64,000 nt of DNA from Bdellovibrio sp. GT3 (GTDB taxonomy: Bacteria; Bdellovibrionota; Bdellovibrionia; Bdellovibrionales; Bdellovibrionaceae), in contig NZ_JBBNAD010000001.1 of assembly GCF_037996765.1 (NCBI RefSeq), positions 62,001 through 126,000 of the forward strand. Direction: 5' to 3'. The translations under genes and the position numbers were made by a program. Numbering within the stretch: position 1 is the first letter of the stretch; the number at the start of each line of letters is the position of its first letter. The notes beneath the pieces were generated by a model. It made no database searches and had not been told where the DNA came from. It saw only the letters and a list, made by a program, of their open reading frames with translations. Of this stretch, positions 1 through 64,000 are shown in pieces.

Positions 1-546
1 AATTTTTGTGAAAATCATCCAGCGGGAGCAGCCATCCAATAATGCAGCTTCTTCCAGTTCACGCGGAATAGTGTCGTAGTAGGCCTTCATTTGCCAGATA
101 CAGAATGGCAGTGCGGTTGAGGAGTAAATAATGAACAAACCCCAAAAGCTGTCGATCAGGTGTAACTGGGACAAAATAATGAAAAACGGCAGCATCAACA
201 TCGTTGCCGGAAACATTTGTGTCGTCAGCAAAGAGAACAGCATCATGTTACGACCGCGAAAGCGGTAGCGTGACAAAGCGTAGGCACTGCATGAAGCCAG
301 GGCAACACCCGCCAGGGTCGTCACACCGCTGATGATCAATGAGTTTTTCATCCAGATCAAAAAGTCAGTTTCGGTGAAAAGTGAAACAAAGTTTTTGTAA
401 GTGGCGTTGGGTCCGATGATTTCCAGGCTTTGAGTTTGAAAGGCGTTATCGCCACGCAAAGACACGGAGATCACATAGACAATCGGATACAGTGAAAACA
501 CCGCGAACAACAAAACAGAGATCCATGCAAAAAGACGTTTCAACAT
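1..546 (-). CDS. malG: Maltose/maltodextrin ABC transporter permease MalG (3' end outside window)
   Basis: Inner-membrane permease of the carbohydrate-uptake family (CUT1). 182 codons are visible from an ATG at 546; the gene runs off the left edge. The translation starts with a hydrophobic segment (MLKRLFAWISVLL), continues through several membrane helices and reaches the EAA loop at the window edge (ELEEAALLDGCSRW), the conserved site that contacts the ATPase subunit. The ATG shares its A with the TAA stop of the upstream malEF gene (TAATG), so the two are translationally coupled. The ATPase (MalK) is not in the window. Family assignment is firm; the exact sugar is inferred from the pullulanase and porin next door. 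Confidence 0.9.
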   Translation of the reverse strand, partial: MLKRLFAWISVLLFAVFSLYPIVYVISVSLRGDNAFQTQSLEIIGPNATYKNFVSLFTETDFLIWMKNSLIISGVTTLAGVALASCSAYALSRYRFRGRNMMLFSLLTTQMFPATMLMLPFFIILSQLHLIDSFWGLFIIYSSTALPFCIWQMKAYYDTIPRELEEAALLDGCSRWMIFTKI

Positions 547-2744
547 TACTTGGTCTCCTTTTTGTACTGAGACTTGAGCATGCCCAATCCCCAGATAACC
601 AGGATCAGGAAGATCAGAACTGAAACCGCAGCCGCGTAACCATAGCGATACAAGTTGAAGGCCGCTTTATAAACATAGGATACCAGGATGTGTGTTTGGT
701 CGCCCGGTTCGCCGGCGTTGGATACCAGCCAGATCACATTCAAATTGTTGAAAGTCCAGATCGAACCCAAAAGTGCCGCCGGTACCATGACTGGCAAAAG
801 CAATGGCCACGTGATGTGACGGAAACGCTGCCAGGAAGTGGCGCCATCCAGACGAGCGGCTTCGTACAGTGAGCCTGGAATTGATTGCAAGCCACCCAAT
901 GCAACGATCATCATGAATGGGAATCCCAACCAAACGTTGGTGATGATACAGGCGATGAATGCCGTGGTTGGCTGACTTAACCATTGAACCGGCGACAGTT
1001 GCAGGAAGTTTTGCAAAAAGATGTTAATCGGCCCGTATTCCTGATTGAACATCGCACGCCAGGTGAGTGCGGTGATGTATTGAGGCACTGCCCATGGGAT
1101 AATTAAAAGAGCGCGCCAGAATCCCTTGAATGGCATCACAGAATCAATCACCACCGCTAGGAAAACCCCTAGAGTGACGTGGAAGAAAACGTTGGAGACC
1201 GTCCAGATAATGGTTTTCAGGAACAGGGAGTAAAACTTCGGATCAGAGAGTGCATTCACGTAATGAGTAAAGCCAACAAGGGACCAGTCCTGGAACGTGC
1301 GCAACGAGAAGTTCGAAAATGAAATCGCGATATTATAAAAGAACGGATAAACGATGACCGCAAAGATTCCGATGAATGCTGGCAGCATCATATAATACGC
1401 AAAACGATTCGGACCATTGAAGCCTTTGATAAACGCAACCAGGGATTTGCGACCAGTCCACAGAACAAGCAGAATCACCAGTCCAAAAAAGACTTTGATG
1501 ACGATGGCGCCGGCATCCGGTTGCAATACTTCGTTCATTTCGGAAATTTGTTTTTCTGCCAAAACCTGCGCGCCTTGCGCACCAGCTTGTGGAGTCAAAC
1601 TGCCAGCCAATACTTTTTGGTATTGAATGCGCAAGCTGTCCCAGATGGCACGGACCTCAGGTACGATGGGCATTGGGTGGCCGACTTCCATAATGTCAGC
1701 GGAGATTTTCAGAAGTGGATTATTTTTTACAACGTCGGTATTGCGGGCTTCCAGATTGGAAGGAAGGGTTCCCACTTTTTCGGCGAATTGCAATTGCACG
1801 GCGGTCGATGTCAGGTAACGCAGAAGTTTAATCGCAGCCGCTTCATGTTCCGGAGACTTCATATTCACGTTCAGTGAATAACCCTTGGTTCCAACCAGGG
1901 AGGCTGGCCATTTGCCAGTGCCGGAAATCATCGGAATACGGGTGATGCCAAAATCAACTTTGGCTTCTTTGTAGTCGCCCCAAGACCAGTCACCATTGAT
2001 CAGCATGGCAGCCTTGCCGTCTTTGAAAAGGGCGTTGGCAGTTTCGTAATCGCACTCTTTCGGGATGATTTTATACTTATCGCGCAAATCCAAAATAAAT
2101 TGGAAGGTGTTCGCCAAGGCAGACGTATTCAGGTTCGGTTGCACATCGTTTTTGATGAAGTCGTCACCAAAAGCCGGAATGAAAGGCGCAAAGAAAAACG
2201 GCTCTGTATAATTGAAGACCAAGCCCCATTGATCCACGCGACCGTCTTTGTTGCGATCAACAGTCAGGCGGCGCCCCATCTCGATCAATTCATCAGAGTT
2301 ACGAGGCGGGACAGGCAGAATGGCTTTATTATAGATCAACATCAGGTGATTTCCGACGGAGTCACCGATGGCGAAATGTTTGCCGTTGTAAGTTGGCGCG
2401 GCTAAAGGGTCGAACTGTGTGAAATAATCCTGTCCCAAGACTTCGTCCAAAGGACGGATGATTCCCATGGTTGCAAACGGACCGATTTGGTCAGAAGGAC
2501 CGTAAACCAATTCAGGGCCCGAGCCACCCATGGCAGCTGATTGATATCCACTGCGCAGCTCTTCTGTTTCACGGTAAGTGGACTGAACGATGATGTCGGG
2601 ATTTTGTTTTTCAAAATCTTTTAAAACTTCTGCAAGGACCTGACGGTGTCCATAAATCATCTGATGCCAGACGTGCACCCGGATTTTTTCGGCTTGCGCC
2701 GCCATTGAACAGAATGTGATCAGCAAAAACAAATAATAGCGCAT
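546..2744 (-). CDS. Fused maltodextrin-binding protein and permease (MalE-MalF fusion)
   Basis: A single 732-residue chain joins two parts of an ABC importer that are normally separate. Residues 1-19 look like a signal peptide (MRYYLFLLITFCSMAAQA). Residues about 20-405 are a type 1 extracellular solute-binding domain with typical pieces such as YNKAILP, GLVFNYTEP and AAMLINGDWSW. A membrane segment near residue 415-432 leads into a MalF-type permease with the EAA loop (LYEAARLDGATSW). The start is the ATG at 2744, overlapping the TGA of the pullulanase gene (TGATG); a TTG one codon upstream is possible. The tethered binding domain should sit on the periplasmic face and feed its own channel. 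The fusion has no visible frameshift or leftover junction. Confidence 0.88.
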   Translation of the reverse strand: MRYYLFLLITFCSMAAQAEKIRVHVWHQMIYGHRQVLAEVLKDFEKQNPDIIVQSTYRETEELRSGYQSAAMGGSGPELVYGPSDQIGPFATMGIIRPLDEVLGQDYFTQFDPLAAPTYNGKHFAIGDSVGNHLMLIYNKAILPVPPRNSDELIEMGRRLTVDRNKDGRVDQWGLVFNYTEPFFFAPFIPAFGDDFIKNDVQPNLNTSALANTFQFILDLRDKYKIIPKECDYETANALFKDGKAAMLINGDWSWGDYKEAKVDFGITRIPMISGTGKWPASLVGTKGYSLNVNMKSPEHEAAAIKLLRYLTSTAVQLQFAEKVGTLPSNLEARNTDVVKNNPLLKISADIMEVGHPMPIVPEVRAIWDSLRIQYQKVLAGSLTPQAGAQGAQVLAEKQISEMNEVLQPDAGAIVIKVFFGLVILLVLWTGRKSLVAFIKGFNGPNRFAYYMMLPAFIGIFAVIVYPFFYNIAISFSNFSLRTFQDWSLVGFTHYVNALSDPKFYSLFLKTIIWTVSNVFFHVTLGVFLAVVIDSVMPFKGFWRALLIIPWAVPQYITALTWRAMFNQEYGPINIFLQNFLQLSPVQWLSQPTTAFIACIITNVWLGFPFMMIVALGGLQSIPGSLYEAARLDGATSWQRFRHITWPLLLPVMVPAALLGSIWTFNNLNVIWLVSNAGEPGDQTHILVSYVYKAAFNLYRYGYAAAVSVLIFLILVIWGLGMLKSQYKKETK

Positions 2745-5434
2745 CAATTAACACCTTTGAACAGGGATCCCTTATTCAGGCGCAGAACCACTGTCGTCAC
2801 GCCTGGAATTTGGATCTGGGACTGAGCGCGATTCAGAATCACTTGCGCAAGCGCAGGATCCACATGCGGGCCAAACGAAGGATCGAAACCCCAGTTGTAG
2901 CTCAGTACCTTGTGAGAGAACACTCGAGGATTTTTCGAGCTATTAAACAAAACCAGAATCGCTTCACGCTGATCGTGCAGAACCATGGCGATCAAACCTG
3001 GATCAATCGTGCCTTCATTATCAATGAAGACCAGGCCCTTCATGATCTCATCCAAAGAGTTCATTTTGAATAGGGGACTGCTGCGGCGAAGACGCAGAAG
3101 TGCTTTATAGTAGTTTGAAGTCTGAGAGATCAACTGAGGAGTGACTTTCAAAGCCGGATCCTGCAAACGAGGCTGCCAGAAGGACCAGTCATCATAGTTT
3201 TTCCAAGCGGGTGGCAGACCCTCGCCCCAGTAGTTGTCATTTCCATGCCAGTTCAGGCGATTGAAGAAATCACCGGAGTCATAGGAATCCTGATCACCAT
3301 TTTTTGAGCGCAATAATTCCACGCCGGATTCCATGAATGGAATTCCCTGGCTGAGCATTGGAATCGCCATGGCCAACTGATGCATACGTTGACGTTCACT
3401 GGCGGAAGCAGTTCCCGGCGTACGGCCGTAAGAGTAGAATGGGGCTTTCGCCTGAACAGCATCCCACAATGTGTAACCATCGTGTGCGGAGACGTAATTG
3501 ATGGTTTCGATCGGCTCGGCAGAGGTCGCAACCGGACTGTTGCGATACATCAGGTTGCCACCGTAAATCACGTTGCCGTAGTGCTCACGGAAAGTGAAGT
3601 CGCGCAGATTTCCAGCCAAGCCCACTTTGACAACGTCACCCAAGTGGCGAAGTTTGCCCATTTGCAGATTCAAATCAGTGGGCGTGTTGCGGTTGGCAGG
3701 TTCGTTGTTGAAATCAAAATACAGACCGGTCGCGAAACCCTGATCTGATTTTTCAGAGGAGCTTGTTGTTCCGCCGCGGACAGCATCGCGCAAACGGTCG
3801 TTGAAGAAGCCGATTCCCGTGCCATAGGCATTGAGCTGGCTCATCGCCTCTTGCGGATTCTTGTTATAGAACGAACCAAAGGGCCAGCCCTCACCATATA
3901 AATAGATGCGGGAGCCATCAACGCCATCACGCTGCAAAGTCAGGGAGCGCAAAGCATCCTTGATCTTCATCATCGTTGAGCGGGAGTGGAAGGCCATCAA
4001 ATCAAAACGGAAAGCATCGATCTTGTATGCTTTTGCCCAGTGGACAACCGAATCGATCATCAGTTTTTCCATCATGAAGTTTTCACTCGCGGTATCCGCG
4101 CAGCACGAACTGCTGTGAGTGTAGCCATCATCCGTCAGACGATAGTAGTAAAGCGGTACAATTTTATCGAAAACAGAGAAAGCGCTTAAGCCGTTTTCAT
4201 AGGTATGGTTGAACACCACGTCCTGTACCACGCGCAGGCCCAGATTGTTGATCGCCTGAACCATGGTGCGAGTTTCGCGCACACGGGAAAGTCCATGGGG
4301 ATCCATCGCATAGCTGCCATCCGGTACGAAGAAATGAACCGGATCATAACCCCAGTTAAAGGCATCACGGGCACGAATTTGCGCAAGCGCCCCTTGAGCG
4401 TCCTGCAAATTGGAAGACGATGGATTGATGGTTTCCCAGGTGGCTCGATTTTCATTCACTGAGCCAATGTCGTTAAACGGCAGCAAATGCAAATGAGTCA
4501 AACCGGCGTCCGCCAAGGATTTCAAATACTGGGAGCCATTGCCGCTGGTTTGCGCAAAGGCATCATAAGTACCGCGGTAAACGAAGGGGATGCTGTCGTC
4601 GTTCGCGCTGAAGTCACGGATGTGAAGTTCATAGATTGTTATGTCTTTGAAAGAATTCAAATAGGGTTTTGTCAGGTTATCCCATCCATATGGTTTTGAT
4701 TCGGCGCTCTCCAAATCAACCAGTTGAGATTTTGCCCCGTTCATAGCAAGACTCAGACTATAGGGATCAGTGACCAGTGACGTTTCCATTTTATCTGTAA
4801 GCGGGTGGTAAACACTGACTTCGTACAGGTAGTAATAATTTTGATACTGACGAGGAACCAATGTCGTCCAAACACCGTTTTGATAAGTCGGAACAAGTAC
4901 AACATCTGATTGCAGCGATGTCGGGGATGCAAACAGTGCTACACGCACGCTGTAAGCTGTTGGTGCCCAAAGTTTCAACTGAAACTGGGAGCCCTGATTC
5001 GTCAATCCAAGATCGTTGCCATGATAAGCGTAAAGCTCATCCAGCAGACCGGCATATTGAATCGGTGTCGAGTCCAGGAGCTGATTCTTATCGTTCGTCA
5101 CGAAAACTTTCAGCGGACGATGAATAAGATCTTCAATGATCTGACGATTTAAAGAAGCCGTACTGACAACTGCATAGTTGTCCTGACGTTGCAGCACCGG
5201 AAGGGGGTAAGTGCGCGAAACATCTTTGAAATTAATTTCAGAGTTAGCCAGTTGGAACATCATGTTGTCAGCAACGCGCAGTCCTTGTGGAAGCTTCACC
5301 AACATTTTTTGAGAGCTGAGCCATTGAGCGCGCGCCGGAGCCGTTGCGGCAACAACAGTATTGCCGGCAATAAGCATCGCAATCGCCACGATAAAACTAA
5401 TAGCACTTAGGTTCTTGAAGGTTCGATCTAGCAA
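2744..5434 (-). CDS. pulA: Secreted pullulanase-type alpha-1,6-glucosidase (GH13)
   Basis: Debranching enzyme expected to cut alpha-1,6 links of glycogen or pullulan-type oligosaccharides. The 896-residue chain has an N-terminal hydrophobic export signal (AISFIVAIAMLIAG), beta-sandwich domains in the first third, then the GH13 barrel. Visible motifs are the pullulanase signature FNWGYDP, region I (DVVFNH), region II with the nucleophile Asp (FRFDLMAFH), region III with the acid Glu (YGEGW) and region IV (SAHDGYTLWD). The likely start is TTG at 5434, preceded by AAGGGGA; the nearby ATG is in a frame that stops at once. First gene of the pul-malEF-malG operon. Likely job: degrading prey glycogen for import by the adjacent transporter. 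Periplasmic or secreted location is inferred from the signal. Confidence 0.92.
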   Translation of the reverse strand: MLDRTFKNLSAISFIVAIAMLIAGNTVVAATAPARAQWLSSQKMLVKLPQGLRVADNMMFQLANSEINFKDVSRTYPLPVLQRQDNYAVVSTASLNRQIIEDLIHRPLKVFVTNDKNQLLDSTPIQYAGLLDELYAYHGNDLGLTNQGSQFQLKLWAPTAYSVRVALFASPTSLQSDVVLVPTYQNGVWTTLVPRQYQNYYYLYEVSVYHPLTDKMETSLVTDPYSLSLAMNGAKSQLVDLESAESKPYGWDNLTKPYLNSFKDITIYELHIRDFSANDDSIPFVYRGTYDAFAQTSGNGSQYLKSLADAGLTHLHLLPFNDIGSVNENRATWETINPSSSNLQDAQGALAQIRARDAFNWGYDPVHFFVPDGSYAMDPHGLSRVRETRTMVQAINNLGLRVVQDVVFNHTYENGLSAFSVFDKIVPLYYYRLTDDGYTHSSSCCADTASENFMMEKLMIDSVVHWAKAYKIDAFRFDLMAFHSRSTMMKIKDALRSLTLQRDGVDGSRIYLYGEGWPFGSFYNKNPQEAMSQLNAYGTGIGFFNDRLRDAVRGGTTSSSEKSDQGFATGLYFDFNNEPANRNTPTDLNLQMGKLRHLGDVVKVGLAGNLRDFTFREHYGNVIYGGNLMYRNSPVATSAEPIETINYVSAHDGYTLWDAVQAKAPFYSYGRTPGTASASERQRMHQLAMAIPMLSQGIPFMESGVELLRSKNGDQDSYDSGDFFNRLNWHGNDNYWGEGLPPAWKNYDDWSFWQPRLQDPALKVTPQLISQTSNYYKALLRLRRSSPLFKMNSLDEIMKGLVFIDNEGTIDPGLIAMVLHDQREAILVLFNSSKNPRVFSHKVLSYNWGFDPSFGPHVDPALAQVILNRAQSQIQIPGVTTVVLRLNKGSLFKGVN

Positions 5435-5527
5435 AGCATCCCCTTAATTTTTTTGCTAATTCCACGCATAAGTTCTGGCCAGGGCGGGACTTTATGGGTA
5501 AGCCTCGGGTTTTTCAAGGAATGGTGT
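5435..5527. promoter_or_regulatory. Divergent intergenic region between pullulanase operon and porin
   Basis: This 93-bp gap must hold the promoters for the leftward pullulanase-transporter operon and the rightward porin gene. I see Shine-Dalgarno sequences on both sides (AAGGGGA for the leftward TTG start, AAGGA for the rightward ATG) but no convincing consensus -35/-10 pair and no recognisable operator. Shared control of both transcription units is inferred only from the arrangement. Confidence 0.5.
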
Positions 5528-6847
5528 ATGAAAAAAATCTTTTGGGTTCTTACGATTTTGCTCGCGTCTTTTGACGCATATGCTCTGGATGCGGACTTTA
5601 CAACCTATCTTCGTGGCGGAACTGGTGTCAGCCAAGAGGGGGGTAAGATGGAGTGTTTCCGCAACCAAGATTTGCCCGGTAATTTCCTGCGTTTAGGAAA
5701 TGAATGCGATTTCTACACGGAATTGGGGTTTGTTTTTCACCATAAAAAAGCTACAGAGGCCGATCCCTCTTTTTTCCGAACGCAACTTCGCTATGCATAT
5801 AGTTCTGAGGGCTTGCGTCAATGGGAGTCTGGCAAACAGACTATAGATACTTCAGGGACCAATCCGACGGCTACGGTTTCGATTCCAAAATCCGAGATCG
5901 AAGCCTACGTAAAAGCCGGTGGTTTCGATGGCAATCCCATCGAATATTGGGTGGGGAAAAGATTCTACCGCGATATCGATTTGTTTATCTTTGATTGGTA
6001 CTACTATGGCGAAATGGCCGGTGTTGGTGCCGGACTGGAAGCGATTCCTGTGGGACCGGGCAAGTTGGCCATCGCGAATCTGATTCAAGCCAATGAAGAC
6101 TTCAACACCACTTCAGTCGGTCGCCCGGTTTTGAATATCTGGGATTTCCGCTACACGTCTATTCCTGTATTTGCAGAACAAAAAATCAGCTTCTGGGGAG
6201 TCTACGCGTGGGCGAAAGGAAGCACGACCACTACAGCACCGGTGACAACTTTTGAGGCAACGAACGGATATGTTCTTGCAACGAAATTGGAAGGTCCGGC
6301 GTTTTCAGGCTACAACAAAGCGGCCTTGGAATTCGGCCAGGGTGCGATGAGTGGCTTCAATGTTTACGGTAACAGTGCGGTGGATACAGCGAAGGCGGAC
6401 CAGCTTGCACAAAACAAAGCCTGGAATGTGCGCCTTGTTGAAGACTGGTCCATGGATGTGACTGATCGCTGGGCGGTATTGTTTGGATTTGCCGCAAACT
6501 ACGGCAGCAACGGTAAAGAGCAAAATGATCGAGTGCAGTGGCAGGCAATTGGTATACGTCCGATTTACTATTTCACGGATCGTTTTCAGGTGGCTCTTGA
6601 AACTGGTTACAACCGCTACGAAGATGAAAGTGAAGGCGTTGGAGCCCGTGATCTAGGTCGTGTTGCCATCGCTCCGCAGTTGTCCTTCACGAAAAGTATG
6701 TGGGGTCGTCCGGTCATGAGAGCTTACGCTGCATACTCGTTCTGGAATGATGCCAATAAAGGCGGCTATATCGGTAGCGCAGCTCCGACTTTCGCGGACA
6801 AAAATAACGGCTTCAATGTGGGCTACCAATACGAAGTTTGGTTTTAA
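5528..6847 (+). CDS. Maltoporin-like outer-membrane carbohydrate porin
   Basis: A 439-residue LamB-type porin, expected to be an 18-stranded trimeric barrel passing maltodextrins across the outer membrane. It has a clear signal peptide (MKKIFWVLTILLASFDAYA, cut before LDADF) and LamB hallmarks: the TYLRGGTG start of the mature chain, a Cys-containing loop near FRLGNECDFYTELGF, VGKRFYRDIDLFIFDWYYY, and a C-terminal aromatic strand ending GYQYEVWF. The ATG at 5528 is chosen over in-frame upstream starts because AAGGA lies just before it and the signal peptide begins there. Divergent from the pullulanase/ABC operon, so it completes the uptake route: porin, debranching enzyme, binding protein, importer. 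Confidence 0.88.
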   Translation: MKKIFWVLTILLASFDAYALDADFTTYLRGGTGVSQEGGKMECFRNQDLPGNFLRLGNECDFYTELGFVFHHKKATEADPSFFRTQLRYAYSSEGLRQWESGKQTIDTSGTNPTATVSIPKSEIEAYVKAGGFDGNPIEYWVGKRFYRDIDLFIFDWYYYGEMAGVGAGLEAIPVGPGKLAIANLIQANEDFNTTSVGRPVLNIWDFRYTSIPVFAEQKISFWGVYAWAKGSTTTTAPVTTFEATNGYVLATKLEGPAFSGYNKAALEFGQGAMSGFNVYGNSAVDTAKADQLAQNKAWNVRLVEDWSMDVTDRWAVLFGFAANYGSNGKEQNDRVQWQAIGIRPIYYFTDRFQVALETGYNRYEDESEGVGARDLGRVAIAPQLSFTKSMWGRPVMRAYAAYSFWNDANKGGYIGSAAPTFADKNNGFNVGYQYEVWF

Positions 6848-6867
6848 TTTAGTTCTAATTTGATACG

Positions 6868-6892
6868 AAACCCCGATCCAAGGTCGGGGTTT
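6868..6892 (+). terminator. Rho-independent terminator after porin gene
   Basis: A perfect 9-bp stem (AAACCCCGA / TCGGGGTTT) with a 7-base loop starts 20 bp after the porin stop codon and is followed by a T-rich run (TTATTTGGTT). It separates the porin gene from dgcB. Confidence 0.8.
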
Positions 6893-6902
6893 ATTTGGTT
6901 CA

Positions 6903-6931
6903 TTGTCACGCCTTGCTCCCTTCCCTATAAT
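6903..6931 (+). promoter_or_regulatory. Sigma-70-type promoter of dgcB (apparently leaderless)
   Basis: TTGTCA at 6903-6908 and a perfect TATAAT at 6926-6931 are separated by exactly 17 bp. The expected transcription start (6-8 bases after the -10 box) falls at 6937-6939, and the ATG of dgcB is at 6939. No Shine-Dalgarno sequence precedes that ATG, so the message is probably leaderless or nearly so. Confidence 0.75.
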
Positions 6932-6938
6932 TGTCGTT

Positions 6939-7871
6939 ATGGTTAACAATGACGATTCTTCTGATAATTTGGAAAAAACCAGTATAGTTGCGAGCGACAC
7001 CTTCAAAGGAAGATTGCGTGAGGCTGATGAAGTGCCTCCGGCAATTTTGGTTTTGATCGGGCCTCCGGGTTACGTGGGTAAACAGTATCCGATCACGGCG
7101 AGCGATATCACAATCGGTCGTTCCGTCGAGAGTCAGGTTTACATCGATGATAAAAGTTTAAGTCGTTCCCATGCCAAGTTCGCAGTGAACGGAAGTGAGG
7201 TTTCGATCATTGATTTGGGCTCCACCAATAAAACAGTGGTTAACGGTCAAACGATTCCAGCATTGGCTTCCTGCCTTTTGAAAAACAATGATCAGATTAA
7301 AACTGGCAACGTTATTTTCAAGTTCCTTGAAAAAGGCAGCTTGGAAGCGATGAGTACTTCCGCTTTGTACGAGCGTGCGCAAAAAGATGCGCTGACTGGT
7401 GCGCATTCCAAAGGGGCCTTGATTGAAAAAGGACCTGAGGCGATGAAGCGTTCTGAAGTTTTGAACGAGCCATTAAGTCTGGTTACTTTTGATATCGATC
7501 ATTTCAAAAAAATCAACGACGGTTACGGACATCCGGGCGGCGATTACGTTCTGAAGGAACTTTGCCGTATCGTGATTATGAAACTGATTCGTGCGAATGA
7601 CTTCTTTGCCCGCTACGGTGGGGAGGAATTCGTTCTGCTGCTTTCCGGCTCCAATGCCAAGGTGGCAGCTGAGGTTGGTGAACGTATTCGTCACACAATC
7701 GAAACCAGCGAGTTTGTCTTTGAAGGCAAGAAAATTGCTGTCACGATCTCTGTCGGTGTTGCGACAAAATATGCAGCAGAAACAGAGTGGACTCAGTTGT
7801 ACGAACGTGCCGATAAAGCCTTGTATCAATCAAAACAAGGTGGCCGAAACATGGTCACAGTTGCTCCATAA
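6939..7871 (+). CDS. dgcB: Diguanylate cyclase with N-terminal FHA domain (DgcB-like)
   Basis: Makes cyclic-di-GMP from two GTP. The 310-residue chain has a short tail (residues 1-30), an FHA phosphothreonine-binding domain (about 40-130; motifs IGRS, SLSRSHAKF, LGSTNKTVVNG) and a GGDEF domain (about 145-310). The active-site loop reads RYGGEEF, and an inhibitory I-site RxxD (RAND) lies five residues before it, so catalysis and product inhibition should both be intact. The tail carries Thr14 in a LEKTS context. In B. bacteriovorus HD100 I recall DgcB (Bd0742) having the same layout, with tail phosphothreonine sensed by the FHA domain, and being needed for prey invasion. The ATG at 6939 gives that numbering; no other nearby start fits. 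Confidence 0.9.
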   Translation: MVNNDDSSDNLEKTSIVASDTFKGRLREADEVPPAILVLIGPPGYVGKQYPITASDITIGRSVESQVYIDDKSLSRSHAKFAVNGSEVSIIDLGSTNKTVVNGQTIPALASCLLKNNDQIKTGNVIFKFLEKGSLEAMSTSALYERAQKDALTGAHSKGALIEKGPEAMKRSEVLNEPLSLVTFDIDHFKKINDGYGHPGGDYVLKELCRIVIMKLIRANDFFARYGGEEFVLLLSGSNAKVAAEVGERIRHTIETSEFVFEGKKIAVTISVGVATKYAAETEWTQLYERADKALYQSKQGGRNMVTVAP

Positions 7872-7900
7872 TCAGTTTGCGAGTTAAAGATTAAATACGA

Positions 7901-7930
7901 CCCACAGCTCGAAAGAGTTGTGGGTTTTTT
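7901..7930 (+). terminator. Rho-independent terminator after dgcB
   Basis: CCCACAGCTC and GAGTTGTGGG pair around a GAAA tetraloop with one wobble, directly followed by six T residues (7925-7930). A strong intrinsic terminator 30 bp past the dgcB stop. Confidence 0.9.
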
Positions 7931-8001
7931 GTGCTCGGCAGGCTGCTCTTTTAACGCTTCGTCCACACCATTGTAACTTCCCCAAAGTTTCGTTTAAATG
8001 A

Positions 8002-8021
8002 GGCTACCTTTGGAGGTAGCC
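8002..8021 (+). promoter_or_regulatory. Perfect inverted repeat overlapping the ribosome binding site of the DUF1993 gene
   Basis: GGCTACC (8002-8008) and GGTAGCC (8015-8021) flank a 6-base loop and abut the ATG at 8022. The Shine-Dalgarno GGAGG (8012-8016) lies partly in the loop and partly in the stem. In RNA this could limit ribosome access; in DNA it could be an operator. Confidence 0.6.
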
Positions 8022-8528
8022 ATGCTTTACGAAATCACAGTCCCGTATTTTATTAAAACACTTCACAATTTGGAAAACGTTCTGGAAAAAGGCGCGAAGT
8101 TTGCCGAGTCGAAAAAAATCGATATGGATGTTCTATTGAACTCTCGTTTGGCTCCGGATCAATTTCCTTTGGCTCGCCAAATTCAAATTGCCTGCGATAC
8201 TGCCAAGCTTGCGGCTTTCCGTTTAACTGAAAAAACAGCACCAACACATCCTGACACTGAAATAACTTATGCTGATTTTCAGGAAAGAATCAAAGGCACA
8301 ATTCGATATTTGGAATCTTTGTCTGCGGCTGATTTTAAAGATTCTGAATCAAAAAAGATCACGACTCCCCGTTGGGAAGGTCAGTGGGTGACCGGAGCAG
8401 AGTTCGTTTCTCATCACGCTTTGCCAAATCTTTATTTCCACGTAACAACAGCTTACTCAATCCTTCGTCACAATGGTGTTGAAGTGGGTAAGAAAGATTA
8501 CCTGGGGCCGATGCCTTTTAAAAAGTAG
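8022..8528 (+). CDS. DUF1993 family protein
   Basis: A 168-residue soluble protein of the DUF1993 family, recognised from its opening (MLYEITVPYFIKTLHNLENVLEKG), the LNSRLAPDQFPLARQIQIACDTAK region and the closing HHALPNLYFHVTTAYSILRHNGVEVGKKDYLG. The family is predicted to be helical and related to the DinB-like four-helix bundles; its biochemical role is unknown. The start is the ATG at 8022 with GGAGG six bases upstream, not the ATG at 7998. It lies between terminators (7901-7930 and 8537-8563), so it is probably a single-gene unit. No signal peptide or membrane segment. Confidence 0.85.
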   Translation: MLYEITVPYFIKTLHNLENVLEKGAKFAESKKIDMDVLLNSRLAPDQFPLARQIQIACDTAKLAAFRLTEKTAPTHPDTEITYADFQERIKGTIRYLESLSAADFKDSESKKITTPRWEGQWVTGAEFVSHHALPNLYFHVTTAYSILRHNGVEVGKKDYLGPMPFKK

Positions 8529-8536
8529 CTTGCGCG

Positions 8537-8563
8537 TTTCCACATCCGATTCGGATGTGGAAA
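8537..8563. terminator. Long palindromic hairpin between convergent genes
   Basis: A perfect 13-bp inverted repeat (TTTCCACATCCGA and its complement) around a single central base lies between the convergent DUF1993 and kinase genes. No strong T run follows on either strand, so it is a terminator by position and symmetry rather than by a full consensus. Confidence 0.6.
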
Positions 8564-8574
8564 TTGCGGGATTG

Positions 8575-10071
8575 TTATTTTCGATAATTACGTTGTTGCG
8601 GATGGTTTTTTTTGCCAACCGGTTTTGTTGAAGACGGGAGTCGGTTTTTCTTTACGACTTTCTTTTGTCCCGTTCTGTAAGTCGGTGGCTTCTTAAAAGG
8701 ACTTGGTGGCGCTGGCAGCACAGGCTGTGGCGCAACTCTGCGCGGTTGAATTGGTGTTAACACGGGCACTTGCGCCACGATTTTTGGTGGTGCGGTTTCT
8801 GTGGTTTCTTGTCCAATCATCAGCACGGCTGTCCAAAGGAATGCGACAGCAACCGCCACACTCACAAAGTTATTAAAAGCGGGTCCCTCAGAAAGCTTCT
8901 TGGAAAATCCATCGAAGGAAATCTGGGGATTCTTTTTTGTTGCTCTCTCGATCGTCATTCCCGGCAGTTTGTGCTGGGGAGGAGTCGGCACGCGGGCATT
9001 TTTTAAGACCAGTTGCGGGTCGGTGATAGTTTTCTGAGTTAACAACGACAACACTTCTTCGGCAGTGGTGGTTGTATTGATCGTCATGGTTTTGTCGTCC
9101 TCGATGACGAACTGACGGATCTTTTCCAGAGTGTCTTTGTAGGTCACTGCGAAAACTTCTTTCAAGTAGTCCGCCAAAGCCAGAGCGGAAAAATCCGGAT
9201 GCTTCGTGGATAGAAGTGTTCCGATCTGACGGGCCACTTCTCCGGCATCCTCTGCGCGGGAGCGTGGATTATGATGAAGCATGGTTGGCAAAACATTTAA
9301 CAGCTCCGCACTGCGATCTTTGATAATGGCTGTGGGGAGATTTTCGACGTCATACAATCGGATGGTCTGCTTCACTTCACCAACCGTCGCACCTCCGAAA
9401 AAGCGCGCGTTGGCCAGCATTTCCCAAAATACAATTCCCAAAGAGAAAATGTCAGTGCGGTTATCCAGAGGTTCGCCGTTCACCTGCTCAGGGCTCATGT
9501 AAGCGACTTTGCCCTTCATTTGACCGACCTGCGTGTGTGATTCCTCGGCATTGCCTTTGGCAATTCCAAAGTCGATGATCTTCACCTCGCCCTCGAAGGA
9601 AATCAAAATATTGTGGGGGCTAATGTCCCGATGAATCAGGCGAAGCTGTGAGCCTGTTTGGGGATCCACCGACTGATAAGCGTAGGCCAGGGCCAATGCC
9701 ACCTGATGAACTATATAAAGGACAAACTGCGTGTTAAGTGGCTCTTCCTTATCGCGGTGATAGGAAAGCAAATCCCTTAGCGTCACTCCATGGATGTATT
9801 CCATCACCATGAAGGCACGATTCTCAGATTCACCGAAATCATAGATCTTTACGATATTCTGGTGATTCAGATTCGCACTGACGCGAATCTCTTTGAAAAA
9901 CATTTCTTTGAACATCTCGGCATTGGTTGAATCAGGCAGTGTGGTTTTAATTGCCACAAGTTTGCTGACACCGAATCGTGACTCTGATTTTCCCAAATGA
10001 ACTTCGGCCATACCGCCTTCGGCGATACGATGTATGATTTGATATGGGCCGATTCTTTTAGGTGTCTTCAT
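8575..10071 (-). CDS. Hanks-type serine/threonine protein kinase with C-terminal membrane anchor
   Basis: A eukaryotic-like Ser/Thr kinase of 498 residues. Residues about 7-275 form the kinase domain: Gly-rich loop (IAEGGMAEVHLG), ATP-binding Lys42 (VAIKTT), catalytic loop HRDISPHN, DFG (IIDFGIAK) and APE-equivalent MSPEQ, so it should be active. A linker follows, then one hydrophobic segment near residues 400-420 (FVSVAVAVAFLWTAVLMIG) and a basic, Pro-rich tail that should face the periplasm. No Shine-Dalgarno precedes the ATG at 10071; a TAGAAT box ends six bases before it, hinting at a leaderless message. Convergent with the DUF1993 gene and two genes from dgcB, whose FHA domain needs a phosphothreonine ligand. 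Confidence 0.9.
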   Translation of the reverse strand: MKTPKRIGPYQIIHRIAEGGMAEVHLGKSESRFGVSKLVAIKTTLPDSTNAEMFKEMFFKEIRVSANLNHQNIVKIYDFGESENRAFMVMEYIHGVTLRDLLSYHRDKEEPLNTQFVLYIVHQVALALAYAYQSVDPQTGSQLRLIHRDISPHNILISFEGEVKIIDFGIAKGNAEESHTQVGQMKGKVAYMSPEQVNGEPLDNRTDIFSLGIVFWEMLANARFFGGATVGEVKQTIRLYDVENLPTAIIKDRSAELLNVLPTMLHHNPRSRAEDAGEVARQIGTLLSTKHPDFSALALADYLKEVFAVTYKDTLEKIRQFVIEDDKTMTINTTTTAEEVLSLLTQKTITDPQLVLKNARVPTPPQHKLPGMTIERATKKNPQISFDGFSKKLSEGPAFNNFVSVAVAVAFLWTAVLMIGQETTETAPPKIVAQVPVLTPIQPRRVAPQPVLPAPPSPFKKPPTYRTGQKKVVKKNRLPSSTKPVGKKNHPQQRNYRK

Positions 10072-10238
10072 CTGTGAATTCTATTCGGTTTTTTAGTGAA
10101 TGCTCATGACTTCGACTGGATTAAAAAGTGTTCCATAATTGGAAACGTTGTTCCCGTGTTAAAATTGAGGGAGCGGTAAGTGGGTGTAAGCCCTCGGGAT
10201 CTCTGGATAATACTGTTCAGGTACACAATAATGTTTTC
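10072..10238. promoter_or_regulatory. Divergent intergenic region between kinase and HTH regulator genes
   Basis: The 167-bp gap must hold two outward promoters. On the minus strand TAGAAT lies six bases before the kinase ATG. On the plus strand AATAAT lies six bases before the ATG at 10239. The -35 matches are weak on both sides and neither gene has a clear Shine-Dalgarno sequence. A short GAGGG/CCCTC pairing around 10167-10195 could form a loose hairpin. Confidence 0.4.
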
Positions 10239-11042
10239 ATGCAAAACCAGACTATTACAGAATTCATGATGAACAAATTTGAAGAACTACGTAGAACCAA
10301 TAGACGCATTTCTTTGCGTATGGTTGCGTATAAAATCGGCATCACTCCGGGCCGATTGAGTGAATTGATTCGCGGTAAGCGACCTTTGTCAGAGTTCTAC
10401 TTTGAAAAGATCTCGACAGGATTGGGCTTGAATCAGGATGAACGCCAACAGTTGAGATCCTATATTTCTGTAACCTCCCGTCGCTTCAGTTCTGACCGTG
10501 TAGTTGGTGTGAAGAGCAATGCCATCATGGGCGGCTGGGAAGAATACGCTATTTTGAATCTGCTAAGAATTTCCAATGGCAACGATGATGTAAACTGGAT
10601 TTCTGAGCGTCTGGCATTGCCGCTAGAGGCAGTGGAGCAAGCCCTGGCTAACTTGGAAAAGATGGAATTGGTCCGTCAGGAAGAGCGTGGTTTGGAAATT
10701 GTTCATCGTCGCTTGATCACATCTTATGAGTGCGCTGGCGAAGAGGGTCGTACACACTATAAAAAATACCTTGAAAAGGCCAGTCAGGCGATGGACCTGG
10801 AGATGAACTCCAGTTACACAGGGGTAACTCTGACTATCAATCCTCAGCAAATCCCAGTGGCAGAGCGTATGATTGAGCGCTTTCGCGGCAGAATCCTGCG
10901 TCTATTGCAGCAGGGAACCCAGAGCGAAGTTTACTCCCTGAACATTCAAATGTTCCCATTGTCCGTATCCAAAGACGTTGCGAAATCGTCATCTGGAGCG
11001 AATCTGCATCAGGTGCCGCGCGTCGAACTTGATAAAGTTTAA
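10239..11042 (+). CDS. TIGR02147/DUF4423-family HTH regulator, copy 1
   Basis: A 267-residue protein of a family common in Bdellovibrio and Fibrobacteres. Residues about 12-50 look like a lambda-repressor-type helix-turn-helix (VAYKIGITPGRLSELIRGKRPLS), followed by a DUF4423-like region with a winged-helix feel (WEEYAILNLLRI, WISERLALPLEAVEQALANLEKMELV) and a C-terminal part with VTLTINPQQIPVAERMIERFRGRILRLL. The start at 10239 is chosen by alignment with the paralogue immediately downstream; an ATG at 10266 is possible. Its target is unknown, but its position ahead of the fibre genes makes them candidates. No signal peptide or membrane helix. Confidence 0.8.
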   Translation: MQNQTITEFMMNKFEELRRTNRRISLRMVAYKIGITPGRLSELIRGKRPLSEFYFEKISTGLGLNQDERQQLRSYISVTSRRFSSDRVVGVKSNAIMGGWEEYAILNLLRISNGNDDVNWISERLALPLEAVEQALANLEKMELVRQEERGLEIVHRRLITSYECAGEEGRTHYKKYLEKASQAMDLEMNSSYTGVTLTINPQQIPVAERMIERFRGRILRLLQQGTQSEVYSLNIQMFPLSVSKDVAKSSSGANLHQVPRVELDKV

Positions 11043-11055
11043 TTCGATAAGCTAT

Positions 11056-11076
11056 GGTGTCCCCTCAAGGGACACC
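11056..11076 (+). promoter_or_regulatory. Perfect inverted repeat just before the second HTH regulator gene
   Basis: GGTGTCCC (11056-11063) and GGGACACC (11069-11076) surround a CTCAA loop and end one base before the ATG at 11078. A possible promoter overlaps it (TTGATA 11029-11034, 18-bp spacer, TATGGT 11053-11058), and the purine-rich ribosome-binding sequence (AAGGGA) lies in the right arm. It could be an operator for autoregulation or a translation-blocking hairpin. Confidence 0.6.
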
Positions 11077-11077
11077 T

Positions 11078-11863
11078 ATGACTTTAAACAAGTTTTTGAG
11101 CGCCAAACTAGAAGAGATGCAAAAGAAGAACGCCCGTTTTTCAATGCGTGCTCTCGCGCAAAAAGCAGGTATCTCTCCCGGTCGTTTGAACGAGATCTTT
11201 CACGAACGCCGTCCTTTAAGTGATCACTACTCCAATAAAATTTCTTATGGTTTAAATCTGACTCAGGAAGAACAGGCTGTTTTATCCGGGTTTGTCAGCG
11301 TTCGTGCCAAACGGATGACGTCACAAAAGGTTTTGGAAGAGCAGGAAATGCGCTTGGTTACCAGCTGGGAACCCTATGCGATTTTGAACCTGATGAAGAC
11401 CGATGACTTCGACAGCTCCACACCTTGGATGGCAAAGCGCCTGGCATTGTCGGAAGAAAAGATCGATGAATGTCTTCAGCTTCTGGAATCTTTGAAAATC
11501 ATCAAAAAGAAAAATGACCGATGGCTGCGTGTGCCTGAACAGTTCACTACAACCACAGATATTCCAAGATCCGTAATCGTGGAAGGGCATGCTGCAAATT
11601 TGCGAAAAACAACGGAAGTGCTGTATTCAGTGCCGCCGACAAAGCGCAATTTTACAACCATCACGATGCCCATTAACGTGGAGAAGTTTGAGGAAGCGAA
11701 GCAAGTGATCACACAGTTCCGCCGCAAGCTTTGCCTGTTGTTGGAAGATGGTCCGAAAACTCAGGTGTACAATCTATCCATTCAATTATATCCCCTGACT
11801 GACGTCAGCGAGTCTCAATCTGAAACTCTCTGGCATCAGTCAGGGGATATAACTGAGTCGTGA
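11078..11863 (+). CDS. TIGR02147/DUF4423-family HTH regulator, copy 2
   Basis: A 261-residue paralogue of the preceding gene, colinear over its whole length: HTH (LAQKAGISPGRLNEIFHERRPLSDHY), WEPYAILNLMKTDDFD, MAKRLALSEEKIDECLQLLESLKII, and a C-terminal region with ITMPINVEKFEEAKQVITQFRRKLCLLLEDG. The ATG at 11078 is preferred because the in-frame ATG at 11054 lies before and inside the inverted repeat at 11056-11076, and the paralogue lacks the extra residues. The pair arose by tandem duplication. The 3' end of the gene holds one arm, loop and second arm of a 17-bp inverted repeat. DNA binding is inferred from the HTH; the target is not known. Confidence 0.82.
   Translation: MTLNKFLSAKLEEMQKKNARFSMRALAQKAGISPGRLNEIFHERRPLSDHYSNKISYGLNLTQEEQAVLSGFVSVRAKRMTSQKVLEEQEMRLVTSWEPYAILNLMKTDDFDSSTPWMAKRLALSEEKIDECLQLLESLKIIKKKNDRWLRVPEQFTTTTDIPRSVIVEGHAANLRKTTEVLYSVPPTKRNFTTITMPINVEKFEEAKQVITQFRRKLCLLLEDGPKTQVYNLSIQLYPLTDVSESQSETLWHQSGDITES
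11786..11852. repeat. 17-bp perfect inverted repeat in the 3' end of the HTH regulator gene
   Basis: TTATATCCCCTGACTGA (11786-11802) is repeated as its exact complement at 11836-11852 with 33 bases between. The middle can pair further (GAGT...ACTC). The structure ends 9 bases before the stop codon and TTTTTT follows at 11865-11870, so it may act as a coding-region terminator or 3' protective hairpin. Confidence 0.8.
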
Positions 11864-11987
11864 TTTTTTCCTGTTAAGGAAATGCGCAATTTTCAGAATA
11901 TAAACAGTTCAATTCAAACCTGATTTAAAAAACCGGAATTTTCGCTATGTCCTGATTTTGCATGTGGAGTTCATGGCAGGAGGGGCG

Positions 11988-12356
11988 ATGCGGATTTCTT
12001 TCAGTAAACTGGTGGTGTTTCTTGGAACACCGATAGTGATGATGGGATATCAAAACTGCGCCAAGCTGGGCACAGAGGATTTGCTGGGTGGAACATCTGC
12101 ATTTGTTGCTGACAGTTCCATCGACTTGACTTCGGTATCACCGGCAACTGAAAGCTCCGATCCATCAGCCCAAAAACTTTTGGCTGAAACCAAGCAAACA
12201 TGCTCACAAGTTTCATCTCTGGATCAGAACATGATCGAATCCTGCCTTAATTTATTCTGTCAGAACCCCCACCAGAGCAATGTCCAGGGAGGGAGTGGTC
12301 GACGTCTTTGTCACGCCCTTCAGCTAGCTTCCGCAGGTTTAGCCGATCTTCGATAA
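11988..12356 (+). CDS. Small secreted Cys-containing protein, possible lipoprotein
   Basis: A 122-residue protein I cannot assign to a family. The N-terminus is a typical export signal (MRISFSKLVVFLGTPIVMMGYQNCAKLG). The Cys after the hydrophobic stretch suggests lipidation, though Asn at -1 is not a standard lipobox; a YQNC ending of the signal region is a pattern I associate with Bdellovibrio exported proteins. The mature part is Ser/Thr-rich, then has three more Cys (TCSQVSSL, ESCLNLFC, RLCHALQL) that could form disulfides. Start ATG at 11988 is supported by AGGAGGGG directly upstream. It precedes the fibre genes on the same strand but is separated by about 230 bp. Confidence 0.7.
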   Translation: MRISFSKLVVFLGTPIVMMGYQNCAKLGTEDLLGGTSAFVADSSIDLTSVSPATESSDPSAQKLLAETKQTCSQVSSLDQNMIESCLNLFCQNPHQSNVQGGSGRRLCHALQLASAGLADLR

Positions 12357-12592
12357 TCAAACAGTGTTCACATTTGTATTCGCGTAATCATGGTTCATTA
12401 ACACTCTGTTAGGGAACGCCGTTCATAGTATCATTTCACTACTTCTTAACGACTCATTCTAAGCACTCCACACTGTTTCCCAATGATATTCGCATTATTA
12501 TTCTGGGAATTCTTCAGCAATTTCAACATTCCTCCGAAAAATAATGGAGTCAAAGTCGCTTTCTGGAATGTTTAGGAGGACGTGTGGATAGG

Positions 12593-15500
12593 ATGAAAAA
12601 TACAAGATTCTGTAAAATTCGAATCATGTTTATGTTCACTTCTATGCTCGTGTTCGGCGTAGCAAATGCAACTCCTTCCACATTTTCCTATCAAGGCCGT
12701 ATCACAGCCGCGTCGGGTGGAAGTCCAGGTTTTACCATGGCATCATTCAGCTTTTCCATCATGGTGGATAAAGCTGGTGGTAATAATCCAAACTGTACAA
12801 TCTATCGTGAACAAAAAGATCTGGTGCCCGTTTCTACTGATGGTTTATTTGATGTCGCTATTGGCGAAGGCACGTCCAACTATCCGAATGGATCTGCAAA
12901 AGTAACTGATTACATGAACAATGCCGCAACGGTGAGCTGTCTTGAAGGCGGAAGTCATCTGGTTTCCTCCAGCGATAAGCGCTTCCTGGATGTTCACTTT
13001 GCAGCAGATGGCACGGGATCGTGGAATCATATCACTCCGGCAGCTGAAATTCGTTCGGTGCCATACGCTACGAATTCTTTGACAGCTGAACGCCTGGGCG
13101 GGTTGGTTGCCACTGATTACGTCAGAAGAACAGAATTGGACACCTGTGGTGTTGGCGAGTTCCTGGCATACAATGGATCAGTATTCAGTTGCGACACTCC
13201 GGCAGGTAGCGGGGCCACTGATTCTTCTTATACTCTTAAGGGGCTGGTGCAGTTTCTGACGGATGCGGCGACTTCAGGTATCGTGGTTTCCGGTGGAGTA
13301 GCGCGTGTTAACTTCGGTACGGGTGCAAATCAAATCGTTAAACTTGATGGCACTGGCAAACTTCCTGCGGTGGATGGTTCAGCTTTGACGAATATCGTTG
13401 CGGCAAGTGCGACGACAGCAACAACGGCCACAACGGCTACGACTGCCGGTTCTGCGACAAATTTCACGGGCTCATTGGCGGGTGATGTTTCAGGAACTCA
13501 ATCTGCAACTGTTGTGGATAAAGTAAAAGGCTATCCGGTTGTAACGACGGGCGTGGCCGATGGTAAAGTTCTTAAGTATTCCAGTGGTAATCTGGTTTTT
13601 GCTGATGATGATTCCGGTTCAACGGTAGTGGATTCGTCGTATGCAGCAAAAGGTATCGTGCGCTTTAATACGGATGCTGCAACTTCAGGAGTTTCAGTTG
13701 TTGCGGGTGTGGCTACCGTTAATACCGGCACAGGTGCCAATCAAATCGTAAAACTAAACGGAACTGGCCAATTGCCAGCAGTGGATGGTTCTCTTTTAAC
13801 GAATCTTCCAACGCCAACATCTGTTGCGAATTTCTCGGGTTCTTTGGTTGGTGATGTAACGGGTACTCAAGGTGCGACAGTTGTTGAAGGTATCAGAGGT
13901 AAAACTGTTGATATGGCAGGTGTCGCAACAGGCAAAGTGTTGAAGTACGACACGGCTGCTGGCGGCAAATGGGTTTTGGGTGACGATAATACTGGTGGTA
14001 CACCGGCTGATGCGACGACTTCGTCCAAAGGTATCATGCAGGTGGGTTCGGGCCTTTCTGTGGCAGCGGGTGTGGTAAGTGTGGATGCCTCTGGCCTTGC
14101 GGTGGATCCAGCGAACTTCTCCAGTGCAGTTCCAGTCAGCAAAGGCGGTACTGGTGCAACTACGCTGACGACAGGTCAACTCCTGATCGGCAATGGAACC
14201 GGAGCCATTTCCTCCCTGGCATGTACAACGGGCCAAACTATTTCATTTAATGCTTCTGGAGTTGCAAGCTGTGTCGCTGCAACTACAACAGCTACTGATT
14301 TAACTACAATTACTGGTACGGGAATCGTGCAAAGAACGGGTGCTGGTACTTACGCTGCACTTGGCACTGCAGCTCCATTAAACGTAACTGGTACTGACCT
14401 GGGTCTTTCTTATGGCGCTGGTTTGACATTAAGTACTGGTACTTTGGTTGTTGATTCAGGCACGACGGCCGGCAAAGTTGTGGTTCTGGATGGATCTGCA
14501 AGATTGCCAGCAGTGGATGGTTCACTATTGACGAATCTTCCGGTTCCAACTTCAGTGACAAACTTCTCTGGCTCTTTGGTTGGCGATGTCACTGGTACTC
14601 AAGGTGCAACAGTTGTTGAAGGTATCAGAGGTAAAACTGTTGATATGACGGGTGTCGCAACTGGTAAGGTGTTGAAATACGACACGGCTGCTGGTGGCAA
14701 ATGGGTTTTGGGTGACGATAACACTGGTGGTGCACCAGGTGTTGCATCTTATTCAGCGACAGGCCTTGTGCAGTTTGATACCAATGCCGCCACTTCAGGC
14801 GTGATTGTGAATGGTTCCGGTGTTGCGAAAATTAACTTCGGTACAGGTGCTGATCAAATCGTAAAATTGGATGGCACCAGCAAATTGCCAGCAGTGGATG
14901 GTTCGCAATTGACGAACCTTCCGTTTCCGACTTCAGTGGCAAATTTCTCGGGGAATCTTGTTGGCGATGTCAGCGGAACTCAAGCTGCGACGGTAGTGGA
15001 TAAAATCAAAGGTGTGCCAGTAGTTACTACGGGTATTGCTGATGGTAAAATTTTGAAATATCAATCAGGCAACTGGGTTATGGCAGATGATGCTACAGGT
15101 GGTTCGCCAGTTGATGCTTCTTATTCTGCAAAAGGTATCGTGCAATTTGCCACTGATGCGAATACTTCAGGTATCTCCGTTACTGGTGGCGTTGCAACCG
15201 TAAATACAGGTACTTCTGCAAATCAAATTGTGAAAATTGGTTCTGATGGCAAGCTGCCAGCTCTTGATGGTTCGAATTTAACTGGTATCGTCGCTTCATC
15301 GTTGGCAAGTACATTAGCAATTTCTGGTGGTGGTACTGGCGCAACAACTAAAACTGCGGCATTCGATGCACTATCTCCGTTGACGACGGGTGGTGATATC
15401 GTAACTCACGATGGCACTAATAATGTGCGTATGGCTCGTGGTACAAATGGTCAGGTTCTTTCTTCCACGGCGACAGGCTTGCAATGGATCAATGCTCCAG

Positions 15501-17395
15501 CAACCGGTGTTACAAGTGTTTCTGGTACATCTCCAGTTCAGGTCGCAACCGGTACAACGACGCCGGTAATTTCCGTGGACGTGGCAACTACGACAACGAC
15601 AGGTATTGTGCAAATCGGTTCGGGTCTTTCAGTTACTGCAGGTGGTGTGGTGAGCGTTAATGCTTCCGGCCTGGCAGTGGATCCTGCAAACTTATCAAGT
15701 GCAGTTCCAATCAATAAAGGTGGTACCGGTCAGACGACAGCTGCAGATGGTTTCGCAGCCCTTTCTCCATTGGCGGCTAAAGGTGACCTTATCACTCGCA
15801 GTGCGACAGCTCCAATGGTGTTGAGTGTCGGCACCAATGGACAAGTTCTTGTGGCTGATAGTGCGGAAACAAGTGGTATGCGTTGGGGTTCCAACGTGGC
15901 AACTGAGCTGACTGGTTTGGTTTCCACTGGCATCGTGCAAAGAACAGGTGCGGGCACTTATACGACTTTGGGTGTTTCGTCTCCTTTGGCAGTTTCAGGT
16001 TCAAATATCGTGTTGAACACAGTTCCAATCGCAAGCGGTGGTACAGGTGCTACAACTAAAGCAGCTGCCTACGACGCTTTGTCGCCACTAACAACTGGTG
16101 GTGACCTGGTCACTCACGATGGCACCAACAATGTTCGCATCGCTCGTGGTACAAATGGTCAAATCCTTTCATCCACGGCGACGGGTCTTCAGTGGATCAA
16201 TGCTCCAACAGGCAGTATCACTGATGTGACGGGTACTGCTCCGATTTCAGTGACCGGTACAACGACAAAAGCCATTACAATCAGTGCTGCAACGACGGGT
16301 GCACTGGGTGCGGTACAAGTTGGTTCCGGACTTTCAGTAACTGCAGGTGGTGTAGTGAGTGTTGATGCTGCCAATCTGGCGGTGGATCCGGCAAATCTGA
16401 CAGCAGTGGTTCCTATCACTAAAGGTGGTACCGGTGCTGCGACAGCATTGGGTGGATTCAATGCACTTTCGCCAATGACGACAAAAGGTGACCTGGTCAC
16501 TAAAGATGCTTCGAATGTCACTGTGCGCTTGCCAGCGGGTTCAGCAAATGACGTTTTGACAGTGCACACTGACGGTACTCTAAAATGGGCTGCTCCAGCG
16601 GCCGGCGGTGTAACTAGCGTGTCTGGCACTTCCCCAGTGGTTGTAACAGGTACGACGACTCCAGTGATTTCAGTTAATGATGCAACTGCCGCTGCCAAAG
16701 GTATTATGCAGGTGGGTTCCGGTTTATCAGTCACTTCCGGTACGGTCAGTGTTAACTGGTCGGCGAATACAGGTCTGACTGCGAACCGCATGGTTGCAAC
16801 CAATGGTTCTGGTGGTCTTTCTGCTTATAGTTGTGCCACGGGTCAGTATGTTACTTTCAATGGTTCCGGAGATGTTGTTTGTAACAGTTTGCCGCTTCTA
16901 AATGGTGGTAACTCATATGCTGCTGCTGCAACTGTAGGTACTAACGACGCTTATGGTGTGAATATCGAAACGAACAATGCCACTCGTGTTGCGGTAACCA
17001 GCACGGGTAACGTAACTGTGAACGCGCCGACTTCCGGTGATGCTTTGGCAGTTGAGGGTTCGATTCGCGGTAAAAGCTATGCGAATGGCGCGGCTTCTGC
17101 GGTCGATTGGTCTAGAGGTAACACACAATCTATCACCAACAACTGTGCTTCGCAAATCACGTTCTCGAACATGATCGATGGCGGTGTTTATACTTTGGCG
17201 GTTACAGGTACTTTCGGAACTAATATTTGCCGCTTCGGTCAAACGTCACCGGATACTTTGTCTGGTACTGCCGGCTCGGGTGCCTTCTACTTCTTGCCTG
17301 CAGCAGCTGCGCCATCAGGTGCAAATGCAGTTTATTCCTTCATGCGAATTGGCGGCGTGGTTTACGTGAATTGGAGCAGTGGATACGCGCAGTAG
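12593..17395 (+). CDS. Giant repetitive fibre protein, phage-tail-fibre-like (candidate Mosaic Adhesive Trimer)
   Basis: A 1600-residue exported protein. It has a signal peptide (ending VFGVANA), an N-terminal domain (FSYQGRIT, FSFSIMVD, DGLFDVAIGEG, PAAEIRSVPYATNS) and a long Thr/Gly/Val-rich shaft of repeated units: NFSGSLVGDVTGTQGATVV, ANQIVKLDGTGKLPAVDGS, PxxKGGTGATT, LxxGSGLSVTAG. The KGGTGATT motif is typical of phage tail fibres. The C-terminal 90 residues are non-repetitive (NNCASQITFSNMIDGG to VNWSSGYAQ) and could be a receptor-binding tip; no chaperone-of-endosialidase tail is seen. I recall that Bdellovibrio makes trimeric prey-recognising fibres (MAT proteins) of this style; assignment here is by pattern. 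AGGAGG precedes a GTG at 12584 and the ATG at 12593; either may be used. Confidence 0.75.
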   Translation: MKNTRFCKIRIMFMFTSMLVFGVANATPSTFSYQGRITAASGGSPGFTMASFSFSIMVDKAGGNNPNCTIYREQKDLVPVSTDGLFDVAIGEGTSNYPNGSAKVTDYMNNAATVSCLEGGSHLVSSSDKRFLDVHFAADGTGSWNHITPAAEIRSVPYATNSLTAERLGGLVATDYVRRTELDTCGVGEFLAYNGSVFSCDTPAGSGATDSSYTLKGLVQFLTDAATSGIVVSGGVARVNFGTGANQIVKLDGTGKLPAVDGSALTNIVAASATTATTATTATTAGSATNFTGSLAGDVSGTQSATVVDKVKGYPVVTTGVADGKVLKYSSGNLVFADDDSGSTVVDSSYAAKGIVRFNTDAATSGVSVVAGVATVNTGTGANQIVKLNGTGQLPAVDGSLLTNLPTPTSVANFSGSLVGDVTGTQGATVVEGIRGKTVDMAGVATGKVLKYDTAAGGKWVLGDDNTGGTPADATTSSKGIMQVGSGLSVAAGVVSVDASGLAVDPANFSSAVPVSKGGTGATTLTTGQLLIGNGTGAISSLACTTGQTISFNASGVASCVAATTTATDLTTITGTGIVQRTGAGTYAALGTAAPLNVTGTDLGLSYGAGLTLSTGTLVVDSGTTAGKVVVLDGSARLPAVDGSLLTNLPVPTSVTNFSGSLVGDVTGTQGATVVEGIRGKTVDMTGVATGKVLKYDTAAGGKWVLGDDNTGGAPGVASYSATGLVQFDTNAATSGVIVNGSGVAKINFGTGADQIVKLDGTSKLPAVDGSQLTNLPFPTSVANFSGNLVGDVSGTQAATVVDKIKGVPVVTTGIADGKILKYQSGNWVMADDATGGSPVDASYSAKGIVQFATDANTSGISVTGGVATVNTGTSANQIVKIGSDGKLPALDGSNLTGIVASSLASTLAISGGGTGATTKTAAFDALSPLTTGGDIVTHDGTNNVRMARGTNGQVLSSTATGLQWINAPATGVTSVSGTSPVQVATGTTTPVISVDVATTTTTGIVQIGSGLSVTAGGVVSVNASGLAVDPANLSSAVPINKGGTGQTTAADGFAALSPLAAKGDLITRSATAPMVLSVGTNGQVLVADSAETSGMRWGSNVATELTGLVSTGIVQRTGAGTYTTLGVSSPLAVSGSNIVLNTVPIASGGTGATTKAAAYDALSPLTTGGDLVTHDGTNNVRIARGTNGQILSSTATGLQWINAPTGSITDVTGTAPISVTGTTTKAITISAATTGALGAVQVGSGLSVTAGGVVSVDAANLAVDPANLTAVVPITKGGTGAATALGGFNALSPMTTKGDLVTKDASNVTVRLPAGSANDVLTVHTDGTLKWAAPAAGGVTSVSGTSPVVVTGTTTPVISVNDATAAAKGIMQVGSGLSVTSGTVSVNWSANTGLTANRMVATNGSGGLSAYSCATGQYVTFNGSGDVVCNSLPLLNGGNSYAAAATVGTNDAYGVNIETNNATRVAVTSTGNVTVNAPTSGDALAVEGSIRGKSYANGAASAVDWSRGNTQSITNNCASQITFSNMIDGGVYTLAVTGTFGTNICRFGQTSPDTLSGTAGSGAFYFLPAAAAPSGANAVYSFMRIGGVVYVNWSSGYAQ
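13772..14004 (+). repeat. Long in-frame repeat in the fibre gene, copy A
   Basis: About 230 bp, nearly identical at DNA level to 14504-14736 (offset 732 bp). It encodes the segment from LPAVDGSLLTNLP through GIRGKTVDM to KWVLGDDNTGG. The close similarity at silent sites suggests recent duplication or ongoing recombination within the shaft. Confidence 0.85.
14504..14736 (+). repeat. Long in-frame repeat in the fibre gene, copy B
   Basis: Second copy of the 13772-14004 unit. Differences are mostly third-position changes. Confidence 0.85.
15327..15505 (+). repeat. Second repeat family in the fibre gene, copy A
   Basis: About 180 bp that recurs at 16035-16213 (offset 708 bp), encoding GGTGATTK, DALSPLTTGGD, THDGTNNVR and LSSTATGLQWINAP. 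A third, more divergent unit with PLAAKGDLITR lies near 15720-15840. Confidence 0.8.
16035..16213 (+). repeat. Second repeat family in the fibre gene, copy B
   Basis: Second copy of the 15327-15505 unit, again in frame. Confidence 0.8.
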
Positions 17396-17410
17396 TATCG
17401 AAGGATAAAG

Positions 17411-19528
17411 TTGGGGTTTGGTTTGAACGTGTTATTAGTTTTCTTCTCAGTTCTATTTGTCTCTGCGTTTTCTCATGCAGATGAGAGCTGGACCGGTGTG
17501 ACCAAAACTCCCGGCGATTACACAGCTTCAGGCATCGTCACGATCACCGGGTCTGTGACCTTGACTCCAGGGACCTATACTTTCACAACTCTTATCGTTA
17601 ACTCCAGTCGAACTTTGACCATCCAAGGTGATACTGCGGCTGGAACAGGCGTGATCATCAATGCCAATACTGTCACGGTTTCAGGTACCATCACTGGTGA
17701 TGGAGCTGGTTATACGACGACTCCGGCTCCTGGTGCGGGGGTTGCTGCCCCTACGGGCAGCGGTGCCGGAGGTGGATGTCACGGCGGTTTCGGAGGATTT
17801 CCATCAGTGGTGGATACTTGTGATCTTTATGGCGACCCATTGTATCCGACCACCTTAGGGTCCCCGGGAAAAGCGAATTCCAGTGCTGGTGCAGGCGGTG
17901 GAGCAATCAAGTTTGACGTCTCAGGAACGATGACAGTGACTGGTACTATCAGAATGAATGGTACCGACTCAACGGCCGCCGGTGTTAAAGGCGGGGCGGG
18001 CTCTGGTGGCAGCATTTGGATTAAAGCTAACACTTTAGCAGGTGCCGGAAACATTCGCGCCAATGGATCAAATAGTGCGAGTTCTCAAGGTGCCGGTGGT
18101 GGTGGAAGGGTTGCAATTCACTACTCCGTAAGTAGTTATACCGGATCGGCAACTGCCACGGGCGGAACGTCAGATGCGTACGGCCAAAGTTCAGAAGGAT
18201 CAGTTTGGTGGATTGACTACACGAACAATGATCTGCTGGTTAAAACGAATTCCACGATTCCCAATGGAACATACGGTTTTAGAAATGTGACAATACAAAG
18301 TGGCGGGGGACTTTGGAATGATTGCCATGGCGGCAAACCTCAGGCCGGCAGCGGTGCCGGCGCAACATACAATGAGTTTGGAAGTGGTGCCGGCCATGGC
18401 GGCCGTGGCGGTTTCGCAGCTGTCGCGGGTGGTGGGACCTATGGAAGTATGCTTGAGCCAATAACACAAGGCTCTGGCGGTGGTACTAACGCCAATAATA
18501 CGGTCGGTGGCAGAGGGGGCGGTGCCATCAAGCTTGTCCTGACTGGCACTCTCACTGTCGATGGCTATCTGGAGTCAGACGGATGCAGTGGGTGGTACAT
18601 GGACACCTATTATCCGGGTGGCGGCTCAGGGGGCAGTATTTGGATCATCGCTCAATCCGTGGCTGGTTCCGGGTCCATTAGTGCGGTCGGCGGCATGGGT
18701 GGCTGGGATTCCTCGAACAATGAATGGGGAGGCGCAGGGGCCGGAGGCAGAATCGCTATCTATTATTCAGATACGATCAGCTCTTCGTTAACTTATGATG
18801 TAAGCGTAGGTGCCAAAGGCTGGAAGCCCGGTTCTTTTCCTGGATCGGTAGTTCTCATTAATACAACAGCAAATGACTTAACTTTTCCGGTCACAAGTTC
18901 AATTCAAAACGGAACTTACTCCTATAACAACGTCACTCTTGCCAGTAATGCGGTTGTCACCGCAATTGATGGGCAAGGACAGAATACAGGAACCGGTAAA
19001 GGTACTTCCAATGGGACTCGTGGCGGTGGTGGTGGCTACGGCGGTGCCGGTGGTTCCGGGGGCAGCGGTGCTGCGGGAGGAACTACTTATGGGTCGAATA
19101 CTGCGCCCGTGGACTTGGGTTCCGGTGGCGGTGGTTGTACCTCTCCAACTTTAGCCGGAACTGGTGGCGGAGCATTGAAATTTATTGTTAGTAACACATT
19201 AACGATCAACACGGGTGCGGTCTTGTCTGCATCGGGTTCAGATAAAATTGATGCCAATCGTTGCGGTGGTGGTTCTGGGGGAAGTATCTGGATTCAGACA
19301 AAAAACCTGACTTCGGTAACTGATGGAATTGTTGCCAAAGGTGGCTCGGGCTTCGATGGCACCAATAACGGCGGTGGCGGCGGTGGCGGTCGTATTGCTA
19401 TCTATTATTCCGGAAGCTACTCAGGAACGCTAAACGTTTCTGGTGGTACCGGTAACGTAGCCGGTAGCACCGGCACAACTTACTTGAAGCAACTTGCTTC
19501 ATCACTGTGGTTCTTCCGCGGCTATTAG
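17411..19528 (+). CDS. Exported Gly-rich beta-repeat protein, partner of the fibre gene
   Basis: A 705-residue protein with a signal peptide (LLVFFSVLFVSAFSHA). The mature chain opens with a beta-rich stretch (GIVTITGSVTLTPGTYTFTTLIV) and then three rounds of a roughly 180-residue Gly-rich module: a GGCHGGFGG-type loop, GGGAIKFDVSGTMTVTGTIRMNG, GSGGSIWIKA and GGGGRVAIHYS. This pattern suggests a right-handed beta-helix or stacked beta-solenoid with Gly loops. The start is TTG at 17411, with AAGGA at 17401-17405 giving normal spacing. It begins 15 bp after the fibre gene stop, so the two are almost certainly co-transcribed. Function unknown; a structural or surface role is inferred. It ends convergently, sharing three bases of stop codon with the next gene. 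Confidence 0.75.
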   Translation: MGFGLNVLLVFFSVLFVSAFSHADESWTGVTKTPGDYTASGIVTITGSVTLTPGTYTFTTLIVNSSRTLTIQGDTAAGTGVIINANTVTVSGTITGDGAGYTTTPAPGAGVAAPTGSGAGGGCHGGFGGFPSVVDTCDLYGDPLYPTTLGSPGKANSSAGAGGGAIKFDVSGTMTVTGTIRMNGTDSTAAGVKGGAGSGGSIWIKANTLAGAGNIRANGSNSASSQGAGGGGRVAIHYSVSSYTGSATATGGTSDAYGQSSEGSVWWIDYTNNDLLVKTNSTIPNGTYGFRNVTIQSGGGLWNDCHGGKPQAGSGAGATYNEFGSGAGHGGRGGFAAVAGGGTYGSMLEPITQGSGGGTNANNTVGGRGGGAIKLVLTGTLTVDGYLESDGCSGWYMDTYYPGGGSGGSIWIIAQSVAGSGSISAVGGMGGWDSSNNEWGGAGAGGRIAIYYSDTISSSLTYDVSVGAKGWKPGSFPGSVVLINTTANDLTFPVTSSIQNGTYSYNNVTLASNAVVTAIDGQGQNTGTGKGTSNGTRGGGGGYGGAGGSGGSGAAGGTTYGSNTAPVDLGSGGGGCTSPTLAGTGGGALKFIVSNTLTINTGAVLSASGSDKIDANRCGGGSGGSIWIQTKNLTSVTDGIVAKGGSGFDGTNNGGGGGGGRIAIYYSGSYSGTLNVSGGTGNVAGSTGTTYLKQLASSLWFFRGY

Positions 19529-20175
19529 TGTTTAAATCCAGTGAAGCTCAACGCATTTGCATAGTCAGCCTTCGTGCCTTGTACCATGTTGGAAGAGTGC
19601 ACATACGCATTGAAGTAACGGACTCGTTGAGAGTTTTTAAAGTTATTCTTTGGTAGTAGTCCTTCACGATAAATAAACTCATGCATAACCAGACCGGCTT
19701 GAACTGATGGACTCATGCGTGCCCATAGAGTGGCATTGAACAGGTATTTGATGCCATCAGGAGTTTGTGAACGAAATTGTGCTGCTGCTTGTTTGGCCTG
19801 ACATCCTGAAGGAATGGCGATCACTCCACCTTCATCGCGAATGTCGCCGAACTCTGTCCCGGAAACAAAACGGGAGTCTCTTTCAAAGGATTCAAGGTAA
19901 GTGCGGTACAAATTAGCGCGAGTCGCATCGAAAGACGCAATTCGATTGATCAGGTTTTTTAAAATCAGGCGGAAGTCTTTTATGCCCGTGAAATCAATCG
20001 GCGTCAGTTTGTAGATCGCCTGTCCCTCATATAGATCCAAAGACAAATAGAACGGAACTTCATAGCTGGGGCATTCAATAACATCGCCGCCGTTAAGAAG
20101 TTCATCACCTGCAAATGCAGAAAACGAAGAAACCATCAAAAGTGCTGAAATCAGAATTGTACGTACCAGAGACAT
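19525..20175 (-). CDS. Exported protein of unknown function with HEF-Y motif
   Basis: A 216-residue protein with a clean signal peptide (MSLVRTILISALLMVSSFSAFA, cut before GDELLNGGD). The mature part begins NGGDVIECPSYEVPFYLSLDLYEGQ and has a conserved-looking segment VQAGLVMHEFIYREGLLPKN, which I have seen in other Bdellovibrio exported proteins but cannot name; the single His-Glu is not a full HExxH protease site. Start ATG at 20175 follows AAGGTGG. Its TAA stop overlaps the TAG of the convergent Gly-rich gene. Probably monocistronic. Confidence 0.7.
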   Translation of the reverse strand: MSLVRTILISALLMVSSFSAFAGDELLNGGDVIECPSYEVPFYLSLDLYEGQAIYKLTPIDFTGIKDFRLILKNLINRIASFDATRANLYRTYLESFERDSRFVSGTEFGDIRDEGGVIAIPSGCQAKQAAAQFRSQTPDGIKYLFNATLWARMSPSVQAGLVMHEFIYREGLLPKNNFKNSQRVRYFNAYVHSSNMVQGTKADYANALSFTGFKH

Positions 20176-20285
20176 AGAACCACCTTGAATCAAACTGCTA
20201 TGTCGCCACACAATTGTGAGTTTTGCATTAAATAGTGCGCTGGGCCGTAAAATCTGCACGGCCCAAGTGTTCCATGTCGTTCAAA

Positions 20286-20771
20286 TTAGTTGTACGTATC
20301 CAGAAATCGAAAGTACTGATCTGGCATGACGTCTAATTCCATGGAATTTCCCTGAGCATTCGTTACCACCGGGAAATTTATTTTCGTTTTCCCAGCGATG
20401 CTTTTGTACTCTAAAAACTTGGTGAAAAGAACGTTCATTTCCTCGCCCGTGCTTTCACTGAAGTAGGGTACAAAGAAACTTTCAATTTCAGTTTTCGGTG
20501 GCAAAAATCCGTCGACCAGATTCAGCTGATTCACAAAAACACGGGGACAGTGAAACAGACGTAGTCGTTGGCATTCAATGCTGTAGATCCAGGAGTGGAA
20601 ATTTCGGATACCCAAGGAGTTGATGGCCGTCAGGTCTTTCAAATCCAGATTTAAATCAAACTGCGGATTCACTTCAACACCGTCAAGGGCGGAAGAGTAT
20701 TCATTCAAAGTTCCGTTGAGTTTGAGAGTCGTCGTTTTATCGGCGACCGAAAATGAAAGCTGCAATGACAT
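20286..20771 (-). CDS. STAS-like domain protein
   Basis: A 161-residue cytoplasmic protein with the layout of a STAS/anti-sigma-antagonist-like fold: strand-rich start (LQLSFSVADKTTTLKLNGTLNEYS), FDLNLDLKDLTAINSLGIRNFHSWI (the signature SLGI loop followed by a helix), and an L-F-CPRVFVNQLNLVDGFLP segment. The extra C-terminal portion (VPYFSESTGEEMNVLF) resembles forms that often carry a Cys pair, absent here. It lies six bases after the periplasmic protein of the ECF sigma operon and may be its last member. A partner-switching role is inferred from the fold only. Confidence 0.6.
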   Translation of the reverse strand: MSLQLSFSVADKTTTLKLNGTLNEYSSALDGVEVNPQFDLNLDLKDLTAINSLGIRNFHSWIYSIECQRLRLFHCPRVFVNQLNLVDGFLPPKTEIESFFVPYFSESTGEEMNVLFTKFLEYKSIAGKTKINFPVVTNAQGNSMELDVMPDQYFRFLDTYN

Positions 20772-20777
20772 GGTATT

Positions 20778-21278
20778 TTACTCGATGATCACTTTGGGAG
20801 CCGGCAATAGCTTCTTGTCATCTTTCATCGGAGCATCCGGATTGGTCAAGGTTGCTTTGATTCTTGTCGCAAGGTCCTGTTTGATTTGCAGATATTGAAT
20901 CGTGCGTTCTGTGCCCAGCAATGGTTTCAACTTATCCAGTTCTTCTTCGCTGACCTTGTTGAAGCTTTGCAATGTTTTTTTATAGAGCAGGAACTCTTGC
21001 TCGCGCTTTTTTGAGTCTTTGGTGTTCACCATGGATTCCAGGGAGCTTTGCAAAGAGCGATTTAAGTCTGATTTTTTGGTATTTAGATTTTTGATGATGG
21101 CTGAAAACGTTTTTTCTTCCGTCGCCGAAAGTTTCAACTCATCACTCATTTTCCAGATCATCAGCTCCTCAAGCTGGTTCCGCTTGGCAACGGTTTTGCC
21201 TTGAGCGAAAACAGCCAGGGGCTGAGTCACGAAAGCTGATAGAATAAATATCAAGAAGGTTCGACGCACGTTAATCAC
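20778..21278 (-). CDS. Exported helical protein, CpxP/heavy-metal-sensor-like
   Basis: About 166 residues, with a signal peptide (VRRTFLIFILSAFVTQPLAVFA) and a mature charged helical body (LEELMIWKMSDELKLSATEEKTFSAIIKNL, LLYKKTLQSFNKVSEEELDKL). The DELKLSATEEKTF pattern resembles CpxP/Spy-like periplasmic proteins that sense envelope stress. I take GTG at 21278 because it gives a normal short signal peptide; a GTG at 21308 would overlap the anti-sigma gene by 20 bp. Third gene of the ECF sigma operon, consistent with feedback on the sigma/anti-sigma pair. Family assignment is tentative. Confidence 0.6.
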   Translation of the reverse strand: MINVRRTFLIFILSAFVTQPLAVFAQGKTVAKRNQLEELMIWKMSDELKLSATEEKTFSAIIKNLNTKKSDLNRSLQSSLESMVNTKDSKKREQEFLLYKKTLQSFNKVSEEELDKLKPLLGTERTIQYLQIKQDLATRIKATLTNPDAPMKDDKKLLPAPKVIIE

Positions 21279-21288
21279 CCGATGGTGA

Positions 21289-21771
21289 TCAGCGAGTCGC
21301 TCGACCACCTACAATTTTATTGAGTTTGGCTACTCTGAAATTTTCAGATGATTCGCGGGCAACGTCCACAAAAAAGTCAGAATCCGTCTGACTGGAGATT
21401 AAAGTCTGGGACAAGTCTTCAGGTGACAACACCGCTTCCATGACAATGCGTTCGCGTCCATCGCTAAATAGCCCTGCACGCTGCATACCTTGAGAGACTT
21501 TTGAGAAATGGGGAACCAGGATCGCTGTCGCCAAAACGACAGACATCAAGCCGCCGGTAGGATAAAGCCAACCGCGCCAATGTGCTCTAAGCATATTTCG
21601 CGGTCGCATCAGTACGGGAGGGGGCGCCATTTCAGTTTTATCGACTTCAGACATGATTTTGTCATGAAGCCGATTAAAAAAATCATCGCTCATGGGAACA
21701 TCAAGGTCGTCATTCGACTTGAGGTTCTTGCGGACCTGGTCCAAACGATTCATGCTCTCTCTTTGATCCAT
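21289..21771 (-). CDS. Probable membrane-anchored anti-sigma factor
   Basis: A 160-residue protein encoded six bases after the ECF sigma gene. The N-terminal half is cytoplasmic and charged (LDQVRKNLKSNDDLDVPMSDDFFNRLHDKIMSEV), followed by one membrane segment (YPTGGLMSVVLATAILV) and a periplasmic part of about 70 residues. This order and position are typical of anti-sigma factors for ECF sigmas. No HxxxCxxC zinc motif is present, so it would be a non-zinc type. Name based on context and topology rather than a recognised domain. Confidence 0.65.
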   Translation of the reverse strand: MDQRESMNRLDQVRKNLKSNDDLDVPMSDDFFNRLHDKIMSEVDKTEMAPPPVLMRPRNMLRAHWRGWLYPTGGLMSVVLATAILVPHFSKVSQGMQRAGLFSDGRERIVMEAVLSPEDLSQTLISSQTDSDFFVDVARESSENFRVAKLNKIVGGRATR

Positions 21772-21777
21772 CTAATG

Positions 21778-22389
21778 TTATCCTTCTGCTTCAGCATAAG
21801 TTTGGAAAAAACCACCAACATCTTCATTCCATCTTTTCAGGTCTTCTTGTTCCTCAAAAGTCTGGCGCAACTTCAACAAGGCGTGGCGGTAGTTTGCCTT
21901 GGCTGTATCGTATGGACACTCCATGATATCAGCAATTTCGTTAAAGCTAAGATCCTCGTACACGCGCAGAACCAAAGCTGTTTTTTGTTTCATTGGCAGC
22001 TTGTCTACTTCTTTTTGAAGGATGTCAGCCACCGCCGTGTGAACGAGAGTGTTTTCAGCCTCCGCGTCCACTGCCAAATTCACGTTTTCAAAATCGACAG
22101 TGTCTCTTTTGAATTCGCGAAGCTTGTTACGAGCTGTGTTCACGGCAATCTGGAACAACCAGCTTTTGAAGGAAGCGCGCCCCTCAAAGGAATTCAGTTT
22201 CTCGTAAGCTTTGATGAAAGCTTCCTGAGTAACGTCCTCTGCGGCGTCCATGTCCTTCATGAATCTTAAACTCAAGCGCAGCACACTTCTTTGATGTCGT
22301 TTCACGAGTTCGGAGAAAAAGCGTCTGTCACCAGATTTAACTTTTTCCACCAGTTCAAGATCCGATATTCCAATTAGATCTTTCTGCAT
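21778..22389 (-). CDS. ECF (group IV) RNA polymerase sigma factor, RpoE-like
   Basis: A 203-residue sigma factor. Region 2 reads FFSELVKRHQRSVLRLSLRFMKDMDAAEDVTQEAFIKAYEKLNSFEGRASFKSWLFQIAVNTARN, with the classic DAAEDVTQEAF core and the SFKSWLF strand. Region 4 has LPMKQKTALVLRVYEDLSFNEIADIMECPYDTAKANYRHALLKLR, the promoter -35-binding HTH. Region 1.1 and most of region 3 are absent, as expected. It heads a leftward operon: sigma, anti-sigma, CpxP-like, STAS-like. B. bacteriovorus HD100 has RpoE-like factors of this type (I recall Bd0743 and Bd0881 by number), but I cannot say which this matches. Confidence 0.92.
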   Translation of the reverse strand: MQKDLIGISDLELVEKVKSGDRRFFSELVKRHQRSVLRLSLRFMKDMDAAEDVTQEAFIKAYEKLNSFEGRASFKSWLFQIAVNTARNKLREFKRDTVDFENVNLAVDAEAENTLVHTAVADILQKEVDKLPMKQKTALVLRVYEDLSFNEIADIMECPYDTAKANYRHALLKLRQTFEEQEDLKRWNEDVGGFFQTYAEAEG

Positions 22390-22750
22390 ATTAGACTCGC
22401 TTCTGTATAAATTCGGTTAACTTCCTGAATTTTTTTCCCAGAAGGCCTTGCAGCCCCCCTTCAGTACTTCGTAAATTCGTTCCCCCAAACCGAAGTACCT
22501 ACACCTTTCCTTATAGCAATCTGAGTGCCAGATTTTCAGAGTCAAAGTGGCTCTAAATATATGATTTAATTTATCTTTTTAGGAATTTGTTATAGCAGCC
22601 ATAAGAGTTTGTTATGGATCAAACACCGGCTCGTCGTTCTTTTCGAAATGACGAAATTAAGTGGAATGCCGCGGTAATAAATAGAATAAACATTCGGTAG
22701 CGAAACGCCCCGGCCATTTTCAATTTTCGATTTTCGCGCGCATCAGCGCG
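22390..22750. other. 361-bp intergenic region without a supported gene
   Basis: This gap lies upstream of the sigma factor operon and downstream of the aminopeptidase-like gene. It is AT-rich in the middle. A 28-codon open frame (22614-22700, plus strand) has no good ribosome site. CGCGC/GCGCG at 22735-22750 can pair around ATCA at the end of the leftward lipoprotein gene but lacks a T run. No clear -35/-10 pair was found for the sigma gene. Confidence 0.6.
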
Positions 22751-23878
22751 TTAGTGTGTAGGTATTTTGGATTCTTTTTTCTTTTGGTCCAGTTGGGATT
22801 CCGCTGACGGATTATTGGCGCGAAGCTCACTTTCATTTGCTGTGCCAATAAGGTCCTTCAGTTTCTGGGCAGGGTCTTTTTCTTTTTCCAAAGACTTGCA
22901 GCGTTCGATGAAGACCTGGAAGTTGTTGCCACTTTGTTGGTAAAGGGTCTCGAAGTCGGCCAGATCTGAGAGATAGGTTTTATAAACCAGCAGTCGGGCG
23001 TTGTTCATGGGTGTGGTCGCGAACTTTTCGTAGTTCTTGGTCTGCATTTTCGGAAGCACCTGGGCGGTGAATTTTTCCTGAATGCTTTTGATACGGTTCA
23101 TGCGGATTCGTTCGGAGTGCTCTGATGCGGGAATGTTTTTATACCAAGTCTCCAGATCTTTCAGTTCTGCGGAAATAAACTTTGAAAAGACTCGGTCGTC
23201 CTCGTTGTTCTTTTTGATTTCATTCAGTGTCGGGGAGTTTTCACCTTCAAATTTTTTGTAGTACATCTCGGCGCCCTTGTTTCCCAGAAACATCGCCAGG
23301 CGTTCATTGAAGTCGGCGGAGCCTTTGATGTAGAGGGTCGCATGAACGGTTTCGTGAATGATCGTGTTGACCAGATCATAATCCTTATAGCGAAGCATGG
23401 AACTTAACAACGGATCATTAAACCAGCCCAGCGTACTGTAGGCGGAAACTCCGCGCATGAAAGTATCCAAATCCTCTTTTTGCAGTTCCTGTTCCTCTTC
23501 TTTGGCGGACTCTTCATTGAAGTAGCCCTTGTAAGGCATTTTTCCGACAAAAGGATATGACCACTGATAATGCTTCAACTCCCATTTGTAGGCAGCGCTG
23601 ACCACATAGGTGACGTAAGGGCGATCCAGCTTTACATAAGACGTGTAGTTTTCAGTTGGCTTTAAATGCAGATCGTTTTCGGCAAAAGCACGGGCTTTCT
23701 GGGCCAGCTCCAATTTGCTTTTTTCCTGTTCTGAAATGCCGGGATCTTTCAAGGCCTGTTCAATTGGAACTCGGGCATTGAGTAATTTCATTTGATTGTA
23801 GGCAGAGCTGGTTAAATAGCTGATCTGACATCCGGTCAGCAGGGGAAACAACAGAAGAGTGTATTTTAAAGCATCCAC
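22751..23878 (-). CDS. Lipoprotein, putative zinc aminopeptidase (DUF2265-like)
   Basis: A 375-residue lipoprotein: signal with lipobox LLTGC at the N-terminus. The body matches the putative-aminopeptidase family with SAYNQMKLLNARVPIEQAL, YVVSAAYKWELKHYQWSYPFVGKMPYKGYF and a zinc-protease core NTIIHETVHATLYIKGSADFNERLAMFLG, where HETVH supplies two ligands and the downstream NERLA Glu the third. The C-terminus is charged and may be disordered (AESQLDQKKKESKIPTH). Its start overlaps the end of the upstream beta-barrel gene by 13 bp, so they form an operon. Periplasm-facing peptide hydrolysis is inferred from family motifs. Confidence 0.8.
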   Translation of the reverse strand: MDALKYTLLLFPLLTGCQISYLTSSAYNQMKLLNARVPIEQALKDPGISEQEKSKLELAQKARAFAENDLHLKPTENYTSYVKLDRPYVTYVVSAAYKWELKHYQWSYPFVGKMPYKGYFNEESAKEEEQELQKEDLDTFMRGVSAYSTLGWFNDPLLSSMLRYKDYDLVNTIIHETVHATLYIKGSADFNERLAMFLGNKGAEMYYKKFEGENSPTLNEIKKNNEDDRVFSKFISAELKDLETWYKNIPASEHSERIRMNRIKSIQEKFTAQVLPKMQTKNYEKFATTPMNNARLLVYKTYLSDLADFETLYQQSGNNFQVFIERCKSLEKEKDPAQKLKDLIGTANESELRANNPSAESQLDQKKKESKIPTH

Positions 23879-24438
23879 GTTAATCCCGCGCGAATAGCGG
23901 AGTCATTTGTTTTGGAATCGCCACCAATTGGAGTCTGCCAGATATCATAACTAAATTTCAAACTCATTGATTGGGTCAACGCAACTTTTAAGCCAACGCC
24001 ATATGAAGGTGCAATGGCGCTTTCGGGTTCATTTTCGTAGGTGTCTTGGTTTTCAATTTTAATGGTCTGCTTACGATTGATTTGCGCCAAGCCGCCTTTG
24101 ATATACGGTTGAAACAAGGCTTTCTTGTCCGCCAGAATCAAAATCAAATCGGATCCCAGGATCTGGGAATTTTGAATGGTTGTACGCTTTGGATCCGCAG
24201 TAAAGGCCTTTGATACAACAACGGATTTTGCATCGGTGTAGCTTAACTCCAGCGCTATTCGTTCCCAAAGGTAGAATGACAAGGAGCCAGTAATGGATTC
24301 CATTTGATTGTAGTTGTTGGAGTCGTAAGACTGAGTTTTGTATCCGTATTGGGCACCAAGCTCGATGTTAATTGCCTGAGCCGAAAATGAAAACAAAAGC
24401 AAAAGTGTCGATAGTGTGCCGATTAAAAATCTATTCAT
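23866..24438 (-). CDS. Small outer-membrane beta-barrel protein
   Basis: A 190-residue protein with a signal peptide (MNRFLIGTLSTLLLLFSFSAQA) and a mature part of alternating amphipathic strands (INIELGAQYGYKTQSYD, ITGSLSFYLWERIALELSYTDAKS, FQPYIKGGLAQINRKQ, APSYGVGLKVALTQSMSLKFSYDIW, SAIRAGLTWML). This matches an 8-stranded OmpA/OmpW-type barrel. First gene of a leftward pair with the aminopeptidase-like lipoprotein. No specific transport function can be read. Confidence 0.75.
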   Translation of the reverse strand: MNRFLIGTLSTLLLLFSFSAQAINIELGAQYGYKTQSYDSNNYNQMESITGSLSFYLWERIALELSYTDAKSVVVSKAFTADPKRTTIQNSQILGSDLILILADKKALFQPYIKGGLAQINRKQTIKIENQDTYENEPESAIAPSYGVGLKVALTQSMSLKFSYDIWQTPIGGDSKTNDSAIRAGLTWML

Positions 24439-24528
24439 ATTCCTTTGATATTACCAAGGCTTAGTGGTGAGTGACATGAAATCTGCTGGTGTCTGGACTA
24501 AAACCGCAAGAAGTCCTACCATGGTCCT

Positions 24529-24942
24529 ATGAATGAAAAAGTATTAAAATGTGGATTGCCCGAAAGCGAAGAAGAACTAAAGAAACTGCTGACTCCTGAA
24601 CAGTACAGGATCATGGTCGAGAATGGTACAGAATCACCCTTTCGCAATTCATTTTGGAATCATACTGAGCCTGGAGTTTATGTGGATGCGATTTCCGGGG
24701 TTCCGTTGTTTTCCAGCGATGATAAATTTGATTCTGAATGTGGCTGGCCCAGTTTCACCAAGCCGATCTCACCGGATGTGGTTGTCGAGAAGCCGGATTT
24801 TTCCCACGGCATGATTCGCATTGAAATTCGTGCGAAAGATTCCAACGGTCATTTGGGCCATGTCTTTGATGATGGTCCTCTGCCACTGGGCACGCGATAT
24901 TGCATCAATTCGGGAGCTCTTAGATTTGTACCTAAAAAATAA
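24529..24942 (+). CDS. msrB: Peptide-methionine (R)-S-oxide reductase MsrB, zinc-free type
   Basis: Repairs oxidised methionine (R form) in proteins. The 137-residue chain holds the SelR domain: NSFWNHTEPGVYVDAISGVPLFSS, CGWPSFTKPI, RAKDSNGHLGHVFDDGP and the catalytic RYCINSGALRF. Cys125 is the catalytic residue and Cys71 fits the resolving Cys of zinc-free enzymes. The two CxxC zinc pairs of other MsrBs are missing: YVDAISG stands where YVCAVCG would. No signal peptide, so cytoplasmic. Its end is two bases from the convergent TonB-like gene. Confidence 0.93.
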   Translation: MNEKVLKCGLPESEEELKKLLTPEQYRIMVENGTESPFRNSFWNHTEPGVYVDAISGVPLFSSDDKFDSECGWPSFTKPISPDVVVEKPDFSHGMIRIEIRAKDSNGHLGHVFDDGPLPLGTRYCINSGALRFVPKK

Positions 24943-24944
24943 TC

Positions 24945-25847
24945 TTAGCGGCTGTTAACCAAAGTAGGTGGCGCGTAATTCACTGTGAAAGTATAGCGCA
25001 GGTGAATGAAGCCATCTTCCTCGATCATCTCTTGCGGAGGGTTCGGGAAAACGCGGGCTTCGCGGAAAGCGTTGACGGCTGCCGCATCAAAGTTCTTAAC
25101 TCCGGATTCTTTCAGGACAATCGCTTTTTGCAAAAAGCCGCGCTTATCCAGCAAAAACTCAACTTGAGTATTCCAATTGCGGCGGCTCATGCCCATCGCT
25201 GTTGAAGGATCCATACCGTTGATGGCCGTTTGCACGCGGGATTCCCAGCGATAGCGAACCAGTTCTTCGATGCGGGCATAAAAAGAATAGAACAAATAGC
25301 GATCGGTATTCAATGCCGTGAACGAACCAATACTCACGTCAGTAGGCAGAAGTTCACCCACTGTGGACTGCCCCTGATTCAGGGCATTCATCGCCGCCAG
25401 TTCTTTCGCGGCGTCGACCACGCGGTAGCCGTCTTTATCCACTTCAGATTTATCGACTTCTGTTTTTTGTTGAGCCTGCTGTTTCGGTTTGTCCGTAGCC
25501 GGCTTTGGCAGCGTCGAAGTGTTCGTGCGATTTTCCGTCATGCCGGAATGGGAGGATTGCATCTCTTTGATCACGCGCTGGCGCTGCTCTGAAAGAAAGC
25601 GGGCCATGGTTTCATCATCAGGGGCTTTGATTTTATCCGGAGCCAATGCCTGACGAACAATCTGTTGTGATTTTTTGGGGTTTTTAGCGTTACTCGCAGG
25701 CGGCGGAGGAGCCAGGCTGATTTCAATGGTCTCTGCCTTCGGCGTTTCGAACATGGGCGCAAAGACAATCACTCCGGTGATAAGTCCCAGATGCAGCAGC
25801 AAGCTGATTGCCATGGTTACGAATATATACGCGTGAATCCTCTTCAT
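24945..25847 (-). CDS. TonB-like energy transducer protein
   Basis: A 300-residue protein with an N-terminal membrane anchor (AYIFVTMAISLLLHLGLITGVIVF) followed by IEISLAPPPP, a Pro/Lys/Gln-rich linker across the periplasm, and a C-terminal TonB-type domain (YRWESRVQ, WNTQVEFLLDKRGFLQKAIVLKESGVKNFDAAAVNAFREARVFPNPP, GFIHLRYTFTVNY). This is the normal TonB order. It should pass proton-motive energy from ExbB/ExbD, which are not nearby, to an outer-membrane partner. Single gene, convergent with msrB. Confidence 0.85.
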   Translation of the reverse strand: MKRIHAYIFVTMAISLLLHLGLITGVIVFAPMFETPKAETIEISLAPPPPASNAKNPKKSQQIVRQALAPDKIKAPDDETMARFLSEQRQRVIKEMQSSHSGMTENRTNTSTLPKPATDKPKQQAQQKTEVDKSEVDKDGYRVVDAAKELAAMNALNQGQSTVGELLPTDVSIGSFTALNTDRYLFYSFYARIEELVRYRWESRVQTAINGMDPSTAMGMSRRNWNTQVEFLLDKRGFLQKAIVLKESGVKNFDAAAVNAFREARVFPNPPQEMIEEDGFIHLRYTFTVNYAPPTLVNSR

Positions 25848-25889
25848 TGTCTCATTTTAAGCCGGAACTGGACCAAAGTGCAAGATGGC

Positions 25890-25916
25890 TAAAGTTGAAA
25901 CGTTTTCTGCCGATAA
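25890..25916 (+). promoter_or_regulatory. Sigma-28 (FliA) promoter upstream of the PilZ gene
   Basis: TAAAGTTG (25890-25897), an 11-bp spacer and GCCGATAA (25909-25916) match the flagellar sigma-28 consensus at all positions but one, with the canonical spacing. The PilZ ATG lies 24 bp after the -10 element, with AGGGGG between. Confidence 0.85.
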
Positions 25917-25940
25917 GCTTTTATCTGACAGGGGGATTAA

Positions 25941-26450
25941 ATGGGGAAAGTTTTAGACATTACGACACGCCTAAGAACTCAGAATTCTTTGGAAATTGGC
26001 CACAAAGGCAGCAAAGGTGAGATCTTAGATATGACAGAGGCTCGCCAAGAGATGCTGAGCCGTGAGCGTCGTGATGTGAAGCGCACCATTTTGACAGAGT
26101 TCGTGGGGGCGTTTGTAGTACTTCCTGAGCAAGGTTTAATGAAAGTCGCTTTGTACGACATTTCTGAAAATGGTTTGGCGTTTGATTTGGAGGCTCAAGA
26201 GGGCAGTTTCCAATTGGATGAAGAGGTCGCAATGCGTGTGTACCTGAATCACTCCACATACTTCCCATTCACTATCAATGTTTCAAATATTCGTGCTATT
26301 GAAGATGAAGGTACAATCCGTCACGGTGCCAATTTTGTAAAAGGCACTTTAAACGATGTTGCACTTCATCATTTTGTGAAATTCATCGAAAACGTCAGTG
26401 CGTCTTTGAAAACCGATTCAGGTGACGTGCAAGTTTCTAATATTTCTTAG
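25941..26450 (+). CDS. PilZ-domain cyclic-di-GMP receptor
   Basis: A 169-residue protein. After a short variable N-terminus, residues about 40-160 form a PilZ domain with the ligand-binding arginines (SRERRDVKR) and the D-x-S-x-x-G motif (LYDISENGLAF), then strands MRVYLNHSTYFPFTINVSNIRAIEDE and RHGANFVKG. Both signature motifs needed for cyclic-di-GMP binding are intact. No other domain, so it should act as a small adaptor. Start ATG at 25941 with AGGGGG upstream. The sigma-28 promoter in front points to control with flagellar/motility genes. Confidence 0.9.
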   Translation: MGKVLDITTRLRTQNSLEIGHKGSKGEILDMTEARQEMLSRERRDVKRTILTEFVGAFVVLPEQGLMKVALYDISENGLAFDLEAQEGSFQLDEEVAMRVYLNHSTYFPFTINVSNIRAIEDEGTIRHGANFVKGTLNDVALHHFVKFIENVSASLKTDSGDVQVSNIS

Positions 26451-26496
26451 TCAGTAATATTTCAGTCAGGAAAACCTTTTCCGTAGACTTTGGTCG

Positions 26497-26567
26497 TGGG
26501 ATTTGTTGCAATTTAGCTGTGGGGTTCACCGCAGGCTAGGATGCCAGCAAATCCCATGGTCTTTTTT
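26497..26567 (+). promoter_or_regulatory. Candidate structured RNA leader upstream of the PIN-PhoH gene
   Basis: TGGGATTTG (26497-26505) pairs perfectly with CAAATCCCA (26548-26556), enclosing a second hairpin (CTGTGG / CCGCAG with one wobble). TTTTTT follows at 26562-26567, then another hairpin at 26568-26583. The layout suits a terminator-attenuator or regulatory leader. It matches no riboswitch consensus I could recall. Confidence 0.5.
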
Positions 26568-26583
26568 AGAGCCTTCAGGCTCT
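26568..26583 (+). promoter_or_regulatory. Short hairpin just before the PhoH ribosome-binding site
   Basis: AGAGCC and GGCTCT pair around a TTCA loop. It lies 6 bp before the GGAGGG ribosome site and directly after the T run of the preceding structure. Confidence 0.5.
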
Positions 26584-26601
26584 CACTACGGAGGGTTGTC
26601 C

Positions 26602-27918
26602 TTGAGCAAAGCAAAACGCAGAAAAGTTGTCGTCGATACCAACGTGATCCTGTTCGATTCCCAGGCGATCATGCGCTTCGGTGAGGCTGACGTTCACATT
26701 CCTATCTCCGTTATTGAAGAAGTAGACAGATTCAAACGTGACCAAGGTGAAAACGGTCGAAATGCCCGTCAGTTCAGCCGCTTTATCGACGTACTTCGTG
26801 GTAAGGGCTCTTTGGCCAGCGGTGTTCAGATCGAAAACACCGAAACCATGGTGTACATCAATACGGACTACATGCTTGCAGGTATGCCGGCAGAGATGGA
26901 CGCGCAAAAAGCTGACAACCGTATCTTGAATACGGCTCTGGCTCTGCAAAAACAACATCCTCGCTATAAAGTTGAATTGATCACGAAAGACATCAATCTT
27001 CGTATCAAAGCTGACGTTTACGGTGTGGTCGCAACGGATTACGATGCGAACGATATCAACCGTGATGATTTGTACGAAGGTTACCAAGAGATCGCGATCA
27101 CTCCTGCGCAAATTGATTCATTCTATAAAGAAAAGCGTTTTGTGACGGATGTAAAACTGTATGCCAACCAATATGTGATTATGAAGGATTCATCGAATCC
27201 AAATCACTCTGCCATCGGTCGTTACAGTGACGCTGAAAAAGCGATCGTTCCCTTGGTTCAAGCTGCTGATTCTATCTGGGGCATCCATGCACGTAACGTT
27301 GAACAAGCGTTTGCTTTGGATTGCTTGCTGAACGACGAAATCATGTTCGTATCTTTGGTGGGTAAAGCCGGTACGGGTAAAACATTGATGGCGATCGCGG
27401 CGGGTTTGCATAAAGCTTTGGATCAAGGCCAATATCAAAGATTGCTGGTTTCTCGTCCGATCTTCCCAATGGGTCGCGACATCGGTTACCTACCGGGTGA
27501 CATCGAGCAGAAACTAAATCCTTGGATGCAGCCAATTTTCGATAACGTAGAGTTTCTGATGGGTGCGGACAAAAAAGCTGCCGGTCGTGCTCAAGAATTG
27601 ATCAATCAGGGGATGCTAAACATCGAGCCGCTGACTTATATTCGCGGCCGCAGCATTCCTAAGCAATACCTGATCGTTGACGAAGCACAAAACTTGACTC
27701 CGCACGAGATCAAGACAATTGTTACGCGTGCTGGTCAGGGGACGAAAGTTGTCCTAACTGGTGACGTTTATCAGATTGATAATCCATATGTCGATTCAGC
27801 GAACAGCGGTCTGACTTATGCGGTTGAAAGATTTAAAGGCCATGCAATTGCGGCACACGTAACCCTGACTAAAGGTGAACGTTCGCCACTTGCAGAGTTG
27901 GCAGCGAATATCATGTAG
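26602..27918 (+). CDS. PIN-domain / PhoH-type ATPase (PhoH2-like)
   Basis: A 438-residue fusion of an N-terminal PIN ribonuclease-like domain and a C-terminal PhoH ATPase. The PIN part has the acidic residues VVDTNVILFD, ISVIEEVD, ADNRIL and ITKDINLRIKA. The PhoH part has Walker A VGKAGTGKTLMA, PIFPMGRDIGYLPGD, Walker B QYLIVDEAQNLTPHE and LTGDVYQIDNPY. Two-domain PhoH2 proteins are reported as RNA helicase/RNases with links to toxin-antitoxin loci; no antitoxin gene is seen here. The start is TTG at 26602 with GGAGGG six bases upstream; upstream in-frame codons fall in the structured leader. First gene of an operon with the MaoC and BLUF genes. Confidence 0.9.
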   Translation: MSKAKRRKVVVDTNVILFDSQAIMRFGEADVHIPISVIEEVDRFKRDQGENGRNARQFSRFIDVLRGKGSLASGVQIENTETMVYINTDYMLAGMPAEMDAQKADNRILNTALALQKQHPRYKVELITKDINLRIKADVYGVVATDYDANDINRDDLYEGYQEIAITPAQIDSFYKEKRFVTDVKLYANQYVIMKDSSNPNHSAIGRYSDAEKAIVPLVQAADSIWGIHARNVEQAFALDCLLNDEIMFVSLVGKAGTGKTLMAIAAGLHKALDQGQYQRLLVSRPIFPMGRDIGYLPGDIEQKLNPWMQPIFDNVEFLMGADKKAAGRAQELINQGMLNIEPLTYIRGRSIPKQYLIVDEAQNLTPHEIKTIVTRAGQGTKVVLTGDVYQIDNPYVDSANSGLTYAVERFKGHAIAAHVTLTKGERSPLAELAANIM

Positions 27919-27927
27919 GAGTATGAG

Positions 27928-28350
27928 ATGCAGGTTCCAAATGTAGATGTAGGTTTCACGAAATCCGCAACAGTAACAGTGACTGACAAAATGGTTCGTC
28001 AGTTTGCTGAATTGTCAGGAGATCATAACCCGATTCATTTGGACGATGCTTACGCGGCTAAAACTCGTTTTGGCCGCCGTATCGCTCACGGCATGATTTG
28101 CGGAGCTTTGATTTCCAGAGCTTTGGTTGAGTGCATCGGTGAAGGCGGTATTTATCTTGGTCAATCCATGAAATTCGTAAATCCGGTATTCATTGATGAC
28201 ACGATCACTATCACCATCAAAATCACAGCGATGCGCAAAGAAAAAGGCATCGCGACTGTGGAAACAAACGTGACAAAAGAAAATGGCGACATGGTTGTTA
28301 AGGGTGAGGCAGTTATCATGATGGCGAAAGATTTCGCCATTGCGAAGTAA
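27928..28350 (+). CDS. MaoC-like (R)-specific enoyl-CoA hydratase
   Basis: A 140-residue hot-dog fold hydratase. The catalytic dyad motif is present as FAELSGDHNPIHLDDAYA, with Asp32 and His37, followed by FGRRIAHGMICGALISRAL, the usual dimer and substrate region. Family members hydrate trans-2-enoyl-CoA to (R)-3-hydroxyacyl-CoA in fatty-acid or polyhydroxyalkanoate metabolism (PhaJ-type). Starts 10 bp after phoH with AGGAG upstream, and its TAA stop overlaps the ATG of the BLUF gene. Confidence 0.88.
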   Translation: MQVPNVDVGFTKSATVTVTDKMVRQFAELSGDHNPIHLDDAYAAKTRFGRRIAHGMICGALISRALVECIGEGGIYLGQSMKFVNPVFIDDTITITIKITAMRKEKGIATVETNVTKENGDMVVKGEAVIMMAKDFAIAK

Positions 28351-28781
28351 TGAGCTCGGTATTTCACCTTGTCTACGTCAGTCGTGCTTCGGACAGTCTT
28401 AGTTACACAGACATTCGTAACATATTGAGTTCATCACGCAGAAACAACGCCCGCGACAATATCTCGGGCGTTTTGATTTTGCGGGAAGGCTATTTTCTTC
28501 AGGTATTGGAATGCGATGACGAGCAAAAGATTCGCGGTCTGGTAAATGTCATTCGCAATGACGACCGAAACACTGACCTGAAGGTTCTAATCGAAACTCA
28601 AAGCGAACGCCGCTTATTCGGTGACTGGTCCATGGCATTTTTGGACGGGGATATAGAGGCGAACACCACCAAGGATTTGCTGGATTTTTTCGAGGCCTGT
28701 CTGGACAGCGGTATCAATCATAAAACCCTGATTATGCCTTTGGTGCGCAGGTTCCGTGCGGCCGCCCCTGATTTTCAATAG
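28350..28781 (+). CDS. Short BLUF-domain blue-light sensor
   Basis: A 143-residue protein whose first 95 residues are a BLUF flavin-binding domain. The photocycle residues can be placed: Tyr9 (HLVYVSRAS), Asn33 (RRNNARDNISGVLIL) and Gln51 (GYFLQVLE); GDWSMAF matches the conserved Trp/Met strand. About 45 C-terminal residues form the helical cap (TKDLLDFFEACLDSGIN) seen in short BLUF proteins. No output domain, so it should signal by protein contact. Its ATG overlaps the MaoC stop (TAATG), making it translationally coupled to a metabolic enzyme and PhoH. Confidence 0.9.
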   Translation: MSSVFHLVYVSRASDSLSYTDIRNILSSSRRNNARDNISGVLILREGYFLQVLECDDEQKIRGLVNVIRNDDRNTDLKVLIETQSERRLFGDWSMAFLDGDIEANTTKDLLDFFEACLDSGINHKTLIMPLVRRFRAAAPDFQ

Positions 28782-28967
28782 TACAAATGAATATACGTTA
28801 AACCCGCGCCAGTATTGAGTTTCCCGAATAATGGCGAACTTTTTTACAGCGAATTTTCAATCTTTGATCAAGTATTTTACGAAGTGTTCCCATAGTGAGA
28901 TTGCTTTGAAAATCATCCGAAGATATCGCAACAATGTGTAGGTACACGCACATGAGGAGCGATAGAT

Positions 28968-30575
28968 ATGAAGAATCTAGGATGGGCCCTACTGCTAACG
29001 ATAAGTTTTACCCTTACGGCATGTCTCGAGAATCAAGGTAGCGTAGAATTTGGTAGTGCAGGCTCTGGCAGCAACACAAACGGTGATTTCAGCGTAGTGA
29101 CTGAACCTTCTCCAACGCCATCCCCAAGCCCTGAAGAAAGCCCAACGCCGACTCCGCCAGCTGGCGAATCAGCGGTCTTTCAAATCAATAGTGGTGCAAA
29201 GATCACGGATTCATCAAACCTTGAGCTTTCATTTATTTCCGTATTTTCAGCTGCCTATTTGAAACTTTCTGTGGGCTCTGATTGTTCCGGTGGTACATGG
29301 GAGTCTTTCGTGGATTCTAAAATGTACCAAAGTACTCAATCCAATCAAAACGTGACTTTGAGTGTTCAATATAAAGACTACGACAACCGTGTGTCTGAAT
29401 GTTTGAATGCCAGCATCCTGATTGATGAATTGGGTCCTGAAATCGTATTCTCCAAATATCCAAGCACGACTGTTGAAGAGGGTTCCAATGTGGAAATCGT
29501 TTTCACAGTAACAGATGCTGGTGCTGGTGTTGATAAAGTGACTTGTACCTTCGCAGGTGTTGCTAAACCCTGTGCAGCTGGTACCAACGCAATCAAAATC
29601 CCAAGCATGGTATCCGGGACTTATACATTGGCGGTATCTGCAACAGATAAACTGGCTCATTCATCTGGAAAATCCATCACTTTTGAAGTGTCATCTAAAT
29701 ACAAATCCCTGGTACAAACTGTCCAAGTTACTCCAAACAAAAAAGTGGACTTGTTGATCGTGATCGACAACTCCGGTTCCATGGAATACGAACAGAAAAA
29801 CATGGCAAAACGTGTTCAGAATCTGTTGGGCGTGATCAAAGGTCTTGATTGGCAGATCGCAGTTACGACGACTGATCCACGTGATGTGAAATTGGGTGAC
29901 GGTCGCTTGGTTGAATTGACTGGTAAAAAAGGTTCTTACATCCTGACTTCTGCAATGGCAGACGCTGAAGCGCAAGCTTTGTTGGGTGCGACTTTGCAAA
30001 GAACCGAAACTGGTTCTGGTGACGAGCAGGCAGTTTACGTGACTTACCGTGCGATCGAAAGATCTCTATCACAAACTGGTGGTAACGTGAACTTCGTACG
30101 CCCTGATGCTCAGTTCTCAGTACTTGTGATCTCTGACGAAGACGAATCTAAAAACGGTACTAAAAATGATCCGCAATCATTGTTGAACTTCGTGAGCCAA
30201 ACATATGGTGGTCAAAAAGCATTCAGCTTCCACTCCATCATTACTCGCCCAGGCGATACAGCTTGTAAGTCCACAAATGGTTACGCTTACGGTTACCGTT
30301 ACGAACAGTTCTCTAAACTTACTGGCGGTGTGATCGGTGACGTGTGTGCGGCGGATTACGCGGCTCAAGTTACTGGTATCGCAGATGGTATCCGTAAAAC
30401 TTTGAAAACTTTCACTCTGACTTGTGCTCCAGTGGTTGATGCCACTAAAGCCGTGACAGTATTGAAAGATGGTCAGCCTTACTCTGGCGCATTCACTGTA
30501 AGTGGTGTGAATATGGTCTTCTCGAATGACCTGCCACAAGGCGAATACAAAGTTTACTACTCTTGCGTAAAATAA
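28968..30575 (+). CDS. VWA-domain lipoprotein
   Basis: A 535-residue lipoprotein: signal with LTAC lipobox near residue 19, then a Pro/Ser/Thr spacer (PSPTPSPSPEESPTPTPP). Residues about 70-240 hold Ig-like domains (GPEIVFSKYPSTTVEEGSNVEIVFTVTDAGAGVD). Residues about 255-450 form a von Willebrand A domain with the MIDAS motif DNSGSMEYE and later ISDEDES. The C-terminus is a small beta-rich domain. Start ATG at 28968 follows GAGGAG. Likely a surface or periplasmic binding protein; ligand unknown. Monocistronic, ending in a strong terminator. Confidence 0.82.
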   Translation: MKNLGWALLLTISFTLTACLENQGSVEFGSAGSGSNTNGDFSVVTEPSPTPSPSPEESPTPTPPAGESAVFQINSGAKITDSSNLELSFISVFSAAYLKLSVGSDCSGGTWESFVDSKMYQSTQSNQNVTLSVQYKDYDNRVSECLNASILIDELGPEIVFSKYPSTTVEEGSNVEIVFTVTDAGAGVDKVTCTFAGVAKPCAAGTNAIKIPSMVSGTYTLAVSATDKLAHSSGKSITFEVSSKYKSLVQTVQVTPNKKVDLLIVIDNSGSMEYEQKNMAKRVQNLLGVIKGLDWQIAVTTTDPRDVKLGDGRLVELTGKKGSYILTSAMADAEAQALLGATLQRTETGSGDEQAVYVTYRAIERSLSQTGGNVNFVRPDAQFSVLVISDEDESKNGTKNDPQSLLNFVSQTYGGQKAFSFHSIITRPGDTACKSTNGYAYGYRYEQFSKLTGGVIGDVCAADYAAQVTGIADGIRKTLKTFTLTCAPVVDATKAVTVLKDGQPYSGAFTVSGVNMVFSNDLPQGEYKVYYSCVK

Positions 30576-30605
30576 TAACCAAGGGAAATGGATTTCTCAA
30601 AACTG

Positions 30606-30638
30606 AAAAGCCCGGTCTAAGCCGGGCTTTTCTTTTTT
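30606..30638 (+). terminator. Rho-independent terminator after the VWA lipoprotein gene
   Basis: AAAAGCCCGG pairs with CCGGGCTTTT around TCTAAG, followed by CTTTTTT. Strong canonical structure 30 bp after the stop codon. Confidence 0.95.
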
Positions 30639-30703
30639 CGGATTCAGCAGTTAACTTTGCGTGCATGGTGTCCTGGGGGTAACCATTAATTGGTCTGTCT
30701 CTA

Positions 30704-30732
30704 TTGCGAATGGGTTTTGTGCAACTTAGCAT
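30704..30732 (+). promoter_or_regulatory. Possible sigma-70 promoter of the small exported protein gene
   Basis: TTGCGA (30704-30709), 17-bp spacer, TAGCAT (30727-30732), 33 bp before the ATG at 30766 with GGAGG in between. Only moderate match. Confidence 0.35.
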
Positions 30733-30765
30733 AAATAAATAAACAAACAAACGTGGAGGATTTCG

Positions 30766-31164
30766 ATGTTTAAAATGCTAGTTGCGACCGCATTGGTTTT
30801 TGGGGTGACTGTGGCTGAAGCGAAGAAAAAGGAAGATGCGAACAGAAAGCCGGCTTCTATTACTGGCAATGTCATGGTCGGTGGAGAAGCTGAATTTGAT
30901 GCTTGCGGTGGTTACGGAGTGGTATTGGCTACGACGTCGCTGGTATCTATCAAAGACGGAAAAATGGAATTTGATAAAGTTGATGTGAATACATTTGTGT
31001 CTTCCTGTGATTCAAGTGAAGACAGAAGGTTCATCGGTATCATTTATGGCAAAAAGGGACAGGATTGTGGTGTGAGCTCGCCGATTCCTAAACGTCAGGA
31101 ATACAAAGGGCCTTGTAAGAGTGGCTGGATTAAAGCTGAATTCTTTGAATTGTTAGCGGGTTAA
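30766..31164 (+). CDS. Small exported protein of unknown function
   Basis: A 132-residue protein with a signal peptide (MFKMLVATALVFGVTVAEA). The mature chain is compact and Cys-containing (FDACGGYGVVL, VSSCDSSEDRR, GQDCGVSSP, KGPCKSGW): four Cys, probably two disulfides in the periplasm or outside. GGAGG lies eight bases before the ATG. Not a family I recognise. Flanked by terminators, so a single-gene unit. Confidence 0.75.
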   Translation: MFKMLVATALVFGVTVAEAKKKEDANRKPASITGNVMVGGEAEFDACGGYGVVLATTSLVSIKDGKMEFDKVDVNTFVSSCDSSEDRRFIGIIYGKKGQDCGVSSPIPKRQEYKGPCKSGWIKAEFFELLAG

Positions 31165-31188
31165 TCAATCCGGATCTTAGATTGAAAA

Positions 31189-31221
31189 CAAAAGGGACCT
31201 TGCGGTCCCTTTTGTTTTTTT
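31189..31221. terminator. Bidirectional terminator between convergent genes
   Basis: CAAAAGGGACC and GGTCCCTTTTG pair around TTGC, followed by TTTTTTT on the plus strand and preceded by an A-rich run that serves the minus strand. It ends the small exported gene and, in the opposite direction, the protease gene. Confidence 0.9.
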
Positions 31222-32410
31222 ATTTACCTTGAAGCTTTGTGACCAGATCTGCCCAACCGGTGCGTTGGTTGAACTTTAAGCCGTGATAGCGCTCGATATA
31301 GCCGCTGTAGTCAGAAGAGTTTGATCCCGTCGGAAGCCAAATAGAAACACCGTAAGTTCGGTTATCCTGATTTTGTGAATTGGTAATAACAAAATTACTT
31401 TGAGCATCACGCACAGTCTGCATCGCAGGAGTGGTGATTCCGTTACGGGAAACCAAATCGACAAAATCCAAAACATCGCGGTAGTCCCAGTTCGTAAAGA
31501 GCTTTGCATTCTTGGCAGAGCGGGCCACCTTGAAAATCTCACCGTCGTTCAGTGTTTGCAGTTCCGAAGACAGTTGTTTCAGGGCTTTTTCGTAGTTATC
31601 AATTTGAGACAAATCATAAGCCGACATGGTCACTCGGCGGTGGCCATAAACGCCACCGTTATAAGCCGCCAGATATTCAGCTGCATGCAGTTTTAAAACC
31701 TCTGCAGGAGTCATGGATGGGTTTTCTGTCCATTTGCCAAGGAAGTTTGCGTAAGGCCAGCCAGCACCCGGCTCGACATCCTGGGAGCCAAGATAATACT
31801 GAACTGAATCGGCCATCTCGGAGGCCACTTCAATCATGCCCATCAAGCACGCATCAGAAGAATACACGTCCACTTTGTGGCCGATGATTCTTGCAGACTC
31901 CGCCATTGCCTGACCCAGTTGTTCAGTGGTGATGCGATTGCCAGTGTTATCGTCATAAGAAATGTCCATGGGGCGAATCACGCCGGGCACGTTCAATAGA
32001 TGCCATCCTCCGCCGTGATTCCAAACCACGATGAAGTATCTTTTTGCCGGATAGTTTTGGTTAGCCCATTCAACAAACTTAACCAGCTCTTTCCAATCAC
32101 CCATATCGACCGCACCCAGATTTTGCACAACAGGGGAGGTGACTTGATTGGTATTGGAATCCTTAACAACCAAGTGACGAGTGACATCGGTTCTGCGCTC
32201 GGAAGCCCATTGCACCAAAATGTTGATGTCGTTGCTTGAGCCGATTTGCTCCATTTGATTGATGTTCATCGGGCCGAAACTGTCGAGGTTGTTATTGCCG
32301 TTCAAAAAGACCAACATGTTCCATTCTTTGATTTGTTGGGGAGCTGCCGAGGCAAATGACGATGCCAGGGTAAGTATGCAAACTGCAAAAACGCGCAAAA
32401 GATGGTTCAT
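31220..32410 (-). CDS. Secreted clostripain-family (C11) cysteine protease
   Basis: A 396-residue protein with a signal peptide (LLRVFAVCILTLASSFASA). The C11 fold is clear: opening strand WNMLVFLNGNNNLD, catalytic His132 in VVWNHGGGW and catalytic Cys188 in DVYSSDACLMGMIEVASEM. The later GVSIWLPTGS motif is also typical. Clostripain relatives cut after basic residues and often self-process; no separate pro-region is obvious. A secreted protease fits digestion of prey proteins. Start ATG at 32410 follows GGAGG. Single gene. Confidence 0.88.
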   Translation of the reverse strand: MNHLLRVFAVCILTLASSFASAAPQQIKEWNMLVFLNGNNNLDSFGPMNINQMEQIGSSNDINILVQWASERRTDVTRHLVVKDSNTNQVTSPVVQNLGAVDMGDWKELVKFVEWANQNYPAKRYFIVVWNHGGGWHLLNVPGVIRPMDISYDDNTGNRITTEQLGQAMAESARIIGHKVDVYSSDACLMGMIEVASEMADSVQYYLGSQDVEPGAGWPYANFLGKWTENPSMTPAEVLKLHAAEYLAAYNGGVYGHRRVTMSAYDLSQIDNYEKALKQLSSELQTLNDGEIFKVARSAKNAKLFTNWDYRDVLDFVDLVSRNGITTPAMQTVRDAQSNFVITNSQNQDNRTYGVSIWLPTGSNSSDYSGYIERYHGLKFNQRTGWADLVTKLQGK

Positions 32411-32509
32411 TTTTCCTCCGTGAAAAATGGGGGTTTTTGCAGATTAGCACTGCCAGTGGCGGGTTGCCATCATGTCTTCACAATTGTTCAGGACCTTGGT
32501 CTGGGGAGG

Positions 32510-32566
32510 GGTGCCAGGTCCTACTTACGGAAGCACCGCAGAACCGAACGGTTTTGATATGCGTTA
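32510..32566. repeat. 57-bp intergenic repeat, copy A
   Basis: A 57-bp unit beginning GGTGCCAGGTCCTACTT and ending GATATGCGTTA. It differs from copy B (33093-33149) at three positions. It contains a compact palindrome (AACCG-AA-CGGTT) and terminal GGTGC/GCACC pairing; the upstream AGGACCTTGG can also pair with its CCAGGTCCT. Confidence 0.9.
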
Positions 32567-32575
32567 ATAACCATT

Positions 32576-33001
32576 TCAATTTCGGTGTTTTAATAGTGCC
32601 TGTTCGTCCATTTGCGGAAGGTCGTCAGTGATTTGAAACCAAGGTGATTTCACTTCGACATATATGTGCTTATCTGGTTTCAACCCAGGGTCATCATCCA
32701 GAGCTCCTGCCGCCACTTCGAAAAATGGAGAGTCATCATTCGGGTCCGGCACAGGGGAGCCGCAAACTCCGCAGAAAATGCTTCTGTATCCTGGTGGTTC
32801 TTTTCTGACGGGAGCATCGTAGATTTTTATCAGATCTTGTCCCTGGATGAACTTAAATCCTTTTCGGGAGACGCCGACAGCGGGCATAAAAGCTGATCCG
32901 GTCACTTTGCGACATCGACTGCAATGGCAAAGTTCGAATGGACCAGTCACGGTTTCTATTTCGAACTTTACTCCGCCACATAGGCAACTGCCTCGCACCA
33001 T
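32576..33001 (-). CDS. GFA-family (glutathione-dependent formaldehyde-activating-like) zinc protein
   Basis: A 141-residue zinc-binding protein of the GFA family. The metal Cys set is visible: GSCLCGGVKF, LCHCSRCRKVTGS and FCGVCGSPVP. Most GFA proteins have no proven formaldehyde role, so the substrate is unknown. The ATG at 33001 is chosen because GGAGGG lies six bases before it; the ATG at 33016 has no ribosome site. The gene sits exactly between the two copies of the 57-bp repeat, as if it had been carried in as a unit. Confidence 0.85.
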   Translation of the reverse strand: MVRGSCLCGGVKFEIETVTGPFELCHCSRCRKVTGSAFMPAVGVSRKGFKFIQGQDLIKIYDAPVRKEPPGYRSIFCGVCGSPVPDPNDDSPFFEVAAGALDDDPGLKPDKHIYVEVKSPWFQITDDLPQMDEQALLKHRN

Positions 33002-33092
33002 AAAGCCCTCCATCATGGAAAATTAGCGCAATCGTGCGATTTTATCACGGCAGGGCATTTCAGGTGCAGTGGCTTCGGATTGTTTTTGTGCA

Positions 33093-33149
33093 GGTGCCAG
33101 GTCCTACTTGCGGAAGCACTGCAGAACCGAACGGTTTTGAGATGCGTTA
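33093..33149. repeat. 57-bp intergenic repeat, copy B
   Basis: Second copy in the same orientation as 32510-32566, 583 bp away, with the GFA gene between. Confidence 0.9.
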
Positions 33150-33184
33150 GAGAATGAAAAGTAAAGGCACTGACGATGCGAGCT

Positions 33185-33757
33185 CTATCTTTCCAACAGG
33201 GAAACAAGGTTCATCGAGATGGACTTCATCGCCTTTGGATTGTTTTGCATGCGGGCGATTTGCAATGCGCCTTGGGTTGTGGCGTGGATCAGGACGGCGG
33301 TTTCTTTGGGCTTCAAGGTGGCCTTGAAAGCTTTGGATTTAATTCCGTCAGCGATAGTTTCTGAAAGCCAGTCTTGGATTTGTTCTTGTAGCTGGCAGAC
33401 TGATTTTTTCAATTTCGTAGGAAGAGTGTTGTAGTCGATGCAAAACACTCCACCCGGGCATACTTTTAGGCCATCTTGCGAAAACGTGTTGTACATGTCG
33501 ATAAACTTTTTGATTTTCTCCAAAGGCTCACGATCTTCGTGCATTTCAGACCAAATTTGAAAAGACTGCATATAGTCTGTGATCAGTGCCAGACCCAAGT
33601 CTTCCTTTGAGGCGAAATAGTAATGCAGGCTCGCTTTGCGGATCCCGAGCTCGGCCGCGATGTCCTGAAAGCTAAAGCCGTTATAGCCGCGTAATTGCAG
33701 GTGATTTTTGGCAATTTCAATGGCTTGAATTTTTGTGTCTTGCTTTGTTTCATTCAT
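33185..33757 (-). CDS. TetR-family transcriptional repressor
   Basis: A 190-residue TetR regulator. The N-terminal HTH is typical: AIEIAKNHLQLRGYNGFSFQDIAAELGIRKASLHYYFASKEDLGLAL. The C-terminal ligand domain has KVCPGGVFCIDY, a TetR_C subgroup pattern, and ATTQGALQIARM. Start ATG at 33757; an upstream in-frame ATG (33793) would place the operator inside the gene. Divergent from a thiolase gene, with a palindromic operator between, so it most likely represses both. An acyl-CoA-type effector is a reasonable guess. Confidence 0.9.
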   Translation of the reverse strand: MNETKQDTKIQAIEIAKNHLQLRGYNGFSFQDIAAELGIRKASLHYYFASKEDLGLALITDYMQSFQIWSEMHEDREPLEKIKKFIDMYNTFSQDGLKVCPGGVFCIDYNTLPTKLKKSVCQLQEQIQDWLSETIADGIKSKAFKATLKPKETAVLIHATTQGALQIARMQNNPKAMKSISMNLVSLLER

Positions 33758-33767
33758 ATGGGTTATT

Positions 33768-33785
33768 CTACCTACCAGTAGGTAG
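33768..33785. promoter_or_regulatory. TetR-type palindromic operator
   Basis: CTACCTAC (33768-33775) and GTAGGTAG (33778-33785) form a perfect 8+2+8 inverted repeat. It lies 11 bp before the regulator start and 26 bp before the thiolase start, ideal for controlling both promoters. Confidence 0.85.
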
Positions 33786-33811
33786 GTAATCAAGCCAGAA
33801 AAGGACTACGT

Positions 33812-35092
33812 ATGAAAACAAAACAAATGCGACCGATCGCGATCCTTGCCGGTTCCAGAACTCCGTTTACAAAATCTCAGACCAACTATGTCCGTACTTC
33901 CAATCAGGAAATGATGACGGCCGTAATGCAGGATTTGGTTAATAAAACCAATATCAGAGGCGTTCGTTTGGGTGATGTTTCCACCGGCGCGGTTATGAAG
34001 AATGCCGCCGATTGGAACATGACTCGAGAAAGCGTTTTGAGTTCCGGTCTTGATCCGCACACTCCGGGCTATGATGTGCAAAGAGCTTGCGGTACCGGGC
34101 TTGAAACCGCTTGGCAAATCGGATTGAAAATCGCAGCTGGCCAAATTGAAAGTGGTATCGCCGGAGGCACCGACACGAACAGTGATATCCAAGGTGTGTT
34201 GCCGCATGAATTCACCTGGAAAATGATGGACGCGCAGAAGGAAAAAACCTTGTTGGGTCGTCTTGGTAAATTCGCCAAGCTTTCTATCAACGATATCAAA
34301 CCTAAATTCCCAGTGGTGGTCGAGCCTCGCACGGGTCTGTCCATGGGGCAGCATACTGAGCTGATGGTGAAGGAATGGCATATCTCTCAAGAGGAGCAAG
34401 ATAAACTTGCCTTAGCCAGCCATCAAAATGCCGCGAAAGCCTGGGATGCTGGATTCTTTAAAGACCTTGTCTTTGATTTCAAAGGTCTGAAAAAGGACAC
34501 CCTAGTCCGTGGGGATACAACACTTGAAAAATTGGCTAAACTTAAACCAGCCTTCGACAAAACTGGCACGGGAACACTGACTGCGGGTAACAGTACTGCA
34601 TTAACCGATGGAGCATCGGCGGTTTTGTTGGGCAGTGAAGATTTCGCGAAAAAGCATGACTTGCCAGTGTTGGCTTACTTAACAGATGCCGAAGTGGCAG
34701 CAGTTGATTATGTCGGTGGCGAGGGGCTGTTGATGGCTCCCACATATGCGGTCGCGCGCATGCTTGAACGCAATGGTCTGACTTTGCAGGATTTTGATTT
34801 CTATGAAATCCATGAAGCATTTGCCGGTCAGGTATTGTGCACCTTGAAGGCGTGGGAATCAGAAGAATACTGCCGCACAAAACTGGGACTTGGTAAAGCC
34901 TTGGGTTCCATTGATCGCAGTAAATTGAATATCAATGGTGGATCTTTGGCTTTGGGACATCCGTTTGCGGCTACGGGTGGGCGCATTCTTGTTTCCTTGG
35001 CAAAAATGCTTTCACAAAAAGGCAGCGGCCGAGGCCTGATCTCCATCTGTACAGCAGGTGGTATGGGCGTCACGGCGATTGTAGAGAGATAG
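33812..35092 (+). CDS. Acetyl-CoA acetyltransferase / 3-ketoacyl-CoA thiolase
   Basis: A 426-residue thiolase. The nucleophile Cys93 is in VQRACGTGLETA; the other active-site motifs are EIHEAFAGQ, GGSLALGHPFAATGGR and ICTAGGMG, the last with the second catalytic Cys. Its length and the N-terminal RPIAILAGSRTPF resemble FadI/FadA-like beta-oxidation thiolases rather than the shorter biosynthetic PhaA types. It transfers acyl groups between CoA thioesters in fatty-acid degradation. AAAGGAC precedes the ATG. Control by the divergent TetR gene is inferred from the operator. Confidence 0.92.
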   Translation: MKTKQMRPIAILAGSRTPFTKSQTNYVRTSNQEMMTAVMQDLVNKTNIRGVRLGDVSTGAVMKNAADWNMTRESVLSSGLDPHTPGYDVQRACGTGLETAWQIGLKIAAGQIESGIAGGTDTNSDIQGVLPHEFTWKMMDAQKEKTLLGRLGKFAKLSINDIKPKFPVVVEPRTGLSMGQHTELMVKEWHISQEEQDKLALASHQNAAKAWDAGFFKDLVFDFKGLKKDTLVRGDTTLEKLAKLKPAFDKTGTGTLTAGNSTALTDGASAVLLGSEDFAKKHDLPVLAYLTDAEVAAVDYVGGEGLLMAPTYAVARMLERNGLTLQDFDFYEIHEAFAGQVLCTLKAWESEEYCRTKLGLGKALGSIDRSKLNINGGSLALGHPFAATGGRILVSLAKMLSQKGSGRGLISICTAGGMGVTAIVER

Positions 35093-35124
35093 TATTGTAG
35101 CGTGACAACTGCCACTGATCTTAT

Positions 35125-36225
35125 ATGATGAGTGGCAGAGGTCGCGTGATTTTAAATTGTTTGATTATATTTATGCTGCTGATTCCTACGGCTTATATTC
35201 GGGCCGCGGAAGTTCGTAACACAGAAGCGGCAAATTCAAATTACATTTCAAATTCCAAATCGCCCCCGAAGAATCGCAAACCAGCTCAATCAAAAAGAAG
35301 TAAAAAGTCATCCAATGGGGATTCCGATCCTGGCTTTATGTCGGCAACGGGGCAGATGATTTCAAGCTCCCGTGATCTGGTTTCGGATCGTGTGATCCTG
35401 CTTGCCAATAAGGTCGATGGGCTTTTTGGTAATGATCGCGCCTTGGACGAGTATTATAAAAGCAGTTTAAAAATTTCCATGGGCTCCCAGTATAATCCCC
35501 TTAAGGGGAGTTATGATAACTCTGTCTCCACGTCCCTAACGTTGAGTTTACCAAACCTAAAAGAGCGCGAAAGAGCCTTCAACGACTATTGGAGCCGCAG
35601 TCCCGATCAGCCACCCAGTTCAGTATTGGATGATGATCTGATTTCCAAGGAGGAGTTTAAGGAACAAAATCCCTGGGACCTCTCATCAGAAGCCGGGGTT
35701 CGGTGGAAATGGCCGCCAGCTTATTTCGGGAAGCTTCGTCTTTCGCGAAGCTATTTAACTGATAATTGGGTGGACTACTGGCAAAACGAGATCGGTTGGG
35801 ACTCGGAAGAGCTATGGGCCAGTAAATCTTCTGTGACTTCGGACTACGCATTTAGCAAGTATTTGCTGTTCCGTTTCTTGAACGAAGCTAACTGGTACAT
35901 GAGTAACCCATCGGTGTTCGGAACCACTCACGGACCTTCCTGGATTTACAGCTTCGAAGATAAAAGTTTATTTTCATTGGATCTGCGTTTCGGAACTCGA
36001 TCCTATGAATTGGAAATGTACGGTGATTCTTATTCTGTGGGCTTCACTTACCGTACCGGTTTTAAAAGTGTGAAGTGGATCTTCCTTGAAGTAGCACCTT
36101 TGTATGCCTGGCGTTTGGAAGACGGCTTTACGCCCACGGCCTGGATCAACATTAAAGTCGACATCCTGTTTGGCCGGGAAAAAACCTCGGCGCCCAAGTC
36201 CACCAATCCACTCGATATCTTATAA
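35125..36225 (+). CDS. Exported protein, probable outer-membrane beta-barrel
   Basis: A protein of about 360 residues with a signal segment (ILNCLIIFMLLIPTAYIRA) and a Lys/Ser/Asn-rich linker (KSPPKNRKPAQSKRSKKSS). The rest alternates polar and aromatic residues in strand-like runs (LKISMGSQYNPLKGSYDNSVSTSLTLSLP, YLLFRFLNEANWYMSNPS, SYSVGFTYRTGFKSVKWIFLEVAPLYAWRLEDGF). I know of no named family. A GTG at 35146 with AGAGG upstream is a possible alternative start. It follows the thiolase by 32 bp and might share its transcript. Confidence 0.65.
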   Translation: MMSGRGRVILNCLIIFMLLIPTAYIRAAEVRNTEAANSNYISNSKSPPKNRKPAQSKRSKKSSNGDSDPGFMSATGQMISSSRDLVSDRVILLANKVDGLFGNDRALDEYYKSSLKISMGSQYNPLKGSYDNSVSTSLTLSLPNLKERERAFNDYWSRSPDQPPSSVLDDDLISKEEFKEQNPWDLSSEAGVRWKWPPAYFGKLRLSRSYLTDNWVDYWQNEIGWDSEELWASKSSVTSDYAFSKYLLFRFLNEANWYMSNPSVFGTTHGPSWIYSFEDKSLFSLDLRFGTRSYELEMYGDSYSVGFTYRTGFKSVKWIFLEVAPLYAWRLEDGFTPTAWINIKVDILFGREKTSAPKSTNPLDIL

Positions 36226-36228
36226 AAA

Positions 36229-36256
36229 AAAAGGGAGTTCGTGTGAACTCCCTTTT
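36229..36256. terminator. Bidirectional terminator between exported protein gene and lpdA
   Basis: AAAAGGGAGTTC pairs with GAACTCCCTTTT around GTGT; the A run before it gives T residues for the minus strand. It can end transcription from both sides. Confidence 0.9.
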
Positions 36257-36283
36257 AGTTTTAGCATTTAATTTAAAGAAAAT

Positions 36284-36302
36284 ACTCCGACGGAGTCGGA
36301 GT
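36284..36302 (-). terminator. Hairpin directly after lpdA
   Basis: ACTCCGAC and GTCGGAGT pair around GGA, six bases past the lpdA stop codon on the minus strand and followed there by a T-rich stretch. Confidence 0.7.
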
Positions 36303-36308
36303 GCAGAC

Positions 36309-37733
36309 TTACTTTTTCAAAGGCTTTTGGATGATGTGGATCGCGTGACCCAAAGTCGCCTCAGCACATTCCATGATCGTCTCGCCCAATGTTGGGTGAG
36401 GGTGGATTGAAAGAGCCAAGTCTTCAATGCGTGCACCCATCTCGATCGCAAGAACTGCTTCAGAGATCAAGTTAGAAGCTTCAGGACCAACAATGTGAAC
36501 ACCAAGCAAAACATGCGTTTTCGCATCAGCGATCATTTTAACGAAGCCTTCAGTTTCCATCATGCTGACCGCGCGGCCGTTAGCACCGAATGGGAATTTA
36601 CCGATCTTAAGCTCAGTGTGACCTTTCGCTTTTGCTTCAGCTTCAGTCATACCTGCAGATGCGATTTCTGGATCCGTGAAGACAACTGCTGGAACTGTTT
36701 TCGCGTCGTAAACGCGGTTTGCGCCAGAGATAACTTCAGCAACCAATACGCCTTCGTGTGAAGCTTTGTGAGCAAGCATTGGCTGGCCACAGATATCACC
36801 GATAGCAAAGATGTTTGAAACGTTCGTTCTGCGTTGAGCATCCACTTTAACAAAGCCACGCTCGTCAACTGCGATACCCGCAGCTTTCAAGTTCGCTTGG
36901 TCACCGTTTGGACGACGTCCAACAGTTACCAGGATCTTATCGCATTTAACAACTTCGTCTTTACCGTTGATCTCAACAGTAACTTCGTAGCCGTCTTTCG
37001 CTTTTTTCTGAGATTTAGCTTTTGCACCGTACATGATTTTTACGCCAGCTTTATCAAGCTTACGTACAACGATGTTTGCGCAATCTGGATCAACTACACC
37101 AGCAAGCAATGAAGGCATTGCTTCGATCACAGTCACTTCAGTACCTAGTTTACGTAGGTAAGAAGAGATCTCCAGACCGATATAGCCACCACCGATAACT
37201 GCGACGCGTTTTGGAATTTCGTCGAATGCCAATGCGCCAGTTGAAGAGCAGATGTCTTTTTCGTCGAATTTGAATCCAGGGATTTCGATTGGACGAGAAC
37301 CTGTCGCCACGATGAAGTACTTAGCCGTGATAGACTCAGTACCTGCAGACGATTTAACAGAGATTTCTTTGGAAGATTTGAATTCAGCGTCGCCCTTAAT
37401 GTGAGTTACGCCGTAACCTTTAAGAAGTTGACCCACACCGCTGGACATTTTGTCTGAAACGGATTGTTTCCACTTCACAAGTTGCTTCATATCAACGTTG
37501 ATATCGCCTTTGATCATCAAGCCCATGTCTTTGAAGTTATGTTGAGCTTTGTGCAAAAGGTGAGTCGCAGTGATCATCGCTTTAGATGGGATACAACCCA
37601 CGTTCAAGCACACGCCACCCAAGAATTCACGTTCGATAACAGCAGTTTTAAAACCAAGTTGAGCAGAGCGGATAGCGGCAACATAACCACCAGGACCCGC
37701 ACCAATTACTACTACGTCAAATGCTTGAGCCAT
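36309..37733 (-). CDS. lpdA: Dihydrolipoyl dehydrogenase (E3)
   Basis: FAD-dependent enzyme that reoxidises lipoamide on E2 and makes NADH. The 474-residue chain shows the FAD motif (VVIGAGPGGYVAA), the redox disulfide Cys42-Cys47 (GGVCLNVGCIPSK), the NAD motif (VAVIGGGYIGLEISS), the second FAD motif (NIFAIGDICGQPMLAHKASHEG) and the C-terminal His-Glu pair (HPHPTLGETIMECA). Length is normal. It starts one base after the stop of the E2 gene, so they are co-transcribed. It can serve pyruvate and other 2-oxoacid complexes. Confidence 0.96.
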   Translation of the reverse strand: MAQAFDVVVIGAGPGGYVAAIRSAQLGFKTAVIEREFLGGVCLNVGCIPSKAMITATHLLHKAQHNFKDMGLMIKGDINVDMKQLVKWKQSVSDKMSSGVGQLLKGYGVTHIKGDAEFKSSKEISVKSSAGTESITAKYFIVATGSRPIEIPGFKFDEKDICSSTGALAFDEIPKRVAVIGGGYIGLEISSYLRKLGTEVTVIEAMPSLLAGVVDPDCANIVVRKLDKAGVKIMYGAKAKSQKKAKDGYEVTVEINGKDEVVKCDKILVTVGRRPNGDQANLKAAGIAVDERGFVKVDAQRRTNVSNIFAIGDICGQPMLAHKASHEGVLVAEVISGANRVYDAKTVPAVVFTDPEIASAGMTEAEAKAKGHTELKIGKFPFGANGRAVSMMETEGFVKMIADAKTHVLLGVHIVGPEASNLISEAVLAIEMGARIEDLALSIHPHPTLGETIMECAEATLGHAIHIIQKPLKK

Positions 37734-37734
37734 C

Positions 37735-39354
37735 TTATAGCATCTCCACCATTAGTTTACCTGGGTTCTCGATGCGGCCGATGAAGGCAGCCAAGAATCT
37801 CGCAGCCAATGCGCCGTCGATCAAACGGTGATCGGCAGTCATTGTGTAGTTCATCGTTTTGATAGCTTTCAATTGGCCATCTTTGATAACTGGTTTTTCG
37901 TCGATTTTGTACATACCAAGGATCGCCACTTCAGGGTGGTTGATCACTGGAGTCGCGTAAGTACCACCGATAGAACCGATGTTCGTCACAGTGATGCAAG
38001 CGCCTTTCATTTCATCTGGTTTCAACTTGCCATCACGGGCACGTTTAGAAAGGTCGATGATCTCTTTAGAGATTTCCAAGATCGTTTTTTGATCCGCATT
38101 TTTGATAACTGGAACAACCAAACCTGTTGGAGTGTCAGCTGCGAAACCGATGTTGAAATATTTTTTGTAAACGATTTCACCAGCAGCATCGTCGATAGAA
38201 GCGTTGAACATTGGGAATTCACGGATCGTCGCAACCATGGCTTTCATCACGATTGGAAGATAAGTGATCTTAGTTCCGTTTTTCTCTGCGAAGTCTTTCA
38301 AAGACTCACGAAGCGCAACCAAAGCATCAACCTTGGCTTCATCCATGATAGTGAAGTGAGGGATGATTTGTTTTGAACGCTGCATGTTTTCAGCGATACG
38401 TTTGCGGATACCGATAAGAGCTACGCGCTCTTCAGCAGCACCGGCTTGGCCTTGGTACGCAGGTCTTGGAATAGTCATGCCACCAGCCGCTGGAGCTTTT
38501 GCAGAAGAAGTGGATGCAACAGCACCACCACCTGCTGACAAAACGTCTTCGCGAGTAACACGACCCGCAAGACCAGAACCAGAAAGACCGTTGATATCAA
38601 CACCAGTCTCGCGAGCAAGACGGCGAGTCGCCGGAGTCGCAAGAACTTTTGAGTCAGCAACAGGCGGGAAGATGCCGTTTGCTGTCGCTGCAGAAGAAGT
38701 AGCTACTGGAGCTGCCGCTTTTGCTGCTGGAGCCGCTGCCGGAGCAGAAGCTTGAGGAGCTGGAGCCGCCGGAGCTGCTGCCGCGCCGCCTGCGCCTGTA
38801 AGCGTGATCATTGTAGATCCAACTTTAACAACGTCGCCTGCTTTGAATTTCAATTCGCCAACAACGCCCGCTACTGGAGTCGGAACTTCAACAGTGGCTT
38901 TGTCAGTTAGAACTTCAGCGATCGCTTGATCCGCTTTTACAGAGTCACCAGATTTAACCAACCATTTTACTAGTTCGCCTTCTGTAACACCCTCACCAAG
39001 TTCAGGGAGTTTTACATCTTGTGCTTTACCACCAGCTGCTGGAGCTGGAGCAGATGCTTGAGGAGCTGCTGCTTTTGGAGCCGCTGCTGCCGGAGCAGAA
39101 GCCGCCGCTTTAGCTGCACCAGCATCAAGAGCGATCATCGTCGAACCAACTTTAACAACCTGGCCCGGTTTAAATTTCAAATCTTTTACAGTACCAGCGA
39201 CTGGAGATGGAACCTCTACAGTTGCTTTGTCAGTCAATACTTCAGCGATAGGTTGATCTGCTTTTACAGAATCACCAGGTTGAACCAACCATTTAACCAA
39301 TTCACCTTCAGTGACGCCTTCGCCAAGTTCAGGCAGTTTTACATCAGTTGCCAT
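37735..39354 (-). CDS. aceF: Dihydrolipoyllysine acetyltransferase (pyruvate dehydrogenase E2)
   Basis: Core of a 2-oxoacid dehydrogenase complex, most likely pyruvate. The 539-residue chain has two N-terminal lipoyl domains (lipoyl Lys43 in LTDKATVEV, and the same motif again about 115 residues later), Ala/Pro-rich linkers, a peripheral-subunit-binding domain (VLATPATRRLARETGVDINGLSGSG) and the catalytic domain ending with the active-site TADHRLIDGALAARF. Start ATG at 39354 with AAGGA upstream. Only E3 follows; the E1 gene is missing from both sides, which is unusual for this operon. Confidence 0.93.
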   Translation of the reverse strand: MATDVKLPELGEGVTEGELVKWLVQPGDSVKADQPIAEVLTDKATVEVPSPVAGTVKDLKFKPGQVVKVGSTMIALDAGAAKAAASAPAAAAPKAAAPQASAPAPAAGGKAQDVKLPELGEGVTEGELVKWLVKSGDSVKADQAIAEVLTDKATVEVPTPVAGVVGELKFKAGDVVKVGSTMITLTGAGGAAAAPAAPAPQASAPAAAPAAKAAAPVATSSAATANGIFPPVADSKVLATPATRRLARETGVDINGLSGSGLAGRVTREDVLSAGGGAVASTSSAKAPAAGGMTIPRPAYQGQAGAAEERVALIGIRKRIAENMQRSKQIIPHFTIMDEAKVDALVALRESLKDFAEKNGTKITYLPIVMKAMVATIREFPMFNASIDDAAGEIVYKKYFNIGFAADTPTGLVVPVIKNADQKTILEISKEIIDLSKRARDGKLKPDEMKGACITVTNIGSIGGTYATPVINHPEVAILGMYKIDEKPVIKDGQLKAIKTMNYTMTADHRLIDGALAARFLAAFIGRIENPGKLMVEML

Positions 39355-39536
39355 ACAGGGAGTTCCTTTCAATATTAGCCTTTAAAATCAAACACTCCCT
39401 TCTATTGCGATGGGGGCTCATTTGCACCGATTAACACCACGCATAAATAAATTGTTTTTCCCTCTGCAACATAGCGGTTTCAGGGTTGAATTTAGGTGTT
39501 TTGCGTTGCTATTTTACAACCCGAATAGAGGGCTCC

Positions 39537-40268
39537 ATGAAATATTCTCGTAAACTTCAGGAAGGCATCTTCCTAAAACGTTATAAACGCTTCTTCGCCG
39601 ATATCGAATTCCAAGGGCAAACGATTGTGGCCCATGTACCCAATACGGGCAGCATGAAAAGCGTTAATAACCCGGGCCAGCTTTGCCTGTTTTCAGAGTC
39701 CGACAACCCGGAGCGTAAGCTTAAGTTCACCCTCGAAATGATCAAATCACCGGGCGGGGCCTGGGTGGGGGTTAATACGGCGACTCCAAACACTGTCGTT
39801 AAAGAAGCTGTCTTAAGAGTCATCGGAAAACATAAAGACGAAGTCGGGGGCTTTGCGCACTGGGCTTCCTTCGATGAGGCGAAGCCAGAGTACAAAATTT
39901 CTGCAGAAACCCGTCTGGATTTTGCGTTGAAGAAAAAAGACACCGACAAAATGCATTTCATCGAAGTGAAAAACGTCACGTTGGGTGAAGAGGGCATTGC
40001 CAAATTTCCGGATGCAGTGACTGAACGCGGGCAAAAGCATTTGAAAGAATTGATGGCGTTGATGGAGCAAGGCCACACGGCAGAGTTGGTATTCACAGTG
40101 CAGCGCCACGACTGCGGTACGTTTTCTCCAGCTGATGAAATCGATCCTGAATATGGCAGGCTGTTGCGGGAAGCATCCACCAAGGGTTTGAAAATTTCCC
40201 CGTTCGTCGTGGATTTGACTCCGACAGAAGCGACTCTTTCTGAGGTGACTCTTCCGGTGGTTCTTTAA
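39537..40268 (+). CDS. sfsA: SfsA family protein (sugar fermentation stimulation protein homologue)
   Basis: A 243-residue SfsA protein. Family motifs are GIFLKRYKRFFADIEF, VAHVPNTGSMKSV, GAWVGVNTATPN, TRLDFAL and the nuclease-like segment FIEVKNVTLGEEGIAKFPDAVTERGQKHLKELM. The fold combines an OB-like domain with a PD-(D/E)xK-like nuclease core; in E. coli the protein binds DNA and affects maltose metabolism, though its true activity is not settled. ATG at 39537 is preferred over the upstream in-frame start because the domain begins there. Single gene, divergent from the E2 gene. Confidence 0.92.
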   Translation: MKYSRKLQEGIFLKRYKRFFADIEFQGQTIVAHVPNTGSMKSVNNPGQLCLFSESDNPERKLKFTLEMIKSPGGAWVGVNTATPNTVVKEAVLRVIGKHKDEVGGFAHWASFDEAKPEYKISAETRLDFALKKKDTDKMHFIEVKNVTLGEEGIAKFPDAVTERGQKHLKELMALMEQGHTAELVFTVQRHDCGTFSPADEIDPEYGRLLREASTKGLKISPFVVDLTPTEATLSEVTLPVVL

Positions 40269-40356
40269 TCAAAAACTGTCTCAGATGTGCGGATTTCTCT
40301 GATTTCAAAGACCAGAAAGTTCGCGTCTGTTTGGATTCACATTAAAAACAGGTAGA

Positions 40357-41691
40357 ATGTCATGGATGGCGTTCGTTTCATTTTTACTGATCACATTTAC
40401 AACCATGGTTTCTTTCGCGCAGTCCGAGCCGGACTATCAGGCTCTGTTTAAGAATTTAGACAAATTGCGAACTGAAATAAGCCAAAGTGAAAAGTCCGCC
40501 GTGGCTTGTGAGGTTCCTCAAGTTGCAAAATGTGATTTTGGCGACTATTGCCAGCAGTTGCGCAGTCAAAGTCAGAACTTTTACCTTTATAAAAACAGTG
40601 CCGGAAAATCAGTTCCGAATTTCTTCTTTATTCGTCTGGCTAAGCAGGTCGAGGGTTGTCTGGGGAAGCCGCTTCCCGAAGTTGATTCGCAAAACCCGTT
40701 CGTGAATCCTTTGAAGCTGGATAAAACCAGTGCTGCTTACAACTCTGAACTCAAGCGCGTTCGTTCGATATTTTCTGATGTGCAAAGAAGGGCGGTGGCC
40801 TTGTTGGAGTCGCGCCGGATGCCTGAAAACACGGCGCAAATCGATCAGGAAATTCAACGAGTGAAGTCCGTCAAAATGGCCAGTCCTTTGTTCAAGGATG
40901 CGTTCGCAATGGAAAAGGCAGGGTGCACTTTACCCAACGCCTCCTATCAGTCAGACGACAATACAATCGTCGTATGCCCGCAGTTGTTGAATCTTCCGGA
41001 TTCGACACTGTTTTCACTTTTAAGTCATGAGATCAGTCACTCAGTGGATCCCTGCAATGCTCACAAGCATATCGCCGGGACCGCGGTGCCCGCAGGTAAA
41101 AATCCTATGCAGGACGTCGTGAGCTGTCTGGCGAAATCAAGTTCGATGGGCGCAAAGACCGTCAGTGAGAAGGATATTATTGCACGTATCACTTCAGAAG
41201 AAACTGACTTGGCAAAAGAGCTGGGGCCTTTATCGCCCGAAGTGAAAGCGGAATTTAAAAAGCGCAGGTTAGATGTCAGTGGAAACTTTGCAACACACCA
41301 ACACTGTCGGGGCTTTTCCGGAAGCGCAGATATGCAGGAAGGTTTCGCGGACTGGATGTCTTCCAAATTAGTTGCGCAAAAAACTGCTGAGTTTAAAGAT
41401 CCGCAACAGGCCAAAGAGTTTGCCTATGAGTCGCAACTTTTCATTGCGGGTTCTGAGTGCCAAAACGTCAAAGTCGCAGCCATCAACAGAGTTGCGGCAG
41501 CAGTTGAAAAAGATTGCCCTCCATTTGCTGAGTACAAAAACATGCTTTTGAATCCGTCCGAATATCAGGATTCAAGTACTGTTCCCCATCCGGCAAGTTC
41601 CCGTCGTGTGAATAAAATCTTATTTGCACCGACTGAAATTCAAAAAGCCCTCGGATGTAAGGCCGATTCCAAGACTTCAGTTTGTGACTGA
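40357..41691 (+). CDS. Secreted protein with HEISH zinc-protease motif
   Basis: A 444-residue protein with a signal peptide (MSWMAFVSFLLITFTTMVSFA). The middle holds a candidate metalloprotease site, LFSLLSHEISHSVDPCNAH (HExxH), with a later acidic segment SADMQEGFADWMSSKL that may supply the third ligand. Many Cys residues (VACEVPQVAKCDFGDYC, GCTLPN, DVVSCL, HQHCRGF, SECQN, DCPPF) point to a disulfide-rich periplasmic or secreted protein. I cannot place it in a named peptidase family. Confidence 0.7.
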   Translation: MSWMAFVSFLLITFTTMVSFAQSEPDYQALFKNLDKLRTEISQSEKSAVACEVPQVAKCDFGDYCQQLRSQSQNFYLYKNSAGKSVPNFFFIRLAKQVEGCLGKPLPEVDSQNPFVNPLKLDKTSAAYNSELKRVRSIFSDVQRRAVALLESRRMPENTAQIDQEIQRVKSVKMASPLFKDAFAMEKAGCTLPNASYQSDDNTIVVCPQLLNLPDSTLFSLLSHEISHSVDPCNAHKHIAGTAVPAGKNPMQDVVSCLAKSSSMGAKTVSEKDIIARITSEETDLAKELGPLSPEVKAEFKKRRLDVSGNFATHQHCRGFSGSADMQEGFADWMSSKLVAQKTAEFKDPQQAKEFAYESQLFIAGSECQNVKVAAINRVAAAVEKDCPPFAEYKNMLLNPSEYQDSSTVPHPASSRRVNKILFAPTEIQKALGCKADSKTSVCD

Positions 41692-41757
41692 AAATGAGTA
41701 AAGTGCTGACACTTCCCCAAAGTCTCGTGTCGACAATTCCGACAGAATAAAAATGTT

Positions 41758-41785
41758 TAAAGTTGAAACAGGTGTGCGCCGAAAA
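41758..41785 (+). promoter_or_regulatory. Possible sigma-28 promoter of the L,D-transpeptidase-like gene
   Basis: TAAAGTTG (41758-41765), a 12-bp spacer and GCCGAAAA (41778-41785). The -35 box equals that of the PilZ promoter; the -10 has one mismatch from GCCGATAA and the spacer is one base long. Confidence 0.5.
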
Positions 41786-41813
41786 CCTCTGTGTAACTAA
41801 CACGGAGGTCCAA

Positions 41814-42596
41814 ATGACATTCAAAGCAACGAAGAATGTTCTGGCTTTACTATCCGTCACTTTCTTAATGGCAGCCTGTGCAAAAGGCGGTTTTGAAAGC
41901 TCTTCTACAGTTTTAGCTGACGATCCAGACACAGAACAATCAGCAGGTGACACTGCTCAAACAATTCCACCTGCGGAACCGGAAGTTCCGGATACGGGAA
42001 CGGATACGGGAACGGATACGGGTTCCAATACCGGCTCCGAGCCTACGACCGATGCGCAGATTCTTGCGAAGTATTCCTATGTGGATACGGGTAAAACAGT
42101 GAATCAAACGATGCTGAAAAATGCGTTGTTGTATTATCATAAAAATTTGAAAACCATTAAAAACTCTGACTACCTTTCAGTTTTGGATTTTAGTTTGTCC
42201 TCAACAAAGAAACGTTTCCATATCATCAATATGAAAACAGGCGAGGTTTGGAGTATTCACGTGGCTCATGGTAAAGGTTCCGATCCTGATCATGACGGCT
42301 ATGCAAACTCGTTTAGCAACGTCTCCGGTTCCAATGCAAGTTCACTGGGTATTTACAAAACAGCTGAGACTTACAGTGGCAGTCACGGGTACTCTTTGCG
42401 TCTGGATGGATTGTCTTCCACCAACTCAAAAGCCCGCTCCAGAGCAGTTGTGATCCATGGTGCAGACTATGTATCTGAATCCAGCGTGATTCAGGGTCGT
42501 AGTTGGGGTTGCCCGGCGGTGACGATGAGTTATCGTACGAAGGTAATCGACATGGTTAAGGGTGGTTCAATTATTTACGCATCCGCGACCAAGTAG
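41814..42596 (+). CDS. Lipoprotein with L,D-transpeptidase-like (YkuD_2) catalytic domain
   Basis: A 260-residue lipoprotein: signal with lipobox at Cys22 (VTFLMAAC), a Pro/Thr/Asp-rich spacer with DTG repeats, and a C-terminal murein L,D-transpeptidase-type domain. The active site can be read as VVIHGADYV (His about 215) and GRSWGCPAV (Cys about 233); upstream FHIINMKTGEVWSIHVAHGKGSD and LGIYKTAE are also typical. Family members form or exchange peptide bonds on the peptidoglycan stem, relevant to remodelling self or prey wall. GGAGG precedes ATG 41814. Followed by a strong terminator. Confidence 0.88.
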   Translation: MTFKATKNVLALLSVTFLMAACAKGGFESSSTVLADDPDTEQSAGDTAQTIPPAEPEVPDTGTDTGTDTGSNTGSEPTTDAQILAKYSYVDTGKTVNQTMLKNALLYYHKNLKTIKNSDYLSVLDFSLSSTKKRFHIINMKTGEVWSIHVAHGKGSDPDHDGYANSFSNVSGSNASSLGIYKTAETYSGSHGYSLRLDGLSSTNSKARSRAVVIHGADYVSESSVIQGRSWGCPAVTMSYRTKVIDMVKGGSIIYASATK

Positions 42597-42616
42597 TTTT
42601 ATCTGAATTGGAAATA

Positions 42617-42651
42617 AAAAAAGCCGTCTGATGAGGACGGCTTTTTTATTT
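42617..42651. terminator. Bidirectional terminator between L,D-transpeptidase and HEPN genes
   Basis: AAAAAAGCCGTC pairs with GACGGCTTTTTT around TGATGAG, with T residues following on both strands. Confidence 0.95.
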
Positions 42652-42665
42652 TTATCGAGGCTTTC

Positions 42666-43052
42666 TTAGAACAGTTTCAGCTGCTCGCCCACCAGCTTTT
42701 TAAGGTCATTTACATAACCCAGGTATTCATCCATATCCAGACGCTCATCTTTGCGGATATGGGCGCTAGGGGAGTTGTATTGAGTCAATTCAATAACGTC
42801 AGCATGGGAAGAGATCTCGGCAAAACCTTCCTCTTCCAGGGTGGTCATCAAGTGGTCCAAGTCATGACCATCATCGCCATCCGGGAATTCAATTTCGCGC
42901 AATGCCATCATCGCTTTTAGGTAAAGTTCGCTGGCTTGAGCCAGGTTGTAACCGACGATATCGTGTTGGTTATCGTCGGACATGTTTTTTTGGGCAATAT
43001 CAATGTTATCCTGGGCTTTTAGGATTAAGGACTTCGCTGTTGAAACGCTCAT
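42666..43052 (-). CDS. HEPN-domain protein
   Basis: A 128-residue all-helical protein with HEPN-like features: opening helix AKSLILKAQDNIDIAQKNM, then NQHDIVGYNLAQASELYLKAMM and the loop HDLDHLM. There is no nearby MNT nucleotidyltransferase, the usual toxin-antitoxin partner, and the canonical Rx4-6H RNase motif is not evident, so ribonuclease activity is doubtful. The ATG at 43052 has GGGAG upstream and lies 20 bp after the end of the giant FecR/Ig gene, so it is the second gene of that operon. Confidence 0.7.
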   Translation of the reverse strand: MSVSTAKSLILKAQDNIDIAQKNMSDDNQHDIVGYNLAQASELYLKAMMALREIEFPDGDDGHDLDHLMTTLEEEGFAEISSHADVIELTQYNSPSAHIRKDERLDMDEYLGYVNDLKKLVGEQLKLF

Positions 43053-43072
43053 GATGCTCCCGTTCCTTGCAA

Positions 43073-46069
43073 TTAGTTCTGCAAAGTGAATGTCTTGGTG
43101 GGGCTCCATGGAGATGCCTGGTTGGGGTTTCGTCCGCGAAGCCTATAATACCAAGTGCCATTTTTTAGCTGAGCAGGCAATCTATATTGTCGGGCTTCGA
43201 CTTTTATTAGTTTACTTTCCTTAAATTCCGGATTTTGTGCGATCTCAAAGTCATACCATCCGGCGCCCAATGTTTGTCCCCACTTGAATACCACCGTATA
43301 TTGGCCATTATTGTAGGCAAACTTTGCGCCATTTGCCGGTTCTTCGGCGGTCGCCAATTGAAGGCTTTCGACCTTCTTAAATTCGATCGCGAAAACAGTT
43401 GTCGGTGAAAAGAAAAAGTCCGCCATTGTCGAAATCGGTGTGACTCTGAAATAGTACCAACCGATATCCTTAACCGGGGCGAAGAACTCGATATTTTTGG
43501 TCTCGAACCTCTGAGCCTTTTCGAACTTTTCAGATCTGGAGACCTCGACAACATACTTTGCGGCATTCTTGCGGTGAGTCCACAGTATGTGAAGTTGATC
43601 AACGCTGTCCTTGGAGTCGAGATTGGCATAGGCAATTTCGTACTTTTCAATGGTCGGTCCGGCAAGCAGGCCTTTCACTTTAACAATGTTGGAAGGCGGG
43701 GACAGCTCGCCTTCAGCGGATTGGGCGAGTACGCGGATATAGGAGGCGTCTCTTTGGGAATGGAGCAGGCTATAGGTGTTTTCCGGAACTTTGTAGCTTC
43801 TGAGAACGGATCCAAATGTATCCGTGTTGTTCAACTCAACGATATACTGAGCAGCGAACTTCACGTCACTCCACTTCATTTGCAATCTGGCCACATCGGC
43901 ACCGGCCAGTGTTTCATTGGGTTTATCCAACGAAGGAGCTGTCAACGGTGGTCGAACAAACTGGGTCATCACATTGGACCAGTCAGCGGCGGCTCCTTTG
44001 GCCCGACGGGCACGAACATGATAAATGCCTGATTTTGCCAATGGGATCATATTCTTAACGGGGCCATCGATTTCATGGTCGACTTTTGCAAAAGTCGGAT
44101 CGACACTCGCTTGCATGATGAAGTTTTCTTCAGGTTTAGCGCCTTTAATTTGAAGACTCAGGTTCCACTTGCCTCTTTCGACAAACTTTAAAGACAGCTT
44201 TTCAATTTGCGTCGACAGGGCCGGGCTGACCATAAAGGACATGGTTTTGCTATAAGCGACTTTCCCAAATGTCTGCTCGAATGCGAGACGCCAATAGTAG
44301 CGACCCATACGTTTTAGAGGATTGATCTTCGTGAAGTTTTGTTTGTCAGCACGGATCTTGATAACATCCTGGGAAAAATTGGAAACCTGGGACATTTCAA
44401 CAGTCGCATTTTTAAAGAAGGGGTCCCATTCAAATCGGATGCTGTCGCTGGTGTAAAAAACCGAGCCATCAAGAGGCAGCAATAACAGTTGGGACTGCTC
44501 ATCAGAAGAGGTCAATGCGGAAGCTGGTGTCGGGACTGTTTCTGGTTGGCTTGTGGAGTTTTCCAGTGCGAGACGTTTTTGTTCCTGGGATTGCAGGACA
44601 GTGGAGCCTTCTGAAACCACGATGTTGGATGGTTCCGAGTGTTCACCCTCCTCTGACACTGCAATCACGCGGTAGTAGACTTTGCGTGCACTGCTATGCT
44701 GAACCGCGGTTTCTGTGGTCGTGATTGTCTTTTGTGAGGAAATCGCGGGGAAGCCAGCCGAGTTGGAAGATTGAATTGTGTATTGTGCCGCTGCCGGCAC
44801 CGGGTTCCACTTGAGTTCGGTAATGACATTGCCAACTTTGTCTTCCGTGCGATCACCCAAATCAATCTTGGGAGCCTGCAGAGACTCGCGAATAACCACT
44901 TTGCTGGGCTGAGACCAAGGCGAGAAAAGTCCATTGCCAAAATTCTTACGGGCGCGAACATAAAAATTGCCTGGGGAGTCCAGCAAGGACGAAAAAGGAG
45001 CCAGTCCCAGAAATGCATCGTGCAATGTTGTGAATGACTCGGAAGTGCTGACTTGAAAGTCGTACTTTGATTTGGCGTCGTCATTTTCAATTGTTGTCTG
45101 AATTTTCCAAACACCTTTGCGAATATAGGCCGGCGCCGAGGTTACCACACGAATATCCTCAACTCGACCGACTTTGAAAAAGGATGATTTCGAAAAAACC
45201 GGGGTGCCATCTTTGTAGGCGATCAAACGCCAAAAGACATCGCCTTTGATGGTGTTCAGGGGAATTGGAAAGAACTGTTGCGAAGAAACGTCGATATCGA
45301 CCAGGTCCTTTGCAAAATCCGGCTCAGGTGAGTACTGCAGATGAACGGAAGTAGCATCACTCACTTCCCATTTGAAAAATTGCGGTTGGCTTTGTTCGCG
45401 AATGATTTCCCCATCATAAGGGGCAAGAAGATTAAAGGTAACAGCACCCACATCCGTTGCCACGATTTGCGTGACGGTATTTCCACCTTCCGGCGTCGCA
45501 TTTGATTCCAGCACAATCGAACTTCCGGCTGCGATCTCCGTTTTGCCCGTGACATTTTGCAAAGTCAGATGACCTGCGGCGACTGAAAGCGAAAGCTTCT
45601 TATCCAATTTCCGCACATAGATATCATAGGCGTCCTTGGAGACGATTTTGAACTTGCCATCATCCAGATTCAAAACCAAAGGATCCATTTCGCCTTTGCC
45701 ACTTTTTAGGTTCAGGCCACCGTCGTTGATTTGCAGGGCAATCAGGGTGGGATTTTGCTCAACCTGGGATAGGCGAAGTAAAGTCTCTTCGTTCAGTCGG
45801 ACTTTACGATTTTCGGCAAATACCAGATACGCGGATGATTTTGGACCGACGAATATTTGTGATCCGTCATAGACCTTTCTGCCGTCGCGCGCGTCTTTCC
45901 AAAAGAAATCACGCGCATACTTGTAACGGACCTCTTTATTGAGTTCGCGCAAAATGGCGAGGGGTCTTCCCAAAGTGTCTTCTGACTTCTCATTTGTTTG
46001 TATAAAAAAAAGGGCTCCAAGAGACAAAGCCAACAACGATGCAACACCAAGCAGTAGATTTTTTCTCAT
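43073..46069 (-). CDS. Giant FecR-domain protein with Ig/fibronectin-like repeats
   Basis: A 998-residue exported or membrane-anchored protein. One hydrophobic N-terminal segment (LLLGVASLLALSLGALFFIQ) is followed by a FecR-like domain (about 60-190: DGRKVYDGSQIFVGPKSSAYLVFAENRKVRLNEETLLRL, IAAGSSIVLES). The rest is at least seven Ig/FnIII-like repeats recognised by FFKWEVSDATSVHLQYS, VYYRVIAVSEEGEHS, IRFEWDPFFKNATVEMS, YYWRLAFEQ, YIRVLAQSAEGELSPPS and WYYRLRGRNPN. FecR domains outside iron sensing are common in periplasmic scaffold proteins. It is divergent from the FG-GAP operon and co-transcribed with the HEPN gene. Ligand unknown. Confidence 0.8.
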   Translation of the reverse strand: MRKNLLLGVASLLALSLGALFFIQTNEKSEDTLGRPLAILRELNKEVRYKYARDFFWKDARDGRKVYDGSQIFVGPKSSAYLVFAENRKVRLNEETLLRLSQVEQNPTLIALQINDGGLNLKSGKGEMDPLVLNLDDGKFKIVSKDAYDIYVRKLDKKLSLSVAAGHLTLQNVTGKTEIAAGSSIVLESNATPEGGNTVTQIVATDVGAVTFNLLAPYDGEIIREQSQPQFFKWEVSDATSVHLQYSPEPDFAKDLVDIDVSSQQFFPIPLNTIKGDVFWRLIAYKDGTPVFSKSSFFKVGRVEDIRVVTSAPAYIRKGVWKIQTTIENDDAKSKYDFQVSTSESFTTLHDAFLGLAPFSSLLDSPGNFYVRARKNFGNGLFSPWSQPSKVVIRESLQAPKIDLGDRTEDKVGNVITELKWNPVPAAAQYTIQSSNSAGFPAISSQKTITTTETAVQHSSARKVYYRVIAVSEEGEHSEPSNIVVSEGSTVLQSQEQKRLALENSTSQPETVPTPASALTSSDEQSQLLLLPLDGSVFYTSDSIRFEWDPFFKNATVEMSQVSNFSQDVIKIRADKQNFTKINPLKRMGRYYWRLAFEQTFGKVAYSKTMSFMVSPALSTQIEKLSLKFVERGKWNLSLQIKGAKPEENFIMQASVDPTFAKVDHEIDGPVKNMIPLAKSGIYHVRARRAKGAAADWSNVMTQFVRPPLTAPSLDKPNETLAGADVARLQMKWSDVKFAAQYIVELNNTDTFGSVLRSYKVPENTYSLLHSQRDASYIRVLAQSAEGELSPPSNIVKVKGLLAGPTIEKYEIAYANLDSKDSVDQLHILWTHRKNAAKYVVEVSRSEKFEKAQRFETKNIEFFAPVKDIGWYYFRVTPISTMADFFFSPTTVFAIEFKKVESLQLATAEEPANGAKFAYNNGQYTVVFKWGQTLGAGWYDFEIAQNPEFKESKLIKVEARQYRLPAQLKNGTWYYRLRGRNPNQASPWSPTKTFTLQN

Positions 46070-46355
46070 CTATATATAGTTTCACTTTGTGTGTTTGAAT
46101 TCACTGTATTGCCGGGGTGTCACGGTCGGCTGGGGGAGCAGCCAGAGTCGAAAGTGTTCGGCATATTTCGGTGGGCGCTCACCGAATGAAAAAGTCTTGC
46201 GGCCTTTTTGAGCAAAATATGCCCTTATCTTCACTACGTTTAAGTACACCCATTTTTTCACCGGAAAAATGTTCGAAATTCTCAGACTGTACCAACGGAG
46301 GGCGCTCAAGTTGCGGAAATTCCAATAATATTCGCGTAATTATAAAATGAATGTC
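46070..46355. promoter_or_regulatory. Divergent intergenic region of the surface-protein cluster
   Basis: The gap between the FecR/Ig gene and the FG-GAP operon must contain both promoters. No convincing -35/-10 pair is seen for either direction. TATAAA occurs immediately before the first FG-GAP start codons. A small open frame across it has no ribosome site. Confidence 0.4.
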
Positions 46356-49300
46356 ATGAAACATTTCCTCCTGGGTTCGTTAATAGTGTTATCAGGATAT
46401 TTGCTGTCGTCGTGCAACAACGCTGGCTTGCAAGGCACTTCCATTCCTTCGAAGTTTGAAGGTGTGTCGGAAGCCATTGCCATCTCTCCAACAGCGGTGA
46501 AGCTTTCTTGGTCCTTGCAGGCTCGTTTCAAAGAATATCGCATCTATCGTAAGGGATTTAACACTCCTGATAAAATTGAAACCTTTGCCACGACAACGAT
46601 TGCCCCCTTGGCGACGGATACCTACTACGATTTTGCAGTCACAGGTGTAGAGGCAGTTGGTGGTGAGGAAATCGGTTATGATAAGTATATCACCGTAAAG
46701 ACCATGAGTACTTTCACAGGTGTTCCAGCCTCTGGCTTGACGGCGCAGTCCAACGGTTCTGTCGAGGTTAATTGGATCAAAAACGGTGAAGGTGTCACTT
46801 ATAGAATTTATACCAAACGCGAAAATGAAACTTGGAATTTAACTTCACCAGCGGCCACGATTTTTAACCGTAGCGTTGGGACCGTCACGAATCTGCCAAG
46901 TGGTAACAAGTATTGTTTTTGGGTGATGGCACATTATCAAGACGGAACTTTTGAGCCTGCCAATATGTCCGAGGCATATATCAACTCGAAAGCGCCATGT
47001 GTGTTGGTACAGTCTCAGCTGGCCAATCTGCCGACGGTGAAAATTCAAATGGCTATCGTGGGGAATTTCCCATGGTTTTGGACCGAAGGTGGCGACTCCA
47101 CTTATACGACCGAGATTTTTGAGCGCTCCACCGGGATTCGTTGGGCGATCGTAAACGGGAATGACTATTTCCGTTCAATTGTTCCAATTAATCCGGGTCA
47201 AAAGGACATGTACGCCAAAGTGACATCCGCAGCGGGAGCCAGCACCATCGTCACTGTTTTGGTGGAGGGTACCGGTCAGCTAAAAAAGCCGTTAATTCGC
47301 TCCTTGGAAGGTACTTCAGCGCCACTTCCTCTTTATCCGCGCCTGGTAAATGGCGGACTGGGTATGCAGGAGCTGGGAGCTCAAGTTGTAACGGGTGATT
47401 TCAATTGTGACGGCTTGATGGATGCGGCGGTAAGTGCACCGCGCGCAACGGCTTACGTCGGAGACAGTCCTCAGGACACGACCGGTGCTGTGGTTATTTA
47501 TTATGGATACGATGCACCTCCTACATATGATGCCAATGGAAACATCGTCGATCCTCCTCCGGCTTTGAATATGACACCGGCTCCGAACGCGGATGCCGCG
47601 TTTCCGAATCCGCAATTGGTATACTACCCAGGTCTCGCCGCAGGCACTCGCTTGGGTCAGCGCTTGGCGGTCGGGAACATTAATAATGACTGTTTCAGTC
47701 GCTATACGGATCTTGCCGATCCAAAGGCAAATAAAGTCGGCCTGTGTGATAACTTGTTCACACCGGCTTCTGGTGTTTCTGATATCGCCAAAGTTAAAAA
47801 AATATATACCTGTGACGATTTGGCCATGATGACCAATCAAGGTCAGGTCTTCGTCGCATTTGGAGATCCTACTCGCGGATTGGTCAGTGGTTCTGGTGGT
47901 ATTTCCTACGGGGTAAATGAAACGACTTGCGATCCGACATCGTTCAAGTGCCGTCCGGTGCGGGTCTCGGAATCCAATGCCTACAATACAACTGCAATTG
48001 CTTTTGGTGACTATAATAATGACGGCTTTGATGACCTGGCGGTCGGGATTACGACTTGGGTTTCGCCAAACTACAAACGTCAGGTCACGGTTCTGCGCGG
48101 TGATCGCATGGGACTTATTCCATCCGGAACCGTGAAGTCCTTCCCCACCATTGATGCGGAAACGATTCCCCTTGCTTCGTTGGTCGCGGCAGATGGCACT
48201 TTCGTTGGCAAAAGCTACACCGAGGATTTTGCCCGAGCTGTCGGGACCGCTTATAATTCCCGAGTCTGTGAAAACAGCGGCACCTATACATTCCGGCAAA
48301 CAGGTATCGCCGGAGAGACTTCTCCAGCACCGAAAAACAAAGGTTATGATTTCACAAAATGTGACGACCTGATCATCGGGGCTCCGGCTCGTTCTTTGGG
48401 CCGTGGTTCGATCCTGGCATGTAAAGGTGAAATGCCAACGATCGCGAGCGGCGCGACGGATCTGCAAAAAATCATCTCTTGGACTTGCAAAGAATCTTAT
48501 CCGGATCTGGCAAGCAACTCGGCGGCCGACTATATTTCGGTTCAGGGTTATGGAACCAGCATCCTTGGAGTGCCAAATCAGAATGGTTATCCTTTAACAA
48601 ATATCATCGGAACAACGAACAACGTACCCAATGTAAATGGAACAGTGTTCGTGGGTGCACCACTGTCCTCTGTTAGCGGGCAGGCGAGTGCCGGTGTGGT
48701 GTTTGGTTACTATGTCACTCCAAGGTCCAATGACAATGCCACGGGCGGGATTTATGGAATTCTGGATCAGCAACAGGAAGTCACTGCCATCAATACCGTC
48801 GCCTGTGACGCTCGTAACACAAATGTGACGACGGGGGCATTGAAGCACTGTGAAAATCAGCTGATTCATACCAATCCTCCAGAAGCCGGTGTGCAGTTTG
48901 GACTTGCGATGGGGACTGTTGCTGATATCGAAACGATATCTCGAAACATGCCTTCACTGGCGATCTCTGCACCTTATCGTGCAACCACAGCTTCCACGGG
49001 GAGTTCCACAATTACAGCCAGTGGTGTGATCTACCTTTATAAACCGGATGTTTCGACACTGGGTTATGAAGGAGCCACTCGTATTGATACGCCTCGCTTG
49101 TCGGATAACGACAATACTGTGTGCTCCACCAATTGCACATGGTACAGCGGTGGTGTGAATCCATTCGGGGCTTCGGTCATTTATCCCCGTGATCTTTCAC
49201 CCAACTCGAATTTTGGTTTGGGTGGAGCCGTTGGGGCGGACTTCAACGGTGACGGTTCGGGCGACGTGATTGTTGGCGCTCCTTATCATTCCTCTCCAGT

Positions 49301-51047
49301 ATATTATAACGGTGCGACGTTTATCTTTAATTCCACGGGCAACTTCGCATCGTCGGTGACCAACGCCAATCAGACGATCAATGTGAACTTCAGTAAAGAG
49401 CTGAACTATCGTTATGAGCGTGCCAAAGTGGCGGGTGATTTCAATGGCGATGGCTACATGGATGTAGTGACGCAGATTTTTGTCGGTAATACGGTTGAAA
49501 TGGTTATCTATTACGGCAGTGCGAACGGTTTGGTGGTGACACCGGAGCCGTCACGAGTTCCGTTGATGGAATTGGATCCACTGAAACTGGTCGTGGATTT
49601 GGATGTTGGATTTGGCGGTGAATTTTATCGCGTCGGCAGTGTCAATGGTGATGCTTACGACGATGTGATGGTTGTCGGAAATCGCTCCTCTTATGTATTC
49701 TATGGTTCTTCCGGGGGATTGGTTGCGAACACCACTCCGTCCGTTTCACCGGTCGGGAATAATCCGCTGAGCTTTGCCTTTGCTGATATAGATTCCGTTT
49801 ACTTTCACAGTGTCGGAATCAGCAAAAGAACAGCAGCGAACACGGTTCCAGATTCTATTTTATACGAGGATTTCAACCCAAGAAACCGTGCTGTCACATA
49901 TGGTGATTTCAATGGTGATGGCTTTGGGGATTTCACAGTGGCTGCCGACAGCATTGATTTGCCATCAACAGCAGTGCGCGTCGGTTCCCTGCAATATACG
50001 ACTGCGAATTTTGGCCGGGTCTATGTGTTCTATGGATCCAAAGACGGCCCGCAGGTTAATCGTTCGAACGGTCGAACTCTTCTGAGTGACAGCCTGGGCA
50101 ATGCTGCGGATGTGGTGATTGAAAATCCCTGCACGATGACAACGCCGGCAGTTTGTAAAGTACAGATGCTGTTGTCGAACGAGGCCGCTCCGGGAGGCAT
50201 ACGCTTTGGCTGGAGCACTGCCTCTGTTAAGTCTTTGGAGACTCAATCCGGGGAAATTTACGATGAGCTGGTGGTCGGTGATCCTGGTTATTCATCCTAC
50301 AAGGGACGCGCCTATCTTTATAAAGGAACGAACCGAGGATTGGCTTATACGCCAGCCCAAAAAATCGAAGGCTCAGCGGCAGCTGAAGGGTTTGGTTACA
50401 GTGTTGTTGCGCCTGGAGACATCAACAAAGACGGCGTCGCTGATTTGGTGATCTCAGCACCGCGTACGAGCTCGCCAACTGTTTACACTTTCTTTGCTGG
50501 CACCGTTGGGACAGTGATGGCCTTCAAAGGCGCGCCAGATATAAACTCAACAAATTATTTTGGCGCGGGCGCACTGGCTATCAATACTTTGAATGCAACA
50601 AACCAGGACTTAAAACCCCAAAGATCTTCTCCGGATTTATTTCAAGGAAGTACAGATCATTTTGGTGTGGGCGTGGCTGCAGTTGGTGACCTTAATGCTG
50701 ACGGATATGCCGATATCGTCGTCAACGTGCCGGGCCGTGACTATGATTTGGATACGGTTTTGGCCAACACCGGTGCCTTCGTTGTTTATTATGGCGGCGA
50801 GTATGGATTGAAAATTGATTCGTCGCCTACAACGACACCTCGCTGTTATGGAGGTACGACGCCAGTTTGTGAACCGGCGCTTTTGTATCTGCCAAACCGT
50901 CAGGCCAATGAACATACATACATTTCAAGCACACCTGCGGGTGATATCAACGGAGACGGAATTCCTGATATTTTAATGGGAGCTCCGGGACGCAATCATC
51001 CATCTGGAAAAGCCTTTGCTACGGGAGTCGTTTATGTCCTTTATTAA
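46356..51047 (+). CDS. Giant FG-GAP/FnIII lipoprotein, copy 1
   Basis: A 1563-residue lipoprotein (lipobox LSSC in MKHFLLGSLIVLSGYLLSSCNN). Residues about 25-310 are FnIII-like domains. From about 340 to the end there are many FG-GAP repeats of integrin-alpha type, each with a Ca-binding D-x-N-x-D-G loop: GDFNCDGLMDAAVSAP, GDYNNDGFDDLAVG, ADFNGDGSGDVIVGAP, GDFNGDGFGDFTVA, GDINKDGVADLVISAP, GDLNADGYADIVV, GDINGDGIPDILMGAP, and YYG-type strands. These should form one or more seven-bladed propellers. The ATG at 46356 is used; 46347 is an alternative. First gene of the operon; it overlaps the next by 14 bp. Confidence 0.85.
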   Translation: MKHFLLGSLIVLSGYLLSSCNNAGLQGTSIPSKFEGVSEAIAISPTAVKLSWSLQARFKEYRIYRKGFNTPDKIETFATTTIAPLATDTYYDFAVTGVEAVGGEEIGYDKYITVKTMSTFTGVPASGLTAQSNGSVEVNWIKNGEGVTYRIYTKRENETWNLTSPAATIFNRSVGTVTNLPSGNKYCFWVMAHYQDGTFEPANMSEAYINSKAPCVLVQSQLANLPTVKIQMAIVGNFPWFWTEGGDSTYTTEIFERSTGIRWAIVNGNDYFRSIVPINPGQKDMYAKVTSAAGASTIVTVLVEGTGQLKKPLIRSLEGTSAPLPLYPRLVNGGLGMQELGAQVVTGDFNCDGLMDAAVSAPRATAYVGDSPQDTTGAVVIYYGYDAPPTYDANGNIVDPPPALNMTPAPNADAAFPNPQLVYYPGLAAGTRLGQRLAVGNINNDCFSRYTDLADPKANKVGLCDNLFTPASGVSDIAKVKKIYTCDDLAMMTNQGQVFVAFGDPTRGLVSGSGGISYGVNETTCDPTSFKCRPVRVSESNAYNTTAIAFGDYNNDGFDDLAVGITTWVSPNYKRQVTVLRGDRMGLIPSGTVKSFPTIDAETIPLASLVAADGTFVGKSYTEDFARAVGTAYNSRVCENSGTYTFRQTGIAGETSPAPKNKGYDFTKCDDLIIGAPARSLGRGSILACKGEMPTIASGATDLQKIISWTCKESYPDLASNSAADYISVQGYGTSILGVPNQNGYPLTNIIGTTNNVPNVNGTVFVGAPLSSVSGQASAGVVFGYYVTPRSNDNATGGIYGILDQQQEVTAINTVACDARNTNVTTGALKHCENQLIHTNPPEAGVQFGLAMGTVADIETISRNMPSLAISAPYRATTASTGSSTITASGVIYLYKPDVSTLGYEGATRIDTPRLSDNDNTVCSTNCTWYSGGVNPFGASVIYPRDLSPNSNFGLGGAVGADFNGDGSGDVIVGAPYHSSPVYYNGATFIFNSTGNFASSVTNANQTINVNFSKELNYRYERAKVAGDFNGDGYMDVVTQIFVGNTVEMVIYYGSANGLVVTPEPSRVPLMELDPLKLVVDLDVGFGGEFYRVGSVNGDAYDDVMVVGNRSSYVFYGSSGGLVANTTPSVSPVGNNPLSFAFADIDSVYFHSVGISKRTAANTVPDSILYEDFNPRNRAVTYGDFNGDGFGDFTVAADSIDLPSTAVRVGSLQYTTANFGRVYVFYGSKDGPQVNRSNGRTLLSDSLGNAADVVIENPCTMTTPAVCKVQMLLSNEAAPGGIRFGWSTASVKSLETQSGEIYDELVVGDPGYSSYKGRAYLYKGTNRGLAYTPAQKIEGSAAAEGFGYSVVAPGDINKDGVADLVISAPRTSSPTVYTFFAGTVGTVMAFKGAPDINSTNYFGAGALAINTLNATNQDLKPQRSSPDLFQGSTDHFGVGVAAVGDLNADGYADIVVNVPGRDYDLDTVLANTGAFVVYYGGEYGLKIDSSPTTTPRCYGGTTPVCEPALLYLPNRQANEHTYISSTPAGDINGDGIPDILMGAPGRNHPSGKAFATGVVYVLY

Positions 51048-54000
51048 TCTGGTAAAATGGGCTCTTCTCAGCACCGCGATCGTAACGACTTTGGCCTGCA
51101 CGGAAAAAGTTGAAACCGGAAGCGTACTTAAAGATTTCTCGGGTGTGGCGGGGGTGGAACCTTTGTCGCCCACCGCTGTGCGGGTTTATTGGAATCTTCA
51201 TGATCGCTATCAGAACTACAAGGTATTCAATAATACCTCCAACACCGCATTGGTGGAAACACCTCGTAATGAAGCCATTATTCGTAACTTGGCACCAAAT
51301 ACGTCCTACACGTTCAAAGTCATTGCGACGGACGGTACGGTCAGTGTCGGAGGAAACAAAGAGATCACCATTTCAACCCTGACACCATTTCCTGGGGTGG
51401 ATAAAGTTATCAAGGACTCAGATGGCAATCTGGTTTTATCATGGAACTATGCTGCCAAAGTCGCTTCCTATCAGATCTTTGTAAAAAAATACGAAGACCC
51501 GACGGCGGCTAACACGAGTAACTGGGCAAATGTTGATTATACTTCTTACGACACGCGCTATGTTTTCCGCAATATGGAAGGGTCGACACGTTTTCACTTT
51601 GTGGTTCAGGTAAAGTACCTTGATGAAACCATTGGCTATGCCACCAAAGCCGTCAATGTCAGCACGAACTCTTCGTTTCCCACACCTGCATACTCCTTAA
51701 GTCCTATTTCGATTGGTTCATTGCCTTTTGTAAAAGTCACTCCGGTGGTGAATTCCACTTATAAAAATGAAAACTATGTTTCCCGTATGTACTCTGGAAG
51801 TACACCGATCTCGGATCCTATCACGGGGGCGGGTACCATCGTGTTTTCTCCTGGTACCGGTGTTACCAACGGAAAGGTCGAAAACCTTTCTTTGCAGGTG
51901 AGCTATACCGATGCCGGTAAAACAGAAACGCTGGTCTTCGATAAACTGAGTACGTACATCAAGGGGATTTTGGGATTGGATGCAGTCCCTCCACTTAAGA
52001 ATGTGGATTCGGGAATTGCCTTCATGGGTGAAGCGTCGACGACGGGTGATTTCAATTGCGATGGATATCCTGATTTGGCGGTCGGTCTGCCATCTGTTTC
52101 TGTGACATCTGCAGGTGTGGCCGCTCCCAGAGCGGGAGCGGTTTATGTTTACTACTCGGTTAGAAACCCCTCCACCGGTATTTATAAATTAAATACTTCA
52201 GGGACACCAAGCCGCAGTCCTATCAGTCCGGGATCTGATCCGCAGCTTTTGACATTTGAAGACTTAACGGAATATTCAAGATTCGGTAAGTCACTTTCTG
52301 GCAGTGGTAATTTGAACGGTGACACATTGTTGGGCAATGCCTGCCAGGATCTTCTGGTGGGAGCTCCGGGTTACAATACAGCGAACACATCAAGAGCTGA
52401 CAAGAACTATGATGGTGCAGCCTTTGTGTTTTTTGGAAGTTCCAGAGGTTTGACGGCTCCTTCACGCGTCAAAGATATGCAGCAGAACGTGGAAACCTGT
52501 AATGGTCTGGTGGAAAACGCGACCTGCTCGGCAGCGATGTTGTGGCCGAATATGGCGATTTTGCCAAGCACTGAAATCAACCCGACAGCAATGACTTTGG
52601 CGGATGATCCCCAATTCGGGTTTGCGACGTCCTTCATCGGCGATTTCAATGCCGATGGTTATGATGATATCGCCGTTGGTGCGCCGACGGCATCTTGGGA
52701 TGGAGTGGCTGATTCGACTGCTTCCGGTAATGCCCGAATTGTTCTAAAGGTCGGTTATGTGGCCGTCTTCTTTGGTTCAAAAAATGGGTTGGGGTATGAG
52801 ACTCCAGCAGCTGATGCGAACAAAAAATTCAGATTTTTAAAAGTCTTTTCTCCGAATCCGCACGAAGGACAGTTTTTTGGTTACTCTATTGCCGGTGGTG
52901 CTGATGTGGACGGTAAATTCCGCATTCGTAACAAACAGGATCAACTAGTGGGCGGGTCCGACATGATTGTCGGGGCCCCGGGTGATCGTTATCCACAAAT
53001 GACTACATTGCAAAAATTGAGATTATTGGGTGCTTGCAATCCGGGAAGTGGTGATTGTGCTTCGTATGGCTTCACCAACGGAGGTTGGGGCGGTTTTTCC
53101 AATGACTCTACAGGAAATAGTCACTACTTCGGTTTGCCCACCAACGCCGGAACGTCTGCCAAAGTTGGTGACGTAACTGGAGCCGCCTATTTGTTTTTTG
53201 GTCGCGGCGCTGATACCGCACCCGCTCCGGGAGTGCAAGAAAGTCCCTCGCGCATGGCATTCTGGGGGTGCAGTACGCGTAAGATGTCAGTTCCCGGCGA
53301 ACACTATTCTTGTCTGGTAAATTCCACTGGGGCAAAAGTTTTATTTCCACGCAGTGGCTATAAATCCAACGGGACCTATAAGCTAAAAAATCTGGGCTTT
53401 GGCTCCTCTGTCGCCTTGGTCGGGGATCCATCTCGCTACAATAACAACAATGCGGTAATTACGACGGTGTCGGATCCAAACGGTGACGGCTACGCTGAAG
53501 CGGTTGTGGGTGTGGGACTGTTTTCGAACTTTGCAAACGAACAATCGGGCGCATTGTGGGTTTATTACGGCAATCCATTCAGACGGTATGAATTCAATGA
53601 CTTCTACCAATTGGATTCGGTAACTCCAACTGATAAAAATCTGGATTGGAATGATGGACTTGCACAATGTACGGCATTCACCACAGATAATGCGCCCACT
53701 CGCCAAATGTGTGCGCCGACGCTGATCCGTAGTAATTCAATTGGTTCCTACTACAATTTGGCACTTCATCCGGAAGGAATGGCAGTTGGCGATGTGACTG
53801 GCGACGGACTGAAAGATGTCGTCGTGGGGGCCGTGGGTGATCAGACCAAAGGTACCTATTCCGGAGCCGTGTATGCATTTACAAGCTTGGCGGGAGCAGG
53901 GATCACCACGAACTTCCTGAAGTTTTATAATTCCTCAGCCCGCGAGTACGACTACATGGGGCGCTCGGTGGCCGTGGGAAATTTCGACGGTGACTTTAGT

Positions 54001-56268
54001 GGAACCCGTCCATTGAATGACGTCGCAGCCGGAGCCCATTTAGACAAGACCACGAAAAACGGTGGTGGTGCTATTTATGGATTCAACAGCAATGGTCAGG
54101 CATTGCCTTCCGTGAACTCGGTGCCATCGTTTGCGATCTATGACTCGTTGGGAAGTCCGCAACAGTTTGGTTATGATAGTATTCGTATTGTCGGGGATAT
54201 CAATCGCGATGGCTATGCGGATGCTGTCGGTAAACTGGTGCGCCCTTCAGCGAATACGGCGGCTTTTTCAACAGAAGCTGTGGTTTTCTTTGGTTCAAAA
54301 GTGGGTCTTGTGACGACCGACTATTGCCTGGCAAATAAAGCGAAAGTTTTCAAAGACTCTGGAGCCAGTGATGATTCCTGTTATCCGATGGTCACGCCGG
54401 CCCAGGGTATTACTAAAGATGATATTGCCTTGCCTCAACTTGTCGCTCAGCCGACGAATATTTCCAGCACATGGGCCAACAGAGCTTTTGCTGCGGGTGA
54501 TATTAATGGTGATGGCTTTGGAGATGTGACTTTTGTAGATGCCACAATCCAGGGTGGTGGGCAGGTTGTGATTTATTACGGCTCTCGCTCTGGTTTGCAA
54601 GCCGTCAACAATCCGCAATGGATTCCTGCTTATGGCGATCCGCAGATCGTGACGAAGCGTTGGGCTTATCAGGAAAGCCCGTCAAATACCGCTTCAGCAA
54701 CCAACGGTGCGGTGACTCGTCGTCAGCTGGTTTTTCATGGGGATTTCAATGGTGATGGACTGAGTGACATCGTGATCAGCAGTCCTTATGCCACCAGCTT
54801 TTTTAGTATGAATAAAACCGGCACGAATAGTTTCAATGTCGGGGTATCGCCTCCAGGAAATCCTACTGATGGATGGACTGCGGGTGGTGGTTGGCAGTGT
54901 GCCGATAGCACGGACACAGGTTGTACCAGTGGAGCTCCGGCTTGGGAAAGTGGTCGCATCTGGATTTACTATGGATCCACAAATGGGCTGCAAACTCCTA
55001 AAGCCAAAGGTTACGCCAATTCGGATATGGAACCTGGTGTGAATGCCAATCTGACTTCGACCAATTCTTCATATATGGTGGACACATATACCTCAGAGAC
55101 TACCGGAATGAAGGCATGTACGGGAGCGATAACGAAGAACTGCAAGATGCAATATTTGTACAGCCCGTTTGTCGATAACATTCCTCATGGTTACGACCGT
55201 TTGATGCACCAGTTTGGTAAAAGTATAGCGGTCATGGACTATGACCACGACGGGATTGATGACTTGGTGGTCTCTGCTCCAATGTGGGAGGACACTGCTT
55301 GCTATTACGAAGACGGACGCGCTGACTACGGACGCTTGTTCCTATATCGCGGCAGTTCAGCAGGAATCGTGGCTGGAAGTCACGGCGACTACTATGACAG
55401 GGATCCGATCCAGACAGCATCATGTCAGTCTGACGATCAGTTCCAGTCACGCAATACAGCTAGTTTGAACTTAAATGGCACCGGAAAAGTTCGCTCCATC
55501 ATGCCGCCAATTATTAATGGTGGTTTAAGTGGTAACGATAGCAGCCGCCGATTTGGCTGGATGATTCAATCTGCCGGTGACGTGAACAATGACGGTTACG
55601 AGGATCTGATTGTTTCCTCTAGCGAAACTCCAAAGAGTGGTTTGGACGGGGCTGGCATGGGTTACATCTTCTACGGTCCGCTGTGCGGAAATGACAATTC
55701 CACAGGCATGTGGTCCGTGTTGGGTGCCAATCTGAATACCCAATATAAATTAACAGATGCTGCGATCGTCGCAAGCGGTGTGATTCCAATGGCGGAGTGT
55801 GCCCAAGCATCGGGGGTGATGAAACCTGCACCGATGGCATTTTACTTGTGGGACGCGAGCAATACCGATTTCAGTGGTTACGAGATTATTTCAGGTCGCA
55901 TGAAAAAAGGAGACTTCAACGGGGACGGTTTTGATGACGTCGTCATGGGAGCTCCGTTCTGGGATGACCAAGTGAACGGCATCACGAACTTTGGACGTGG
56001 CGTGGTGTTCTTTGGTTCCTCCACGGGACTGCACACTGCTGACTATCCGGATTCCTCTGTTGTGGCTGATAGTTCCGGTCATTTGAAGCCATATATCGTG
56101 CAACGACAGGATACGAGCACTCTGACTCCACGCTATTTCTATTCCAACACGTCTGCGGGGGACGTGAATGGGGATGGCACGATGGATCTTATGGTGCCAA
56201 CGGAATTTTATGATGGTGCGGGCAGTGTAAGGGGTGTGCGCATCGGTACCTATTTCTTATTGTTCTAA
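51034..56268 (+). CDS. Giant FG-GAP/FnIII lipoprotein, copy 2
   Basis: A 1744-residue paralogue of the previous gene with the same order: lipobox (STAIVTTLAC), FnIII-like domains (residues about 30-310; LSPTAVRVYWNLHDRYQNYKVF) and a long FG-GAP array with D-x-N-x-D-G loops (GDFNCDGYPDLAVGLP, GDFNADGYDDIAVGAP, GDVTGDGLKDVVVGAV, GDINRDGYADAVG, GDFNGDGLSDIVISSP, GDVNNDGYEDLIVSS, GDFNGDGFDDVVMGAP, GDVNGDGTMDLMVP). GGGAG precedes the ATG at 51034, which lies inside the end of the upstream gene. The two arose by duplication; sequence divergence is high outside motifs. Surface location is inferred from the lipobox. Confidence 0.85.
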   Translation: MSFINLVKWALLSTAIVTTLACTEKVETGSVLKDFSGVAGVEPLSPTAVRVYWNLHDRYQNYKVFNNTSNTALVETPRNEAIIRNLAPNTSYTFKVIATDGTVSVGGNKEITISTLTPFPGVDKVIKDSDGNLVLSWNYAAKVASYQIFVKKYEDPTAANTSNWANVDYTSYDTRYVFRNMEGSTRFHFVVQVKYLDETIGYATKAVNVSTNSSFPTPAYSLSPISIGSLPFVKVTPVVNSTYKNENYVSRMYSGSTPISDPITGAGTIVFSPGTGVTNGKVENLSLQVSYTDAGKTETLVFDKLSTYIKGILGLDAVPPLKNVDSGIAFMGEASTTGDFNCDGYPDLAVGLPSVSVTSAGVAAPRAGAVYVYYSVRNPSTGIYKLNTSGTPSRSPISPGSDPQLLTFEDLTEYSRFGKSLSGSGNLNGDTLLGNACQDLLVGAPGYNTANTSRADKNYDGAAFVFFGSSRGLTAPSRVKDMQQNVETCNGLVENATCSAAMLWPNMAILPSTEINPTAMTLADDPQFGFATSFIGDFNADGYDDIAVGAPTASWDGVADSTASGNARIVLKVGYVAVFFGSKNGLGYETPAADANKKFRFLKVFSPNPHEGQFFGYSIAGGADVDGKFRIRNKQDQLVGGSDMIVGAPGDRYPQMTTLQKLRLLGACNPGSGDCASYGFTNGGWGGFSNDSTGNSHYFGLPTNAGTSAKVGDVTGAAYLFFGRGADTAPAPGVQESPSRMAFWGCSTRKMSVPGEHYSCLVNSTGAKVLFPRSGYKSNGTYKLKNLGFGSSVALVGDPSRYNNNNAVITTVSDPNGDGYAEAVVGVGLFSNFANEQSGALWVYYGNPFRRYEFNDFYQLDSVTPTDKNLDWNDGLAQCTAFTTDNAPTRQMCAPTLIRSNSIGSYYNLALHPEGMAVGDVTGDGLKDVVVGAVGDQTKGTYSGAVYAFTSLAGAGITTNFLKFYNSSAREYDYMGRSVAVGNFDGDFSGTRPLNDVAAGAHLDKTTKNGGGAIYGFNSNGQALPSVNSVPSFAIYDSLGSPQQFGYDSIRIVGDINRDGYADAVGKLVRPSANTAAFSTEAVVFFGSKVGLVTTDYCLANKAKVFKDSGASDDSCYPMVTPAQGITKDDIALPQLVAQPTNISSTWANRAFAAGDINGDGFGDVTFVDATIQGGGQVVIYYGSRSGLQAVNNPQWIPAYGDPQIVTKRWAYQESPSNTASATNGAVTRRQLVFHGDFNGDGLSDIVISSPYATSFFSMNKTGTNSFNVGVSPPGNPTDGWTAGGGWQCADSTDTGCTSGAPAWESGRIWIYYGSTNGLQTPKAKGYANSDMEPGVNANLTSTNSSYMVDTYTSETTGMKACTGAITKNCKMQYLYSPFVDNIPHGYDRLMHQFGKSIAVMDYDHDGIDDLVVSAPMWEDTACYYEDGRADYGRLFLYRGSSAGIVAGSHGDYYDRDPIQTASCQSDDQFQSRNTASLNLNGTGKVRSIMPPIINGGLSGNDSSRRFGWMIQSAGDVNNDGYEDLIVSSSETPKSGLDGAGMGYIFYGPLCGNDNSTGMWSVLGANLNTQYKLTDAAIVASGVIPMAECAQASGVMKPAPMAFYLWDASNTDFSGYEIISGRMKKGDFNGDGFDDVVMGAPFWDDQVNGITNFGRGVVFFGSSTGLHTADYPDSSVVADSSGHLKPYIVQRQDTSTLTPRYFYSNTSAGDVNGDGTMDLMVPTEFYDGAGSVRGVRIGTYFLLF

Positions 56269-56291
56269 GAGAGTTTAAGGGGACGGGGATT

Positions 56292-59200
56292 GTGATAGTA
56301 CGTTACTTGTTAGTATTTCTTACTGCAGTGATGCTTGGGGGCTGTCTTGAATCGACAAGCTCCTCATCAGCTATTGTCATTCCTCCGGGTGGACTGATTT
56401 TGCTGGATATGAGAACTGTCAATGTCGTGGGTGAAGACCACTACTCGTTGTATCTGGCAGAATATGTTCCGGCTGAAAATAAAACCCGCAACCTTCTGGA
56501 CATGACCACAGATGAAAAACCCGATCAATTCCGTAAAATTCTTCCTAAGAATCTGGCATTGACTTCATCGGCAGTTGCCAAAGTCGTCATGGAGTATCGT
56601 TCGACACCGTGGTATGCGATTGTCTTCCCTGATGTAGTGAACAAAGTCGATGTGGATTCGACGCTGGTGTTTTCGCTTCTGTCTTCTTATCCCAACCGTG
56701 CTTTGACTTCCTACACCCATGCCGAGGTTTTAAAAATTACCGAAGCCGTGAAGAAATTCCGTGAAGAGCGCATGGCGATGTTTGCCATTGCCAAAGACTT
56801 CAATCCGGATCTTCTGTATCGCTTTGTCCGTAACGGTCTTTCCACCGATGTGCAATTTTTGACGATGCTTGAAAGTCATAACGTACTGTTTGATTTTGAT
56901 GGCAACGGCGATATTGCCGCAGAACCCTTTCCGTTTAACATCGACAATCGTCCACCGATTGTCGATGACCAGGCGACGACCAAGCAGATTGATCAGAATG
57001 TAAATGAAATGGCAACCCTTCAAATGCGCGCCGCCGCCAGGGATCCTGACGGAGACGAAGTGTTCTATGCGTGGGCTTTTGAAAATCAGCCGATCGCCAG
57101 CGAGGATGGACTGGTTAAATGGATTCCCAATTTCGAGCATGGACGTTTGAATCCTTATCAAATGTCCGTCATCTTTTCTGACGGCGGCAAGGTCACTCGC
57201 ATCAATTGGAATGTCTTTGTTAATAATGTCAATCGACGTCCGGAATACACTCATTCCTGCGCATTGGCGGCTCTTGAAAATATTCAATGGGTTTGTAAGA
57301 TCAGCTACCGGGATCCTGACAATGAAAAGGTGTCTGTTTCTTTGGAGCCTATCGACGGCTCTGGTCCCATCACGATTAATGGTGCTGTGGCACCTGCCCA
57401 AGTTGATAACGTCAATGAAGTTGAATTGAGGTGGACTCCCACCAACAGTGACGCTTTGAAAAGATCCGCTACTGTTGCGCTCTCTTTCACAGATGAATCC
57501 CTGGGACTGACCGTGGGCACATTGAATCTTGCCGTATCAGAAAACAACTCTGCTCCTTATCTGGTTGATGGGGTTGCAGGAGCGAAAGTCGTCAATAATG
57601 ATCCCTATGAGTACGACTACTGTGCCAATGAAGTGCCCGATGGTTTGCCGATTTATCGCTATTACTTTGATATCGTCGATCCTGATAATCTGATCACACC
57701 AACACCGTCACCTGGCGATGTGGTGTCGATCACCACTGCCGGAACGCTGAATTCGAACATGACCAAGGTTTCGGAAACAGCCATTGCCGGTGGTATCCGC
57801 TATACCTACGATTGGAAACCCACTCATGCTGCGAAGACGGGAACATTCATCGTTTCTGCCAAGGACAATCACGGGGGATTGGCTGCGGCAGTGACCTTAA
57901 CCTTCACATCACAAGATCGAAATACCAAACCTTGCCTGGGTGGTGGTGATGTGAACACTACACTTCTTCATACATCGGCGGGCGCAAATTCCAACTATTC
58001 AAGTTCCGACCGTGACGGCGGTGCATTGTGGGTCGAAGCCTTTGGTTTTGCTGCCAATAACAGCTATGACATGTTGAAACTAGTTATGGACTGCGGTTCG
58101 ACGCAGCCCATGTTGCTAAAGCAAAACATCACTCAAACCGAACCGACCTATCGTAAAAACTCGGGTACACTTTGTATTCGTGGTCGCTGGGAATCAGACT
58201 GGTGGGGCGGAGCTGGTTACGTCATCTTTGAACGCTCTAGTGTCAGAACGGGCAGACCGACGGCGGCAACGACGATCAAAAAGGGCACGGTTTTAACGTC
58301 AACAGTCGCCGGTTACGTGCAAAAATTTAAAACACATTACGATGTCGTGGTGCAGCCGCAGGACTTCTTGTTGTACGTTCCGGTCGTTCCGGAAACAACC
58401 GATGTCCCTGCCGGTAAAGTCACAGTTTTTGAATCTGCTAATCCAGGCGGCCTGAGTGTTACGAACACTGCGGTCATTGATTTGAAAGGGATGGTTACCT
58501 TTTCTCGGGCAACGGCCACCGCGGCCGTGACCATTCCTGCGGGTACTATCGTAAAAACCGCAGAATTCACCGGCACACCTTTTGTGAATAGTGTGAAGTT
58601 TGAAGTTCCGGGAGCAGTTATAATGCCGATTGGAACGACAACCATCACAGTACCGGTATGGCGACTGTATACAGTGCTTCCGACGAACTCACCATTATCT
58701 ATTTCCTATGTGGCGCCTTCTGCGGATCAAGCTGGATTTCCATTCACTGCGAAGGCAGCACCGAATCTTACGAACTATGATGCCAATTCATTAAACGTTG
58801 AACCAAATTTTAATACACCAATTGCAAAACGTTTCACAGTACGTGCACTGGATGGTGAAAAGCCGACAGTAAATGCCATCAATGCTTTCGTGGACCCATT
58901 GCCCGCGGCGGCGGTAACCTTGACTGTAAGGAACCCTGCATCCTTTGATATGGATGGATTGGTAAACTTCAGTCGTACAAATACGACGGCAGCCTTCACA
59001 TTGCCAGCAGGTACCAAGCTCATGACGACCAATCGCACTCTGTATGAGACAATGGATGCGGTTACCATGAATGCCGGTACTGCGACAGTCAATGGTATCT
59101 GGGTTCGACGTACCAACAATATCGGATCGCCGGCGCAGCGAACGGTGACTTATTCTTACTCCCATTCCAACGTGGTTTCAAAACTGATCACCGATCCGAT

Positions 59201-62200
59201 TGTTCAGGCTTCCGAAGGTGTACCGCTGACCAATGGGGCTATTGAGGTCTCGGATAACTTCTCTGAGATTCCATCTCCTTTTTATGCAGTTACAAACTAT
59301 TGGTATCCATATGATCGCAGGGATACTTATTCCTTTAATCTTTCGGTATCAGGCACAGCCCCGACAGGGACTTGGGACTTGTGTCGGGATCCGGGTAACG
59401 CGGGAACAGCCTGCAGCAACCGTTGCGTGCCAGTCAGTGGATCGAATTTCCTGTCTGTTCATCCAAGCTCGGGTCGCAAGTATTTTAATACCAATAAGTG
59501 TTATCTTCGTTACACACCAGTGACCGCGGATTTGTCGGGGACATTCTCGTTCAAGTTGACCGTGTACGAAATCATGAATAAAGGAAATCCTGATACCTGG
59601 ACATCGCAGACCAATTGGACCACCAACATCACATTGGTGGTAAATGAGATCAATCATCCCTCGATCTTGACGGATGCCTCATTTAATAACCAGGCAGCAG
59701 GCGTGGGAGCGTCAACCAGCAATCCTATAAATCTGGGATCTTTTGATGAAGGTATCGCTGGCTACTACAATATTTATACAAAAGATACCAACAAGGGACT
59801 TGAGTTAAAGACCACAAATTTTGAACTGGAACCGCAGGTGTATGATTTGAAAACCAGCACCTGGGTGCCGCGGCCCGCGGGGCTCGGTGTGAGTGTTGAT
59901 AAAGTCGAGGATTTGACCGCCGCCGCCGGTAGCAAAACCACGGCCAGAATTTCGTGGATGCCAACAGATCAAGAGTCAAAACAGTTTTCTGGATCTGCAG
60001 GTTTTGTCGTCAAAATGAAAATTTACGACGCAAAATCCTCGCCGGATTTGACGCAGACAATTTATGGTTATTACAAAGTTCGCGTCACCAATAAAAATCA
60101 GATTCCTTCCATTGGACAGATGGCTCCTGACAATCAGGTGCGGGTATTTGCAGATACCTACGTGAAGAAAGAATTTTATCTGTACGACAACGACGCCTAC
60201 ACCCCACAGGGTGGATCGTTCTCAACTCAGCTTTCGATTTGTCGCGACAGCAATGGGAATCCATTGCAGCATGCAACCCTGGACCCGGGTTCAGCAGATC
60301 CTTATATCTGCCATGCGACGACGACGACTTTTGCCTCGGAAGTGGCAAATTACGATCCGGCCTACGTCAACAATCGCAATGTGAGCCCCTGCTTCGTGAG
60401 TAACGCTTTAAATACGGATCTTGCGATTCCGAAATTCACCCCGGTGGGTTCACCAGAATTGAACGCGGGGATTCTTCGTCAGAAGTACCAAATGGAGTGG
60501 TGCCCTCAGCGTGGTCACATTGGTGTTTACTCTGCCGAATTGAATGTCAGCGACAACGGGGACGTGGATCGTGACAGTGTGGCATTGGCTAAAGCCTTAA
60601 GTTCATCACCATTGCAACTGACCATCGTGGCACCGGTATTCCTATTGAGTCCTCGCGTGGATATCAATAATGTTCCGGTACACTATATGCCGCAAGCGGC
60701 AGCCAGTATGAACAGCTACCCATTCCGATATGAGGTTCTGGTTAATAATTCGCAAAAAAACCCATTGGAATATTCCCTGTTAAATGCGCCACGAGCGTGT
60801 GGCGAATCCAATGGTGTTTGTATTGATCCGCTGACCGGTGTGATTTCCTGGATTCCTAATCATACAATGGATGTGACGCCGATAAATGGTGCAGGCAGTT
60901 TGGTTCGCGTTCAGGTCAAAGATACGGTGACAGGTGATTTGGATTCCGCGCACTTCTATTTAAAAGTTCAAAACGCGTTGTCTCCATTCGAGGAGTCTCC
61001 GGTCATCAATTCGGTGATTCCGTCGGGAGATTCGGTTCTGTTATCCGAAAAAACGACCTTGAGCTTTTCAGTCAGCGCAACGGATCCCAATACCAACGAT
61101 ACGGTTTTCTATCGTTGGTATGTGAATGATGTATTGAAATACGATGAAAGTTCGACCTTTGCATTCAAACCGTCAGACACGGATGGTTCCGTGGATATTG
61201 ACGGCACTGGTCCCAAAACCGCCGGCGAATACACCGTCCGTGTGGACGTGACGGATGGGAACTATGTCGTGTCGCGCAGTTGGACTGTCAAGGTCAAGAA
61301 TACCTACCTGCTTGGGGAATCGATTTTCGATTTAGCCAATGCTCGTCTGGAGGGACTACCAGCAACAACTCCGCAGAACGTGGTTTGGAGTGGTGAGGTC
61401 CCATATGGGATCGCGCAAGGAACTGGCTATCAAGATCACCTGATTATATATGGAAGCTACTTATCCGGAGCCTTTATCAAACACTTTCTGTGGGATCTGC
61501 TCAGTGTGAATGGCGTGGTCTCGAAGCCGAATGGAACCATCACCATCCCACCGTGGAATTTTACCGAAGCATTGCCATGGTTAAGCGGCACCTCCACCCG
61601 TCGAGTGGCGATCAATCCATTGGGTACGGGTTATGACATGTTGATGACAGTGCAACCAGCAAGGAACGGACCGTTCGGATTGACCACAGAGGCGTTGCAT
61701 ATACTGAATGGTGATTTAACCACTCTGACTTTGAGTGGTAATAACAAGTGTTCAGGGGATTGCCCAACGCAACTCTACACGAGTCCGCACTACTCCGACT
61801 CGCGAATCACAGCATCCATGGACTCGGCCTATGTGTTCTATGCTTCAGATTCCCAGACGGTTTTGCATTATGATTATCTGACGCCGGATGCGCCAAAAAC
61901 CGTTTACAATTTTGGCACTGCGAAAATCACGGGCATGACATTGAATCGCGCCATTGATCGTCTTTATGTGACGACTCAGCAGACAACGCCTTCGGTAGCG
62001 CATCGAATTTTCGTATTTAACGTCACGCCAGCACGCAGTGGTGGGATTCCGTCATTGGTTGCGAATCTGTCGGTCTTTGATGGCGTTGCGGGACACGAGG
62101 ACTGCAAGCCGTCGGATATAGTTTATGACTCCGTCACCAATCGTGTTTACGCACTCCTTAGTGGAACCGGGGGAGTCGTAACCTTCCCTGATAGTGCTTC

Positions 62201-62483
62201 CACGACGCCAACCACTGGCACTATGCAGTTTATTGGTGTGAACGAGCTGAATGCTTCGGTCTTTGATGTGCCTGGCGGCGGTCGTCGTTTGGCGATACGT
62301 GCCTCCGATCGACTTTTGATCGGAACGATGGAAGGGGCCAATCAGGTATTTACAATTGATCTGAATGATAACCGGGTTTATGTCAGCGCGGTTCAGGTGC
62401 CGATTGCCAGCATAGCCAGTTATGAATCAGGGCAGATCTTATTGATTAGCCGAAGTAAAGGAAAGGTCCTCAGAGCAAAATAG
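56292..62483 (+). CDS. Giant lipoprotein with Ig/cadherin-like modules
   Basis: A 2063-residue lipoprotein (VMLGGC lipobox). After an N-terminal region of about 200 residues come many beta-sandwich modules with calcium-type DPDGDE / DPDN / DPNTND signatures (RAAARDPDGDEVFYAWAF, ISYRDPDNEKVSVSL, VSATDPNTNDTVFYRWYV). Two related internal segments (AVIDLKGMVTFSRATATAAVTIPAG and ASFDMDGLVNFSRTNTTAAFTLPAG) are tandem domain copies. The last ~370 residues change style (VPYGIAQGTGYQDHLIIYGS to the end) and could be a propeller. GTG start with AAGGGGA eight bases upstream, 23 bp after the FG-GAP copy 2 gene. Adhesion or scaffold role is inferred. Confidence 0.8.
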   Translation: MIVRYLLVFLTAVMLGGCLESTSSSSAIVIPPGGLILLDMRTVNVVGEDHYSLYLAEYVPAENKTRNLLDMTTDEKPDQFRKILPKNLALTSSAVAKVVMEYRSTPWYAIVFPDVVNKVDVDSTLVFSLLSSYPNRALTSYTHAEVLKITEAVKKFREERMAMFAIAKDFNPDLLYRFVRNGLSTDVQFLTMLESHNVLFDFDGNGDIAAEPFPFNIDNRPPIVDDQATTKQIDQNVNEMATLQMRAAARDPDGDEVFYAWAFENQPIASEDGLVKWIPNFEHGRLNPYQMSVIFSDGGKVTRINWNVFVNNVNRRPEYTHSCALAALENIQWVCKISYRDPDNEKVSVSLEPIDGSGPITINGAVAPAQVDNVNEVELRWTPTNSDALKRSATVALSFTDESLGLTVGTLNLAVSENNSAPYLVDGVAGAKVVNNDPYEYDYCANEVPDGLPIYRYYFDIVDPDNLITPTPSPGDVVSITTAGTLNSNMTKVSETAIAGGIRYTYDWKPTHAAKTGTFIVSAKDNHGGLAAAVTLTFTSQDRNTKPCLGGGDVNTTLLHTSAGANSNYSSSDRDGGALWVEAFGFAANNSYDMLKLVMDCGSTQPMLLKQNITQTEPTYRKNSGTLCIRGRWESDWWGGAGYVIFERSSVRTGRPTAATTIKKGTVLTSTVAGYVQKFKTHYDVVVQPQDFLLYVPVVPETTDVPAGKVTVFESANPGGLSVTNTAVIDLKGMVTFSRATATAAVTIPAGTIVKTAEFTGTPFVNSVKFEVPGAVIMPIGTTTITVPVWRLYTVLPTNSPLSISYVAPSADQAGFPFTAKAAPNLTNYDANSLNVEPNFNTPIAKRFTVRALDGEKPTVNAINAFVDPLPAAAVTLTVRNPASFDMDGLVNFSRTNTTAAFTLPAGTKLMTTNRTLYETMDAVTMNAGTATVNGIWVRRTNNIGSPAQRTVTYSYSHSNVVSKLITDPIVQASEGVPLTNGAIEVSDNFSEIPSPFYAVTNYWYPYDRRDTYSFNLSVSGTAPTGTWDLCRDPGNAGTACSNRCVPVSGSNFLSVHPSSGRKYFNTNKCYLRYTPVTADLSGTFSFKLTVYEIMNKGNPDTWTSQTNWTTNITLVVNEINHPSILTDASFNNQAAGVGASTSNPINLGSFDEGIAGYYNIYTKDTNKGLELKTTNFELEPQVYDLKTSTWVPRPAGLGVSVDKVEDLTAAAGSKTTARISWMPTDQESKQFSGSAGFVVKMKIYDAKSSPDLTQTIYGYYKVRVTNKNQIPSIGQMAPDNQVRVFADTYVKKEFYLYDNDAYTPQGGSFSTQLSICRDSNGNPLQHATLDPGSADPYICHATTTTFASEVANYDPAYVNNRNVSPCFVSNALNTDLAIPKFTPVGSPELNAGILRQKYQMEWCPQRGHIGVYSAELNVSDNGDVDRDSVALAKALSSSPLQLTIVAPVFLLSPRVDINNVPVHYMPQAAASMNSYPFRYEVLVNNSQKNPLEYSLLNAPRACGESNGVCIDPLTGVISWIPNHTMDVTPINGAGSLVRVQVKDTVTGDLDSAHFYLKVQNALSPFEESPVINSVIPSGDSVLLSEKTTLSFSVSATDPNTNDTVFYRWYVNDVLKYDESSTFAFKPSDTDGSVDIDGTGPKTAGEYTVRVDVTDGNYVVSRSWTVKVKNTYLLGESIFDLANARLEGLPATTPQNVVWSGEVPYGIAQGTGYQDHLIIYGSYLSGAFIKHFLWDLLSVNGVVSKPNGTITIPPWNFTEALPWLSGTSTRRVAINPLGTGYDMLMTVQPARNGPFGLTTEALHILNGDLTTLTLSGNNKCSGDCPTQLYTSPHYSDSRITASMDSAYVFYASDSQTVLHYDYLTPDAPKTVYNFGTAKITGMTLNRAIDRLYVTTQQTTPSVAHRIFVFNVTPARSGGIPSLVANLSVFDGVAGHEDCKPSDIVYDSVTNRVYALLSGTGGVVTFPDSASTTPTTGTMQFIGVNELNASVFDVPGGGRRLAIRASDRLLIGTMEGANQVFTIDLNDNRVYVSAVQVPIASIASYESGQILLISRSKGKVLRAK

Positions 62484-63677
62484 ATGAAACGGATTTTATT
62501 AAGTCTAATGACGGCAACATGGATGTCTTTTTGCCTCGGTGAGCTGGCTGTAGCCAGCAGCTGGATCAACATCGACTTCATCAAAAAAAATGCAGTTCCC
62601 GTTCGTCGTGTGACGGACGATGTGATTTTTTTACCTCGAAGCAACCGGGTGGGCGTCGGGGAGCTGGTCGTCATTTTGCGTGTGCAAGGGGATGATGTCG
62701 AAGTAATCGCCCGTGGCAATGCAGAGACGGTTCAAAACAATGAACTCTTAGTGGTGATGGATGGCAAGTCGATCACGAAAATTCCAAAAGTCCGTGACCT
62801 GGTTGTCAGTTTGTCAAAATTAAAGCCGGCTCCGGAGGATCCTTTTTTCCCGCAACCGCCGGACAATCCCATTGTTGAAAAAGCGGACCCCTATGAGCCT
62901 GGATATATTGTTTTTGAAATGGGTTCCAATCAGGGGCATTTTGAAAGTCAGTCGCCGAATCAAGCCAACCAATACAAGATTTACGACTATAAATTCACCG
63001 AGATGCATTTTCTTTGGTATGTGGATATGTTCTGGCGTTATGGAATTGAATACCAAACTTCCAGTGCAAATATTCCCCTGCAGTCATATTACCGGGAGGA
63101 TCGACCTACTACCGCCGAGGAAACGCGAATGGCTTTGCACTATCGCCTGCTTCCTGTTTGGAAAGAATTGCGTCCGACTTTGAAGTTGATTTCACTTAGC
63201 AGCAAGTTTGATACAACCAATGAGGATGAGTATGTCGTTTCTTCCCAGGCCTCGGGCATGGGCTTGGGTGCGAATTTTCATTATCTGTTTTCAGATAATC
63301 TGTTTAAAACAAAAAAGGGATTTGGCTGGGCTTTCAATCGAGTTTACTTCGATATGAACTATTTCCCAAGTTATTCGGTCTCCGATGGCGAGGTGAGCCG
63401 CGGTTCCAGTTCCTCCGGAACATTGATGGAACTGAAGGTCGGGGCCACCGCTCTTTTCTATGTGCCGTTCATTCCCTGGCTGAAACGCTATTCTGTGGAT
63501 GTCAGCTATGGGATGTCGCAATCTCAAGTTACGTTTTCCGGAGATGTTAAGAATGCAACCGATGGGGCTTACGATATTCCTCCGGGACAGTCTTACAATG
63601 AAAGTCAGTCATACATTAAGATTATGCTGGGACTGCGCCTGGATGATTTTATCAGCAATATAATGAAGTCGAGATGA
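62484..63677 (+). CDS. Exported protein, probable outer-membrane beta-barrel
   Basis: A 397-residue protein with a signal peptide (LLSLMTATWMSFCLGELAVA). Residues about 30-115 form a beta-rich domain (VGVGELVVILRVQGDDVEVIARGNAET). From about 150 to the end the chain alternates in strands with aromatic girdles (YKFTEMHFLWYVDMFWRYGIEYQTSS, MALHYRLLPVWKELRPTLKLISL, GFGWAFNRVYFDMNYFPSYSVSDGE, TALFYVPFIPWLKRYSVDVSYGMS), as in outer-membrane barrels. Its ATG follows the TAG of the 2063-residue gene with no gap and without its own close ribosome site, so translation is coupled. It could anchor or export the lipoproteins of this operon. Confidence 0.75.
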   Translation: MKRILLSLMTATWMSFCLGELAVASSWINIDFIKKNAVPVRRVTDDVIFLPRSNRVGVGELVVILRVQGDDVEVIARGNAETVQNNELLVVMDGKSITKIPKVRDLVVSLSKLKPAPEDPFFPQPPDNPIVEKADPYEPGYIVFEMGSNQGHFESQSPNQANQYKIYDYKFTEMHFLWYVDMFWRYGIEYQTSSANIPLQSYYREDRPTTAEETRMALHYRLLPVWKELRPTLKLISLSSKFDTTNEDEYVVSSQASGMGLGANFHYLFSDNLFKTKKGFGWAFNRVYFDMNYFPSYSVSDGEVSRGSSSSGTLMELKVGATALFYVPFIPWLKRYSVDVSYGMSQSQVTFSGDVKNATDGAYDIPPGQSYNESQSYIKIMLGLRLDDFISNIMKSR

Positions 63678-64000
63678 TATTGAAGACGATTCTATCTTTT
63701 TATTTAGCAGTGTTTTTCAGCTTGGATGCTGTGGCGTCAGAGGCCTTGGATAAACTTGATTTCAACCCGGTCAATGTACCCGTGACAGAGCAAGGCACTG
63801 CCGACCTTAGTGAGTTGGAAAACCATCCCACACCATTGGTAGAGTACATCATCGACAGCTCAGGTTCGATGGGACAGATTCTGACGGGCAAACAAACCAA
63901 AATATTTGTGATGAAGAAGCTCCTGTCCCGATACTTGGTGTCCCAATGGACCGAAAAAACCTCCAGTGGAATGAGAGTGATCGGCTCCCGGCGCAAAAAA
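63674..64000 (+). CDS. VWA-domain protein (3' end outside window)
   Basis: 109 codons are visible. A signal peptide (MILKTILSFYLAVFFSLDAVAS) is followed by a short spacer and the start of a von Willebrand A domain with the MIDAS sequence IIDSSGSMGQI. This metal site is the same kind used by integrin I-domains and many bacterial adhesins. The ATG overlaps the TGA of the barrel gene (ATGA), so it belongs to the same operon. The remainder of the protein is beyond the window. Confidence 0.85.
   Translation, partial: MILKTILSFYLAVFFSLDAVASEALDKLDFNPVNVPVTEQGTADLSELENHPTPLVEYIIDSSGSMGQILTGKQTKIFVMKKLLSRYLVSQWTEKTSSGMRVIGSRRKK

Follow-up and report, generated by a model that had tools for sequence, protein, structure and literature searches.

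A Mosaic Adhesive Trimer fibre and its glycine-rich downstream neighbour: a candidate two-piece adhesin in a Bdellovibrio-type predator

Introduction

By what means do Bdellovibrio-type predators recognize many prey? The paper on Mosaic Adhesive Trimers (MATs) attributes this task to the tip of the fibre itself (PMC10769870). We analyzed a window of 64,000 nucleotides, the whole stretch of DNA under study, in which a MAT fibre gene is followed after 15 bases (17396–17410) by the gene for a glycine-rich protein. Does this protein belong to the fibre, and in what role? An earlier note had proposed a tip, coat or assembly partner. The tip or partner role is now favoured by a survey of gene pairing and by joint replacement of the fibre tip and the glycine-rich gene, and the assembly role is ranked as a rival. 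Overall, we lean slightly towards the view that this Bdellovibrio-type predator encodes, in the window, a surface adhesin in two pieces: a fibre and a separately encoded, exchangeable head.

The fibre and its tip

The fibre gene has the following parts.
12584..17395, + strand: MAT fibre gene, 1603 aa from GTG, 1600 aa from the ATG at 12593
12641..13132, + strand: conserved MAT N-terminal domain, residues 20–183, NF053851.1 (Bdello_MAT_N), E 6.2e-38
13133..16984, + strand: repetitive shaft with internal repeats
16985..17392, + strand: C-terminal tip of DW-x-GN type with two conserved Cys, weak beta-sandwich model

The curated NCBIfam N-domain model NF053851.1 scores 130.1 bits on the 1603-aa protein, against a cut-off of 60 bits, and no S74 match was found with Pfam. 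Judged by its sequence, the protein is a MAT that belongs to the kind lacking an S74 chaperone. Its N-terminus is, by eye, a hydrophobic, signal-like start. KGGTGATT-type repeats occur five times (residues 520, 916, 1045, 1152 and 1280 in the 1603-aa numbering) among numerous further repeated words. The earlier note had described an exported 1600-residue protein with such repeats as a MAT-style fibre, a reading to be given up if a profile search found no fibre-family homologue; the reading frame, the repeats and the profile match all agree with it.

The same architecture of common N-domain, signal-like start, repeat shaft and exchangeable C-terminal tip without S74 is described for the NS74 subgroup of MATs (Caulton et al. 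2024, PMC10769870). Compared with solved MAT tips, the tip core matches none by sequence, and the match to Bd2133 lies mainly in the capping-loop part. The monomer model of the tip is a weak beta-sandwich (pLDDT 62) whose nearest folds, subject to that weakness, are phage tail and spike proteins. DW-GN tips are common to other fibres (22–72% identity) and also present in viral contigs; S74-type ends are absent from the DW-GN MATs examined. Compared with the fibre of G035, identity is 60% in the tip and only about 22% in the shaft.

The glycine-rich protein

The downstream gene and its signals are as follows.
17400..17405, + strand: GAAGGA, ribosome-binding-like from sequence, 5 nt before the TTG at 17411
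17411..19528, + strand: glycine-rich beta-solenoid partner, 705 aa from TTG, proposed fibre head
19508..19525, + strand: C-terminal WFFRGY; [FM]FRGY ends 8 of 8 family members

Glycine makes up 23.5% of the 705-aa protein, which has a signal-like start, looks exported and contains, by eye, three repeats of about 220 aa. AlphaFold2 (AF2) gives a confident beta-solenoid with long Gly loops (pLDDT 89), falling below 50 in the last four residues. Position, size and predicted fold are as the earlier note had them. Its remark that the protein had no known counterpart does not hold: searches located the glycine-rich module at 76 loci across many phyla. Of 140 genomes in the order, only 4 contain close relatives, and paralogues exist away from MATs, with 4 of the 8 family members lacking an adjacent MAT. 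The FRGY end is kept in these as well. Across five members, Gly columns are more conserved than others (0.89 versus 0.66, part of which structural Gly would produce in any case), and the least conserved blocks fall between Gly motifs.

FRGY was rejected as a general sorting signal, since the long frames carrying it in 59 genomes belong to the glycine-rich family only. This survey gave 34 pattern matches, of which 30 were examined and seven were family members; the eighth member, G000 C6:417616, appeared with no locus assigned and was identified separately. The other frames examined were at most 72 aa long or had no stop. The pattern occurs 6 times in the protein's own genome and 8 times in a reversed control, so any signal lies in the reading frame and not in the count.

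No Pfam family was found up to E 0.1, and with it no TPS secretion domain of the kind in TpsA exoproteins. Among solved structures, the model best matches exoproteins of the two-partner and type V systems, in their secretion domains and passengers: EtpA (Z 13.0, rmsd 4.0, 234 residues), HMW1 (11.8, 2.7, 165) and HpmA (10.9, 2.8, 134). Foldseek gave no match at E ≤0.001. The AgmC N-terminal domain (NCBIfam NF047640) matches weakly and locally, at 17.7 bits against a cut-off of 275, which places the protein outside that family; a literature search on AgmC found nothing. A phage or plasmid origin was rejected: searches of phage, plasmid and viral-contig sequences gave no match. A structure search of BFVD gave six matches at E ≤0.001, including giant-virus collagen-like and PA14 proteins.

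The gene pair in other genomes

Upstream of the pair lie three further genes.
10128..11042, + strand: regulator-like gene 1 (TIGR02147/DUF4423), PF14394 1.2e-29, TIGR02147 93 bits
11054..11863, + strand: regulator-like gene 2 (TIGR02147/DUF4423), PF14394 1.5e-45
11958..12356, + strand: small ORF resembling a lipoprotein, with GYQNC near residue 33, sequence by eye

Both regulator-like genes are syntenic in loci L064, L066 and L232. A MAT-specific role for them was rejected: with 32 match pieces to TIGR02147 across the genome, a pair next to one MAT says little. The lipoprotein-like ORF has homologues at the same place in the same three loci (34–38% identity) and no family match above cut-off in Pfam or NCBIfam. 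It is a possible anchor for this locus alone; as a general MAT anchor such an ORF was rejected, a lipobox-like upstream ORF being seen only at L004, L005 and L058 in a survey of 35 loci, with the MAT located in at most 26. Promoter- and terminator-like signals in the region were rejected as evidence for a single transcript, their counts not exceeding those in shuffles.

The search for the gene pair elsewhere, proposed in the earlier note, succeeded. Order and close spacing are kept in L064 and L066 of the same genus, and in L069, from another genus, the tip recurs with a longer glycine-rich gene even though shaft identity is a mere 22% or so. The pairing is therefore not chance. Among 51 tip matches, a glycine-rich gene adjoins the four most similar tips (61–100% identity) and, by coordinates, none of the remaining 47.

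A sister genome differs at the locus by a replacement. Between flanks of 92.1% and 90.2% DNA identity (G022 versus G011), the tip end of the MAT and the whole glycine-rich gene are exchanged together, and one edge of the exchange lies 7 bp from the glycine-rich stop codon. Linked genes can be replaced together without interacting.

Downstream partners of DW-GN MATs

A tight partner was defined as the immediately downstream gene on the same strand, at least 200 aa long. All 12 DW-GN MATs in the first comparison have one, from seven partner groups, versus 20 of 134 other MATs. In out-of-sample genomes a tight partner follows at 25 of 39 DW-GN loci; for ordinary genes the count is 60 of 210 (p 3e-5). 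No tight partner was found at 14 of these 39 new loci and at 7 of 30 earlier ones. Partners are mostly exported and belong to unrelated extracellular families (LamG, RCC1, NHL, Kelch, DUF5122, TSP1, Gly-rich and FGE), many of them lectin-like; some are non-adhesins, namely membrane proteins, a TPR-type enzyme, an AAA protein and a desaturase.

An immediately following partner gene distinguishes the window's MAT from the published NS74 subgroup. The words ‘operon’ and ‘glycine-rich’ are absent from the main text of PMC10769870, and a literature search on Bdellovibrio and MATs found, among the papers listed, none described as reporting a downstream MAT partner. This suggests that the pairing of DW-GN-tipped MATs with a downstream gene is new here; the MAT family itself is known.

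For many partners the point of attachment may be a short aromatic stretch that directly follows the signal peptide. A peptide motif defined beforehand from the first set was found in 4 of 21 new loci, versus 8 of 339 in the background (p 0.003). The Bd2133 crystal, with a hexapeptide on the tip trimer, 1:1 (PMC10769870), offers an earlier example of a peptide-binding pocket.

The idea that tips covary with docking peptides was rejected as not significant in two versions: the observed correspondence between tip similarity and partner N-terminal peptide similarity was reached by 601 of 5000 permutations in one and by 802 of 5000 in the other. Version 1 had 41 rows, with glycine-rich pairs and non-exported partners excluded beforehand; several of its peptide windows were badly cut and the L203 residues were not the tip. 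Version 2 had widened windows and 40 rows. In a post hoc class test, with six FRx..FW peptides, the figure was 93 of 5000; the heads were homologous in four of the pairs that it covered.

Likeness to phage fibres and alternative explanations

In phages, the T2-type gp38 gene adjoins a trimeric fibre gene, and the gene order here is alike, with the glycine-rich gene beside the MAT gene. The T2-type long tail fibre gp37 with its tip protein gp38 likewise combines a trimeric fibre with a glycine-rich protein, the trimer being putative in our case; gp38 has variable segments between Gly motifs and also a beta-helix part (PMC12892980). The window's glycine-rich protein differs in its 705 aa and its signal-like start. 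Its model is a beta-solenoid, the lattice of gp38 being a poly-Gly II sandwich. No tblastn match to it was found in 50,697 phage records with the low-complexity filter on. The solved gp38 is absent from the Foldseek list of the model, which we do not count against the likeness.

T4 gp38 suggests a different role: it is a fibre chaperone, released after assembly (PMC12892980), and the downstream protein could similarly be an assembly factor for a fibre lacking S74, outside the finished structure. Close gene pairing and the missing S74-type ends fit this. If a single tip family had its own chaperone, conservation would be expected, whereas the partners show a variety of unrelated folds of the sort usually engaged in binding outside the cell, and most are exported; we consider this role very unlikely. 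Less easily set aside, if still unlikely, is that two independent surface proteins are co-transcribed, the glycine-rich one being a separate adhesin or coat made alongside the fibre. Its paralogues away from MATs, the spread of the module across many phyla and the FRGY end kept without an adjacent MAT all speak for independence, but tip and partner are replaced jointly and partner linkage depends on tip type. Least probable in our judgement is linkage by descent and horizontal operon exchange with no functional coupling. Three of the four glycine-rich pairs are one syntenic locus, and recombination carries neighbours along; against this, the pattern spans unrelated partner families and new genomes.

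Proposed mechanism and significance

For the two-piece adhesin, we propose that both proteins cross the inner membrane via signal peptides and that the MAT N-domain would remain at the predator surface. Three chains would form the shaft, and the DW-GN tip would hold the partner as an added head in contact with prey or another surface. Many partners may be held by the aromatic peptide (GAFWQ, FRSNVGFW, LFFRG), and the glycine-rich protein by the conserved WFFRGY at its C-terminus. If tip and partner were swapped as one cassette, the fibre's binding target would change.

A broader proposal, which we put forward tentatively and hold to be somewhat doubtful, is that DW-GN MATs in general are two-component adhesins. 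Each would have a tip socket and an exported, receptor-binding head, encoded immediately downstream, whose fold could be almost any adhesive one (propeller, lectin, Gly-rich solenoid or TSP1). The head would be plugged in by a short aromatic peptide, of FW type at the mature N-terminus or, in the family of the window's protein, FFRGY at the C-terminus. Tip and head would move as one cassette, so that predators could change prey recognition via whole heads as well as tips.

If many MATs carry separate heads, the recognition repertoire of these predators would be larger and more modular than described, and the mild phenotypes of single-MAT deletions may be reinterpreted. The system would be a bacterial parallel to phage gp37–gp38, with head folds from many families. 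The paired gene would offer a direct experimental handle on prey recognition.

Gene layout

The fibre gene and the Gly-rich gene lie in tandem, 15 bases apart, with GAAGGA 5 bases 5' of the TTG start of the second.

10128-11863, upstream of the fibre gene: two tandem TIGR02147/DUF4423 regulator-like genes, by family matches
12584-17395, + strand: MAT fibre gene, ORF of 1603 aa from GTG (1600 aa from the ATG at 12593)
17411-19528, + strand: Gly-rich protein gene, ORF of 705 aa, TTG start

A small lipoprotein-like ORF is also found upstream of the fibre gene, and an opposite-strand ORF ending at 19525 lies beyond the Gly-rich gene. The TIGR02147/DUF4423 family gives 32 match pieces in the window's genome; one of these lies ~1 kb before a Gly-rich paralogue at G000 C6:415462. 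Elsewhere in the window, 46347-62483 holds three adjacent giant ORFs (1566, 1750 and 2063 aa), the first two of which carry FG-GAP repeats and fn3 and are integrin-like surface proteins.

Fibre and tip

The window fibre is a new member of the known Mosaic Adhesive Trimer (MAT) family. The NCBIfam model Bdello_MAT_N matches residues 20-183 with 130.1 bits against a cut-off of 60; Pfam and PHROGs gave no match to the long fibre protein, and the S74 domain is absent by Pfam. Six Bdello_MAT_N domains occur in the window's genome and none in 14 control genomes; of the 59 genomes searched, 52 contain the domain. PMC10769870 describes the N-domain, ends with and without S74, display of the fibres at the surface and a range of tip folds.

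The last ~130 residues of the fibre belong to a family of tips that share DW-x-GN and a conserved pair of cysteines (DW-GN tip), with relatives encoded on viral contigs L223, L225 and L226. No solved relative of the tip core was found by sequence, the match to Bd2133 being mainly to the capping-loop part. The tip monomer model is weak (pLDDT 61.9). In a comparison with known folds, the seven top-ranked entries (Z 8.1 to 6.0) are without exception phage tail/spike proteins, a resemblance that is suggestive only.

The gene of the 506-aa MAT at locus L302 ends in CTAT and AAGC tetranucleotide runs, as expected for a phase-variable or decayed gene. Two paralogous MATs of one genome (L335 and L342; 385 and 387 aa) break in the shaft at the identical sequence ACCAAGTGA, past which the frame goes on in another phase, possibly through repeat recombination.

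Partner genes

The first survey covered 133 listed MAT places (107 merged regions), ten other loci and the window, and yielded 146 MAT ORFs, twelve with the DW-GN tip. We defined a partner as an ORF on the same strand, 200 aa or longer, whose start falls between -120 and +60 relative to the MAT stop and which is no shorter than any opposite-strand ORF at the same place. Partners stood behind all twelve DW-GN MATs, which include orthologues and form seven groups by partner homology, vs 20 of the 134 remaining MATs (Fisher 1.8e-9). Among loci from the tip search, a set overlapping the twelve, 23 of 30 had a partner of at least 100 aa and seven had none.

For a fresh test, the class (143 genomes) was searched with a tip profile and the first 40 listed places in unused genomes were taken; one was dropped for too little downstream sequence, and frames open at the stretch end also counted as partners. 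Partners were found at 25 of 39. Of 210 ordinary genes 200 aa or longer, at 22 loci of the same group, 60 are followed by a partner-type gene, and the fresh result differs both from these (Fisher 3e-5) and from other MATs (7e-9). The partner rule therefore holds, at 64% instead of 100%. We found no description of it for MATs in the literature searched.

Partner families (Pfam matches over cut-off)
LamG: L079, L265, L218, L395
RCC1: L197, second gene of L232, L389, L409, L412
NHL: L207, L379
Kelch: L208, L376, L378
DUF5122 propeller: L201, L383, L402, L404
DUF6242: L234
TSP1: L276
Gly_rich_2: L255
ALK_LTK_GRD (Gly-rich): L205
FGE-sulfatase: L212
DUF1554: L385

In the earlier set, 13 of 21 scanned proteins belong to these families; L220 is a PMT_2 membrane protein and, by eye, L078 is membrane-protein-like, L202 methyltransferase-like and L211/L232 TPR-enzyme-like. 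In the fresh set 24 of 26 partners were scanned: 11 fall in these families, four have sub-cut-off matches only, and the rest are an AAA/DUF4143 protein, a desaturase and seven without any Pfam match. Viral contig L225 keeps the gene order, with a DW-GN fibre and an overlapping LamG gene; on L223 the gene directly downstream of the fibre has no Pfam match, and L226 has no gene there. On an unrelated viral contig (L222:4320-6220) a fibre-like gene precedes the gene of a short Gly-rich protein, the order also seen in the window. The window's genome has a further MAT locus (L076:3887-10287) with a counterpart in G021 (L079:9343-14948); at both, the MAT precedes a LamG-type protein whose end is KHQKCN.

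Gly-rich protein

The AF2 model of the Gly-rich protein (30 alignment rows) is nearly all beta (pLDDT 89.1, pTM 0.88). Foldseek found no PDB match at E 0.001 or better; further fold comparison placed beta-helical exoprotein domains on top, namely EtpA (Z 13.0, rmsd 4.0, 234 residues), HMW1 (Z 11.8, rmsd 2.7, 165 residues) and HpmA (Z 10.9, rmsd 2.8, 134 residues).

The Gly-rich module is common, with 76 loci from many phyla kept in a scan of genome contigs. Of the order's 140 genomes, 4 have close relatives (E 1e-25 or better), eight proteins in all. Four have a MAT or MAT-type fibre immediately upstream: the window, L064 and L066 (further genomes of the genus) and L069 (another genus), whose fibre gene runs off its contig, leaving the N-domain out of view. 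The other four (L065, L067, L068, L070) lie elsewhere. All eight end in [FM]FRGY despite differing lengths (705-1868 aa) and last domains, and this end was found in no other long frame of 59 genomes (30 of 34 pattern matches inspected). The 1868-aa member (L068:6084-11690) has extra repeats and an FFRGY end and is not beside a MAT. A 2432-aa protein of genome G019 (L071:1921-9219) resembles the Gly-rich module in places and does not have the FRGY end.

Joint replacement of tip and partner

Searching 59 genomes with the tip returned 51 matches, spread over 27 of them. The Gly-rich gene adjoins each of the four closest tips (61-100% identity) and, by coordinate comparison, none of the other 47. 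Between L069 and the window, the shaft is only ~22% identical and the tip 60%.

The clearest case of joint replacement is genome G011, compared with its sister G022. Their DNA is 90.2% identical from the fibre shaft through both regulators and 92.1% identical beyond the Gly-rich gene; the intervening stretch (L064 9544-13049) has no collinear match in G011. Fibre identity is 50-60 of 60 per block up to residue ~1140 and drops to 10/42, 19/55 and 15/45 near the end. In place of the Gly-rich gene, G011 has two genes, one of 377 aa and one for an RCC1 protein of 772 aa. The replaced stretch has one edge 7 bp away from the stop codon of the Gly-rich gene.

Candidate docking peptide

Many partners carry an aromatic peptide directly after the signal peptide (e.g. 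GAFWQQ, GAFWKR, VGFWQC, LFFRGL). By a crude signal-peptide test, the pattern occurs in 13 of 26 exported-looking first-set partners (one, L078, probably a membrane protein) and 8 of 339 exported-looking other ORFs, the eight including the RCC1 protein that follows the G011 MAT. The pattern had been set on the first partners; applied unchanged to fresh ones, it was found in 4 of 21 (p 0.003). Tip similarity and peptide similarity were not significantly related in two versions of the test. The window's Gly-rich protein is without the N-terminal peptide and ends in WFFRGY, which from its likeness may be the same device. In PMC10769870, the Bd2133 crystal has one hexapeptide bound per tip trimer, with a different tip fold.

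Proposed two-piece adhesin

In T2-type phages, according to PMC12892980, the gp37 fibre trimer bears gp38, a Gly-rich protein that includes a beta-helix part. The MAT and Gly-rich pair would work by analogy with this phage pair. The best account of the locus is a two-piece adhesin, in which a MAT shaft and tip carry a separately encoded head; on the window's fibre this head would be the Gly-rich solenoid. The fibre would form a trimer in contact with its head, be positioned at the cell surface and bind prey.

Follow-up and report, generated by a model that had tools for sequence, protein, structure and literature searches.

A flagellar-type stator and a candidate rotor encoded with predicted surface adhesins in Bdellovibrio and related bacteria

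The window analyzed here, a stretch of 64,000 nucleotides, corresponds to positions C1:62001-126000 of the 3.58-Mb genome of Bdellovibrio sp. GT3. The analysis was extended by a further 15 kb of contig sequence beyond the window end, and positions above 64000 are given in extended coordinates (C1 minus 62000); the end of the window truncates the VWA gene E, and the motor genes begin just past it (Table 1). An earlier note on this DNA described five coupled genes with overlaps or gaps of at most 23 bp. The coordinates, the lengths (1563, 1744, 2063, and 397 amino acids for A to D), and the spacing are right (A and B overlap by 14 bp, B and C are separated by 23 bp, C and D by 0 bp, and D and E overlap by 4 bp), and the coupling stands. 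A sixth gene, F, follows E after 3 bp. The motA gene starts 602 bp beyond the end of F. A scan for sigma-70 promoters 5' of A gave no match above chance. Divergent from A lies a gene for a 998-aa FecR-like protein with repeated domains (window 43073-46069, minus strand), which occupies the equivalent place in genomes G048, G073, and G177, and is absent there in G104. At the other end, a gene for a HAMP and SpoIIE-type phosphatase (L006:14490-16277, minus strand) is directly convergent with g585; its place is kept in several Bdellovibrio, and it is a possible regulator.

Table 1. Genes of the locus and a second system of the same design in genome G121
Feature	Position	Strand	Evidence or remark
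A: lipoprotein with two Fn3 domains and FG-GAP beta-propeller repeats, 1563 aa	46356..51047	+	Pfam; lipobox LSSC; Ca-loop motifs
B: lipoprotein with two Fn3 domains and FG-GAP repeats, 1744 aa	51034..56268	+	Pfam; lipobox TLAC; Ca-loop motifs
C: lipoprotein, weakly PKD/Ig-like, 2063 aa	56292..62483	+	Lipobox LGGC; PKD_4 under cut-off; conserved in clusters
D: predicted 10-stranded barrel of the outer membrane, small beta domain at the N-terminus, 397 aa	62484..63677	+	AlphaFold
E: secreted VWA/MIDAS protein, 453 aa	63674..64000 in window, ends at 65035 extended (L006:4674-6035)	+	Pfam VWA; MIDAS
F: sixth gene of the operon, 410 aa	65039-66271 extended	+	
motA	66874-67677 extended	+	MotA_ExbB
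motB	67678-68625 extended	+	OmpA; MotB_plug; D33
x204: probable small barrel	68619-69233 extended	-	
PEGA/TPR lipoprotein	69304-70194 extended	+	
g195: probable small barrel	70191-70778 extended	+	Paralogous to x204
g327: membrane protein, 327 aa	70781-71764 extended	+	
g585: FliF RBM3-TM-FliG_MC fusion, candidate rotor, 585 aa	71761-73518 extended (L006:12761-14518)	+	
Second system of G121	L131:13330-20000 and L132:1-8850 (G121:C98, about 42-57 kb)		About 20 kb from the first system

The FG-GAP and VWA assignments proposed earlier both hold in profile searches against Pfam. FG-GAP repeats (PF01839) are matched at 1.5e-40 in A and 4.1e-53 in B, each protein also contains two Fn3 domains (fn3 9.8e-7 in A and 4.4e-7 in B), and calcium-loop motifs of the DxNxDGxxD type number eight in A and nine in B, against about 0.1 expected in shuffled sequence. 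Both proteins thus carry tandem FG-GAP repeats with calcium-binding loops, as expected of an FG-GAP propeller. A, B, and C keep their lipoboxes in nearly all homologues, in agreement with the description of A and B as FG-GAP lipoproteins. For C, described as an Ig/cadherin-like lipoprotein, the lipobox was upheld but the domain call is weak: PKD_4 scores 20.1 bits, below its cut-off of 27, and Big_9 is matched in two of the 12 homologues. The parallel drawn with animal integrins and cadherins is one of shared building blocks only. As a reading of the locus it is also too narrow, since the operon makes up only one half of a larger set of genes.

The remaining two proteins of the original five, D and E, are not lipoproteins. 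The candidate outer-membrane barrel D was substantiated by its AlphaFold model (pLDDT 83), which has 10 long strands and a fold resembling that of OmpT/Pla/OpcA (Z about 18.5, rmsd about 3, for the predicted model); a PDB profile search with D gave no match. Its N-terminal small beta domain would lie on the periplasmic side. In E the VWA domain (PF00092, 2.2e-7) is above its cut-off, and the MIDAS is complete, with the DxSxS, T, and D residues conserved in 12 homologues, and with the first S of DxSxS occurring as SSGS or GSGS; the VWA/MIDAS assignment is thereby confirmed. MIDAS/VWA proteins thought to act at the surface of predatory Bdellovibrio have been described, namely Bd0875 and Bd1483; however, these carry a lipobox and were described singly (PMC11003981), whereas E has a plain signal sequence, no lipobox, and a long C-terminal part, and is encoded within a motor cluster. 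Identity of E with Bd3099 or Bd0875 is unsupported, as Bd0875 is a lipoprotein and the presumed locus in strain HD100 would lie, judging from genome position, near Bd3020-Bd3030.

The products of motA and motB match MotA_ExbB at 1.3e-22, OmpA at 1.7e-18, and MotB_plug at 4.2e-17 (Pfam). MotB has a full peptidoglycan-binding domain, and its proton-carrier residue Asp33 is invariant, as is the SYAD-type segment in which it lies. The candidate rotor g585 matches FliG_M (2.6e-7) and FliG_C (1.4e-5), both above the Pfam cut-offs, and a profile match to the crystal structure of FliG, 1lkv, reaches 1.5e-27 over 211 positions. Its AlphaFold model has pLDDT 72 and pTM 0.32, the latter making the arrangement of the domains uncertain. 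In this predicted model, residues 15-147 match the RBM3 ring domain of FliF (Z 10-11), residues from about 348 to 567 match the middle and C domains of FliG, and the C domain matches the MotAB-bound FliG in 8ucs (Z 10.1, rmsd 2.6). A transmembrane helix at 163-187 is followed by lysines and arginines, which would place the FliG part in the cytoplasm. On the torque helix, the FliG side of the interface with the stator, the position of R281 is K or R and that of D289 is D or E in all 12 homologues, whereas the position of D288 is not acidic (positions hand-counted from the homologue alignment and the 1lkv match). By comparison with 1lkv, the FliM-binding EHPQ motif of the FliG middle domain is lost, being replaced in 12 of 12 homologues. 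The fold in question is common to FliG and to MgtE/FlgY-like E-ring proteins (PMC13023049). Assignment of g585 to the latter is unlikely, since the match to the FliG middle and C domains is far above the MgtE matches and the order RBM3-TM-FliG fits a rotor. In family f17, an extra FliF-RBM-like membrane protein of 343-390 aa is encoded directly before the FliF/FliG fusion (L044:11678-12706 and L048:9972-11141).

At the family level, g585, A, E, and MotB of the locus type (weaker partial paralogues being left aside in its count) occur in an identical set of 12 out of 66 genomes and in no other. In the phylum set of 369 Bdellovibrionota genomes, one per species and many of them draft MAGs, E and g585 are each found in 26, of which 25 are common to both (Fisher 1.6e-36, in a test that treats genomes as independent), and the carriers belong to five families and seven genera. 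Of the two discordant genomes, one carries E on a contig of 10 kb, while in the other the contig breaks off within C; both mismatches are probably assembly gaps. In a single pattern scan with E that reached beyond Bdellovibrionota, the named matches were all Bdellovibrionota-type MAGs. Close Bdellovibrio have the gene order A-B-C-D-E-F-motA-motB-x204-PEGA-g195-g327-g585. Other genera differ from this in both order and strand, whereas the set itself stays within about 40 kb, some fragments ending at contig ends. In G121 and G211 g585 lies directly before A, and in family f17 the pair D-E points away from A-B-C and motAB follows C. This company is kept although the order is broken, which argues for a functional unit, and on the combination of co-occurrence and shuffled synteny we reject the view of motAB as a chance neighbor of the operon. 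Judging from these sequence comparisons, it is highly probable that the locus is, as such, a co-inherited motor-adhesin unit.

Genome G121 contains, in addition, a second divergent system of the same design, consisting of a VWA protein, a PEGA lipoprotein, a FliF/FliG-like protein of 631 aa with FliG_M over the cut-off, MotA, MotB, two Fn3 lipoproteins, and an Ig lipoprotein. Related motor loci were observed in G183 (L133) and G015 (L134). The surface proteins A-F could in principle form a passive adhesion or sensing complex that acts alone on surfaces or prey, with the motor genes as mere neighbors on a shared genomic island. The tight packing of A-F and the distance from F to motA are in line with such a complex, as are the adhesive domain types and the function of the MIDAS adhesin Bd0875 in prey invasion (PMC11003981). 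We consider it quite unlikely, given the rotor gene directly before A in G121 and G211, the interleaving of motor and adhesin genes in other genera, the co-occurrence across the families and genera listed above, and the repetition of the motor-adhesin pairing in the second system. Thus the earlier suggestion of a dedicated surface adhesion or sensing complex is retained in part. The conserved, co-inherited set, the profile calls, and the signal sequences and lipoboxes, which indicate the envelope or the surface, make a dedicated adhesion complex likely, but its limitation to five genes falls, as a MotAB stator and a FliF/FliG-type rotor have to be included.

Several features of the locus are those of the bacterial flagellar motor: MotA and MotB with the proton-carrying Asp, the plug, and the peptidoglycan domain, the RBM3 domain of FliF, and the middle and C domains of FliG. 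In contrast to the flagellar motor, the rotor domains are fused here in one protein with a single RBM, and the EHPQ motif is lost; adhesins and outer-membrane barrels are present, and no FliM/FliN gene was recognized at the locus. Genes of the export apparatus, rod, hook, or filament were found nowhere among the proteins of the locus and the neighboring ones scanned. FlhA and an ordinary FliG are encoded on another contig than the locus. An accessory role of MotAB and g585 as a flagellar stator/rotor module, the surface proteins decorating or anchoring the sheathed flagellar pole, has nevertheless to be weighed. Each of the 24 genomes checked, carriers as well as relatives, has FlhA whether or not the locus is there, so that all of them are flagellate and the two roles are not set apart by any carrier lacking a flagellum; family f17, considered as a non-flagellate group that would have proved a non-flagellar role, has FlhA throughout. 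The MotAB pair at the HD100 locus is presumably MotAB2 (Bd3021/Bd3020), judging from position and gene order, and each of the three HD100 MotAB pairs reportedly has a share in swimming, which depends on a single flagellum (Morehouse et al. 2011); this also favors the accessory role. In fliL mutants MotAB2, which is regarded as a stator of the flagellum, is deregulated (PMC11323537). However, in the two-hybrid assay no contact of MotA2 or MotB2 with FliL-Bd1076 was detected (PMC11323537), relatives without any of the locus still have FlhA, and gain or loss of the stator and rotor goes along with that of the adhesin genes. Moreover, the locus MotA of 16 genomes forms one clade (99/100), distinct from the flagellar MotA that these genomes also encode, in a tree where the locus rows come from two groups related only at the phylum level and some flagellar rows are long branches. 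With the FliM-binding motif lost as well, we regard the accessory flagellar role as unlikely. If the locus does serve the flagellum, it would be less novel than a new kind of system. Our data raise doubt whether MotAB2 of HD100 is no more than a third stator for the flagellum.

In its action the proposed machine would resemble two known surface drives, Agl-Glt/CglB and T9SS-SprB, but by the features compared it belongs to neither. The Agl-Glt system of Myxococcus is alike in having a PMF-type stator, outer-membrane proteins, TPR-type parts, and the VWA surface adhesin CglB; the VWA protein E and the predicted barrel D are present at the locus as possible counterparts of CglB and GltA/B/H. However, the Agl motors are TolQR/ExbBD-like and lack a FliF/FliG rotor, whereas the locus encodes a flagellar-type stator and a FliG-type rotor, and its MotB, with MotB_plug and a peptidoglycan-binding OmpA domain, differs from the TolQR-like AglRQS stator, which has no such domain. 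With the type IX/GldLM-SprB system of Bacteroidota the locus shares the idea of a rotary PMF motor that drives surface adhesins; the motor parts differ, and no GldKLMN- or Sov-like Pfam matches were found among the cluster proteins. In the type IX system one PMF motor serves both secretion and motion (PMC13104615), and by this precedent the motor at the locus might, like GldLM, supply the power to secrete, assemble, or retract the giant lipoproteins across the envelope rather than to move the cell. Although more than one barrel is predicted here and the exported lipoproteins are very large, no translocon-like gene was recognized in the cluster, and the 10-stranded D, of OmpT/OpcA size in its predicted model, would be too narrow for folded proteins this large. 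A secretion motor therefore seems very improbable.

Taken together, the genes present, the families and predicted folds of their products, the inheritance of the set as a whole, and the separate lineage of the stator point to a non-flagellar, proton-driven rotor-stator that would be coupled via outer-membrane barrels to surface adhesins for traction or gliding, a reading that we consider fairly probable from the sequences and the predicted models. The proteins would assemble as one complex, in which MotA/MotB would be the proton-driven stator clamped to peptidoglycan and g585 an inner-membrane ring. The stator would push the cytoplasmic FliG part, and the periplasmic RBM3 ring would turn along with it. 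Torque or displacement may then pass across the wall via the PEGA/TPR lipoprotein, barrel D, and the two small barrels to adhesins that would be displayed at the surface, namely E with its VWA/MIDAS domain, the two FG-GAP/Fn3 lipoproteins (A and B), and the very large lipoprotein C. The likeliest job of such a machine would be surface traction independent of the flagellum, that is, gliding, or moving or anchoring on a substratum or on the surface of prey.

Gliding gene clusters of the agl/glt type are already present in HD100, e.g., Bd0828-0838 (PMC3169522, PMC9140294, PMC12546842). Expression of bd2368-bd2377 rises at exit (PMC12546842), and the VWA gene bd3099 and bd1480 (aglQ) go up on surfaces (PMC9140294). 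The locus would therefore be a second surface machine, which need not be the engine of gliding. The gliding field was reviewed in 2026; this review describes the gliding machinery of Bdellovibrio as unidentified and names the motor, the adhesins, and the force transmission as a major challenge (PMC13104615); in HD100 the locus provides a definite candidate that is amenable to genetics and has parts for all three. The full-text literature search, with many subscription papers and preprints outside its reach, returned no description of a FliF/FliG-MotAB adhesin system or, by locus tag, of the HD100 genes. Since no known system passes the comparison of features, this one would be categorically new. 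We give about even chances to the stronger proposal that it represents a new class of surface motor, in which a stripped-down FliF/FliG rotor with MotAB, free of any filament, is wired via outer-membrane barrels to VWA/FG-GAP adhesins, a rotary adhesin drive of Bdellovibrio and its relatives with at least one divergent second version. If true, a flagellar rotor-stator works without a filament, which bears on the evolution of flagella and gliding motors. The distribution of the locus is patchy. In the same genus, 15 of 24 genomes are without it, as is the presumed B. exovorus genome, and from the family counts given above it is not essential for predation as such; strains with and without it form a natural comparison.

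Other observations concern separate loci. In other Bdellovibrionota families, a FliF/FliG-like protein of about 800 aa is followed by motA and motB (L096:9958-13040, L097:7975-11898, and L098:670-5182; motB was not seen in L096, at a contig end). No adhesin genes were recognized near these stand-alone modules, which are possibly another non-flagellar motor. Elsewhere in the GT3 genome, three tandem VWA-domain genes (G000:C5:1516809-1520054) probably form a Bat-type operon. The window itself encodes an FHA-GGDEF protein (6903-7868), its domains arranged as in DgcB, a cyclase related to predation, and a repeat-rich secreted protein of 1603 aa (12584-17395) that has tail-fibre or trimeric adhesin-like repeats and no Pfam match, followed by a glycine-rich protein of 705 aa (17411-19528).
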